From assembly GCA_900315575.1 (NCBI GenBank), contig OMZR01000031.1:1-38114 (forward strand): 38,114 nt of DNA, given 5' to 3'. Below are positions 1 to 38,114 of this stretch, piece after piece. Origin of the DNA: an uncultured Veillonellaceae bacterium (GTDB taxonomy: Bacteria; Bacillota; Negativicutes; Selenomonadales; Selenomonadaceae). The translations under genes were made by a program, and so were the position numbers. Numbering within the stretch: position 1 is the first letter of the stretch; each line of letters begins with the position of its first letter. The notes under the pieces are model-generated. The model worked only from the letters and a program-made list of their open reading frames with translations, was not told the origin of the DNA and ran no database searches.

Positions 1-593
1 CCGAATTCTTCCATCGTGTTGCGGCCGACGAGCAGGTTCATGCCGAAAAAGACCGTCGAGCCCGCAATGGCAAGCAGCTGGAAGAGCGGGCCCGTCGTGA
101 CATCAGGCGCAACCTTCGCGACGACATTGAGGCAGCCGCTGATGAGGCCACAGGCGATGAAGCCGGGAATCAGCGGAATGAAGATGCTCGCGATGCGCTT
201 GAAGAACAGCTTGACGGGCGTCGCATTCTTCGCGCGGATTTTGGCGTGGAGCGCTTTGCCGTCACCAATCTGGGGGCGGTCGTCAGCAGGTGCTTCTTTC
301 TCCGAGGGAGCGGCAGGCTTCGAGGCGGTCATCAGTTCATTGAGAGCTGCCGTGACATTCGCGGCTTTGCCGGGGCCGAGGATGATCTGGAGCTCCGTGC
401 CGCTTACATTCGTGCCGAGCACGCCGGGAAGCCCCGCGACCGCATCCGCGAGGCCGTCGGGGATGCCGGCCGCTTCATCAAATGAGAGCCGCAGCCGCGT
501 CATGCAGTTGTAGGCGCGCAGGAGCGACGGGCGGCCGCCAGAGTTTTCGAGCGCCGCGAGCACGCCGCTGGCAATCTGTTCATTTTCCGTCAT
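1..593 (-). CDS. murP: PTS EIIBC permease, MurP type (5' part only; runs off the window)
   Basis: Reading the minus strand from ATG at 593 gives an open frame of 197 codons with no stop before the window edge. The N-terminus is a PTS EIIB domain (about residues 1-90) with the phospho-acceptor cysteine in NCMTRLRLSF. A linker follows, and then the start of an EIIC membrane domain (about residue 128 on), with FIPLIPGFIACGLISG and a later FFGMNLLVG helix. E. coli MurP has the same NCMTRLRL and IFTPLIPGFIAAGL blocks. MurP imports N-acetylmuramic acid and phosphorylates it at C6. The start overlaps the end of murQ by 14 bases and has AGGAGG eight bases upstream, so the two are translationally linked. 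The pairing with murQ supports a MurNAc substrate over other sugars of the Glc family. Confidence 0.85.
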   Translation of the reverse strand, partial: MTENEQIASGVLAALENSGGRPSLLRAYNCMTRLRLSFDEAAGIPDGLADAVAGLPGVLGTNVSGTELQIILGPGKAANVTAALNELMTASKPAAPSEKEAPADDRPQIGDGKALHAKIRAKNATPVKLFFKRIASIFIPLIPGFIACGLISGCLNVVAKVAPDVTTGPLFQLLAIAGSTVFFGMNLLVGRNTMEEF

Positions 594-1509
594 GCACGGA
601 GCCTCCTTCGTTCTTCTCGTTCATCGCCGCGCGCAGGCGGCCGTGATTTTGTTCGAGCAGCGCCTTGCAGCCCGCGATGTCCCTGCCGGTCAGTACGCGC
701 AGGATGGCAACCTTCGCGCGGCCGTCTGCGAGCTTCAGCGCCTCGGCGGCCGTTTCGCGCGAGCACTCTGCGACTTCCATGACGATGCGCGTCGCGCGTT
801 CCGTGAGCTTCGCGTTTGATGCTTTGACATCGACCATGAGGTTGCCATATGTCTTGCCGAGCTTCACCATCGCGCCCGTCGAGAGCATGTTGAGCACGAG
901 CTTCTGGGCCGTGCCGGCCTTCATGCGCGTCGAGCCCGTGATGGCTTCGGGGCCGACGATGGGCAGCAGCGCGACATCGACGTCCTCCGCGATGGCGGCA
1001 GGCGATGTGCAGGCGAGCGCAATCGTCTTCGCGCCGACGGAGCGCGCATAGCGCAGCGCGCCAAGCACGTAGGGCGTCCGCCCTGACGCTGCGATGCCGA
1101 CGGCGATGTCCTTCGCGGAAAAATTCTGCGACCTGAGGTCGGCCGCGCCGAGCTCGGGGTCATCCTCGGCCCCTTCCTTTGCACGGAAAATGGCGGGAGC
1201 GCCGCCTGCGATGAGGCCGACGATGCGCTCGGGGTCGGTGCGGTACGTCGGCGGGCATTCGACGGCATCGAGGATGCCGAGCCGCCCCGACGTTCCCGCG
1301 CCGAGGTAGAAGAGCCGTCCGCCCGCCGCAAGCGCGGCCGCGATGAGGTCGACAGCGCGCGCCACATCGGGCAGGATCCGCTCGACCGCGAGCGGCACGC
1401 GCTTGTCCTCGTCATTGATGAGCCGCACGAGCTCGAGCGTTGGTACCTCGTCAATCTTTGCCGTGCGCGGGTTGCGCTGCTCCGTCGTGAGCTTCGAGAG
1501 TTCGATCAT
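580..1509 (-). CDS. murQ: N-acetylmuramic acid 6-phosphate etherase
   Basis: MurQ cleaves the D-lactyl ether of MurNAc 6-phosphate to give GlcNAc 6-phosphate and D-lactate in the cytosol, a step of peptidoglycan recycling. The protein is about 309 residues, near the family length, and collinear with E. coli MurQ. It has NDEDKRVPLAVERILPD, the SIS-fold sugar-phosphate loop YLGAGTSGRLG, DAVECPPTY, GIAASGRTPYV, STRMKAGTAQKLVLNMLST and GNLMVDV. ATGs further upstream are open, but the one at 1521 directly abuts its AAAAAAGG. ATG 1509 has AAGGATG at a usable distance and begins MIELSKLTTEQRNP, as homologues do. It is followed by murP with a 14-base overlap, forming a recycling operon. The D-lactate released may be why lactate permeases lie nearby (inference). 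Confidence 0.95.
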   Translation of the reverse strand: MIELSKLTTEQRNPRTAKIDEVPTLELVRLINDEDKRVPLAVERILPDVARAVDLIAAALAAGGRLFYLGAGTSGRLGILDAVECPPTYRTDPERIVGLIAGGAPAIFRAKEGAEDDPELGAADLRSQNFSAKDIAVGIAASGRTPYVLGALRYARSVGAKTIALACTSPAAIAEDVDVALLPIVGPEAITGSTRMKAGTAQKLVLNMLSTGAMVKLGKTYGNLMVDVKASNAKLTERATRIVMEVAECSRETAAEALKLADGRAKVAILRVLTGRDIAGCKALLEQNHGRLRAAMNEKNEGGSVHDGK

Positions 1510-1554
1510 ATCTGGAATCATCCTTTTTTCTGTTTTTCGTATCGATTCCCTACT

Positions 1555-1563
1555 AGTATAGCA
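1555..1563 (-). promoter_or_regulatory. Extended -10 promoter of murQP
   Basis: The minus strand reads TGCTATACT, an extended -10 element, about 35 bases upstream of the murQ ribosome site. A clear -35 box is absent, which is usual for extended -10 promoters. It lies downstream of the lldP1 terminator, so murQP has its own promoter. Confidence 0.6.
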
Positions 1564-1582
1564 CAAAACCGGCCGCCCAAAG

Positions 1583-1609
1583 AAAAAAGCGGCGCCAGCG
1601 TGGCACCGC
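1583..1609 (-). terminator. Rho-independent terminator of lldP1
   Basis: A 9-bp GC stem (1589-1597 with 1601-1609, one G-T pair) closes a 3-base loop. On the minus strand it is followed by TTTTTTCTTT. It sits just after the lldP1 stop and before the murQ promoter. Confidence 0.9.
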
Positions 1610-1635
1610 GAAAGGAAGGAATGGGTAATCGGGAA

Positions 1636-3276
1636 TCAGTAAGCTGGAATCAGCCCGAGGCTGAGCACTGCCGTCATGACGACGATGCAGATGATGTAGT
1701 AGACGAACCACGGAACTGCGTCCGTCCGGATCAGTTTGCCTTCGACGCCGGAAATGCCGGTCGTCGCGCAGACAGCGACGATGTTGTTGATGCAGATCAT
1801 GTTGCCGATCGCACCGCCCTGGTTCTGGAGGGCGACGATGGCGATCTGCGGAAGATTCAGGATGGTAGCCGTCTCAAACTGCAGCGGCGTGAACATGATG
1901 TTCGAGACCGTGTTGGAGCCGAACATGAAAGCGCCGATACTGCCGATGATCGGGGAGACGTAGAAGAAGTTCTCGCCAGCGAGGTCGGCCATGCCGTGTG
2001 CCATCGCGAGCAGCATGGATTCGAAGCCAGCGGCATTCGCATTCGAATAACGATAGATGTAGACGAGCGCGAAGCCGAACAGCAGGGCGATGAACGCGCC
2101 GTAGACCTGGCGGCCCGAAGCGACGAACATGTGCTTGACCTGCGCGCCGTTCAGACCATAGAGCGCGATGCCAATCAGAACGACGAGGATGAAGGGCGCG
2201 ATGCCCGGGTTGTTGACATACTTGAACGACCAGACGGCATTCTCGACGCCGAGGATGTTGCTCACAGAGACAGAGAAGCTCTGCACGATCGGCTTCAGGC
2301 CGATCTGCGGGATGCGCGTCAGGACGAGCCAGAGCGAGATGAGGAGGTACGGCGTCCACGCCTTCAGGAGCGACATGTGGGACGTTGCCACGGTGTCGCC
2401 GCTCTTCTCAGCAGCTTTGGCCTCCTGCGACTCAAAGCGCCAGACATCTTTCGGCATGAGGAAGCCCGTCTTGGCTGCGCCGAGCAGCACGAAGACCGTG
2501 ATGGCAGCAGCGGCGAGCGACGTGATCTCGCTGCCGATGAAGCGTGCGAGCGGCAGCGAGAACAGCGAGAAGCTGAATGCTGCGAGCAGGCAGAACGGGA
2601 GGACGGGGACAGCATCGGAGAACTTGTGGTTCTTGCCGAATTTCTGCGTCGTGATGCCGACGACAAGGAAGATGATGATGAATGCACCAAGATCCATGCC
2701 GAGTGCGGAGATGAACGAGAGCGAGAGCAGCCAGTTGTCCGGCGAGATGCCGAGCGTCGGCAGGACGTCGCTGACGCAGGCGAACGCCGAGTTCGTCGGC
2801 GTGCCGGCGGCGCCGAATGGCACTGGCGTCGAGTTCAGGATCAGGCAGCTGATCGCGGCAGCCATCGGCGGGAAGCCGAGTCCGATGAGGAGCGGCGCCG
2901 CGATGGCTGCCGGCGTGCCGAAGCCCGCAGCGCCCTCGATGAAGCCGCTGAACGCGAAGCCGATGATGATGAGCTGGATGCGCGCATCTTCGGTGATGCC
3001 GTTGAACATGCCTTCGATGCGGCGCATCGCGCCCGCCTCTTTCAGCATGTTCATCAAGAGGATGGCGCCGAAGATGATCAGCAGCGTGTCGATGGATCCG
3101 AGGAAGCCGGTGACGGTGTAGGAGACGATGTGCTGGACATCCATCTGCCAGTAGAAGAGGCCAATGATGACGATGGAAAGCCATGCGATCGGCAGTGCTT
3201 TCTTCGCCGGGACGTTGAGACCGACTGTCATGACGATCGTCAACAGGATCGGGATTGCTGCGATGAGCGCGAGCAT
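1636..3276 (-). CDS. lldP: LctP/LldP-family lactate permease (intact copy)
   Basis: This is a 546-residue, very hydrophobic protein with roughly a dozen membrane segments. It has the family signature [18 protein letters not shown], then [15 protein letters not shown] and, near the C-terminus, [14 protein letters not shown] and [14 protein letters not shown]. The family (TC 2.A.14) imports L- or D-lactate, sometimes glycolate, with protons; the exact substrate cannot be read here. The start has AAGGAG eight bases upstream. It is a single-gene unit, with its own promoter at 3403-3432, an operator-like inverted repeat over the -10, and its own terminator. The ~120-nt leader contains a 6-bp hairpin (3352-3357 with 3366-3371) that matches no riboswitch I recognise. 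The protein is only a distant paralogue of the lldP copy at 3536-4999. Confidence 0.9.
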
Positions 3277-3387
3277 GAGATCAACTCCTTCTTTTGTGTG
3301 GAAGATTACCCATACGGAGAAGCGCGGAGGAAACGACCGTCACTTCCCACTAGCTCGTTTGCCTGCGAGCTTTCTAAAGAGTCAGCC

Positions 3388-3406
3388 TAATGAAACAATT
3401 TCATTA
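3388..3406. promoter_or_regulatory. Perfect 19-bp inverted repeat over the lldP1 -10 and start site (candidate operator)
   Basis: TAATGAAA and TTTCATTA form perfect 8-base arms around CAA. The right arm overlaps the -10 box at 3403-3408 and the left arm covers the expected transcription start, so a bound dimer would block initiation. A shorter relative lies at the same place in the lldP2 promoter (5073-5088). The cognate regulator is not evident in the window. Confidence 0.6.
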
Positions 3407-3432
3407 TACGTTATAAACGGGAGCAACGTCAA
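3403..3432 (-). promoter_or_regulatory. Sigma-70 promoter of lldP1
   Basis: On the minus strand TTGACG (3427-3432) and TATAAT (3403-3408) are separated by 18 bases. The predicted start near 3396 gives a leader of about 120 nt before the lldP1 ATG. Confidence 0.8.
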
Positions 3433-3494
3433 CCGAAAAATACAAAATAATATGCAAAATAATGTAAAATCTCGAAAACAGGCCTTTCGGGCAA

Positions 3495-3520
3495 GAAAAA
3501 AGCTCCCTCGGGAAGGGAGC
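3495..3520 (-). terminator. Rho-independent terminator of lldP2
   Basis: A 7-bp stem GCTCCCT/AGGGAGC (3502-3508 with 3514-3520) has a 5-base loop. On the minus strand it is followed by six Ts and preceded by an A-tract-complementary run, directly after the lldP2 stop. Confidence 0.85.
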
Positions 3521-3535
3521 AAAAAAATCAGAAAC

Positions 3536-4999
3536 TTATTTCACGAGAGCCTGCCCGAAATAGACGATGAGGCCCATCGCGATGATGAACGGGACATAGA
3601 CCTTTGCGGCGAAATGCAGCAGGCGGCCGTCACAGCCCGGCGCGCCGATGGCGCCGATGGCGATGGCGATGCTCTGCGGCGAAATCATCTTGCCCGCGCA
3701 GGCACCCGTCGCATTTGCGGCCGCGACCCAGGCCTGCACGGACGGGCCGGCACCGATCGCGAGCGCCGAGTCCGTCTGCAGTTTGCCGAACAGCACGCAC
3801 GACGATGTCGCCGAGCCCGTGATGAACGTGCCGATCGAGCCAATGAATGCCGCGATGGCCGGATACGTCGTGCCCGTCGCCGCGACGGCTGTCTCGGCGA
3901 TCGCATGTGTCATGCCCGCATAGCCCATGACCTTCGCTGTCGCGATGACTGCGATGATCGTGAGCATCGTGTAGCGCAGGTCATAGACCGTCTTGCCGAG
4001 CGTCCGCGTCATCATCGAGAGCGACGCGCCCTGCACATGGCCGCCGAGGAAGGCCGCCAGCAGGATCAGCACGCCCGGCGTCGCGACCCAGGTGAACGTG
4101 TACGGCGCACCGCCCGGGCCGTCGTAAATCAGAATGGAAGACTGGATGGCCGTCAGCGGATCGTGGATGACGGGCAGGAGCTTCGACGTGGCGAGCAGAA
4201 GCAGGAAGATCAGGATGAACGGCAGCCAGGCGACGAGGCCGGAGCGCAGCGTGATCGGTGCAGCTTCAGCGTCTTTCGCGTCGTCTGCTTTCGTCATGGC
4301 GTAGGCAGGGTCGTTGATGGGGAATTTCTTTGCATAAGCGACGATGGCGCCCATCGTCACGATGGCACCGGCGACGACGGCGAGGTCGGGGCCGATGAAA
4401 TACGAGATTGCTAGCTCCGGCAGCAGGAACGCGAGTCCGGAGAGCGCGCAGAGCGGCGCCATGCCCGAGAGCGCCTTGAGCGAGCCGCCCGTCACGATCG
4501 TCATGAGGAACGGGCAGAGCAGCGTCAGCGGTGCGAGCTGGAGCGCCGTGTAGATGGCGAGCTCGCTCGAAGAAATCGACGTGAGGCCGCCGAGCGTCAC
4601 GAGCGGGATGCCGATGGAGCCATAGGCCGTCGGCACGGAGTTCGCGATGAGGCAGACGGACGCCGCGAGCACGGGCGGGATGCCGAGGCCCGCGAGCATG
4701 CCGGCCGGGATGGCGATGGCCGTGCCAAAGCCCGCCATGCCCTCAAGGAAGCCGCCGAAGCCCCAGCCAATCAGCAGGATCAGCACGCGGCGGTCGGACG
4801 ACACCGACGTCAGCATCCGCTGGATCGTGTCCATTGCATGCGTGCGCAGCGTCAGCGTGTACGTGAAGATGGCGGCGACGATGACGAGCAGGATCGGCCA
4901 GCAGGCGAGCGCGACGCCTTCGAGCGTCGCTTCTACGGCATGCGGCAGCGTCATGCCTTCAAGGCCGATGCCGACAGCCCAGGCGATGGCGAGCGCCAT
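3536..4999 (-). CDS. lldP: LctP/LldP-family lactate permease, 5' end disrupted
   Basis: From ATG 4999 the frame encodes 487 residues of an LctP-family permease, with GWGFGGFLEGMAGFGTAIAI, GSATSSCVLFGKLQ and GKMISPQSIAIA as in E. coli LldP. The normal N-terminus is in another frame: from TTG 5033 (AAGGAG nine bases upstream) it reads FFLALSPILL, which matches the first LldP helix. It then shifts frame at about 5000 and stops near 4955. Compared with E. coli LldP, about 18-20 residues between that helix and MALAIAWAVG are missing, so I infer a deletion of some 55-60 bases that also shifted the frame. ATG 4999 has no ribosome site. The long in-frame extension to 5173 begins inside ilvA and reads unlike the family. 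The gene may be inactive, or the site may be an assembly error. Confidence 0.75.
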   Translation of the reverse strand: MALAIAWAVGIGLEGMTLPHAVEATLEGVALACWPILLVIVAAIFTYTLTLRTHAMDTIQRMLTSVSSDRRVLILLIGWGFGGFLEGMAGFGTAIAIPAGMLAGLGIPPVLAASVCLIANSVPTAYGSIGIPLVTLGGLTSISSSELAIYTALQLAPLTLLCPFLMTIVTGGSLKALSGMAPLCALSGLAFLLPELAISYFIGPDLAVVAGAIVTMGAIVAYAKKFPINDPAYAMTKADDAKDAEAAPITLRSGLVAWLPFILIFLLLLATSKLLPVIHDPLTAIQSSILIYDGPGGAPYTFTWVATPGVLILLAAFLGGHVQGASLSMMTRTLGKTVYDLRYTMLTIIAVIATAKVMGYAGMTHAIAETAVAATGTTYPAIAAFIGSIGTFITGSATSSCVLFGKLQTDSALAIGAGPSVQAWVAAANATGACAGKMISPQSIAIAIGAIGAPGCDGRLLHFAAKVYVPFIIAMGLIVYFGQALVK

Positions 5000-5036
5000 C
5001 GAGCAGAATCGGGGACAGGGCGAGGAAGAACAAAAA

Positions 5037-5101
5037 GACCAGCTCCTTGAATTGAAGTGAAAAAACGTGAAATAATGACACTTCATTATAAGGAGCTGGT
5101 C
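5037..5101. repeat. 23-bp near-perfect inverted repeat spanning the lldP2 promoter and ribosome site
   Basis: Arms 5037-5059 and 5079-5101 match at 20 of 23 positions, including 12 consecutive outer bases, around a 19-base centre. On the minus strand the first arm carries the -10 and part of the spacer, and the second carries the lldP2 AAGGAG ribosome site, followed by TTTTT. The predicted transcript starts near 5078, after the first arm, so normal lldP2 RNA cannot form the whole hairpin. Read-through RNA from ilvA could, and there the structure would look like an intrinsic terminator. Confidence 0.75.
5073..5088. promoter_or_regulatory. Inverted repeat over the lldP2 -10 (candidate operator)
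   Basis: TAATGA-CACT-TCATTA overlaps the -10 box (5085-5090) and the predicted start. The half-site TAATGA and its position match the lldP1 repeat at 3388-3406, but the spacing is 4 rather than 7 bases. This suggests one regulator for both permeases (inference). Confidence 0.5.
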
Positions 5102-5113
5102 ATAAAACGTCAA
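5085..5113 (-). promoter_or_regulatory. Sigma-70 promoter of lldP2
   Basis: On the minus strand TTGACG (5108-5113) and TATAAT (5085-5090) are 17 bases apart, just past the ilvA stop. The same TTGACG/TATAATGAA layout is seen before lldP1. Confidence 0.8.
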
Positions 5114-5144
5114 GAACTTTTTTGTTCGCGCAGGAAAACGCTGC

Positions 5145-6395
5145 TCAATAAATGCGTTCGACTTCGTATCCATGCTGTCCGAGCGCGCGGATGATGCGCT
5201 GGACGTGTTCTTCGTTGTGCGTCTCGCACGTGACTTCGAGCACGACTTTCTTGAAGCTGTCCGTCACTTTCGCCTGGTTGTGGTTGAGCTCGATGACGTT
5301 CGCGTTCTCGGCGGCGAGGATGTGCGCGATGAGCTCGAGCTGGCCGGGCTTGTCGGGGAGCTGGACGGCGAAGCAGAACACGCGGCTGCGCGCGATGAGC
5401 GCCTTGTCAATGAGCGCGGAGATCGTCGAGATGTCGATGTTGCCGCCCGAGATGATGGCCGCGACTTTCTTGCCCTTCATCGGCAGCTTCGAGAGCGCCG
5501 CGAGCGACAGCACGCCCGCGCCTTCGGCGATGAGCTTGTGCTTCTCGATGAGCGACAGGAGAGCCCCCATGATTTCCATCTCGGAGACCGTGATGATGCC
5601 GTCGAGATATTTCTTGCAGAACGCATACGTCAGCGTGCCGGCCGTCTTGACAGCGCAGCCGTCGGCGACGGTGTCGGCGCTGTCGAGCGTGACGATCTTG
5701 CCCTTCTTGAGCGCGGCCTTCATGCAGGCGGCGTTCGCGGGCTCGACGCCGTAGACTTTGACGTTCGGGTTCACGAGCTTCGTCGCGAGCGCAACGCCCG
5801 AGGCAAAGCCGCCGCCGCCAATCGGCACGAGGATGGCATCGATGTCTTTCTGTGCGTCGATGATTTCGAGCGCCGTCGTGCCCTGGCCGAGCAGCACCTC
5901 GCGGTCGTTGAACGGATGGATGTAGACGTAGCCATGCTTTTTCTGCAGTTCGAGGCTGTGCGCGTAGGCATCGTCAAAGCCGTCGCCATAGAGCACGACT
6001 TCGGCGCCGAGCGCCTTCGTGCCCTCGACCTTGAGGATCGGCGTCGTCGCGGGCATGCAGATGACGGCCTTGACGCCGAGCTTCTTCGCGGCGTAGGCGA
6101 CGCCCTGCGCGTGGTTGCCGGCCGACGCCGTGATGACGCCTTTCGCCTTTTCTTCGTCCGTGAGCTGGCTGATCTTGTTGTAGGCGCCGCGCAGCTTGAA
6201 TGCGCCCGTGTGCTGCAGGTTCTCAGGCTTCAGGTAGACGTCGTTGCCGGAAATCTCCGAGAAGTAGTCGCTGTGGATGAGCCGCGTCTTGCGCGCGACG
6301 CCTTCAAGCTGCTTTGCAGCGCGGTAGACGTCGGCAATCGTCGTCTGCTCGACGATGTCTTCGACGGTGGGTGCTGCTTTCTTTTCTTCTGCCAT
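5145..6395 (-). CDS. ilvA: Threonine ammonia-lyase (threonine dehydratase) with C-terminal ACT domain
   Basis: This PLP enzyme deaminates L-threonine to 2-oxobutyrate and ammonia. The fold-type II catalytic core spans about residues 20-325. It has the Schiff-base lysine in HTGAFKLRGAYNK, the substrate loop TASAGNHAQGVAYAAK and the phosphate-binding glycines PIGGGGFASG. A single ACT regulatory domain fills the last ~75 residues (FCFAVQLPDKPGQLELIAHI to the end). The 416-residue, one-ACT architecture is the short form, not the two-ACT E. coli IlvA. ATG 6395 is chosen because AGGAGG lies ten bases upstream and MAEEKKAAPTVEDI starts like homologues. It has its own promoter. Only a weak hairpin follows it, so some read-through into lldP2 is possible. 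Confidence 0.92.
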   Translation of the reverse strand: MAEEKKAAPTVEDIVEQTTIADVYRAAKQLEGVARKTRLIHSDYFSEISGNDVYLKPENLQHTGAFKLRGAYNKISQLTDEEKAKGVITASAGNHAQGVAYAAKKLGVKAVICMPATTPILKVEGTKALGAEVVLYGDGFDDAYAHSLELQKKHGYVYIHPFNDREVLLGQGTTALEIIDAQKDIDAILVPIGGGGFASGVALATKLVNPNVKVYGVEPANAACMKAALKKGKIVTLDSADTVADGCAVKTAGTLTYAFCKKYLDGIITVSEMEIMGALLSLIEKHKLIAEGAGVLSLAALSKLPMKGKKVAAIISGGNIDISTISALIDKALIARSRVFCFAVQLPDKPGQLELIAHILAAENANVIELNHNQAKVTDSFKKVVLEVTCETHNEEHVQRIIRALGQHGYEVERIY

Positions 6396-6432
6396 GGGGA
6401 AAAGCCTCCTGTTCGATGTTCTGTTCTTAACA

Positions 6433-6461
6433 AGTTTACACGAGGCGGACAATGGTGTCAA
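6433..6461 (-). promoter_or_regulatory. Promoter of ilvA
   Basis: On the minus strand TTGACA (6456-6461) and TAAACT (6433-6438) are 17 bases apart. Between this and the divergent usp genes lies an AT-rich inverted repeat, AAAGAAA/TTTCTTT (6464-6470 with 6478-6484), of unknown role. On the plus strand there is a TTGACA at 6504-6509 facing usp, but no convincing -10 follows it. Confidence 0.65.
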
Positions 6462-6568
6462 ATAAAGAAATTTTTTGTTTCTTTCGTTGAAAGAAAAGGG
6501 TTTTTGACACGATACCGCGAATCATACAACATAGTACAAAGAAGTTTGCGATGAGGAGGGGGGATCAG

Positions 6569-7003
6569 ATGGAAAAGTTTTCCCGGATCCTCGTGCCCGT
6601 GGATGGCTCCGCAGGCTCGCTCAAAGCACTCGAGACGGCCATTCTGCTCGCCCGTTCCAGCGGCGCGACGCTCGACATCCTCTATGTCTCGTATTTTGCG
6701 AGCAAGACGGATACGGAGAACCTCGTGAGCTGGCTGCCGGAAAGCCTGACGCGTCCGGTGGCTCCTGCCGTGCATGATGCACTCGGCCGCGCGGAGGAAC
6801 GCGTGCGCGGGCGGGCCGCCTACGAGCTGCACGAGCGGACGGGGAATCCTGCCCGTGAGATTCTGCGCTTTTCCGAAGAGCACGATGGAGAGCCCATCAT
6901 CATGGGCGGGCGCGGTCTCGGCAGGGTCGAAGGGTTCTTTCTCGGGAGCGTGAGCCAGGAGATTATGGAGAAAGCTCCGGGCACGGTCCTCGTCGTAAAA
7001 TGA
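6569..7003 (+). CDS. Universal stress protein, UspA family (first of a pair)
   Basis: This is a 144-residue single Usp domain. It begins with the beta-1 strand ILVPVDGSAGS and ends with IIMGGRGLGRVEGFFLGSVS and TVLVVK, which fits the ATP-binding Usp pattern G-x2-G-x9-G-S. Usp proteins are small cytosolic nucleotide-binding dimers made under starvation and stress; the individual role cannot be told. ATG 6569 is preferred over 6551 because the AGGAGG at 6554-6559 then lies nine bases upstream. The second Usp gene follows after 22 bases, so the two form an operon. Confidence 0.88.
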   Translation: MEKFSRILVPVDGSAGSLKALETAILLARSSGATLDILYVSYFASKTDTENLVSWLPESLTRPVAPAVHDALGRAEERVRGRAAYELHERTGNPAREILRFSEEHDGEPIIMGGRGLGRVEGFFLGSVSQEIMEKAPGTVLVVK

Positions 7004-7025
7004 AAAACGAACGGAGGTATACATC

Positions 7026-7445
7026 ATGGAAGTCAAAAACATTTTGGTACCCGTCGATGGTTCGGAAGGCTCGGACCGTGCGGTCACGCAGGCCATCTCG
7101 CTGGCGGAGGCCTGCGGCGCGAAGCTCAATTTCCTCTATGTGGCGAACATCAACCAGCTCGCGATCAATGCGTGCCTCAGTGATGCCATCCTCGATGCCG
7201 TCACGAAGGCCGGCAATGTGATCCTCGATCGCGTCATGGACATGGTGCCGACGGGCGTGGAAAAAGAAGCGTTTTCGGAGACGGGCTCGCCGGCTGTCGT
7301 GATTCTCGATTTTGCGACGGACAAGGACATGGACATGATCGTCATGGGCAGCCGCGGTCTCGGCGTCGTGAAGGGCGTGCTGCTCGGCAGCGTGAGCCAG
7401 TACATCGTCGAGCAGTCGAAATGCCCGGTGCTCGTCGTGAAATGA
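7026..7445 (+). CDS. Universal stress protein, UspA family (second of the pair)
   Basis: This is a 139-residue Usp domain with NILVPVDGSEGSDRAV at the N-terminus and IVMGSRGLGVVKGVLLGSVS plus CPVLVVK at the C-terminus. The ATP-loop residues are intact, so it should belong to the nucleotide-binding branch. GGAGG lies before the start. It is related to the preceding Usp protein but clearly diverged in the central helices (NINQLAINACLSDAILDAV), which suggests an old tandem duplication. A degenerate GGDEF protein follows after 35 bases. Confidence 0.9.
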   Translation: MEVKNILVPVDGSEGSDRAVTQAISLAEACGAKLNFLYVANINQLAINACLSDAILDAVTKAGNVILDRVMDMVPTGVEKEAFSETGSPAVVILDFATDKDMDMIVMGSRGLGVVKGVLLGSVSQYIVEQSKCPVLVVK

Positions 7446-7480
7446 ACGGGCAAACATCAAATTTTCAAGGAGACTTTTGA

Positions 7481-8506
7481 ATGCCAGGACAAGGGACAGG
7501 AAAAAAAGCGCTGCGGATTCCTTCGGAAAAATTTTCCCAGGTGCTCTTCAGCGGAGTCGGGACGCCGCTTGACGCAGCGCTCAAGCGGGGAGCAGGCGTG
7601 CGCCTCGTGGAGGAGCGTGCGCGGGCCCTCGACATGATGCTCGAAAAGACGTCGGCGACGCTCTTCTCGTTCGATCTTGAGGAAGATACGCTTTATTTCC
7701 TGCAGGTCTCGCTGGATGGCAAGCGCGAGGAGCGCAAGATCCGCAATTTCCATGCCGTGCTCGACATGGCTGTGCGTGGCAAGGAGCCGGAGGGACGCCG
7801 CTTTGCGGAAGCGTTCCGCGAGGCCATCCGCGGCCCGCGGGAGGATGTCGTCGAGTTCTATGGCTGCATCTTCACGAAGGAGCCGCACTGGAACCGTGTT
7901 GTCTACCGCAGCGTGCCGGCACCGGACGGCATCGTCGCGAGCATCGTCGGCTACAGCTGTGTCATCGACGCGGAGCGCCATGGCGAGATCGTGAGGGCAT
8001 CGTCTGCGTTTGGCGAAGCAGCGGCAGCACAGACGCCGAACGGACAGGCGCTGGCTGAGCGCGTCAATGCGCGTCTGCGCCTCATGCAGGCGGGCGAGAA
8101 GGGGACCGTCTTCCTCATCGACCTCACGAATTATCACGAGATCGCAGAACACCTCGAGGAGGCAAATCCTGGCGGCTTCCTCCGCGCCGTCACAGACAGC
8201 ATTCTTGCGGATTTCCGTGGCGAGGACATCCTCGGACAGGTTTCGGAAAGCCTCTTTGTGCTCTTTATCTGCGGCCACACGTCGCTCGACATCATCGAGC
8301 GGCGCGCGCAGCGCATCATCGAGCTCGTCCATCGCGTTTCGATCCAGGGCTTTGAAGACATCTGCGTCAGCGTCGGCGTCGCCGCAACAGGCACGCAGGG
8401 CGTCCGCTATCGCACACTCTACAGCCGTGCCGCCTCTGCTCTCGACACGGCAAAGACGCACGGCGAAAACAATTATCGCGTATATTTTGAGGAAGAAAAA
8501 ATCTGA
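7481..8506 (+). CDS. PAS-like sensor with a degenerate GGDEF domain
   Basis: The 341-residue soluble protein has a PAS-like N-terminal region (about 45-170: LFSFDLEEDTLYFLQVS through IVGYSCVIDAERHGEI). A GGDEF-fold domain follows (about 190-335): GTVFLIDLTNYHEI, LADFRGEDILGQVSESLFVLF, ICVSVGVAA and YSRAASALDTAKTHGENNYRVY. The catalytic GGDEF is replaced by residues around QVSES (about 252-256), so cyclic-di-GMP synthesis is not expected. The domain may instead bind a nucleotide or a partner protein (inference). AAGGAG lies nine bases before the ATG. It shares a transcription unit with the two Usp genes, which points to stress signalling. Confidence 0.8.
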   Translation: MPGQGTGKKALRIPSEKFSQVLFSGVGTPLDAALKRGAGVRLVEERARALDMMLEKTSATLFSFDLEEDTLYFLQVSLDGKREERKIRNFHAVLDMAVRGKEPEGRRFAEAFREAIRGPREDVVEFYGCIFTKEPHWNRVVYRSVPAPDGIVASIVGYSCVIDAERHGEIVRASSAFGEAAAAQTPNGQALAERVNARLRLMQAGEKGTVFLIDLTNYHEIAEHLEEANPGGFLRAVTDSILADFRGEDILGQVSESLFVLFICGHTSLDIIERRAQRIIELVHRVSIQGFEDICVSVGVAATGTQGVRYRTLYSRAASALDTAKTHGENNYRVYFEEEKI

Positions 8507-8537
8507 TTGGCACTTTCTTCCATCGACCGATTATGAA

Positions 8538-8574
8538 AGCAGCGGCTTGCGATATTCCGCAAGCCGCTGCTTTG
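8538..8574. terminator. Bidirectional terminator between converging genes
   Basis: A 14-bp perfect stem (8538-8551 with 8558-8571, loop of 6) lies between the plus-strand GGDEF gene and the minus-strand RNase H gene. Each side has a short T run of only three. Confidence 0.75.
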
Positions 8575-8615
8575 CGCTGTCCGGTTGTCTTGATGGATGA
8601 ATCGATGATATGGGA

Positions 8616-9272
8616 TCATCGATACTGCATGGCGCATTGTTTTGCGAGCGTATCGCACCGTTCGTTGAGCGGATTGCCTGCGTGACCTTTGACCCAATGG
8701 AATTCTACGGTGTGTGCGGCATAGAGCTGATCGAGCTCCATCCAGAGTTCCTGATTGAGCACGGGCTGGCCGTCAGCTTTTTTCCAGCCGCGGCGCTTCC
8801 AGCCAGCCACCCATTTCGTGATGCCGTTCTTGAGGTACTGGCTGTCCGTGTAGAGCGCGACGCGCGTGCCTTCGGGCGCATAGCGCAGCGCCTCGATGGC
8901 GGCCGTGAGCTCCATGCGGTTGTTTGTCGTTGATGGATTGCCTGCGCTGCGTTCCAGCACTTTGCCCGTCGCCATGTTCTTTGCGACGATGGCCCAGCCG
9001 CCGGGACCGCCGGGATTGCGCAGGCAGCTGCCGTCCGTGAAGATCGTGTAATCGACGGAGGCGGCTTTTTTTTGCGCGGGCGTGCTTGCTGGCGCGGGCG
9101 CACTTGCTGTGCCCTTTGCACCGCTGAGCCATGCGAGTGCTGCATTTACGTCGGTGAAAGACTGGAAACGGGCTCCGGCAAAGCCCCTGACCTGCTTTTC
9201 GCATTCGCTCCAGCTCGTGAAGATGCCGACGGCGCGGCCGCGTGCGACGGCGTAGACTTTCTTTGCTGTCAT
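8616..9272 (-). CDS. rnhA: Ribonuclease H with N-terminal viroplasmin (RNA/DNA-hybrid binding) domain
   Basis: The enzyme cuts RNA in RNA-DNA hybrids. Residues 1-50 form the Cauli_VI/viroplasmin domain (KVYAVARGRAVGIFTSWSEC, FAGARFQSF), the form found in eukaryotic RNase H1 and many Firmicutes. An Ala/Pro-rich linker follows. The RNase H type 1 domain (about 73-218) has all four acidic catalytic residues: D in YTIFTDGSCLRNPGG, E in NNRMELTAAIEAL, D in YTDSQYLKNG and D in NERCDTLAKQ. WVKGHAGNPLNE is also present. AAAGGAA precedes the ATG. It is divergent from the LTA-synthase-like gene. Confidence 0.93.
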   Translation of the reverse strand: MTAKKVYAVARGRAVGIFTSWSECEKQVRGFAGARFQSFTDVNAALAWLSGAKGTASAPAPASTPAQKKAASVDYTIFTDGSCLRNPGGPGGWAIVAKNMATGKVLERSAGNPSTTNNRMELTAAIEALRYAPEGTRVALYTDSQYLKNGITKWVAGWKRRGWKKADGQPVLNQELWMELDQLYAAHTVEFHWVKGHAGNPLNERCDTLAKQCAMQYR

Positions 9273-9314
9273 GGAAAGATTCCTTTCGTCTGTTATTTGA
9301 GCGTTACATTTCCC

Positions 9315-9323
9315 TGCTATGAT
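9315..9323 (+). promoter_or_regulatory. Extended -10 promoter of the LTA-synthase-like gene
   Basis: TGCTATGAT is an extended -10. The best -35 (ATTTGA) is weak. It lies about 50 bases before ATG 9374 and faces away from the RNase H gene, for which I cannot pick a convincing promoter. Confidence 0.5.
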
Positions 9324-9373
9324 GATACCATAGAATTGGTCTTTGGGGATAATTGAAGGAGAAGGTTTATTTC

Positions 9374-11308
9374 ATGCAATCTTTGATGGAGCGTCTGTCG
9401 CAGTGGCGCAAGGAAAATCCCAGCGGCGGCTATCTGCTGCTGCTGCTCGCGACGTGGTGCGTCGTGCAGGCGCTGACGCGGCTTGTGATGCTCGTGAGTT
9501 CGGCGGACGCAGCGTCTCTCGGGCCCATAGACCTTGTGAAAGTTTTCGGGCTCGGCTTCGTCTATGACGTCGGCGCGGGATTCTTCTTCCTGTTCCTGCC
9601 TGCGCTCTTCCTGCTCGTGCCGCAGCGGTTCCTTTCTGTGCGCGTCCATCGCTGGGGGCTGGCGGCTCTGACGCTGTTTCTGAATGTGTTCATGATTTTC
9701 TGCGCGGTGTCGCTCTACCTTTACTGGCAGGAATTCCATACGAACTTTAATTTCATCGCGGTGGATTATCTTGTCTACACCCAGGAAATGCTCCAGCAGA
9801 TCGTGCAGTCGTTCCCACTTGAAATCATCCTGCCGGCGATTTTCGCGGTGGCCGCTGTCATCACCTGGGGGCAGGCGCACTTCCTGCCGCAATCTTTCCC
9901 ATGGTCGGGGCGGCGCGCACTGGCACTCTTCTGCGTTCTCGTCGTGCTGCCTGTTGCCGTTGCGTGCGGCACGTCGCCCAAATGGCGCACGCACCTGACG
10001 GAGAACCGCTACAACAATGAACTCGCAGGCAACGGCCCATATGAGTTCGTTCATGCGTTCTTTGCCAACGAACTCGACTACATGGCATTCTATCAGACGG
10101 AAGACAGCACGGTCGCGCGGACCCGCCTGCGGCAGATGATTGCCGCGCCGAATGTGACGTTCGCCGATGACGAGACGACGCTGCGTGATGTCAAAAACGA
10201 GAACGCGCTGACGGGCAGGAAGCCGAACGTCGTCATCATCACGGTTGAGAGCCTCAGCGCATCGTTTCTCGGCGCTTACGGCGCTCCGCATAGTGAGACG
10301 CCGTATCTCGACGCGCTGACGAAAGAATCGTTCACGTTCTACAACATGTATGCGACGGGTACGCGCACCGTGCGCGGTCTTGAGGCCATTACGCTCGCCG
10401 TGCCGCCAACGCCTGGCCAGTCGATTTTGCGCCGGCCGGACAATGGGAACCTGAGCTCGCTCGGCGAGGCATTCCGCCAGAATGGCTATGCGCGTGACTT
10501 CCTTTATGGCGGCTATGGCTATTTTGACAACATGAATGCGTTCTTCGAAAGCAATGGCTACACGATCAAGGATCGTACGTCGATCCCGAGCGAGGAGGTC
10601 ATCCAGGAGACGGTCTGGGGCGTCGCGGACGAAACGCTCTTTACGCAGGTGCTGCGCTCGCTGGACGAGCATGCAGCGGCTGGCGAGCCAGCATTTGAAA
10701 TGGTCATGACGACGTCGAATCATCGTCCCTTCACGTTCCCCGAAGGGCGTGTCGATGGCCAGCAGGGGACGCGCGGGGGCGCCGTGCGGTACACGGACTG
10801 GGCCATCCATGACTTCCTCGAGCGTGCGAAGCAGAAGCCATGGTTTGACAATACGGTTTTCGTCATCGTTGCCGACCATCAGGCAGGCGTCGCGGGCAAG
10901 ACGGCATTGCCGATCGACAAGTATCGGATCCCGTGCATCGTCTATGCGCCGGGACTCATCCCGCAGGGCAGGACGGATCGTCTCGTGAGCCAGATGGACC
11001 TCGGGCCGACACTTCTTGGAGCACTGGGGCTCTCGTATCGGACAAGCTGGCTGGGACGTGATCTCTTCCGGACGCCGGAAAGCGAAGACCGTGCCTTTAT
11101 CAGCACGTACCAGAGCCTCGGCCTCGTCAAGGGCAGCGAACTCGTCGTGCTGACGCCGGACAAAGCCATCGCGGCAAATCACATTGAAAACTGGGCGACG
11201 AGCGACTACATGAAGGAAGAAGTGCCGACGAGCCTCGGCGAAGAGGCCGTGAGCTGGTACCAGGAGGCCAGCGACCTCTTCAAGAACGGGCTTTTGAAAA
11301 ACCGATAA
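9374..11308 (+). CDS. LTA-synthase-family membrane sulfatase-fold enzyme
   Basis: The 644-residue protein has about five membrane helices in its first ~200 residues and an extracytoplasmic alkaline-phosphatase/sulfatase-fold domain after that. Visible hallmarks are the metal-binding N-terminus VVIITVESLSASFLGAYG, the nucleophile threonine region ATGTRTVRGLEA, MTTSNHRPF, and VIVADHQAG with the later metal-binding D-H. Members transfer phosphoglycerol or phosphoethanolamine from phospholipids. In Gram-positives the product is lipoteichoic acid; in diderms the acceptor may be a glycan, lipid A core or other surface lipid, which cannot be decided here. ATG 9374 is taken because AAGGAG is upstream; an in-frame TTG at 9353 precedes it. 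A strong terminator follows, so it is monocistronic and separate from mla. Confidence 0.85.
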   Translation: MQSLMERLSQWRKENPSGGYLLLLLATWCVVQALTRLVMLVSSADAASLGPIDLVKVFGLGFVYDVGAGFFFLFLPALFLLVPQRFLSVRVHRWGLAALTLFLNVFMIFCAVSLYLYWQEFHTNFNFIAVDYLVYTQEMLQQIVQSFPLEIILPAIFAVAAVITWGQAHFLPQSFPWSGRRALALFCVLVVLPVAVACGTSPKWRTHLTENRYNNELAGNGPYEFVHAFFANELDYMAFYQTEDSTVARTRLRQMIAAPNVTFADDETTLRDVKNENALTGRKPNVVIITVESLSASFLGAYGAPHSETPYLDALTKESFTFYNMYATGTRTVRGLEAITLAVPPTPGQSILRRPDNGNLSSLGEAFRQNGYARDFLYGGYGYFDNMNAFFESNGYTIKDRTSIPSEEVIQETVWGVADETLFTQVLRSLDEHAAAGEPAFEMVMTTSNHRPFTFPEGRVDGQQGTRGGAVRYTDWAIHDFLERAKQKPWFDNTVFVIVADHQAGVAGKTALPIDKYRIPCIVYAPGLIPQGRTDRLVSQMDLGPTLLGALGLSYRTSWLGRDLFRTPESEDRAFISTYQSLGLVKGSELVVLTPDKAIAANHIENWATSDYMKEEVPTSLGEEAVSWYQEASDLFKNGLLKNR

Positions 11309-11314
11309 CCCTCG

Positions 11315-11353
11315 ATTGCGTGGGAGGCGGAGCCGCCTCTCACGCAATTTTTT
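11315..11353 (+). terminator. Strong Rho-independent terminator
   Basis: A stem of about 14-15 bp, almost perfectly paired around GGCG-GAGC-CGCC, is followed by TTTTTT. It isolates the mla operon from the upstream gene. Confidence 0.95.
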
Positions 11354-11358
11354 CGTTC

Positions 11359-11386
11359 AAAATAGTAAATAAACCTTTACTATTTT
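11359..11386. promoter_or_regulatory. AT-rich 11-bp inverted repeat overlapping the mla -35 (candidate operator)
   Basis: AAAATAGTAAA and TTTACTATTTT are perfect 11-base arms around a 6-base centre. The right arm includes the -35 hexamer TTTACT. It lacks the GC content of the terminators nearby, so a protein-binding site is more likely than a second terminator. Confidence 0.5.
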
Positions 11387-11404
11387 TCGTTTGCTTGCTA
11401 AACT
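11376..11404 (+). promoter_or_regulatory. Promoter of the mlaEFD-tolC-tamB operon
   Basis: TTTACT (11376-11381) and TAAACT (11399-11404) are 17 bases apart. The predicted start is near 11411. This leaves only the GAGGGAGG at 11422-11429 as a usable ribosome site and so decides the mlaE start. Confidence 0.65.
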
Positions 11405-11437
11405 ATAGGAGTATCTTTGGCGAGGGAGGCGAGGCGG

Positions 11438-12208
11438 TTGGTCTTGCGTGTTTTGGAAGCGCTCGGCGGTTTCGTGCTGCGGCGGTGCGAGTCGTTTGGC
11501 ACGATCGTGTTGCTCTATGCCGAGACGATGCGGCAGCTCACGCACCAGCCGCGCTTGCGGCACATTCTCGCGCAGATGTCGCACCTTGGCGTCGATTCCC
11601 TCGCCATCGTCTGCCTGACGCTGCTGTTCACGGGCGTCGTGCTGACGCTCCAGATGGCGCATGAATTCATCAAGTACGGTGCGCAGAGCACGATTGGCGC
11701 CGTCATCGCGATCGCGATCGGCCGCGAGCTCGGCCCCGTGCTCGTCGGCGTTGTCTGTGCAGGCCGCGTCGGGGCTGCCATCACGGCGGAGATTTCGACG
11801 ATGAAGGTCACGGAACAGATCGACGCACTGCGCGTCATGGCCGTGAATCCCGTCGACTACCTCATCGTGCCGCGCATGATTGCCTGCATGATCGCCGTGC
11901 CGATCCTGACGGTGTTCGGCGACTTCATCGGCGTCTTTGGCGGCTGGGTCGTGGCGGTTTATTATTCGGGTATCAGCTCGTACCTCTTCACAAATTCCCT
12001 CCATATGTATGTCGATGTCTACGATCTCACGGGCGGCCTCATCAAAGCCATCTTTTTCGGCAATGTCATCGCGGTGCTCGGCTGCTATTACGGACTGCAT
12101 TCGCCGGCCGGGGCCGAGGGCGTCGGCCGTGCGACGACGCGCACGGTTGTCGCGTCGATCATCGTGATCTTCATCTTGAATGCGCTTTTGACGCTTATCC
12201 TGTTTTAA
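11438..12208 (+). CDS. mlaE: MlaE-type lipid ABC transporter permease
   Basis: This is the inner-membrane permease of an MCE-type phospholipid transporter. The 256-residue protein has the MlaE/YrbE core: the amphipathic N-terminal helix, FTGVVLTLQMAHEF, IAIAIGRELGPVLVGVVCAGRVGAAITAEISTM split over two helices, EQIDALRVMAVNPVDYL and VPRMIACMI. TTG 11438 is preferred because GAGGGAGG lies eight bases upstream and inside the predicted transcript. The in-frame TTG at 11417 would put its ribosome site upstream of the mRNA start. mlaF follows after 19 bases. Promoter, permease, ATPase and MCE protein in this order define the operon. The permease should pair with two MlaF subunits and a ring of MlaD. 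Confidence 0.92.
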   Translation: MVLRVLEALGGFVLRRCESFGTIVLLYAETMRQLTHQPRLRHILAQMSHLGVDSLAIVCLTLLFTGVVLTLQMAHEFIKYGAQSTIGAVIAIAIGRELGPVLVGVVCAGRVGAAITAEISTMKVTEQIDALRVMAVNPVDYLIVPRMIACMIAVPILTVFGDFIGVFGGWVVAVYYSGISSYLFTNSLHMYVDVYDLTGGLIKAIFFGNVIAVLGCYYGLHSPAGAEGVGRATTRTVVASIIVIFILNALLTLILF

Positions 12209-12227
12209 CGGTGGGGTCCAGGTTTTT

Positions 12228-12974
12228 ATGATAAGATTGATAGACGTAGGCAAGCGCTTCGATGAGCATTGGGCGCTCCGGCATGTGAACCTTGAGATCC
12301 GGGACGGCGAGACGCTCGCGATTATCGGCGGCTCGGGCTCGGGCAAGAGCACGCTTTTGCGGCTCCTCATCGGGCTCATCCAGCCGACCGAGGGCGAAAT
12401 ATGGATGGGCGACAAGGAAATCGGCCATATGACAGAGCACGAGCTCAAGGACATCCGCCTGCATACGGGCATGGTGTTCCAGTATTCGGCGCTGTTTGAT
12501 TCGATGACGGTTGGCGACAATGTAGCGTTCGGCCTGCGCGAGCATACGAAGCTCAAGGAACCGGAAATCCAGCGGATCGTCAGCGAAAAATTGCGGCTCG
12601 TCGGCCTCGAAGGTGTCGAGCAGATGATGCCCGGCGAGCTCTCGGGCGGCATGAAGAAGCGCGTGAGCCTCGCGCGCGCCATCGCCATCGAGCCGGATGT
12701 GATTTTTTACGATGAACCGAGTTCGGGACTCGATCCGATCATGACGGAGAAGATTGACGGGCTCATCACGCATACGCAGCGCGAGCTCCATGTGACGAGC
12801 GTCGTCGTGACGCACGACATGGCGAGCGCCTGCCGCATCTCGGATCGGATTGCCATGATTTACGAAGGCGAGCTCATCGCGGTCGATACGGCGGAGCGGT
12901 TCCAGAAAATCCAGGATCCGCGCGTGCAGGCATTTTTTCACACGCTGCGCACGACAAAGGAGGAAGGCGCATGA
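12228..12974 (+). CDS. mlaF: MlaF-type ABC transporter ATP-binding protein
   Basis: The 248-residue cytosolic ATPase drives MlaE. Walker A is IGGSGSGKSTLLR, the Q-loop is GMVFQYSALFDSMTV, the ABC signature is ELSGGMKKRVSLARA, Walker B is VIFYDEPSSGLDP, and the switch histidine is in VVVTHDM. LSGGMKKR in place of LSGGQ is typical of MlaF/Mkl ATPases of MCE systems. It starts at ATG 12228 and overlaps mlaD by four bases (ATGA), so translation is coupled. Confidence 0.95.
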   Translation: MIRLIDVGKRFDEHWALRHVNLEIRDGETLAIIGGSGSGKSTLLRLLIGLIQPTEGEIWMGDKEIGHMTEHELKDIRLHTGMVFQYSALFDSMTVGDNVAFGLREHTKLKEPEIQRIVSEKLRLVGLEGVEQMMPGELSGGMKKRVSLARAIAIEPDVIFYDEPSSGLDPIMTEKIDGLITHTQRELHVTSVVVTHDMASACRISDRIAMIYEGELIAVDTAERFQKIQDPRVQAFFHTLRTTKEEGA

Positions 12975-14260
12975 AGACAGAAGCGAAGGTCGGCGCATTT
13001 ACGGCCGCAGGCCTCGTGCTGCTCGTCGCGCTCGTGCTCGGGCTGTCCGGTTTCTCTCTGAAATCGGGGCGGGGCTACATGGTCTACGCGGGCTTCCACC
13101 AGGTCATCGGACTCGAGAAGCAGGCGAAGGTCTGCCTCGCGGGCGTGCCGATCGGCGAGGTCACGGACATTTCGAATGATGGCGGCGGCGTCACGGTGGC
13201 GCTGCGCGTGAATCCCGACGTGCGCATTCCCGAGGGCTCGCATGTGACAATCGGCACGCCGGGCGTCATGGGCGAGAAATTCGTCAATGTGCAGCCTGCC
13301 GAGGATCGCGGCCATTACGTCGGCGACGGCGCCTACCTCATCGGCGATGACGAGCAGGGCATGGACTCCATGTTCGCTGGCATCAATGCCGTCGTCGGGC
13401 AGGCGCAGGAGCTTTTGACGAGTCTCAACAGCATTGCAGGCGACAAGGGCTTCCGCCAGTCCGTCTTGCAGATGACGGTGAACATGCGCGACATGACGGC
13501 ACATCTTTCAGGCCTCATGGCGCAGCTCGAGAGCATGGCGGCTGAAAACCGTGGCAACGTCAAGTCCATGACGGCGAATCTCGTGACGGTCACGGAATCG
13601 ATGAACCGCACGATGGCAAATGTCGAGCACATGATGGCAAATATGAACTCCGTGCTCGGCGACCCGCAGACGGCGGAAAACGTCCGCGCGACGCTCGCAA
13701 ACCTCAAGGACACGAGCGACCGCGTGCAGCACATCGCCGAGAACCTCGAAGGCGTCGCAGGCGATCCGCAGACGGCGGAAGACCTGCGGCAGACCGTCAA
13801 AAATGCGCGGTCGATCAGCGAGAAAGCAGGGAAAATGCTTGGCTCTGTCGAATCCATGGATGTGAAGCCGAGCGTCGACCTGCTCTATAGCGGCGATGAC
13901 AGCGACTGGAGCGCGAATGCGAACCTCCATGTGAACCGTGGCGATCGCACGATTGACCTCGGTGTCGATGACATCGGTGATGACAGTCTCTTCAATGCCC
14001 AGGTCGGCAAGAAATTCGGCGGCGGACGTTATGGCGTGCGCGGCGGCGTTGTCGCGGGCAAGGTCGGGGCCGGGCTCGACATCTACGCGGGCAGCAAGTT
14101 CTCGCTTTCGACGGATGCCTATGACCCTGACGACGTAAAACTCCGTCTGCGTGCGGCTTACGACCTCGGTGGCGGGACGTCGCTCCTCGGACAGTGGAAT
14201 GATGTAACCAACAAAGATGATGAACGGGCCGGGTATTTCGGCGTCCGTCAGTCATTCTGA
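12971..14260 (+). CDS. mlaD: MlaD-type MCE protein with long helical region and C-terminal beta-barrel-like domain
   Basis: The 429-residue protein is far longer than E. coli MlaD (about 183). It has an N-terminal membrane anchor (residues 10-28), one MCE domain (about 38-118, with VIGLEKQAKVCLAGVPIGEV and GTPGVMGEKFVNVQ), then about 170 residues of amphipathic helix. This helical part includes two copies of GDPQTAE(N/D) about 38 residues apart. The last ~135 residues (from MDVKPSVDLLYSG) are alternating, Gly/Asp-rich strands ending in aromatic GYFGVRQSF, the pattern of an outer-membrane barrel. Veillonella parvula MlaD has been described with this layout, as a bridge carrying lipid across the periplasm without separate MlaC and MlaA. 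Neither mlaB, mlaC nor mlaA is present here, consistent with that. Confidence 0.92.
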   Translation: MKTEAKVGAFTAAGLVLLVALVLGLSGFSLKSGRGYMVYAGFHQVIGLEKQAKVCLAGVPIGEVTDISNDGGGVTVALRVNPDVRIPEGSHVTIGTPGVMGEKFVNVQPAEDRGHYVGDGAYLIGDDEQGMDSMFAGINAVVGQAQELLTSLNSIAGDKGFRQSVLQMTVNMRDMTAHLSGLMAQLESMAAENRGNVKSMTANLVTVTESMNRTMANVEHMMANMNSVLGDPQTAENVRATLANLKDTSDRVQHIAENLEGVAGDPQTAEDLRQTVKNARSISEKAGKMLGSVESMDVKPSVDLLYSGDDSDWSANANLHVNRGDRTIDLGVDDIGDDSLFNAQVGKKFGGGRYGVRGGVVAGKVGAGLDIYAGSKFSLSTDAYDPDDVKLRLRAAYDLGGGTSLLGQWNDVTNKDDERAGYFGVRQSF

Positions 14261-14306
14261 ATATAAATCCAAGGCATATGGAACAGAATGAACAGGAGGA
14301 ACTACC

Positions 14307-16052
14307 TTGAAGAAGAATCATCCTTTCTATAAAAAGCTTACGGCCCTCGTGCTTGGCGGCCTCATGACGATGGGGGCGGGCACGGCATTTGCGGCGGACG
14401 CCGTCGACCTCGGCCTCGATGACAGCATCCAGATGGCATTTGAGAACAACCGCACGCTGAAGCAGTCGCTCGCCAGCGTCGATTCCGCGCGCTGGAACCT
14501 CTCGTCCGCGCGCCGCAGTCAGGGGCCGACGCTTGCATGGCAGGGCACGGCGAACCGCGTCGGCGGCAAATATTACCAGAATGCCGATTATGACAATCTG
14601 TATGGCAACACGCTCTCGGCAGGCTACAACCTCGATACGAGCCGTAGCCTCAAGCATACGCGCGAACGTGCAGCCTACGCGCTGAACGCGGCGGATCTCA
14701 CGCTCGAGAACGCAAAGCAGACGATCAAGTACCAGACGACGTCGGCGTACTATCAGGTGCTCGAATACCGCAACCTCGTCGAAGTCCAGCAGGAAGCTGT
14801 CGACGTGCTGCAGGAACATCTGAACAACGTCAATGCGCAGTTCCGTGTCGGCACGGTCGCAAAATCCGACGTGCTCTCGTCCGAAGTCCAGCTCGCGAAC
14901 GCGCAGCAGAGCCTCGTGACGGTGCAGAACAACTACAACCTCGCAGTTGCCTCGCTTAACAACATCATCGGCCTGCCGACGGACACTCAGCTCAACATCA
15001 AGGATTCGCTGCAGTACACGCCGTATGATCTGAATCTCGACAACTGCACGGTCTATGCCCTCGACAACCGTCCGGACGGTATCGCGGCCGACTATGCGGT
15101 CGAACAGGCGAAACAGGCCGTCGAGATCGCGAAGGCCGGTCATCGTCCGACAGTCAATGCGTCCGTCGTGCGCTCGCTGACGGGCGATGATCCATTTGAT
15201 GAGGATGTCACGGGCCAGTGGACGGCAGGCTTCACGGCGAACTGGAATCTCTTCGACAATGGCGTCACGCATGCGTCCGTCGAGCAGGCAAAAGCGAGCC
15301 TGCGCGCTTCGGAGGAATCGGCAGCCGCCACGAAGGAAGACATCCAGCTGAATGTCCGCCAGCAGTTCCTCTCGCTGCAGGCAGCAGAAAAGAACATCCA
15401 GACGACGTCGAAAGCTGTCGAACAGGCAGAGGAAGACTACAAGATCGCGCAGGTCCGCTACAGCGCCGGCGTCGATACGAACCTCTCCGTCATGGATGCG
15501 CAGGAAAAACTCACGAGCGCCCGTACGAACTACTATACGGCACTCTACAACTACAACACGAGCAAGGCCGCACTCGACAAGGCCATGGGTATCCCCATCG
15601 ACATCGACGTGCCGCGCTATGTGGCGGCCCAGCAGAATGGCAACTCCCCGAAAGAGACGCTGAAAGCGGCACTGCTGCATGACGAGCTCACGAAGGATGA
15701 GGAAAAGGCGCTGCGCGAAGTGAAACCGACGATCAAGATCGCAGCGGCTAAGGAGGCCGATGCGCAGAAAGCGGCAAATGCACCGACGGCAGAGCAGAAG
15801 AAAGCGGCGAAAAAAGCGGAAAAGGCGGCGCAGAAGGAAGCAAAGGCCAAGGCAAAAGCGGAAGCCAAGGCCGCAAAGGAACAGGCCAAGGCTGAAGCTG
15901 CAGCTGCCAAGAAGGCAGAGGCAGAGAAAGCCGCAACGGAAACGAAGGCGGCATCCACGGATACTGCCAAGACGCAGGCAAAGCAGGAAGCCGCACCGAC
16001 AGAGAATGTCCAGCAGGAGAGCAGCAACGTGGAGGCTGAATTAGCTGGCTGA
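14307..16052 (+). CDS. tolC: TolC-family outer-membrane channel protein with a charged C-terminal tail
   Basis: The start is TTG with AGGAGGA upstream. A signal peptide (KKLTALVLGGLMTMGAGTAFA, cut before AD) leads into an OEP/TolC core of about 450 residues made of two repeats, for example LEYRNLVEVQQEAVDVLQEH...FRVGTVAKSDVLSSEVQ and the matching VEQAEEDYKIAQVRYSAGVD. Such proteins form trimeric outer-membrane tubes for export with inner-membrane pumps. From about residue 479 there is an odd ~100-residue tail, nearly all Ala, Lys, Glu and Gln in short heptad-like runs, resembling TolA domain II. It would lie on the periplasmic side. The gene lies 46 bases after mlaD and 26 before tamB in the same operon. 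Confidence 0.9.
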   Translation: MKKNHPFYKKLTALVLGGLMTMGAGTAFAADAVDLGLDDSIQMAFENNRTLKQSLASVDSARWNLSSARRSQGPTLAWQGTANRVGGKYYQNADYDNLYGNTLSAGYNLDTSRSLKHTRERAAYALNAADLTLENAKQTIKYQTTSAYYQVLEYRNLVEVQQEAVDVLQEHLNNVNAQFRVGTVAKSDVLSSEVQLANAQQSLVTVQNNYNLAVASLNNIIGLPTDTQLNIKDSLQYTPYDLNLDNCTVYALDNRPDGIAADYAVEQAKQAVEIAKAGHRPTVNASVVRSLTGDDPFDEDVTGQWTAGFTANWNLFDNGVTHASVEQAKASLRASEESAAATKEDIQLNVRQQFLSLQAAEKNIQTTSKAVEQAEEDYKIAQVRYSAGVDTNLSVMDAQEKLTSARTNYYTALYNYNTSKAALDKAMGIPIDIDVPRYVAAQQNGNSPKETLKAALLHDELTKDEEKALREVKPTIKIAAAKEADAQKAANAPTAEQKKAAKKAEKAAQKEAKAKAKAEAKAAKEQAKAEAAAAKKAEAEKAATETKAASTDTAKTQAKQEAAPTENVQQESSNVEAELAG

Positions 16053-16078
16053 TTTCTAAAAAATGAGGTGGGGCTATC

Positions 16079-19000
16079 ATGAAGCAGATGCATCGAAAAA
16101 TGATCGGTCTCTTCTGCGGTATTGCCGCAGCCCTCGTGCTCCTCGTCTGCGCCGGATTCTGGTATTATGCCAAGTCCGGTGCTCTCCTGGAGCGCGCTGC
16201 CGGGACGATTGCGTCCACGCTGACGGAGCAGCTCGGCACGGAGACGACGGTCGGCTCCATGGAAATCACGTCGCTTCATGATGCTACCCTCCACAATCTT
16301 GCGATTTATGACAAGCAGGCGCAGTGTATCATACAGGCCCCAGAGGCCCGGGTGCACTTGCGCCTGCTTTCTGTGTTCCAGCTCAAGGAGAATCCCGCTT
16401 CCGCCATCGAGAGCGTGACCGTCACAGGCGCGGAAGCGACGGTGGAGCAACGTGCGGATGGCACATGGAATATCATGGACATTACGCCGAAGACTTCGGG
16501 CGGTTCGGGCTTCTCTGGAAAAATCATTCTCGAAGATGCGCGCGTGACGGGCCGCATGGACGGCCGCGAGCTCACGCTCGAACATGTTGCAGGCTCTGTC
16601 GATTGTGCTGACGTGCCGGCCTATAAGGTCGATGTGACGGGCGAGAATCAGGGTGCGAGCGTTCATGCGTCGGGCACGCTTTCGAGCGACCGTCAGATTC
16701 TGAATGCCGAGGTTTCGGATGTCGATGCCGCAAATTATCTTGCGCTCATTCCGGATGGCCTGCTGCCCGATGGCATTGTGATTCGCGGCGGCAAGGTGAA
16801 GACGGCGAAGGCGTCGCTCTACCGCCGCAGCGATGTCGGAGATATTTCCATTGTCGGACAGGGCGAGGTCGAGAATGGTGCTGTCGATGCCGAAGGCATC
16901 GAGATCCGCGATGTCACGGGCTTCACGCATTTCACGAACCAAGAAGTCGGCGGCGATCTCACGGCCACTGTGCAGGGGCAGGTCGCCAAGGTGCATGGTA
17001 CGGTTCGCTTTGACACGCCATCGCCTGCTATGAACCTCGAAGCGAGTGCGGAGAATTTCGACCCTGTGCCATTGCTCGCGGTCATTGCTGAGGCGCGCCC
17101 GCAGGCGGCGTCGGCGATTGCAGCTGCGGACTATGCAGGCCCTGTGGATGTCACGGCGAAGGTCGGCGGTACGTTCGCTGATCCGATGATTGATGGCGAT
17201 GTCAAAGTCACAAGCGGCCAGGCGGCAGGCATATCCTTCCAGAATGCCTCGGCGCATGCGCGTCTCTTGAACCGCGTGCTCTATCTGCAGGACGTCCATG
17301 CAGGCGTCTTTGGCGGGCAGGTCGCGGGCGAGGGCGAGCTTTCGCTTGACGACCGGGCGTATACGGCGCATGTCAAGGCTGACAATATCGACGCCGCTGC
17401 TGTGCAAACGTATGCAGCGGCGCGGACGTCGGCGCTTTCGGGGCTCGATTCGCTCTCGGGGCGCGTTCGTGCCGATGTCACGGCACATGGCTGGGGCGCG
17501 GATGTCGATAAATTCTGGGCAGATGGCAGCGTCTCTTTGTCAAAGGGCGGTTATGGCGCGCTTTCCATTGACAGCCTCAGCGCCTCGCTGGCCGTCAGCG
17601 GCCGCGACATCAAGATCGATTATCTGAGTGCGAAGCTGCCGAACAACTCGAACCTCGGCCTCGAGGGCGAGATCCAGGGCGGCGAGGCTCTGGACCTCGC
17701 GTTCTATGGCGGCCATTTCGACTTGTCGCTGCTCCGAAATTTTGATGCGCGCGCCGATCTCACGGGCTTCTGCGATTTCAAGGGCAAGCTCACGGGCAGC
17801 CTCGGCGATCCGGCTGTCACGCTCGATTTTTCGGCCAATCATGGCAAGGCGTTCCAGCAGCCGTTCGACAGCCTCGTGCTGCGCGCTTCGGGCAGCCTCG
17901 ACAAGGTCACGGTCGATGATTTCCGCATGGAAAATGGTGGAAAGGAGACGTGGATTGTCACGGGCTCGGTCGGCCTGACGGGGGAGAAGAACATCGACCT
18001 GCGCGTCGACTGCATGGGCGCACGCATGGAAGACATCGCAGCGCTCGTTGCGCCCGACCAGCCGATCACGGGCAACGTGGACAACACGATTCATTTCACG
18101 GGTACGCTCGACCATCCCGAGGCTGTCGGCTACATCCATTTCTATCGCGGCAGCTATCGCGGCGTTCTGCTTTCCGGCATGGACGGCGACTATTTCCTCA
18201 AGGACGATGTCCTGTGCCTGCAGGTGTTCCATATCTACTCGCCGATGGTCGATGCCGTGCTGAATGGCACGATCGGCCTTGATCAGAGCCTGAACCTCGA
18301 CATCGACGTGCGCGACATCGACATGAAGCGCGTCGAGCACAAGCTTCCTTACGAGGTGGCGGGCCATGGTACATTCGAAGGCCATGTGACGGGCTTCGTT
18401 TCCTCGCCGATTTTCGATGGCACGCTCGACGCGAAAGATCTGACGCTCAATGGCGTCAGCATCCCGCGCGCCTATGGCCACGCGCATTACGAGGGCGGCA
18501 TGATCTCGCTTGACCGCTTCGGCTTCCTGCAGGGAGATGACGGAAGCTATGATCTCGAGCTGCAGGCCGATACGGTGAGCCATGCGCTCACGGGCAATAT
18601 CATCGTGCAGAATGCCGACCTCACGAATCTCTGCGCGCTGCTGAACCAGAAGAACGATGTCGTGAAAGGCATGATGAATGCCACGGCCATCGTCGGCGGC
18701 ACAGCGGAAAATCCTTCGCTCGATGTCGAGGGCACGATGGCGCAGGGTACGATTGCGGACTATGATGTCCATGGCATCGAGATTGCGGCAAAGCTCGAGG
18801 ATCACGTGCTCTCCATCACGACGTGCAAAGGCCTGCAGGGCGATGGCACGTTCGAGCTCACGGGCACGTCAGCACTCGATGGCGCGCTCGATCTCAAGCT
18901 CACGGCGCGTGACATCGCGCTTGGCATGTTCACGAAGGCTGCAGGCCTCAAAACTGACGTCATCGGCACGGCCGACATCGACGCGACACTCTCGGGGAAT

Positions 19001-20533
19001 ATCTCGAGCCCTGAGGGACAGATTGCGCTGACAGCGAAAAATGGCGGCATCCAGGGATCGACATTTGACACGCTGACGGGCGAGGCAAAGCTCTTCCACG
19101 GCATCGTTGATGTCAGGAACCTCGTCATGCAGAAGACTATTGGCGCAAAGGACAAGGCGCAGACATATCAGGCGAGCGCGAAGGGCATCGTGCCGCTCCA
19201 TGCGCTCGTCGCGGGCGGTGACGAAGAGCTCGCCGATTTCGAGCAGATTCATCTCGACGTTTCGCTCGACCATGCAGACCTTTCCCTGCTGCCCATGCTC
19301 TCGAATCAGGTCGAATGGGCCGTCGGCGAGACGCGCGGCGATGTGCTGATTACGGGCACAGCAGCGCATCCGCTCTTCTCGGGCCAGCTCTCGCTGCCGG
19401 ATGGCGCCGTGAAGCTCAAGCTCATTCAGACACCGATCGAAGCACTGCATGGTGTGTTGAAGCTCCAGGGCAACGAGATGAAACTCGAAGAATTTTCGGG
19501 CGAGATGGGCAAGGGGACATTCACGGGCAGCGGCCATCTCACGCTTGACGGCCTGACGCCGAAATCGTATGCGGCCGACCTCGAGGCCGATGACCTCGAA
19601 GTTCTTTCGACGGCCTACAAGGGCCCGATTACGGGCGCATTCCATCTCGAGAACAGCGAGATTTCCGACCCGGCAGGCAACATCTATTATCGGCCGAAGC
19701 TTTCGGGCCATCTCGATTTCGACAACTGCGAGGTCTCGATCCCGATGATTCCCGACAGTGATGGCGACCTGCCGGACATCCTGCTCGACGTCGATGTCAC
19801 AGCGGGAGAAAATGTCCATTTCTACAGTTCGTCGCTCTATGACATGTACATCACGGGCGCGGCGCATTTCGGCGGCTCGACGCTCCATCCCATGCCGTCC
19901 GGCGAGTTCCACGTCAAGCGCGGCGGCACGGTCTCGTATCTCAAGAACCTGTTCAAGATTCGAGAGGGGACGGCAACATTCAACCAGGTCGACAGCTTCC
20001 TGCCAAGCATCACGTTCCTTGCCGATACGAAAGTCGGCTCGACGAGTATCAATCTGATGCTTGAGGGCGCACTCAACAACCATATGGACGTTCATCTGAC
20101 ATCAAATCCTGAGTACAGCCAGACAGAGATCCTCACGATGCTGACGCTTCAGAGTTCGTATCGCCATGGCGAGACGAATTTCGACATGAATGATATCGTT
20201 ACTATCGGCCTCCAGATGACCGTGCTCGGCGAACTCGAGGAGCAGATGCGCAATATGCTCTGGCTCGATACGTTCCGCATTTCGCGCGGCAGCGGTTCGG
20301 CGCTCGAGCAGCAGTCGCGCGGCGACAGCGACGATGATGGCGATAAGTCCTACAATGTCGAGCTGGGCAAGCGCCTGGGCGGCAAGACGCAGATGCACTA
20401 CATCCGCGGCATTGGCGGCAATGGCACGCAGCGCTATGGCATCCAGTACGATCTCAGCGACGCGATCGGCTTCACCCTCGACCGCGAGTCTGGTGATACG
20501 ATTGTCGGTGTTGAAGCACGCTACAAATTTTAA
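16079..20533 (+). CDS. tamB: TamB/AsmA-family trans-periplasmic protein
   Basis: The 1484-residue protein has one N-terminal membrane anchor (GLFCGIAAALVLLVCAGFWYY), then an AsmA-like start (LLERAAGTIASTLTEQLG, VGSMEITSLHDATLHNL). About 1,000 residues of repetitive short beta-strands with D-G-T motifs follow, and the C-terminal TamB (DUF490) domain (SQTEILTMLTLQSS, MTVLGELEEQMRNML, TLDRESGDTIVGVEARYKF). TamB-like proteins form a long hydrophobic groove thought to carry phospholipids to the outer membrane, and they also work with Omp85 proteins. Here it is in the same operon as the MlaD bridge, and bamA lies 1.6 kb downstream. No TamA is seen, so BamA is the likely Omp85 partner (inference). 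Confidence 0.93.
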   Translation: MKQMHRKMIGLFCGIAAALVLLVCAGFWYYAKSGALLERAAGTIASTLTEQLGTETTVGSMEITSLHDATLHNLAIYDKQAQCIIQAPEARVHLRLLSVFQLKENPASAIESVTVTGAEATVEQRADGTWNIMDITPKTSGGSGFSGKIILEDARVTGRMDGRELTLEHVAGSVDCADVPAYKVDVTGENQGASVHASGTLSSDRQILNAEVSDVDAANYLALIPDGLLPDGIVIRGGKVKTAKASLYRRSDVGDISIVGQGEVENGAVDAEGIEIRDVTGFTHFTNQEVGGDLTATVQGQVAKVHGTVRFDTPSPAMNLEASAENFDPVPLLAVIAEARPQAASAIAAADYAGPVDVTAKVGGTFADPMIDGDVKVTSGQAAGISFQNASAHARLLNRVLYLQDVHAGVFGGQVAGEGELSLDDRAYTAHVKADNIDAAAVQTYAAARTSALSGLDSLSGRVRADVTAHGWGADVDKFWADGSVSLSKGGYGALSIDSLSASLAVSGRDIKIDYLSAKLPNNSNLGLEGEIQGGEALDLAFYGGHFDLSLLRNFDARADLTGFCDFKGKLTGSLGDPAVTLDFSANHGKAFQQPFDSLVLRASGSLDKVTVDDFRMENGGKETWIVTGSVGLTGEKNIDLRVDCMGARMEDIAALVAPDQPITGNVDNTIHFTGTLDHPEAVGYIHFYRGSYRGVLLSGMDGDYFLKDDVLCLQVFHIYSPMVDAVLNGTIGLDQSLNLDIDVRDIDMKRVEHKLPYEVAGHGTFEGHVTGFVSSPIFDGTLDAKDLTLNGVSIPRAYGHAHYEGGMISLDRFGFLQGDDGSYDLELQADTVSHALTGNIIVQNADLTNLCALLNQKNDVVKGMMNATAIVGGTAENPSLDVEGTMAQGTIADYDVHGIEIAAKLEDHVLSITTCKGLQGDGTFELTGTSALDGALDLKLTARDIALGMFTKAAGLKTDVIGTADIDATLSGNISSPEGQIALTAKNGGIQGSTFDTLTGEAKLFHGIVDVRNLVMQKTIGAKDKAQTYQASAKGIVPLHALVAGGDEELADFEQIHLDVSLDHADLSLLPMLSNQVEWAVGETRGDVLITGTAAHPLFSGQLSLPDGAVKLKLIQTPIEALHGVLKLQGNEMKLEEFSGEMGKGTFTGSGHLTLDGLTPKSYAADLEADDLEVLSTAYKGPITGAFHLENSEISDPAGNIYYRPKLSGHLDFDNCEVSIPMIPDSDGDLPDILLDVDVTAGENVHFYSSSLYDMYITGAAHFGGSTLHPMPSGEFHVKRGGTVSYLKNLFKIREGTATFNQVDSFLPSITFLADTKVGSTSINLMLEGALNNHMDVHLTSNPEYSQTEILTMLTLQSSYRHGETNFDMNDIVTIGLQMTVLGELEEQMRNMLWLDTFRISRGSGSALEQQSRGDSDDDGDKSYNVELGKRLGGKTQMHYIRGIGGNGTQRYGIQYDLSDAIGFTLDRESGDTIVGVEARYKF

Positions 20534-20587
20534 TCTGCAACGTGTAAACTACTTTGAGCAAGATCGAAGGAAAGGGGGTGCGCTGTC

Positions 20588-21223
20588 ATGCGTCTCGAAG
20601 ATTATATCCAGGAACTGCAGAATGTCGAGCTTCTGGAGCCGGAAGAAGAGGCCGCACTTTGGCGGGCTTACAAGGAAGATGGCGACATGGCTGCGCGCCG
20701 CCGGATCATCGAATCGTATCAGCCGCTCGTCTTCAAACAGGCCATGCCATACCGCGCCCTGCCCGGCATCATGGATGTCATCCAGGAAGGCACGGTCGGC
20801 CTCATCGAGGCTGTCGAGCACTATGATCCTGCGCGCGGCGTGGCATTCAGCCTGTTTGCCGTGCACCGCATCCGCGGCCGCATGGTCGACTTCCTGCGGA
20901 AGGAAGGCGCCTCCGACATCGCCTGCATGGACGCGCAGCCCGAGACAGGCGGCGACTCGCTGAAGGAAAGTCTTGCCGATACGGCTGCACTCTCCGTGCC
21001 CGAAGCCGCGGAATCGCATGAGCTCGCCGGCCGCCTGCATGCGGCGATGGATCGCCTGCCTGAGAAGGAACGCGCCGTGCTGACCGGCGTCTATCTCGAG
21101 AGCCAGCCCGTCGAGACGATGGCCGACGCACTCGACGTCTCGACATCGCATGTCTACCGCCTGCAAAAAAGCGGCATCCGCCGCGTGCGCGGCATGCTCT
21201 CGCGCTTTATGCAGCATTGGTGA
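20588..21223 (+). CDS. Sigma-70 family RNA polymerase sigma factor
   Basis: The 211-residue protein has region 2 (about 40-105: YQPLVFKQA, GIMDVIQEGTVGLIEAVEHYDP, FSLFAVHRIRGRMVDFLRKEG) and region 4 (about 145-205: MDRLPEKERAVLTGVYLESQ and the helix-turn-helix MADALDVSTSHVYRLQKSGI). A ~35-residue linker stands where region 3 would be. This is a small group-3-like or alternative factor, not the housekeeping one. AAAGGGGGTG precedes the ATG, 54 bases after tamB, and I see no separate promoter. Its place between tamB and bamA suggests it reports or controls envelope state (inference). A terminator follows. Confidence 0.88.
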   Translation: MRLEDYIQELQNVELLEPEEEAALWRAYKEDGDMAARRRIIESYQPLVFKQAMPYRALPGIMDVIQEGTVGLIEAVEHYDPARGVAFSLFAVHRIRGRMVDFLRKEGASDIACMDAQPETGGDSLKESLADTAALSVPEAAESHELAGRLHAAMDRLPEKERAVLTGVYLESQPVETMADALDVSTSHVYRLQKSGIRRVRGMLSRFMQHW

Positions 21224-21286
21224 TGGGGATGCCTGAGAAAAACAGGAAAATGGTGGATTGAGCAAAATATTTATAGATAATCAGAG

Positions 21287-21312
21287 AAAAACCGCGATAT
21301 TCGCGGTTTTTT
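21287..21312 (+). terminator. Rho-independent terminator ending the mla-tamB-sigma operon
   Basis: A 7-bp stem ACCGCGA/TCGCGGT with a 3-base loop is flanked by AAAA and TTTTTT. Confidence 0.93.
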
Positions 21313-21408
21313 CGTGTATATGGAAGGCGAGAAATCGAAGCGGCGAGCGGACTATAGAAAGCGTCCAGAGAGGAAAAAGGAAGAATCTCATCGGAAGGAG
21401 GAGCTCGG

Positions 21409-22020
21409 ATGCGGGACGAAAAAAAGCAGCAGTCGATCCGCGCAGCGCGGGACTGGCTCGATGAGGCGGACGCTTCGCTCTCAAAAGGGAGCGGCATCCG
21501 CGGCGATCTCAAGGTCATGCTCGCGCAGGCGGAGCTCCGCCATGCACAGGAAGCCGAGCCGGAGGCGCGCAGCGCCGTCTGGCGTCGCCGCCTCGCGCGC
21601 CTGCTGCCACTGACGGCGGCGGCCGTGTTTGCGGCGCTCGCGTTTTATCTGACACCGGCCGTCGCGCCGCCGCAGGAGACGGCGGGTATCCCAGCGCCGC
21701 CCGCCGAGATGCAGGCGCAGCCGTCGGACGGGACAGAGGAAGCAGCGCAGCCAGAAGCAGCAGTGGAGCCTGACGGCTCAGCATCAGTGTCAGTCGATGC
21801 GTCACCTTTACCAGCTGTTGCGACGCCATCGTCAGCGGAAGCGGCTGTGCCGGATGCAGGCAGCGTGATGTCCGCAGCGTCCTCGCGCGAGGCCGCTGCT
21901 CCCTCCAGCGCGCCGTCACAGGCCGCGCAGCCGGCAGCGGCACCTGCTGCACCCGCCGTCCCGGCTCCCGAGACGCAGAAGCTCATGCAGACGGCAGGAA
22001 AAGCCTTGCGAGAGCCCTGA
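21409..22020 (+). CDS. Single-pass membrane protein with Ala/Pro-rich periplasmic tail, unknown function
   Basis: I do not recognise a family. The 203-residue protein has a charged cytosolic segment (about 1-62, including RAARDWLDEADASLSKG and LAQAELRHAQEAEPEA), Arg-rich residues just before one membrane helix (about 65-83, LLPLTAAAVFAALAFYL), and a ~120-residue periplasmic tail of Ala, Pro, Ser and Glu. It ends KLMQTAGKALREP. The start has AAGGAGG eight bases upstream. The order is sigma factor, terminator, this gene, bamA. Topology and position allow an anti-sigma role, but the N-terminal part shows no zinc-binding or recognisable anti-sigma motif. A cell-envelope linker is an alternative. 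Confidence 0.7.
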   Translation: MRDEKKQQSIRAARDWLDEADASLSKGSGIRGDLKVMLAQAELRHAQEAEPEARSAVWRRRLARLLPLTAAAVFAALAFYLTPAVAPPQETAGIPAPPAEMQAQPSDGTEEAAQPEAAVEPDGSASVSVDASPLPAVATPSSAEAAVPDAGSVMSAASSREAAAPSSAPSQAAQPAAAPAAPAVPAPETQKLMQTAGKALREP

Positions 22021-22034
22021 GAACCCGATATAAT
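22006..22034 (+). promoter_or_regulatory. Promoter of bamA
   Basis: TTGCGA (22006-22011) and TATAAT (22029-22034) are 17 bases apart. The -35 lies inside the end of the preceding gene. The leader before TTG 22098 is about 57 nt. Confidence 0.8.
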
Positions 22035-22097
22035 GAAGAGTATGACTTGAACAGATACCACAGTTCAGAAAGCACGACCACACAGGAGGTTTGACTT

Positions 22098-24086
22098 TTG
22101 ACGAAGAAGAATTATCGTAAACTGGCGGCCGCCATTGCGCTCGCCACGAGCTTTGCAGCCGTGCCGGGGATGACGCTGGCAGCAGAGCCAGAGGCACAGG
22201 ACGCAGCAGGCACGGCGGCAGCATCAGATGCACAGGCGGCTGCGCCTGCGGAACCGGCAGCGACGGCAGAAGCTCCTGCAGCGACGGAAGATACGCCCGC
22301 TGCTGCTTCGGCGGAATCCATGGCGACGGCCGGTGCCGCTTCCTCCGCGACGACGGCAACGACGGGCGAGGTCAGCGAGCGCGTGCGCGACTGGGCGAAG
22401 CTCCGCCCGACCGAGGCGGCCATCGAGGCCTACAAGCAGCGCTATGAAGGCAAGACCATCGTCGACATCGATTTCGACGGCGCGACGGATGCGACGCTCG
22501 AGACGGCGAAGAATGCCGTCCACATGCGCACGGGCGACACGTACACGGCGAAAGGCCTCGACGCGGACGTCGATGCGCTCGTCGCGACGGGCTACTACTA
22601 CGACCTGTTCCCGACGTTCGAGGAAGTGCCCGAGGGCGTCGTGCTGACGTACCATGTGCTCGAGAATCCGACGCTCAAGAGCATCGCCATCACGGGCAAC
22701 ACGGTCGAGACGACGGACGATCTCATGGGCCTCGTGACGCTGAAGACGGGCGAGATGCTCAACAGCACGACGCTCAAGAAGAACGTGCAGGAAATCCAGG
22801 AGAAATACCGTGCGGATGGTTACATCCTCGCGAAAATCACCGACCTCAACATCGACAAGGACGGCAACCTCACAATCAAGATCAACGAGGGCAAGATCGA
22901 GGGCTTCAAGGTCAAGGGCAACGAAAAGACGAAGGATTACGTCATCCTGCGCGAGATGCGCCAGAAAGTCGGCGAGCCGTTCAACGCGAAGAAGACGCAG
23001 CGCAGCTGGCAGCGCGTCAACAACCTCGGCTTCTTCGAGGAAGTCACGCCGAAAGTCCAGCCGGGCGTCGAGCCGAATGCCGTCGTCGTCGAGTGGAACG
23101 TCAAGGAGCGCCGCACGGGCACGTTCAGCGTCGGCGCGGGCTACTCGAGCCAGGACGGCGTCATCGGCATGATCGGCATCGGAGACACGAACTTCCGCGG
23201 CACGGGCGATGCTGTCAACATCACGTACCAGTTCAGCGGCGATGACACGGATTCGCACGGCTACAGCTTCTCGTACCGCCGTCCGTGGCTCGACAAGAAA
23301 CAGACCGTTGGCACGTTCCGCATCTACAACCGCACGTACGAGTACGATGACTACGACGAAAACGGCGACCACATCGAGTCGTACATGCGCCATTACTCCG
23401 GCGGCGAAATCACGCTCGGCCGTCCGGTCAGCGAGTATTCGACGAACTACATCACGCTGCGCAATCGCAAGGACAAGTACAACAAGCAGACGGAGACGGG
23501 CAATATGCGCAACCGCACGCCGGAATCCGTGCATGAGGAATGGAAGAAGTACAACTTCGGCACGACGCGCAGCCTGACGCTCCAGCACGTCACGGACACG
23601 CGCGACAACATCTACTTCCCGACGTCGGGCGGTCGCATCGCTCTGACGGGCGAAATCGGCGGCTTCGGTGCGGACTTCGATTACCGCAAGGCGGACATCG
23701 AGGATCAGCGCTACTTCAAGGCGGGCAAGAACCAGGTCTGGGCGCTCCGGGGCCAGTACGGCTGGTCGGACGGCCATATCTCCGAGTACGCGCGCTACAA
23801 GGTCGGCGGCCAGGACAGCCTGCGCGGCTACCGCGACGACCAGTTCCGCGGCGAGCACATGTTCCTCGCGACGCTCGAGTACCGCTTCCCGATTGTCAGC
23901 AAAGTGCAGGGCGCCATCTTCACAGACTGGGGCAGTGCCTGGGAGAGCGGCCTCTGGCCCGATGACATCCACGGCAGCGTCGGCATCGGCATGTCGCTCG
24001 TGACGCCGCTCGGCCCGATTCGCCTCGACTACGGCCGCGGCGACGATGGCGGTCGCGTCCACTTCAGCGTCGGCGGGACTTTCTAA
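22098..24086 (+). CDS. bamA: BamA, outer-membrane protein assembly factor with three POTRA domains
   Basis: BamA inserts beta-barrel proteins into the outer membrane. The start is TTG with AGGAGG upstream. A signal peptide (AAAIALATSFAAVPGMTLA) is followed by a ~60-residue Ala/Glu-rich linker. Three POTRA domains follow (about 115-340; for example PTLKSIAITGNTVETTDDLM, then GKIEGFKVKGNEKTKDYVI with LREMRQKVGEPFN), fewer than the five of E. coli. The 16-strand barrel (about 345-662) has the Omp85 motif GGQDSLRGYRDDQFRG and ends in VHFSVGGTF. Three-POTRA BamA is usual for Negativicutes. No BamB-E lipoproteins are nearby. Confidence 0.95.
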   Translation: MTKKNYRKLAAAIALATSFAAVPGMTLAAEPEAQDAAGTAAASDAQAAAPAEPAATAEAPAATEDTPAAASAESMATAGAASSATTATTGEVSERVRDWAKLRPTEAAIEAYKQRYEGKTIVDIDFDGATDATLETAKNAVHMRTGDTYTAKGLDADVDALVATGYYYDLFPTFEEVPEGVVLTYHVLENPTLKSIAITGNTVETTDDLMGLVTLKTGEMLNSTTLKKNVQEIQEKYRADGYILAKITDLNIDKDGNLTIKINEGKIEGFKVKGNEKTKDYVILREMRQKVGEPFNAKKTQRSWQRVNNLGFFEEVTPKVQPGVEPNAVVVEWNVKERRTGTFSVGAGYSSQDGVIGMIGIGDTNFRGTGDAVNITYQFSGDDTDSHGYSFSYRRPWLDKKQTVGTFRIYNRTYEYDDYDENGDHIESYMRHYSGGEITLGRPVSEYSTNYITLRNRKDKYNKQTETGNMRNRTPESVHEEWKKYNFGTTRSLTLQHVTDTRDNIYFPTSGGRIALTGEIGGFGADFDYRKADIEDQRYFKAGKNQVWALRGQYGWSDGHISEYARYKVGGQDSLRGYRDDQFRGEHMFLATLEYRFPIVSKVQGAIFTDWGSAWESGLWPDDIHGSVGIGMSLVTPLGPIRLDYGRGDDGGRVHFSVGGTF

Positions 24087-24117
24087 CGGCGAATAGAAAT
24101 TTTGGAGCTGTTGCAAA

Positions 24118-25527
24118 ATGCATCGTCTACACCTGCCCCCCTCCCAGAGGGGGGACGGGCCGCTTGCGGCGGGGGGAGTGTCGAAGGTAGGTACAAGCAA
24201 AATTAAGGAATTTCAAGTCGAAGGTAGAACAAAAGCGAAATGCTTTTTTCGAGGGATTCTCCTTTTTCTGCTTTTCTTGCTGTTTGCCGCACCCGCTAAT
24301 GCATCTTCGCGCATCGATTCCGTTAAAGCGACCGTCACATCTTCCGAGGCGCTTCCGTCACCCGTCAACGCCCGCATGGAGACGAGCATCGAGGCGATTG
24401 CAGGGCAGCTCCTGCTCGGCAAGCCTGCCGACATGCCTGCGGCGGATGCCGCGAAACAGGCTGCCCTGATCCGCGAGGTCTTCGACAAAGTCCTCGTCGG
24501 CTACACGGTGACGGATGCCAAGGTCGTGCCTGGCGAGACGGCGCGCGTGCAGGTCACGCTCGTGCCGTGGGCCGACCGCGTGCAGTCTGTCGCCGTCGAG
24601 ACGCAGGTCGATGGCATGACGCCCGAGGTGGAATCCATGGTGCGGCAGGATCTTGCGGGCGTCGAGCAAGTCTTTGACCGTGCGCTCATCGGCCTGCCGA
24701 TTGCGGCGGCCGACTGGACGAATGGCGTATTGAAACGCGAGGTCAACGCGTACCTTGCTGAGCATCTGCCGGAGTTCCGCGCAGACTTCGACGTCACGGC
24801 CGATACCAATGCGCAGGTGAAGCTCACGGTTTATCCGCGCGTGCCCGTCGTGCGCACGGTCGATCTTTCCATGCGCTCCGACACGATGCCGAACGTCCTG
24901 CTGCTCACGCATCGCGAGCTCCTCAAAGACCGCGTGAACGTGCTCGTCGGCGTGCCCGTGGCGTTCACGGAGCGCCACCGCGCCGCGTTCGAGCAGCTCT
25001 TTGCTGATGCGGTCGACCAGCAGCCGGATTTCACGTTCATGCGCATGAAGACGGACGTCACGCTCAAAACAGGCGAGCGGGCGGAAGTCATGGCGCGCAC
25101 GGATTCTTCGCGCTACCGCCTGCGCCTGACGGGCTGGCTCGATGTCGGCCGCGATTCGTCGAGAACGCACAGCGACGAGGAAGACCTGCTCGTCAGGCTC
25201 CATGCCGGGCGGCGGTTTTCTCGCGTCGACGAGCTCTACCTGCTCACGGACGTCACGCCGCAGGACGTCGAATGGCGCTGGCAGCTCGGCTGGAGCCGCG
25301 ACCTCGGCTACGGCACGCGCGCAGGGCTGCGCTATGACTTCAAAGAGCACCGCCCCGTCTATGACTTCGGCTGGCAGATTGCCCCGGACTGGTATCTGCG
25401 CTATGAGTACCACGACGCGGACACGCGCGGCGAAGGTGCCATCCGCTATCGCATCCATGACTTCCTCAGCGTCGAGTATGCCTGCGACAACGAAGGCGGC
25501 TGGCTGCGCTTCCTCGGCAATTTTTGA
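24118..25527 (+). CDS. Predicted outer-membrane barrel protein of unknown function, next to bamA
   Basis: I do not recognise a named family. The signal peptide is clear (FFRGILLFLLFLLFAAPANA). About 260 periplasmic residues follow, with POTRA-like alternating strands and helices (YTVTDAKVVPGETARVQVTL, DRVQSVAVETQVDGM, NAQVKLTVYPRVPVVRTVDL). From about residue 328 there are roughly ten amphipathic strands (YRLRLTGWLDVGR, TRAGLRYDFKEHR, WYLRYEYHDAD) ending in GGWLRFLGNF. This suggests periplasmic domains plus a small barrel, somewhat like a reduced Omp85. ATG 24118 has GGAG ten bases upstream but forces a ~42-residue extension that reads through a palindromic repeat. GTG 24178 lies just after the repeat but has poor ribosome-site spacing. 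The true start is unresolved. Confidence 0.7.
   Translation: MHRLHLPPSQRGDGPLAAGGVSKVGTSKIKEFQVEGRTKAKCFFRGILLFLLFLLFAAPANASSRIDSVKATVTSSEALPSPVNARMETSIEAIAGQLLLGKPADMPAADAAKQAALIREVFDKVLVGYTVTDAKVVPGETARVQVTLVPWADRVQSVAVETQVDGMTPEVESMVRQDLAGVEQVFDRALIGLPIAAADWTNGVLKREVNAYLAEHLPEFRADFDVTADTNAQVKLTVYPRVPVVRTVDLSMRSDTMPNVLLLTHRELLKDRVNVLVGVPVAFTERHRAAFEQLFADAVDQQPDFTFMRMKTDVTLKTGERAEVMARTDSSRYRLRLTGWLDVGRDSSRTHSDEEDLLVRLHAGRRFSRVDELYLLTDVTPQDVEWRWQLGWSRDLGYGTRAGLRYDFKEHRPVYDFGWQIAPDWYLRYEYHDADTRGEGAIRYRIHDFLSVEYACDNEGGWLRFLGNF
24136..24180. repeat. GC-rich palindromic repeat element, copy A
   Basis: CCCCCC (24136-24141) pairs with GGGGGG (24149-24154). GCCGC/GCGGC (24159-24163 with 24166-24170) forms a second hairpin, followed by GGGGGGAGT. 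Copy B at 29740-29781 has the same layout, with most bases shared. It lies between the bamA stop and the signal peptide of the next gene. Confidence 0.8.
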
Positions 25528-25553
25528 AAATTGCATTCTGTCAGGAATACGGC

Positions 25554-25582
25554 TTGAATCGGCCTTGAGACTTTGCTATAAT
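25554..25582 (+). promoter_or_regulatory. Promoter of the skp-like/lpxD genes
   Basis: TTGAAT (25554-25559) and TATAAT (25577-25582) are 17 bases apart, with TGC making an extended -10. The leader to ATG 25670 is about 80 nt. Confidence 0.8.
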
Positions 25583-25669
25583 GAAACGTGTTTCAGGGCT
25601 CAGAGCGAGCGACTGACATCCAATTTACCCAAATACACCCAGAGATAGGGAAAGGGAGAAAACAATATC

Positions 25670-26137
25670 ATGATTACGTTCCAGAAGAAATCGGTCAAGA
25701 TCATCAGCGTGCTCATCGCGCTCGTCTTCGTCGGCTCCGTCGTCGCCCTCGCGCTGACGCAGTTCGGCTCTGGCATGGCGTCGGCAGCTGGCAACAGCAA
25801 CGTCGGCACGGTCGACTACCGCCAGATTATGAGCCAGCATCCGCAGCTCCAGAGTGCGAACTCCGAACTCCAGCAGGCCGTGCAGGATGCTCAGAAGGAT
25901 TTCGAGGAGAAATCCAAGAACATGAGCGACCAGGAGAAATCCGACTACTATCAGCAGACGCAGCAGCGCCTCCAGCAGAAGCAGCAGGAGCTCATCGAGC
26001 CGATCCAGAAATCCGTGGAAGAAGCGGTCAAATCGGTTGCTGATGCCAAGGGCCTGACGGTCGTCATCGACAAGAACGCAGTCGTCTACGGCGGCACGGA
26101 CATCACGCAGGACGTCGTCAAGAAGATTGCAAAATAA
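25670..26137 (+). CDS. Skp/OmpH-family periplasmic chaperone (first of three)
   Basis: Skp-like proteins hold unfolded outer-membrane proteins on their way to BamA. The 155-residue protein has an N-terminal signal or anchor (IISVLIALVFVGSVVALALT, possible cleavage after MASAAG). It then has the OmpH pattern: a short strand VGTVDYRQIMSQHPQ, a long charged coiled-coil hairpin (about 60-120, Gln/Lys/Glu rich), and the returning strands GLTVVIDKNAVVYGG with DITQDVVKKI. Length and layout fit the family. The gene has its own promoter. A hairpin follows it, so the downstream genes may be expressed at a lower level. Confidence 0.88.
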   Translation: MITFQKKSVKIISVLIALVFVGSVVALALTQFGSGMASAAGNSNVGTVDYRQIMSQHPQLQSANSELQQAVQDAQKDFEEKSKNMSDQEKSDYYQQTQQRLQQKQQELIEPIQKSVEEAVKSVADAKGLTVVIDKNAVVYGGTDITQDVVKKIAK

Positions 26138-26162
26138 TCCATCGGATTCCAAACAAGGAAAC

Positions 26163-26197
26163 AAGATACCGAGCCATCTGATGCGCTCGGTATCTTT
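26163..26197 (+). terminator. Hairpin between skp-like genes, probably a partial terminator
   Basis: A 12-bp stem (26163-26174 with 26185-26196, AAGATACCGAGC and complement) has a 10-base loop. Only TTTCT follows, so termination is likely incomplete. Confidence 0.65.
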
Positions 26198-26216
26198 CTG
26201 AATAGGGGGAGATTTC

Positions 26217-27206
26217 ATGGCCGACGCGGAACACGGGCAGGGCGCTGCGCCGGCTGGGACGGAGCCGCCAAAACATCGGAAAAAGTATGTCCTGATTGGC
26301 GCCATCGTCGCAATCCTCCTCGTTTGCCTCGGTGCCGTGCTCATGAAGCAGGCCATCCGGCAGCAGGCACCTCCTGCCGTGCCGCAGGCTGCAGGCGAGA
26401 CGGGAATCGTCCGCTTGCAGGAGCTCGTGCAGGCTCATCCCGCCTATGGCAATCTCCAAAAGCTTCTGCAGGAGCGCAAGGAGCTCAAGGCACGCTTGCA
26501 AGAAAGCACCGAGCTTGCCGCACCGCTGGCCGTTCAGCCCCCCGAAGTCGAGCAGAAGCCGTTTGACGACTCCGTCTGGCAGAAGAATGCACAGGATGTC
26601 ATCGGGCGGCGTGCCGAGATTGAGCGCGCACAGAAAAAGGCGGCAGCTGATTACAAGGCATCGACGGAGGAAGACTACAAGGCCCGCCGCGATGCCATCA
26701 ATGCCGAATACCTCAACGCCATCCTCAACATCAAGATCAAGCTTGACAACCGCGAGGCCATGAAGCTCACGGATGAAACGGTCGCAAAGCTCAATGCCGA
26801 TCTCGACGACATCGAGGCCGAACGCAGCGGGCGGCAGATCGCGCTTTACCGCGACTGGCAGCAGGAAATCGAGGGCTATGCAAAAGCTTCGGTCGAAAAA
26901 GACTTTGCGGCGAGCCATGAAGACATCGAAAAACTTCAGGCGCAACGTCAGGCCGAGGCCGCGAAAGCCCAGTCCGAGGCACAGCATCGCGACATCGCAG
27001 TACTGAGCGAGCAAATGCAGAGTTCGGCAGCGCGCCAGCAGCAGGCACTTGCTGTGCAGGACGCGCTCACAGAAAACGAGCAGCAAGTCCTCGCTTTGGA
27101 GTCGAAAATTCTCAACGACATTGTCCCTCTGCGGGCCCAGATGTCCCCGAGAAATATGTCAAGACCATCAGCGTCGATGCAACAGATGTCACGGACGAAG
27201 TTTTGA
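26217..27206 (+). CDS. Membrane-anchored coiled-coil Skp-like protein, C-terminus frameshifted
   Basis: The 329-residue reading frame has a soluble N-terminus, one membrane helix (about 24-45, YVLIGAIVAILLVCLGAVLM) and then about 230 residues of Lys/Glu/Ala/Gln coiled coil. IVRLQELVQAHPAYGNLQKL resembles the start of Skp domains. The last ~20 residues (after LESKILNDIV) look like shadow translation. A second frame, open to a stop at 27265, reads GPDVPEKYVKTISVDATDV and continues in good codon usage to a TEVLSELE-like end. I infer a frameshift, probably with loss of a short piece, at about 27118-27133. Whether it is a real mutation or a sequence error cannot be told. It is an unusually large, inner-membrane-tethered relative of Skp. 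Confidence 0.75.
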   Translation: MADAEHGQGAAPAGTEPPKHRKKYVLIGAIVAILLVCLGAVLMKQAIRQQAPPAVPQAAGETGIVRLQELVQAHPAYGNLQKLLQERKELKARLQESTELAAPLAVQPPEVEQKPFDDSVWQKNAQDVIGRRAEIERAQKKAAADYKASTEEDYKARRDAINAEYLNAILNIKIKLDNREAMKLTDETVAKLNADLDDIEAERSGRQIALYRDWQQEIEGYAKASVEKDFAASHEDIEKLQAQRQAEAAKAQSEAQHRDIAVLSEQMQSSAARQQQALAVQDALTENEQQVLALESKILNDIVPLRAQMSPRNMSRPSASMQQMSRTKF

Positions 27207-27330
27207 GCGAGCTCGAAAGCGATCCGCCCGCGACAGAAGATGCGTCCGATTCCGGCACGCCATGACGTGCATGAATTGTTTTTGAATACAAGATAGATGC
27301 AGAAAAGATAGAAAGAAGAGAATCACGAAC

Positions 27331-27771
27331 ATGAAACTCACCAAGAAATCCCGTTTGCTCATCGCAGCTGCCTTTGCTGCCTCGCTCGTCATGACGGGCT
27401 GCGGCAAGACGCAGATCGGCTACATCGACGGCGACCGCATCATGAAGGAAGCACCGCAGATCCAGTCCCTCGTCGAAGAAGGCAACCAGAAGATCCAGGA
27501 AGCCCAGGACGAGGCTGAGAAGGATCTTGCAGAGAAGAAGGACTCCATGAGCGACGAGGACTTCCAGAAGGCGCAGCAGGAGGCACAGCGCAAAGTCGCA
27601 GGCCTCAACCAGTCCTACAGCATCCAGCTCAAGCAGAAGCTCGATACGGCGCTCGCTGACGTCGCGAAGGAGAAGAAGCTCGACGCCATCGTCGACAACC
27701 AGCAGATGCAGAAGACCGTCGTCGAAGGCGGCATCGATGTCACGGATGAAGCCATCCAGAAACTGCAGTAA
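27331..27771 (+). CDS. Skp/OmpH-family lipoprotein (third skp-like gene)
   Basis: The 146-residue protein has a lipoprotein signal: KKSRLLIAAAFAASLVMTGC, with lipobox VMTGC and the acylated Cys at residue 23. The OmpH pattern follows: QIGYIDGDRIMKEAPQIQSL, a coiled-coil hairpin (about 45-110, with MSDEDFQKAQQEAQRKVAG), then LDAIVDNQQMQKTVVEGG and DVTDEAIQKLQ. A chaperone tethered to a membrane by lipid is unlike the soluble E. coli Skp. GlyLys after the Cys gives no Asp retention signal of the E. coli type, so either membrane is possible. lpxD starts 22 bases on. Confidence 0.88.
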   Translation: MKLTKKSRLLIAAAFAASLVMTGCGKTQIGYIDGDRIMKEAPQIQSLVEEGNQKIQEAQDEAEKDLAEKKDSMSDEDFQKAQQEAQRKVAGLNQSYSIQLKQKLDTALADVAKEKKLDAIVDNQQMQKTVVEGGIDVTDEAIQKLQ

Positions 27772-27792
27772 TCAAAAGGAGCGGGTGAGCGC

Positions 27793-28818
27793 ATGAAAAA
27801 GACGCTGAAAGAAATCGCAGAGTACGTCGGCGGGCGCGTCGTCGGGGACGAGACCATCGTCATCTCCGGCCTCGACAATATCGAAGGGGCAGGGGAGCAC
27901 GAGCTCACGTTCGCTGTCGAGCCGCATATCGAAGAAGCGAAGGCCACGAAAGCTGCCGCCGTCATGCTGCCGGAAGGCGTCGAGAATTTCCCCAAATCCG
28001 TCATTTACGTCGAAGAACCGCGCGCGGCATTTGCAAAGCTTCTTGACGTTTTCACGCCGAAACTCGTCTTTCCGCAGGGCGTGAGCCCCGAGGCGCATAT
28101 CGGCAAGGACGTCACGATTGGCAAGGACGTTACGATCCTGCCGTTCGCCTGCGTTGACGATCATGCCGTCATCGGCGACCGCGTCACGCTCTACCCGCAT
28201 ACCTATGTCGGCCAGTACGCCGAAGTCGATGACGATACCGTCATTTATTCGAGCGCGACCGTGCGTGAGCACTGCCGCGTCGGCAAGCGCTGCGTCATCC
28301 ACAGCTCGGCCGTTATCGGCTCCGACGGCTTCGGCTTCACGACGAAGGATGGCGTTCACACGAAAGTTCCGCAGGTCGGCAACGTCGTGCTCGAGGACGA
28401 TGTCGAGATCGGTGCCCATGACGGCATCGACCGCGCGGCCATGGGATCGACCGTCATCGGGCATGGCACGAAGATCGACAACCTCGTGCACATCGGTCAC
28501 AACTGCAAGATCGGCCCGAACTGCCTGATTGTCGCGCAGACGGGCATCTCCGGCTCGACGACGGTCGGCCACAACGTCACGTTCGGTGGCCAGGTTGGTA
28601 CGGTCGGCCACATCACGATTGGCGCGAACTCCGTCTATGCCGCGCGCTCCGGCATCATCGGCGACATGCCCGAAGGCCAGTTCTGCGCAGGCTTCCCCGT
28701 CCAGAGCCATACGGAGTGGCTCCGCATGCAGGCGGCTATGAAGCACCTGCCCGAACTCCGCAAAGAGGTCAAGCGCCTCACGAAGCTCGTCGACAAATAC
28801 GAGAAGGACAAAAAATAA
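27793..28818 (+). CDS. lpxD: UDP-3-O-acylglucosamine N-acyltransferase
   Basis: LpxD adds the N-linked hydroxyacyl chain in the third step of lipid A synthesis. At 341 residues it matches the family. It has the N-terminal uridine-binding domain (LKEIAEYVGGRVVGDETIVI, EPRAAFAKLLDVF), the left-handed hexapeptide beta-helix (about 100-310) and the catalytic His in KIDNLVHIGHNCKIG. IGSDGFGF and GGQVGTVGHITIG are also present. AAAGGAGCGG precedes the ATG. In most Negativicutes lpxD is followed by lpxC, fabZ and lpxA; here an LpxL-type gene follows after 12 bases instead, so those genes must be elsewhere. Confidence 0.96.
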   Translation: MKKTLKEIAEYVGGRVVGDETIVISGLDNIEGAGEHELTFAVEPHIEEAKATKAAAVMLPEGVENFPKSVIYVEEPRAAFAKLLDVFTPKLVFPQGVSPEAHIGKDVTIGKDVTILPFACVDDHAVIGDRVTLYPHTYVGQYAEVDDDTVIYSSATVREHCRVGKRCVIHSSAVIGSDGFGFTTKDGVHTKVPQVGNVVLEDDVEIGAHDGIDRAAMGSTVIGHGTKIDNLVHIGHNCKIGPNCLIVAQTGISGSTTVGHNVTFGGQVGTVGHITIGANSVYAARSGIIGDMPEGQFCAGFPVQSHTEWLRMQAAMKHLPELRKEVKRLTKLVDKYEKDKK

Positions 28819-28830
28819 GGAGCGAGAGAA

Positions 28831-29814
28831 GTGGTTTCGTATTACCTCTTGAAACTCCTGAGCGCCATCGCCTGCCTGCTGCCGCGTGGCCTCGCGGATC
28901 ATCTCGGCTGGTTCATCGGCCGCCTGGCCTGGCCCGTCGTGCCGAAGAAACGCAAGCTCCTCGCTGTGAATCAGGTCAAAGCATGCCTGCACGTCTCTGA
29001 TGAAGAGGCATGGCGTATTGCCAAAGCCTCAGCCGTGCGCTTCGGCCCGATGCTCATGGAAGTCCTGCGCTTTCCCGTCATCAAGAAGCATGTTGCAGAC
29101 TACGTTTCCATCGAGGGCCTCGAATATCTGCAGGCAGCTCTCAAAGAGGGGAAAGGCGGCATCATCGCGACTGCGCACAGCGGCAACTGGGAACTCATGG
29201 GCGGCGCGTTCGCGCAGGCGGGCATTCCGCTCGTCGGCGTCGCCGAGCAGCAGCGCGCCAAGGGCGCGAATAAGTTCATCGTCGAGCAGCGCACGCTCAT
29301 CGGCATGCACATCACCTACAAGACCGGCGTGCGCGAGATGTTCGACATGATGGCGAAGAACTGGATGATCGGCCTCATCATGGATCAGGATCCCTCCGTC
29401 CGCGACGGCGTCCTCGTCAAATTCTTCGACCAGGCGACAAACTACTTCACCGGCGCCGCCAGTATGGGGAGATTCCGCACCGTCCCCATCTTTCCAGCCT
29501 TCATGCACCGTGACGACAAGACGGGCAGGCACACCCTCATCATCTCCCCGCCCATCTACACGCCGAAAACAAAAGATAAGCGCGCCGACATCCAGCGTAC
29601 GACCCAGCAGCTCGCCACTCTGACCGAGCAGCACATCCGAAAGTACCCCGAAGAATGGTTCTGGCTCCACGACCGGTGGAAGTCAGTCAGGAGAGGGTAC
29701 ACGGAAGAAGAAATCAAGGCGTTCATGTCTTCTGTTCATCCCCCTTCGCAGAGGGGGGAGGGCCCGAAGGGCGGGGGGAGTCCCTTGCAAGACAATACAA
29801 ATATTAAGTTGTAA
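28831..29814 (+). CDS. lpxL: LpxL/HtrB-type lipid A late acyltransferase
   Basis: The enzyme adds a secondary acyl chain to lipid A (or its precursor) at the inner membrane. The start is GTG with GGAG upstream. A membrane-binding N-terminus (YYLLKLLSAIACLLPRG) is followed by the catalytic HX4E motif in IATAHSGNWELMGG. IGLIMDQDPSVRDGVLVKFF, the TGAASM region and EEWFWLHDRWKSV near the end follow the family order. The normal end is around YTEEEIKAF. The last ~27 residues come from a GC-rich palindromic repeat (29740-29781) read as PPSQRGEGPKGGGSPLQ and then spacer DNA, so the repeat has apparently replaced the original stop. Confidence 0.88.
   Translation: MVSYYLLKLLSAIACLLPRGLADHLGWFIGRLAWPVVPKKRKLLAVNQVKACLHVSDEEAWRIAKASAVRFGPMLMEVLRFPVIKKHVADYVSIEGLEYLQAALKEGKGGIIATAHSGNWELMGGAFAQAGIPLVGVAEQQRAKGANKFIVEQRTLIGMHITYKTGVREMFDMMAKNWMIGLIMDQDPSVRDGVLVKFFDQATNYFTGAASMGRFRTVPIFPAFMHRDDKTGRHTLIISPPIYTPKTKDKRADIQRTTQQLATLTEQHIRKYPEEWFWLHDRWKSVRRGYTEEEIKAFMSSVHPPSQRGEGPKGGGSPLQDNTNIKL
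29740..29781. repeat. GC-rich palindromic repeat element, copy B
   Basis: CCCCC (29740-29744) pairs with GGGGGG (29753-29758). GCCC/GGGC (29762-29765 with 29769-29772) forms the second hairpin, and GGGGGGAGT ends the element. It matches copy A at 24136-24180 and lies inside the 3' end of lpxL in the same reading frame as in copy A. Confidence 0.8.
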
Positions 29815-29843
29815 CTTCCGCGGGTGCGATATAAAAACTACAG

Positions 29844-29900
29844 GCCGCCTATTGGAGAAAATTGCGTAAAACCGCAAAAATCTCCAATGGGCGGTTCTTT
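29844..29900 (+). terminator. Two-tier hairpin, repeat copy 1 (terminator of lpxL)
   Basis: A 14-bp outer stem (29845-29858 with 29881-29894, one G-T pair) encloses an inner TTGCG/CGCAA stem, followed by TTCTTTT. It shares 44 of 51 bases with the hairpin at 31109-31159. The changes at the base of the stem include one that turns a G-T pair into an A-T pair, so the structure is conserved. Confidence 0.8.
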
Positions 29901-29925
29901 TGTATATAATGAGCATCTTTTTGTC

Positions 29926-29953
29926 TTGCAGGGGGGGACATTCCTTGTATAAT
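29926..29953 (+). promoter_or_regulatory. Promoter of the FkbM methyltransferase gene
   Basis: TTGCAG (29926-29931) and TATAAT (29948-29953) are 16 bases apart. A second TATAAT at 29905-29910 lacks a good -35. Confidence 0.65.
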
Positions 29954-29988
29954 ATGAGAAAACTATCTACAAGGAGTGGGAAAGACAA

Positions 29989-31035
29989 ATGGATCGATTC
30001 TTTGACGACATCGGCAGGCGGAAGAAATTGCTGGATGTCTATGGATACTTGCAGGATGATCTGTCGCGAAAAATCTATAAGGCACGGTCGTTGTTTAGTC
30101 TGACGGATGATCGGGAAGAACTGCGCGGCGTGATCCGTGAGATGGCAGCAGGGCAGGCTGTGCTGCAGGCCGTATCAGAACATGCGGGAGAGCCGCTCGT
30201 CCTGTTTGGCGCAGGAACATGGGGCAAGGCCATCCGACAGTTCTTTGACGATGTCCCGTGGCGCTGCTTCGTGGACAATTATAAGGCAGGAACGGCCGTT
30301 GCAGGACTCCCCGTCATTTCTGTCGCGAAGCTGCGTGAAATGGAAGAGACGCCGTATGTTGTCAATACGCTGCGCTTCCTTTATGCAGAAGTGGAACAGC
30401 AGTTGCAGGACGTCGGCATTCCAAAGGAACGCGTTTTGGCACTCGGTCGCATGACGGAAGAAGCCTCGTATTTTGACTTGCCGGAGCTCTATCATGAAGA
30501 GCATGAAGTTTTTGCCGATGTCGGTGCTTATGATGGTGGATCAAGCCTAGCCTTTGCCAAGTGGGCGAAGAAGTATGATCACATTTACGTTTTCGAGCCC
30601 ATGAAGGAACTGCAGGAAAAGTGCCATCAACGCTTGGCGGATGTCAAGGACTGGACGCTGTATCCGTATGGTCTTTGGAGAGAAAACGGCACGCGCACGT
30701 TCACGTTGGCGGGCGAGAATTCGAATTGCAGCGCAGAAACGAATGAGAGCGGCGAAGGAGATTCCATCGAGGTCGTCAAGATGGACGATGTTTTGACGGG
30801 AAAGCGCGTCACCTATATCAAGATGGACATCGAGGGTTCGGAACTGGCCGCGTTGCAAGGTGCTGCAGAAATCATCCGCATGCAGCATCCAAAGCTCGCC
30901 ATCAGCGTTTATCATTGCCGCGACGACATCTGGGAGATTCCGAAACTGCTGCTGTCCTACCATCCAGGTTATCGCTTCTATCTGCGGGTATATGCATTTA
31001 CGGGAAATGATACCGTGCTGTATGCACTGCCATAA
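29989..31035 (+). CDS. FkbM-family methyltransferase with N-terminal Rossmann-like domain
   Basis: The 348-residue protein has a helical start, a nucleotide-binding-like segment (about 68-125: PLVLFGAGTWGKAIRQFF, FVDNYKAGTAVAGLPVIS) and a C-terminal FkbM SAM-dependent methyltransferase domain (about 175-345). FADVGAYDGGSS is the SAM loop; YVFEPMKELQEKC and ITYIKMDIEGSE-like VTYIKMDIEGSELAALQGA carry the family residues. Such fusions usually O-methylate sugars of surface glycans or act in exopolysaccharide clusters. No other glycan genes adjoin it. AAGGAG lies twelve bases before the ATG. The gene is bracketed by two copies of one hairpin and is less GC-rich in its third positions than its neighbours, which suggests transfer. 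Confidence 0.85.
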   Translation: MDRFFDDIGRRKKLLDVYGYLQDDLSRKIYKARSLFSLTDDREELRGVIREMAAGQAVLQAVSEHAGEPLVLFGAGTWGKAIRQFFDDVPWRCFVDNYKAGTAVAGLPVISVAKLREMEETPYVVNTLRFLYAEVEQQLQDVGIPKERVLALGRMTEEASYFDLPELYHEEHEVFADVGAYDGGSSLAFAKWAKKYDHIYVFEPMKELQEKCHQRLADVKDWTLYPYGLWRENGTRTFTLAGENSNCSAETNESGEGDSIEVVKMDDVLTGKRVTYIKMDIEGSELAALQGAAEIIRMQHPKLAISVYHCRDDIWEIPKLLLSYHPGYRFYLRVYAFTGNDTVLYALP

Positions 31036-31047
31036 AAACAAATCTGC

Positions 31048-31091
31048 CATCGGTTGATATTTTGCGAGGACTTGCAGAAGGTCAACCGATG
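31048..31091. repeat. 10-bp inverted repeat downstream of the FkbM gene
   Basis: CATCGGTTGA (31048-31057) and TCAACCGATG (31082-31091) are perfect arms around 24 bases. No T run follows, so it is not a standard terminator; it directly precedes hairpin copy 2. Confidence 0.6.
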
Positions 31092-31101
31092 CTATTCAAT
31101 A

Positions 31102-31166
31102 AAACAAGCCGCCTATTGGAAAAATTTGCGAGAAACCGCAAAAATCTCCAGCAGGCGGCTTGTTTT
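31102..31166. terminator. Two-tier hairpin, repeat copy 2 (bidirectional terminator)
   Basis: A 13-bp outer stem (31102-31114 with 31153-31165, AAACAAGCCGCCT and complement) encloses a partly paired second tier and an inner TTGCG/CGCAA stem. It lies between the converging FkbM and toxin genes, with T-rich flanks on both strands. It is a near copy of 29844-29894. Confidence 0.85.
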
Positions 31167-31171
31167 ACGCT

Positions 31172-31438
31172 TCAAAATTCGTAATGCGTCCACATGCTGA
31201 CAACCTTGATGATGTGTTCATCCTCTAGCACTTCATACACCAGCCGATGCTGGATGTTCAGCCTTCTTGAATACGTACCTTGCAGGTTCCCACGCAGTTT
31301 TTCATAAGGCGGCGGAGTCTGAAAGGGATTCTCCCGGAGGATGTCGATGAGAGCTCGTGCCTTTGTTGCCAGGTGCGCTGCTTTCAGTTTCGGAATGTCA
31401 TTGGCGGCTGCTTTCGTATAGACAATTTTCCAGTTCAC
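31172..31438 (-). CDS. YoeB/Txe-type mRNA interferase toxin
   Basis: This 88-residue RelE-superfamily protein would cut mRNA at the ribosome when free of its antitoxin. It has the family order: WKIVYTKAAANDIPKLK, a central basic part KLRGNLQGTYSRRLNIQHRLVYEV (with SRR and HRLVY), and the C-terminal aromatic WTHYEF. The start is taken as GTG 31438, which overlaps the antitoxin stop as GTGA with GAGG seven bases upstream. A longer ATG start at 31465 would lie inside the antitoxin gene. The coupling gives more antitoxin than toxin. Confidence 0.87.
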   Translation of the reverse strand: MNWKIVYTKAAANDIPKLKAAHLATKARALIDILRENPFQTPPPYEKLRGNLQGTYSRRLNIQHRLVYEVLEDEHIIKVVSMWTHYEF

Positions 31439-31683
31439 CACGATACCTCGTCTTCTGTCAGGCATTCATCGACAGGAGCTTTCATGCCTTCCCGGATTTT
31501 CTTTTCCATGCCGGGAACAGCGCAGAGCTCCATCGTCGCCATGAGATCTCGGTAATCTTCCTCACTGATCAGCACGGCATTTCCCGATTTCCCCGTGATG
31601 CAGACAGGCTCGTTGTATTTCACGGTCTGCTCGATGGTGCTGAAAAGGTTCTGGCGGAATTTTGTCGTATTCATCACTGTCAT
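31435..31683 (-). CDS. Phd/YefM-type antitoxin
   Basis: The 82-residue protein has the Phd/YefM N-terminal DNA-binding fold (MNTTKFRQNLFSTIEQTVKYNE, PVCITGKSGNAVLISEEDYRDL) and an acidic C-terminal tail (APVDECLTEDEVSW) that would wrap the toxin. ATG 31683 has AAAGGAG ten bases upstream; a second ATG at 31674 is also possible. It overlaps the toxin gene by four bases. Such antitoxins repress their own promoter, and an inverted repeat surrounds the -10 upstream. Confidence 0.88.
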   Translation of the reverse strand: MTVMNTTKFRQNLFSTIEQTVKYNEPVCITGKSGNAVLISEEDYRDLMATMELCAVPGMEKKIREGMKAPVDECLTEDEVSW

Positions 31684-31700
31684 ATGGCATCAGCTCCTTT

Positions 31701-31742
31701 GATTTACGTACATTATAGCGTACGCAATGTTGCTTGTAAATC
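31701..31742 (-). promoter_or_regulatory. Promoter and inverted repeats of the toxin-antitoxin operon
   Basis: On the minus strand TTACAA (31734-31739) and TATAAT (31712-31717) are 16 bases apart. GATTTAC (31701-31707) and GTAAATC (31736-31742) are perfect arms around the promoter, and GTAC occurs on both sides of the -10. This is a plausible site for antitoxin autoregulation. Confidence 0.6.
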
Positions 31743-31785
31743 ATAAACGAATGTGTAGCCACGACATTTTTCCTACCTTCTATGC

Positions 31786-31819
31786 GAGAAAAGCCGCTGT
31801 GATGAACCGCAGCGGCTTT
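31786..31819 (-). terminator. Terminator of the small membrane protein gene
   Basis: A 10-bp stem (31790-31799 with 31810-31819) has a 10-base loop. On the minus strand a short T run follows, 28 bases past the stop of the gene at 31847. Confidence 0.75.
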
Positions 31820-31846
31820 CGTATGCTGTTTTTTATCCGCTCTGCC

Positions 31847-32176
31847 TCACGACGTGAAATGCACGTACAGCGAGACGAAGAACAGCACGACGGCGAGGGC
31901 CATGGTGATGAGGCTGCCGCGCTCGACGAGGGTCTGCTTCTGCTCGTCGAGCTTTGCGTGGCGCTTGGCGTAGGTGAGGATCAGCGAGACGGAGAGCAGC
32001 GAGTACATGGCGCGGCTGACGTTGTCGAGGCTGGTCCAGCCTGCGCAGGTGACGAGGACGGTGAAGACGGTGACGGCCATGAGGACGTAGTCTTTGCCGA
32101 TCTTCTGTTCGGGCGCTTTCTTTTCTGCGGGCTTTTTGTAGAGTTTTTCCTGGAGTTTGCGATATTGTTTTGCCAT
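31847..32176 (-). CDS. Small three-helix membrane protein, unknown function
   Basis: I do not recognise a family. The 109-residue protein has a basic, Lys-rich N-terminus (MAKQYRKLQEKLYKKPAEKK) and then three membrane segments: YVLMAVTVFTVLVTCAGW, AMYSLLSVSLILTYA and LITMALAVVLFFVSLYVHF. A charged loop (KRHAKLDEQKQTLVERG) separates the last two. GAGG lies seven bases before ATG 32176, and an extended -10 is at 32211-32219. A much longer frame continues upstream on this strand, but only as a shadow of the regulator gene. The gene has its own promoter and terminator, and is divergent from the regulator at 32399. Confidence 0.75.
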   Translation of the reverse strand: MAKQYRKLQEKLYKKPAEKKAPEQKIGKDYVLMAVTVFTVLVTCAGWTSLDNVSRAMYSLLSVSLILTYAKRHAKLDEQKQTLVERGSLITMALAVVLFFVSLYVHFTS

Positions 32177-32210
32177 AAGGGCACCTCTTCTTTCCGGAAG
32201 TTTCCCTCTC

Positions 32211-32219
32211 ATTATAGCA
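32211..32219 (-). promoter_or_regulatory. Extended -10 promoter of the small membrane protein
   Basis: The minus strand reads TGCTATAAT about 35 bases before ATG 32176. No good -35 is visible. Confidence 0.6.
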
Positions 32220-32309
32220 TAGTTTGTTTCTGCGTGGGGAGGTCTTGTGAAAAAATGGGCGCAAGGGGCAAAGTTTTTCAGAAAAACCGGTTGCAGTCCC
32301 GGGGGATGC

Positions 32310-32337
32310 TTGCTAAAATGAAGGATACGGGTATACA
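32310..32337 (+). promoter_or_regulatory. Possible promoter of the regulator gene
   Basis: TTGCTA (32310-32315) and TATACA (32332-32337) are 16 bases apart, about 60 bases before ATG 32399. The match is moderate. I see no GG-N10-GC sigma-54 element. Confidence 0.4.
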
Positions 32338-32398
32338 ATGATACAACTAAAATACGATAAAGAACGCTGAAACAAGTGCTATGAAAGGGGAAGTTCCG

Positions 32399-34318
32399 AT
32401 GATTCGCGAACATCGCAGCCGCGAGAAGCTCGAGCGGTATTATGAAACATTTCGAAAGGAGGGGGTGCTTGACCCGAATGTGCATCCATGGATTGCAGAG
32501 TCGTGGCAGCGGAGCCGCGAACTCGGCGTTCGAGCAGACAAGATGAACACGTCGAACCGCCTGTCTGCTGGAGATTTCCATGAACTGCAGGAAAAACATA
32601 AGAATGCAATTGACTATCTCGCGAAGCTCAGCGAGGGGATCCGCGAGTTCTTCCAGGAGTACAACCTCTCGTTGCTCTTGATTGATTCCGACTGCGTCGT
32701 GCTGAAGAGCTACAGCCTGCCATTCTACCAGATGACGCCGGGCGAGATCGAGGGCGTGCGCGTGGGACTCGAGGAGGTCGGCACGTCGAGCATCAGCGTG
32801 GCCTATGAGCACCAGACGCCATTCTGGATGTTCGGCCCGGAGATGTGGGTCGAGGAATGCCAGCTCGGTGATGCGTGCTCGGCACCCGTCAAGATCGGCG
32901 GGGAATGCCAGTACATTATCACGCTCGTCTCGATGGAGCAGGTGCAGATGCCGCAGGATGCGATCATCTCGCTGCTGCTCACGATGAAGACGGCGCTTGA
33001 GTCGCATCTTTCGGAAGCCATTCATACGAAAGCCGAGGAGGCCATCCTCGACGCAACGACGTTCGCAGTCTATCATGTGCTGCCGGGCGGCGAGGTCGCC
33101 TACACGAACAAGCTCGGCAGGGAGCGCCTGACGCGCATTGGCGCCAAGCAGGAGCATGAGACGGGCAAGCGGCTGAATCTCAATGACGTGATTCTGAATT
33201 ACAATCATACGCCGATCGTCAAGGGCTTCCGCGGCATTCCTTCGTATAATCAGGAAGTGACGTGGATCACGCAGGTCAAGACGTATGAGGACATCACGAC
33301 AGTCGTGCCGCTTGAGCGCGACGAGGAACAGAATGTGAAATCCGTCGTCGTCGTCTCAATGCCGATCGAGGATCTGCGGACGCTCGTGGCGCATGCGGCG
33401 GGCTACACGGCGAAGTACAGCCTGAGCTCGATGGTCGGCAGCGGTGCGGCGTTCGCGAGCGTGCGTGAAAAGGCGGCCCGCGTGGCGCGCAACAAGCATC
33501 ATGTCCTGATCCAGGGCGAGGCAGGCACGGGCAAGCAGCGCATGGCGCATGGCATCCATCAGGCGAGCAACCGTGCGGCTGGGCCGCTCATTTCTCTGCG
33601 CTGCGGTGACGCGACGCCGGAGCTTCTCGAGCAGGAGCTCTTCGGCATCGTGCAGGGCACAGAGGTCAGCCATCAGGGCAGGCTTGAGCTCGCTTCGGGC
33701 GGCACGCTGTTCCTCGACGAGATTGAGAAAATGCCGAAGCCGATTGCTGACGAGCTCGCAGCGGCCCTGCAGGCGGGCAAGACGCACCGCCTCGGTGAGA
33801 GGGATGTCGAGCGCACGATTGACGTGCGCATCGTCGCGGCCTGCGACAGCGATCTCAAGCGCCTGACGGAGCGCGGCCTGTTCTCAAAAGCCTTTTATGA
33901 AATCATTTCGAAGAGCGTCATCCGCGTGCCATCGCTCCGGAGCCGCCGCGAGGATATCCCGGAGCTCGCGCGTCATATCATCAGCGAGCTCGCCGAACAG
34001 CATCAGATGCCGAAAAAGGAACTGCCGGACGAGACGGTCGATGTGCTGCGTCAGTATGACTGGCCCGGCAACATCAAGCAGCTCCAGAGCGTGCTCGAAT
34101 ACGCGTTCTTCAACACGAAGGGCGACGTCATCGGGCCGAAGGACATCAGCCTCATGGGCGATGTGAAGCCGGATAATAAATGGAAGGAAGACCGCGATGT
34201 GTTCCTGCGCGCCTGGCAGGCAGCAGGCGGCAACGTGAGCCGTCTCGCGAACCTCCTGAATGTGAGTCGCGTGACGCTCTACCGTTATCTGAAGAAATAC
34301 AACCTCGAAAAGAAATAA
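32399..34318 (+). CDS. AcoR/DhaR-type transcriptional regulator lacking the GAFTGA motif
   Basis: The 639-residue protein has a GAF-like N-terminal region (about 50-210, with LLLIDSDCVVLKSYSLPFYQ and VGTSSISVAYEHQTPFWMFG), a PAS-like middle (about 220-330), an AAA+ domain (about 345-560) and a C-terminal Fis-type helix-turn-helix (GGNVSRLANLLNVSRVTLYR). Walker A is IQGEAGTGKQRMA, Walker B is GGTLFLDEIEKM, and YDWPGNIKQLQ is present. Between ELFG (about 412) and GRLELA the sigma-54-contacting GAFTGA loop is absent and about seven residues shorter. Members such as E. coli DhaR and TyrR that lack this loop act with sigma-70. ATG 32399 has AAAGGGG eight bases upstream. The target genes are not evident. 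trmB follows 12 bases on. Confidence 0.85.
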   Translation: MIREHRSREKLERYYETFRKEGVLDPNVHPWIAESWQRSRELGVRADKMNTSNRLSAGDFHELQEKHKNAIDYLAKLSEGIREFFQEYNLSLLLIDSDCVVLKSYSLPFYQMTPGEIEGVRVGLEEVGTSSISVAYEHQTPFWMFGPEMWVEECQLGDACSAPVKIGGECQYIITLVSMEQVQMPQDAIISLLLTMKTALESHLSEAIHTKAEEAILDATTFAVYHVLPGGEVAYTNKLGRERLTRIGAKQEHETGKRLNLNDVILNYNHTPIVKGFRGIPSYNQEVTWITQVKTYEDITTVVPLERDEEQNVKSVVVVSMPIEDLRTLVAHAAGYTAKYSLSSMVGSGAAFASVREKAARVARNKHHVLIQGEAGTGKQRMAHGIHQASNRAAGPLISLRCGDATPELLEQELFGIVQGTEVSHQGRLELASGGTLFLDEIEKMPKPIADELAAALQAGKTHRLGERDVERTIDVRIVAACDSDLKRLTERGLFSKAFYEIISKSVIRVPSLRSRREDIPELARHIISELAEQHQMPKKELPDETVDVLRQYDWPGNIKQLQSVLEYAFFNTKGDVIGPKDISLMGDVKPDNKWKEDRDVFLRAWQAAGGNVSRLANLLNVSRVTLYRYLKKYNLEKK

Positions 34319-34330
34319 AGGAGAATCTTT

Positions 34331-34981
34331 GTGCGACTGAGAAGAAAGCCATGGGTGGACAAGGCCATCCACGATTTTGATGATTTCGTGTTCCCGAAGG
34401 ACGCGCCGGCGTCAGAGGAGCAGCAGGGCCGGTGGTCCGAGGTCTTTGGTCGCGAGGCGCCGCTCTATGTCGAGCTCGGCACGGGCAAGGGCGATTTCAT
34501 CAGCCAGATGGCCGAGCGCGAGCCGGGCGTGAATTTCATCGGCATCGAGGCGCAGCAGGATGTGCTTTACGCAGCAGCAAAGAAGGTCGCGGCGATGGAG
34601 CTCAAGAACGTGCGTCTGCTCGTTTTCGACATCCACGAGATCGAGCGCATCTTCGCGCCGGGCGAAGTCGACCGCTTCTTCCTGAATTTCTGCGATCCGT
34701 GGCCGAAAAAGCGCCATTACAAGCGCCGCCTGACGTATCGAGGCTTTCTCGAAAAGTATCGCCATCTGCTCAAAAAGGGCGGCGAGCTCCATTTCAAGAC
34801 GGATAACCGGCCGCTCTTCGATTTTTCGCTCAAAGAGTTCGAAGCGGCGGAGCTCGCCGTGCGCGATGTGTCGTACGACCTCCACGCCGAGGGCCGTCCG
34901 GACAATATCATGACGGAGTACGAGCGGAAATTCAGCGGTTATGGCGAGAAGATCAACCGCTGCGAGGTCATCTTTCCGTGA
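34331..34981 (+). CDS. trmB: tRNA (guanine-N7-)-methyltransferase
   Basis: TrmB makes m7G46 in the tRNA variable loop using SAM. The 216-residue protein has the SAM loop YVELGTGKGDFISQMA, NFIGIEAQQDVLYAAAKKV, the catalytic region FLNFCDPWPKKRHYKRRLT and LHFKTDNRPLFDFSL, all in family order. It ends TEYERKFSGYGEKINR. The start is GTG with AAGGAG upstream, 12 bases after the regulator gene, so the two are probably co-transcribed. The gene after it begins 31 bases on. Confidence 0.95.
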   Translation: MRLRRKPWVDKAIHDFDDFVFPKDAPASEEQQGRWSEVFGREAPLYVELGTGKGDFISQMAEREPGVNFIGIEAQQDVLYAAAKKVAAMELKNVRLLVFDIHEIERIFAPGEVDRFFLNFCDPWPKKRHYKRRLTYRGFLEKYRHLLKKGGELHFKTDNRPLFDFSLKEFEAAELAVRDVSYDLHAEGRPDNIMTEYERKFSGYGEKINRCEVIFP

Positions 34982-35012
34982 AGGTGTCGAAAGGTTTTAG
35001 GAGGCGGACGGC

Positions 35013-36203
35013 GTGAATCCATCGGAAGATACGGCAGATGCGGCGGAACGCTCGTCACGTCCCGTGCGCAAGAAATTCTGGCAGAACGACATGGAGGCCG
35101 TGCTCGGCATCATGGCCGTGCTGATCATCCTCGGCATGGTCAATGTGCTGAGTTCGAGCTTCGTCATTGCGGAGACGCGTTTTGATGATCCGTATTTCTT
35201 TTTGAAGCGTCATGTCATCTCGCTCGTCATCGGCATTGTTGTCTGCATCATCTGCGCGCGCGTCGATTATCATGTCTGGCGTCGCTACATGCCGGGCGTC
35301 TATCTGCTGACGGGCGTCGCGCTCGTGCTCGTCTTCATCATCGGTCCCGAGGTCAATGGTGCGCGGCGCTGGCTGCCGCTGCCGCTCATGCAGGTGCAGC
35401 CAGCCGAGGGCGCAAAGATCGTGGCCATCATGATGATGGCGGCCTCGATGGCCGCGCGGAAATACGGCGGGCGCGATGTCCAACTCAGGGAAGCGCTGAA
35501 TCCGCAGACGTTCTTCATCGTGATTCTCGCGGCGCTCGTCTTCAAGGAACCGGACATGGGCACGGCGGCGGTCATCATCGGTGTGCCGATCGTGCTGTTC
35601 CTCGTGACAGCGAAGCTGTCAAAAACGCAGTTCTTTGGCACGATCGCATTGCTCATAGCAGGTGCGGCGGCATTCATCATGGAGCAGCCATATCGTATCG
35701 AGCGTATGAAAATGATGTGGGATCCCTGGCAGGATGCGCAAAATGTCGGCTACCAGACGCCGGAGGGGCATACGGATTTTGCATTCGCGATTTTCTGCCA
35801 GGAAAATGGCTATCTCGGCGCACTCGCGGTCTTCCTGCTCTACACGGCGCTGCTCGTCTATGGCGTGCGCATCGCAAACAAGGCGAGCGACACGTATGGA
35901 CAGCTGCTGTCGTTCGGCATCGTCGTGCTGATCGTCGGGCAGGGCATTTGCAACATGCTCATGGTTGGCGGCACCTTCCCGGTCGTCGGCGTACCACTGC
36001 CATTCATCAGCTATGGCGGCAGCTCTCTGATCTTCACCATGCTCGCGATCGGCATTCTCATCAACATCGGACGGATCGGCGAGCGGGACGCGGTTCTGCG
36101 CGAACAGCAGCAGTATGAGGAAGAGCTGCAGGCGACGGCGCCGCGGCCGCACATCGGCCTGCGCCTCGTGAAAACAGAACGCAGGAAACGCAAGAAAAAA
36201 TGA
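35013..36203 (+). CDS. FtsW/RodA/SpoVE-family (SEDS) protein with a shortened extracellular loop
   Basis: SEDS proteins polymerise lipid II into glycan strands, with a partner PBP. The 396-residue protein has about ten membrane helices and family motifs: NGARRWLPLPLMQVQPAEGAK (split by helices), FKEPDMGTAAVI, MWDPWQDAQNVGYQ, EGHTDFAFAIFCQENGYLG with the catalytic Asp, and VVGVPLPFISYGGSSL. Between GYQT and PEGHTDF the usual stretch of nearly 30 residues (the QS-LxAxGSGG-x-GxGxG-S-K segment of extracellular loop 4) is missing. The frame is intact, so the junction at about 35759 is an in-frame loss. FtsW versus RodA is not decided; the position after trmB and the long charged tail do not help. 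Confidence 0.87.
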   Translation: MNPSEDTADAAERSSRPVRKKFWQNDMEAVLGIMAVLIILGMVNVLSSSFVIAETRFDDPYFFLKRHVISLVIGIVVCIICARVDYHVWRRYMPGVYLLTGVALVLVFIIGPEVNGARRWLPLPLMQVQPAEGAKIVAIMMMAASMAARKYGGRDVQLREALNPQTFFIVILAALVFKEPDMGTAAVIIGVPIVLFLVTAKLSKTQFFGTIALLIAGAAAFIMEQPYRIERMKMMWDPWQDAQNVGYQTPEGHTDFAFAIFCQENGYLGALAVFLLYTALLVYGVRIANKASDTYGQLLSFGIVVLIVGQGICNMLMVGGTFPVVGVPLPFISYGGSSLIFTMLAIGILINIGRIGERDAVLREQQQYEEELQATAPRPHIGLRLVKTERRKRKKK

Positions 36204-36217
36204 AAGGTGATCTACGG

Positions 36218-37525
36218 ATGAATCGTCATATCGCGGGGCTGGACGCTCTGCGCACGCTTGCCATCGCAGGCGTGACCTTCTTTCACATGTTCCCGGAGAC
36301 CGTCGTCGGCGGCTATCTCGGCGTCTCGCTCTTCTTCGTGCTGACGGGCTATCTCCTCGCTTATACGAGCGTGGGCTCGGCGTCGAAGCAGGGCGTGCTC
36401 TGGGTATTCTCGTATTTCGGAAAGCGGATCCGGCGCATTTATCCGGAGCTCCTGCTCATGCTGCTCGTGACGATCGGCGCGTGCCATTTCCTCGCGCCGG
36501 ACGCCATCGCGGCTGTGCGGCCCGAAGTTCTCTCCGTGCTCGGCGGCTACAACAACTGGTGGCAGATCGCCCAGAACGCAGATTACTTCACGCGGATCAC
36601 GAATGCTTCGCCCTTCACACATCTCTGGTTCCTCGGCATCGAGCTTCAGTATTACCTTGCCTGGCCGTTGCTTTTCGGCCTGTACCTTGCACTCCGGGAA
36701 CTCTGCGGCGCGCGCTTTGCCGCAAGCATTCTCTTGTTCCTTGGCGCGGCCAGTGCGGCTATTATGCCGATCGGCTATCTGCAGGGGATGGACATCACAC
36801 GCCTTTACTATGGGACGGACACGCGCGTCTACGCGCTGCTGCTTGGTGCGGGCATCGGCCTCTGGCAGGCAGAGGAACGCCAGCGCCGCCGTTATGCCGG
36901 TGCGTCGTCGATGTTCGATGGCGCGCTCGGCGCGGGCCTCTTCACGCTGCTCACGGCCGAGACGGCTTTTCTCTATTTTCTGCTCGACGGCCAGAGCCCG
37001 TATCTTTATGAAGGCGGCATGGTGCTTGTCACCGTGGCATTCGTCGGCATGGTGACGCTGCTCGGCTCGGACGGCTTTGCACTCGCGGACTTTCTCGAGG
37101 CAGCTCCCTTCCGCTGGATCGGCAAGAAGAGCTATGGCATCTTCCTCTGGCAGTATCCGGTCATCTACCTCTTCCATGTGCGCGGCTGGGACGCTCTGCC
37201 GCTCTACGGCGTCATCGAGCTTGCGATCATCGTCGTTCTTGCCATCTGGTCGGGGGCAGCGGCGGACTGCATCACGCGCCTGCGCCTGCCCGTGCGCGGC
37301 CGCTTTGCATTGCCGCGGGCTGCGACATTCCTCGCGGTTTCGCTCTGTGCGCTCGTGTTCATGGGCTTTGGCTGTCAGGGCATTGCGCTTTCGGCCTCAT
37401 CGAAAGCGCCAGACACGGCACTCCGGACGCAGCTCGCGAAGAATGCAGCGGAGCTGCAGGCGGAAAATGAAAGGCTCCAGAAGGCGCTTAAGAAAAAAGA
37501 ACTGAACGTCCTTAAGAGACTGTAA
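36218..37525 (+). CDS. Acyltransferase-3 (OatA-like) membrane protein, lacking a C-terminal catalytic domain
   Basis: The protein is about 435 residues with ten or more helices. It opens with HIAGLDALRTLAIAGVTFFHMF and LGVSLFFVLTGYLLAY, the acyltransferase-3 hallmark with the conserved His. FGKRIRRIYPELLLML, PFTHLWFLGIELQYYLAWPL and SYGIFLWQYPVIYL follow. OatA-type enzymes O-acetylate peptidoglycan or surface glycans and normally carry an extracytoplasmic SGNH domain after the last helix. Here a coiled coil begins (LQAENERLQKALKKK) and then stops at ELNVLKRL. Codon choice changes at about 37490-37500, so the end looks replaced. ATG 36218 has AAAGGTG upstream; the frame overlaps the ftsW/rodA stop. 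Confidence 0.82.
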   Translation: MNRHIAGLDALRTLAIAGVTFFHMFPETVVGGYLGVSLFFVLTGYLLAYTSVGSASKQGVLWVFSYFGKRIRRIYPELLLMLLVTIGACHFLAPDAIAAVRPEVLSVLGGYNNWWQIAQNADYFTRITNASPFTHLWFLGIELQYYLAWPLLFGLYLALRELCGARFAASILLFLGAASAAIMPIGYLQGMDITRLYYGTDTRVYALLLGAGIGLWQAEERQRRRYAGASSMFDGALGAGLFTLLTAETAFLYFLLDGQSPYLYEGGMVLVTVAFVGMVTLLGSDGFALADFLEAAPFRWIGKKSYGIFLWQYPVIYLFHVRGWDALPLYGVIELAIIVVLAIWSGAAADCITRLRLPVRGRFALPRAATFLAVSLCALVFMGFGCQGIALSASSKAPDTALRTQLAKNAAELQAENERLQKALKKKELNVLKRL

Positions 37526-37549
37526 GGTCAATAAGAAGGAGGATCTTAA

Positions 37550-37942
37550 ATGGGCATTTTATTTGGGGTATTCGGTGTGATTATGATGGTTCCCGTTGTG
37601 ATGTTTATTACCATGTGCATGGCAAACATTGTTCTTGTGGACAGCCTGATTGCCGCCCTTACCTGCGGCGGACTGGCCGGCAGCATCATGCATCTGCACC
37701 CGGCCATCTGCATCCTGATCGGGTTTGCCGCTTTTTGCTTAGTGACGTATCTTTCCCTTCAGGATAAGGGATTTAAGGTACTTGCCGCTGCAGCGACCAT
37801 CTCCTGGGCATACATTGCGGGATTTCTTGTCAATGATCTTACCGGCGGCGACCGGATCTGGACTTATTTCACGTTCCTGATCACCGCCGGCATCGTCTGG
37901 ATGCTGCATATGAACGTAAGGATCATGATCGGAAGCCGGTGA
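37550..37942 (+). CDS. Small membrane protein, unknown function, of different codon usage
   Basis: I do not recognise a family. The 130-residue protein is almost all membrane helix, about four segments (GILFGVFGVIMMVPVVMFI, SLIAALTCGGLAGSIM, AICILIGFAAFCLVTYLSL, YFTFLITAGIVWMLHM), with a basic end RIMIGSR. AAGGAGG lies seven bases before the ATG. Its codons use more T/A-ending and AGG/CGG forms than the rest of the window, where C/G-ending codons dominate. It therefore comes from a different source, by transfer or by contig joining. A terminator follows. Confidence 0.75.
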   Translation: MGILFGVFGVIMMVPVVMFITMCMANIVLVDSLIAALTCGGLAGSIMHLHPAICILIGFAAFCLVTYLSLQDKGFKVLAAAATISWAYIAGFLVNDLTGGDRIWTYFTFLITAGIVWMLHMNVRIMIGSR

Positions 37943-37960
37943 TTATAAGGCTTTTGATTT

Positions 37961-37990
37961 GGCTCCCTCCTGCAGGGAGCCTTATTTTTA
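37961..37990. terminator. Terminator between converging genes at the right end
   Basis: An 8-bp stem GGCTCCCT/AGGGAGCC (37961-37968 with 37974-37981) has a 5-base loop and is followed by TTATTTTT on the plus strand. The minus-strand side is less T-rich. Confidence 0.85.
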
Positions 37991-38114
37991 CTGATCCATG
38001 GAAAACAAATTCAGCTGCTCGGCCTGGGCATATTTTTCTTCGACCGTCATATCTTCGTTTTCTTCTTCCTCATCCGCTCTTGCTGCCTGGACAGCTGCCT
38101 CCGGCGGAAGAAGA
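37988..38114 (-). CDS. C-terminal end of an unidentified minus-strand gene (partial)
   Basis: The minus frame is open from the window edge to TAA at 37988-37990 and encodes 41 residues. They include an acidic patch ARADEEEENEDMTVEEKY and end QAEQLNLFSMDQ. QLNLF fits the beta-clamp-binding pattern QLxLF found near the ends of Y-family polymerases, MutS and other replication or repair proteins. This is only suggestive, and the protein itself cannot be named from the tail. Confidence 0.5.
   Translation of the reverse strand, partial: LLPPEAAVQAARADEEEENEDMTVEEKYAQAEQLNLFSMDQ

What the first reader, a model, noticed from the sequence alone, without database searches (positions are those of the whole stretch)
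11376..20533. Single operon for two trans-periplasmic lipid bridges plus TolC
mlaE, mlaF, mlaD, tolC and tamB lie head to tail behind one promoter with gaps under 50 bases, and no mlaB, mlaC or mlaA. MlaD has an MCE domain, ~170 helical residues and a ~135-residue barrel-like end, so one protein may join the inner-membrane ABC transporter to the outer membrane. This architecture is known from Veillonella parvula. What is new to examine here is its pairing with TolC and TamB, and a sigma factor, in one transcript.
Basis: partly seen in the sequence, partly recalled or inferred. Interest (0 to 1): 0.7.

Follow-up and report, generated by a model that had tools for sequence, protein, structure and literature searches.

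The report
Lipid-bridge operon plus sigma-factor pair
In a Selenomonas relative, the genes for a predicted lipid-carrying bridge between the two membranes, an export duct and a second likely lipid carrier lie in one row already described in Veillonella; the row ends in a sigma-factor gene that many related bacteria keep beside an unnamed gene for a predicted membrane protein, and the two would likely form a switch that senses the cell envelope.

Summary
In detail: mlaE-mlaF-mlaD-tolC-tamB run head to tail (gaps 19, -4, 46, 26 bases), with no MlaA or MlaC match in the genome. AlphaFold2 gives MlaD helices and a ten-stranded C-terminal domain. The claimed novelty fails: Grasekamp et al. 2023 describe mlaEFD-tolC-tamB and call the order conserved in all Negativicutes.

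Two things were not found in the papers I could search. (1) The sigma factor after tamB is kept with an unnamed one-pass membrane protein ("p203") before bamA. Of 300 genomes of the class, 233 have both, 2 only p203, none only sigma, 65 neither. All 11 p203-positive genomes sampled outside the class keep tamB, sigma, p203, bamA in order. I read the pair as a likely membrane-anchored sigma/anti-sigma switch. (2) The mlaE promoter carries a palindrome whose only other exact copy in this genome lies between marR and acrAB. In 60 genomes, 46 of 55 such sites are at mlaE (21) or marR/acrAB (25). In 20 of 20 extended acrAB loci no tolC follows, so a MarR-type regulator likely makes pump, TolC and lipid transporters together. 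Function is inferred throughout; nothing was tested at the bench.

The parts
11314..11349 (+). Terminator-like hairpin between the upstream sulfatase-family gene and mlaE
   Evidence: 16-pair stem plus T run
11363..11382 (.). Palindrome TAGTAAA-N6-TTTACTA, candidate MarR-type operator overlapping the -35
   Evidence: The only other exact copy in the genome lies between marR and acrAB; the relaxed pattern is within 250 nt of mlaE in 20 of 54 relatives' upstreams examined
11376..11404 (+). Promoter-like TTTACT-N17-TAAACT
   Evidence: Sequence; consensus match only, not listed by the scan
11417..12208 (+). mlaE, permease (ORF from TTG 11417; start more likely TTG 11438)
   Evidence: PF02405 9.3e-78; start shift suggested by the relative L086, which has ATG just after the same GGGAGG
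12228..12974 (+). mlaF, ABC ATPase
   Evidence: PF00005 1.2e-33; best NCBIfam model is MlaF, below its cut-off
12971..14260 (+). mlaD: MCE domain, long helices, ten-stranded C-terminal domain
   Evidence: PF02470; AlphaFold2 model; matched in 60 of 60 relatives, the window's genome included
14307..16052 (+). tolC, outer-membrane efflux protein with a Lys/Ala/Glu-rich tail
   Evidence: PF02321 6.5e-62
16079..20533 (+). tamB
   Evidence: PF04357 2.6e-27
20588..21223 (+). sigma factor, 211 aa, regions 2 and 4, no region 3 match
   Evidence: PF04542 and PF04545; 233 of 300 class genomes at E <= 1e-25; best solved relatives are a sigma factor of 278 aa (6pfv/6pfj; WhiG by recall) and FliA
21289..21309 (+). 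Terminator-like hairpin AAACCGCGA-TAT-TCGCGGTTT followed by Ts
   Evidence: Sequence; a similar hairpin stands in the five same-genus loci L031-L035
21349..21357 (+). GGACTATAG, -10-like half of a bipartite element upstream of p203
   Evidence: Motif searches with controls; window score 21.5
21409..22020 (+). p203, unnamed protein: predicted cytosolic helical hairpin, one TM helix, disordered linker, conserved C-terminal helix
   Evidence: Alignment A1, no Pfam family, topology, AlphaFold2 model, co-occurrence
22006..22034 (+). Promoter-like TTGCGA-N17-TATAAT ahead of bamA
   Evidence: 10 of 12 consensus matches
22098..24086 (+). bamA (Omp85, POTRA domains)
   Evidence: PF01103 2.5e-42 and PF07244 4.8e-32

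Best explanation
This is the known Negativicutes mlaEFD-tolC-tamB row, ending in a sigma-factor gene that is kept with the next gene, p203, between tamB and bamA; the two would likely form a membrane-anchored sigma/anti-sigma switch for the envelope, and a palindrome shared with marR-acrAB likely lets a MarR-type regulator make TolC and the lipid transporters together with the AcrAB pump. SHOWN by sequence: gene order, co-occurrence of sigma and p203, their place between tamB and bamA, p203's conserved N-terminal and C-terminal blocks, a conserved bipartite promoter-like element ahead of p203, and the shared palindrome. PREDICTED: MlaD's helices and ten-stranded end, and p203's topology (hairpin in the cytosol, about 100 disordered residues and a conserved helix in the periplasm). 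INFERRED: MlaEFD returns phospholipid to the inner membrane and TamB carries it outward, as proposed for V. parvula; the p203 hairpin holds sigma; a change sensed by the p203 C-terminal helix in the periplasm frees sigma; sigma acts at the p203 promoter and at targets not yet found; MarR binds the palindrome and blocks the overlapping mlaE promoter until a toxic compound lifts it.
For: Row; published order and TamB/Mla antagonism in V. parvula. MlaD model. Sigma-p203 coupling: of 300 class genomes 233 both, 2 p203 only (74% and 75% complete), 0 sigma only, 65 neither (p203 counted at E <= 1e-10, sigma at 1e-25); joint absence occurs inside genera that otherwise keep both (g13, g17). Order tamB-sigma-p203-bamA: 43 of the 44 fetched class loci with both genes (the other, L082, ends before bamA), 77 of 80 named loci, 11 of 11 loci outside the class. 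Phylum sample: all 19 strong p203 genomes are among the 60 of 299 with TamB over its cut-off. p203 N-in by charge balance in 45 of 45. Promoter-like element: strict GGANTATA at -70 to -20 in 18 of 44 p203 upstreams and in 0 of 43 or 44 for each of seven other genes; the looser form in 27 of 44 against 0 to 2; bipartite motif score 1423 against 971-990 for three shuffles. Operator: 55 sites in 60 genomes against 14 for the reversed control; 46 of 55 at mlaE or marR/acrAB. Of 21 relatives with an acr-side site and an examined mlaE upstream, 17 have the mlaE site exactly and 1 with one mismatch. The window's genome has two TolC-family genes, one beside macA-macB, and three RND pumps over the cut-off.
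Against: No binding, transcription or phenotype data. p203 matches no anti-sigma family and no solved fold (best E 0.94). V. parvula has TamB and BamA as consecutive locus tags, so the pair is not needed for having an outer membrane. 41 of the 60 TamB genomes in the phylum sample have no strong p203 match. The bipartite element was not found ahead of bamA or mlaE, so the only visible candidate target is p203 itself, and its favoured spacing of 18 was the upper limit of the search. In the window a hairpin parts sigma from p203. The mlaE palindrome is absent from 34 of 54 examined upstreams in its relaxed form, and 9 of 55 sites are at neither locus. G055 has the acrAB site with no tolC seen nearby and no mlaE site; G009 has only a half-site at mlaE. 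Three genomes with the mlaE site (G006, G011, G028) showed no acr-side site. No outer-membrane barrel is among the 50 listed structure matches of MlaD, which rank by the whole chain.
Confidence: 0.6

Rival explanations
1. p203 is a structural or transport helper of the envelope (a TonB- or TolA-like reach across the periplasm to BamA or TamB) and has nothing to do with sigma; the genes are neighbours only because all belong to the outer-membrane cluster.
For: p203 has a long Ala/Pro/Glu-rich linker and a conserved C-terminal helix, the shape of a reaching protein; no anti-sigma family or fold found; a hairpin separates it from sigma in the window.
Against: Sigma and p203 occur and are missing together (233 both, 2 and 0 alone, 65 neither of 300), while tamB and bamA stay side by side in four re-examined loci that lack both (L117, L118, L120, L121). 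Six of the eight invariant columns of p203 lie in its predicted cytosolic part, besides the start, which a purely periplasmic helper does not need.
Confidence: 0.25
2. Everything here is the ordinary published mla-tolC-tamB row; the sigma factor is an unrelated neighbour and the palindrome belongs to another matter.
For: Gene order published; sigma not matched in 67 of 300 class genomes at the threshold used.
Against: Sigma keeps its place between tamB and bamA in the class and outside it. The palindrome recurs at marR and/or acrAB in 25 of 34 non-mlaE sites, own genome included.
Confidence: 0.1
3. The palindrome is bound by a regulator other than the neighbouring MarR protein, so efflux and lipid transport share control but MarR is not the hand.
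For: No binding data; L253 and L256 have acrAB with the palindrome but no marR match beside it.
Against: In 21 of the 23 relatives' acrAB loci with the palindrome a marR match lies on the other side of it, and in G026 a marR gene apart from acrAB has its own copy (L255, L256).
Confidence: 0.2

Closest known systems
Veillonella parvula MlaEFD transenvelope system with downstream tolC and tamB (Grasekamp et al. 2023, PMC10665443; abstract, section 8 and passages read)
   Same: Same genes in the same order, no MlaA or MlaC, elongated MlaD with a helical stretch and a ten-stranded C-terminal domain.
   Different: In V. parvula TamB and BamA carry consecutive locus tags (Vpar_0526, Vpar_0527; PMC5491611 passages), so sigma and p203 are not between them. 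The parts that I read do not mention an operator shared with acrAB.
Sigma-E/RseA-type envelope-stress pairs of Proteobacteria (recalled, not fetched)
   Same: A sigma factor and a one-pass membrane protein with its N-terminus in the cytosol, kept together and tied to outer-membrane assembly genes.
   Different: Sigma here is nearest by sequence to group 3 factors such as FliA yet has no region 3 match; p203 has no known anti-sigma domain and ends in a conserved C-terminal helix.
E. coli mar regulon (PMC5684230; passages read)
   Same: Links TolC with the Mla lipid transporter under one drug-responsive circuit.
   Different: In E. coli the activator MarA binds at mlaFEDCB; here a MarR-type protein would bind the palindrome directly, and tolC is inside the mla row.
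BAM/TAM cluster of diderm Firmicutes (Antunes et al. 2016, PMC5007114; passages read)
   Same: TamB and BamA genes clustered with Skp and LPS genes.
   Different: The word sigma does not occur in its main text (0 occurrences); its figures and supplementary file were not seen.

Membership tests
Elongated-MlaD MlaEFD system | MlaE, MlaF and MlaD with an MCE domain encoded together | tested here: met
   Pfam matches and gaps of 19 and -4 bases
Elongated-MlaD MlaEFD system | No MlaA and no MlaC in the genome | tested here: met
   0 matches each; the control searches ring in E. coli and Caulobacter
Elongated-MlaD MlaEFD system | Long helical region and C-terminal beta-barrel in MlaD | tested here: inconclusive
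   Helices between 159 and 294 and ten strands between 296 and 428 are predicted; closure of the strands into a barrel and membrane insertion were not measured
Elongated-MlaD MlaEFD system | Hexamer reaching both membranes | not testable with these tools
   Only single chains can be predicted here
Sigma/anti-sigma pair | Sigma factor with regions 2 and 4 | tested here: met
   PF04542 and PF04545 over their cut-offs
Sigma/anti-sigma pair | Partner kept with sigma in adjacent genes | tested here: met
   233 both, 2 partner only, 0 sigma only, 65 neither of 300; adjacent in 44 of 44 class loci with both
Sigma/anti-sigma pair | Partner spans the inner membrane once with its N-terminus in the cytosol | tested here: met
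   45 of 45 by charge balance; helix 52-81 in the model; prediction only
Sigma/anti-sigma pair | Partner carries a recognised anti-sigma domain | tested here: not met
   No Pfam family; no PDB fold. So 'works like', not 'is a member'
Sigma/anti-sigma pair | Partner binds and silences sigma | not testable with these tools
   No complex prediction or bench work
ECF (group 4) sigma factor | Only regions 2 and 4, nearest relatives ECF | tested here: inconclusive
   No region 3 match; the NCBIfam sigma70-ECF superfamily model scores over its cut-off (98.5 against 42.9); but the best solved relatives are FliA and other non-ECF factors
MarR operator | Palindrome in the divergent promoter of a marR gene and its target | tested here: met
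   marR and acrA in L102; 24 of 33 non-mlaE sites in relatives are at marR and/or acrAB
MarR operator | MarR binds it | not testable with these tools
   Needs a gel shift or footprint

The most novel reading that the evidence does not exclude
Diderm Firmicutes carry their own outer-membrane stress system, built independently of sigma-E/RseA: a sigma factor without region 3, encoded between tamB and bamA, is held by p203, whose conserved C-terminal helix reaches through the periplasm on a disordered tether to read the state of TamB/BamA assembly, while a MarR switch on the same row ties drug efflux to lipid traffic.
Probability: 0.35. Interest if true: 0.82.

Novelty: new variant of a known kind. 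Interest (0 to 1): 0.6.

Why it matters
How diderm Firmicutes sense trouble in their outer membrane did not turn up in the papers I could search. A sigma factor and an unnamed membrane protein, kept together between the lipid carrier TamB and the barrel assembler BamA, give a concrete candidate that can be tested in culturable species such as Mitsuokella multacida or Selenomonas ruminantium (both among the named loci). The shared palindrome gives a reason why tolC sits among lipid-transport genes, and a parallel to the E. coli mar regulon reached by different wiring.

Tried and rejected
Tried and set aside: (1) The tolC/tamB pairing as the novelty: published. (2) A sigma target promoter ahead of mlaE in other families: an unguided dyad search scored 300 against 256-277 for four shuffles, too weak to use; by eye it resembles a SigH-type promoter (recalled), left as a side note. 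The same search on bamA upstreams gave 252 against 225-242. (3) The p203 element as a regulon marker: a rigid matrix gave 33 hits above 12 at p203 and 19 scattered elsewhere in 1.89 million strand positions, so no further target emerged; the matrix was trained on these upstreams, so the 33 are not independent. The spacing of 18 found was the largest allowed, so the true best spacing may be larger, and the shuffles kept single-base composition only. (4) PDB fold for p203: nothing below E 0.9. (5) Weak p203 matches (11 of 246, E 2e-5 to 9e-4) were dropped from the co-occurrence count because the next better match is E 2e-16 and low-complexity linkers can explain them. The thresholds were chosen after I had seen the lists, and the two listings were compared by reading; the genomes without a match are listed only in part, but those with a match are listed in full. 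(6) Coevolution of sigma and p203: not attempted.
Full report
WHAT IS THERE. The window comes from a genome near Selenomonas (best named loci: Selenomonas sp. SUG490 and RUG12578, then an unnamed Veillonellaceae bacterium pair and Selenomonas bovis, which the taxonomy lists as Dongibacter bovis, Selenomonadaceae, Negativicutes). On the + strand mlaE, mlaF, mlaD, tolC and tamB run head to tail with gaps of 19, -4, 46 and 26 bases; a sigma factor follows after 54, p203 after 185 and bamA after 77. Pfam supports each name except p203, which has none. A strong hairpin lies before mlaE (11314-11349) and another after sigma (21289-21309), so the likely transcription unit is mlaE to sigma; this is not measured. 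Weak terminator-like sites inside tamB are at chance level (18 found in the scanned region, 10.6 in shuffles). The genome has no MlaC and no MlaA match. MlaD was matched in 60 of 60 relatives, own genome included, and 51 of 59 fetched loci keep mlaE-mlaF-mlaD-tolC-tamB in order.

MlaD. AlphaFold2 with 76 sequences gives mean pLDDT 80 and pTM 0.43: a membrane helix, the MCE domain, a poorly predicted stretch at 134-162, helices between 159 and 294 and ten strands between 296 and 428. The 50 listed Foldseek matches are MCE proteins: mycobacterial Mce1 chains and MlaD of E. coli, Pseudomonas and Acinetobacter; no outer-membrane barrel is among them, but the list ranks the whole chain. The architecture is that described for V. 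parvula (419 residues, ten strands; section 8 read). Whether the strands close into a barrel, one per chain or shared, was not measured; a single chain cannot settle it.

WHAT IS ALREADY KNOWN. Grasekamp et al. 2023 (abstract, section 8 and passages read) report mlaEFD directly followed by tolC and tamB, 'conserved in all Negativicutes', with tamB mutations suppressing mla defects. In my sample three loci (L056, L063, L089) have mlaD with no tolC or tamB after it in the stretch; in two of these genomes (G012, G045) tamB was found elsewhere, still followed by sigma, p203 and bamA (L114, L115).

THE SIGMA FACTOR AND p203. Sigma has regions 2 and 4 but no region 3 match; its best solved relatives are a 278-residue sigma factor (6pfv, 6pfj; WhiG by recall) and FliA. 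p203 (21409-22020) has a conserved N-terminal block, one hydrophobic helix, a variable Ala/Pro/Glu-rich stretch and a conserved C-terminal block around QKLM..AGK.LR. Its model is a helical hairpin 2-48, a membrane helix 52-81, low confidence to 186 and a helix 187-201 (block means 84 and 94); an isolated confident helix says little about function. In 300 class genomes p203 was matched in 246 at E <= 0.001, 11 of them weak; sigma was matched in 233 at E <= 1e-25. Comparing the two listings, every sigma genome has a strong p203; only G061 and G230 (74% and 75% complete) have p203 alone. Genera g13 and g17 hold both genomes with the pair and genomes without either. In the 59 fetched loci 44 show both, 43 of them with tamB before and bamA after, and the other ends before bamA. 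Four loci with tamB and bamA side by side lack both, and stayed so in wider stretches (L117, L118, L120, L121). V. parvula has TamB and BamA as consecutive locus tags (PMC5491611, passages). Of 80 named loci 79 show both and 77 show all four in order. In a 299-genome phylum sample 19 genomes have a strong p203, and all 19 are among the 60 with TamB over its cut-off; the other 41 TamB genomes have no strong p203 match. The 11 outside the class were all fetched and all show tamB, sigma, p203, bamA in order, with extra ORFs between sigma and p203 in one (L113). No mla or tolC match was seen in those stretches, which reach about 2 kb upstream of tamB in ten and none in L113. The pair thus goes with tamB-bamA rather than with mla.

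A PROMOTER-LIKE ELEMENT OF p203. Where p203 has its own intergenic region, an element of two parts stands out (ATGGC.tGt, then tGGAtTATA; spacing 18, the largest allowed, in 62 of 97): score 1423 in 97 sequences against 971-990 in three simple shuffles; many of the sequences are close relatives. The strict GGANTATA was found in 18 of 44 p203 upstreams and in none of the 43 or 44 upstreams of each of bamA, tamB, tolC, mlaE, mlaF, mlaD and sigma. That sigma reads it is a guess.

THE PALINDROME. TAGTAAA-N6-TTTACTA at 11363-11382 overlaps the -35 of the promoter-like site ahead of mlaE. The genome has one other exact copy, between a MarR-family gene and an acrA-acrB pair. In 60 genomes, own included, the relaxed pattern occurs 55 times against 14 for the reversed control: 21 at mlaE, 25 at marR and/or acrAB, 9 elsewhere (all 33 non-mlaE sites outside the window's genome were fetched). 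In 250-nt mlaE upstreams 22 of 54 reach 13 or 14 of 14 matches, against 1 of 1100 simple shuffles. In G026 a marR and acrAB are apart and each has a copy (L255, L256). In G004 acrAB lies about 2.6 kb upstream of mlaE (L288). Of the 23 relatives' acrAB loci with the palindrome, 20 were extended past acrB by about 4 kb and none showed a tolC; two (G002, G009) were not extended; the last, G053, has a tolC between marR and acrA (L238), and its mlaE has no palindrome. Of 21 of these relatives with an examined mlaE upstream, 17 have the mlaE site exactly, 1 with one mismatch, 3 not (G009 half-site, G053, G055); G055 is against the reading, since no tolC was seen near its acrAB. Three genomes have the mlaE site without an acr-side one (G006, G011, G028). 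The window's genome has three RND pumps and two TolC-family genes, one beside macA-macB. So the TolC of this row is the likely partner of AcrAB. In E. coli, MarA activates mlaFEDCB and the shared mar regulon includes tolC (PMC5684230, passages): the same link by different wiring.

MECHANISM, WITH WEIGHTS. MlaEFD and TamB move phospholipid in opposite directions (proposed for V. parvula; transferred here by homology). MarR-type control of this row together with acrAB: about 0.75. Sigma and p203 functionally coupled: about 0.85. p203 holding sigma as an anti-sigma: about 0.6. Sensing of outer-membrane assembly through the C-terminal helix: about 0.35.

NOVELTY. Ten paper searches in the open-licence PMC library listed no paper that I recognised as reporting the sigma-p203 pair or a palindrome shared by acrAB and mla in these bacteria; four papers were opened in part. 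Most subscription papers and preprints are not held, and supplementary files were not read, so this is weak evidence of absence.

Noticed in passing
11417-11440: mlaE probably starts at TTG 11438 rather than 11417: the relative L086 has ATG just after the same GGGAGG, and a start at 11417 would leave almost no leader after the predicted promoter.
   Followed up: partly
15591-16052: The TolC protein has about 150 residues beyond its last OEP match, rich in Lys, Ala and Glu; the function of this tail is unknown.
   Followed up: no
9353-11308: The upstream gene is a sulfatase-family protein (PF00884) with matches below cut-off to phosphoglycerol transferase, lipoteichoic acid synthase and YejM models.
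   Followed up: no
L060-L077, upstream of mlaE: In several families outside Selenomonadaceae the mlaE upstream holds GCAGGGAA about 12 bases before a TGGAATA-like sequence, which by recall resembles SigH promoters; not statistically firm.
   Followed up: partly
L056 (G012), L063 (G045), L089 (G024): mlaEFD or mlaFD is not followed by tolC-tamB in the stretch, unlike the published statement for all Negativicutes.
   Followed up: partly
24118-25527 and 26217-27206: Two long ORFs among bamA, the OmpH/Skp genes and lpxD match no Pfam family.
   Followed up: no
32381-34318: A sigma-54 activator (645 aa) lies downstream of the lipid A genes in the same window.
   Followed up: no
L113:7181-11791: Outside the class, one genome has extra ORFs between sigma and p203, one of them resembling a methyltransferase by eye.
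   Followed up: no
L236, L237, L240, L242, L246, L248, L250, L252, L268: Nine palindrome copies lie near neither mlaE nor marR/acrAB; their neighbours were not identified.
   Followed up: no
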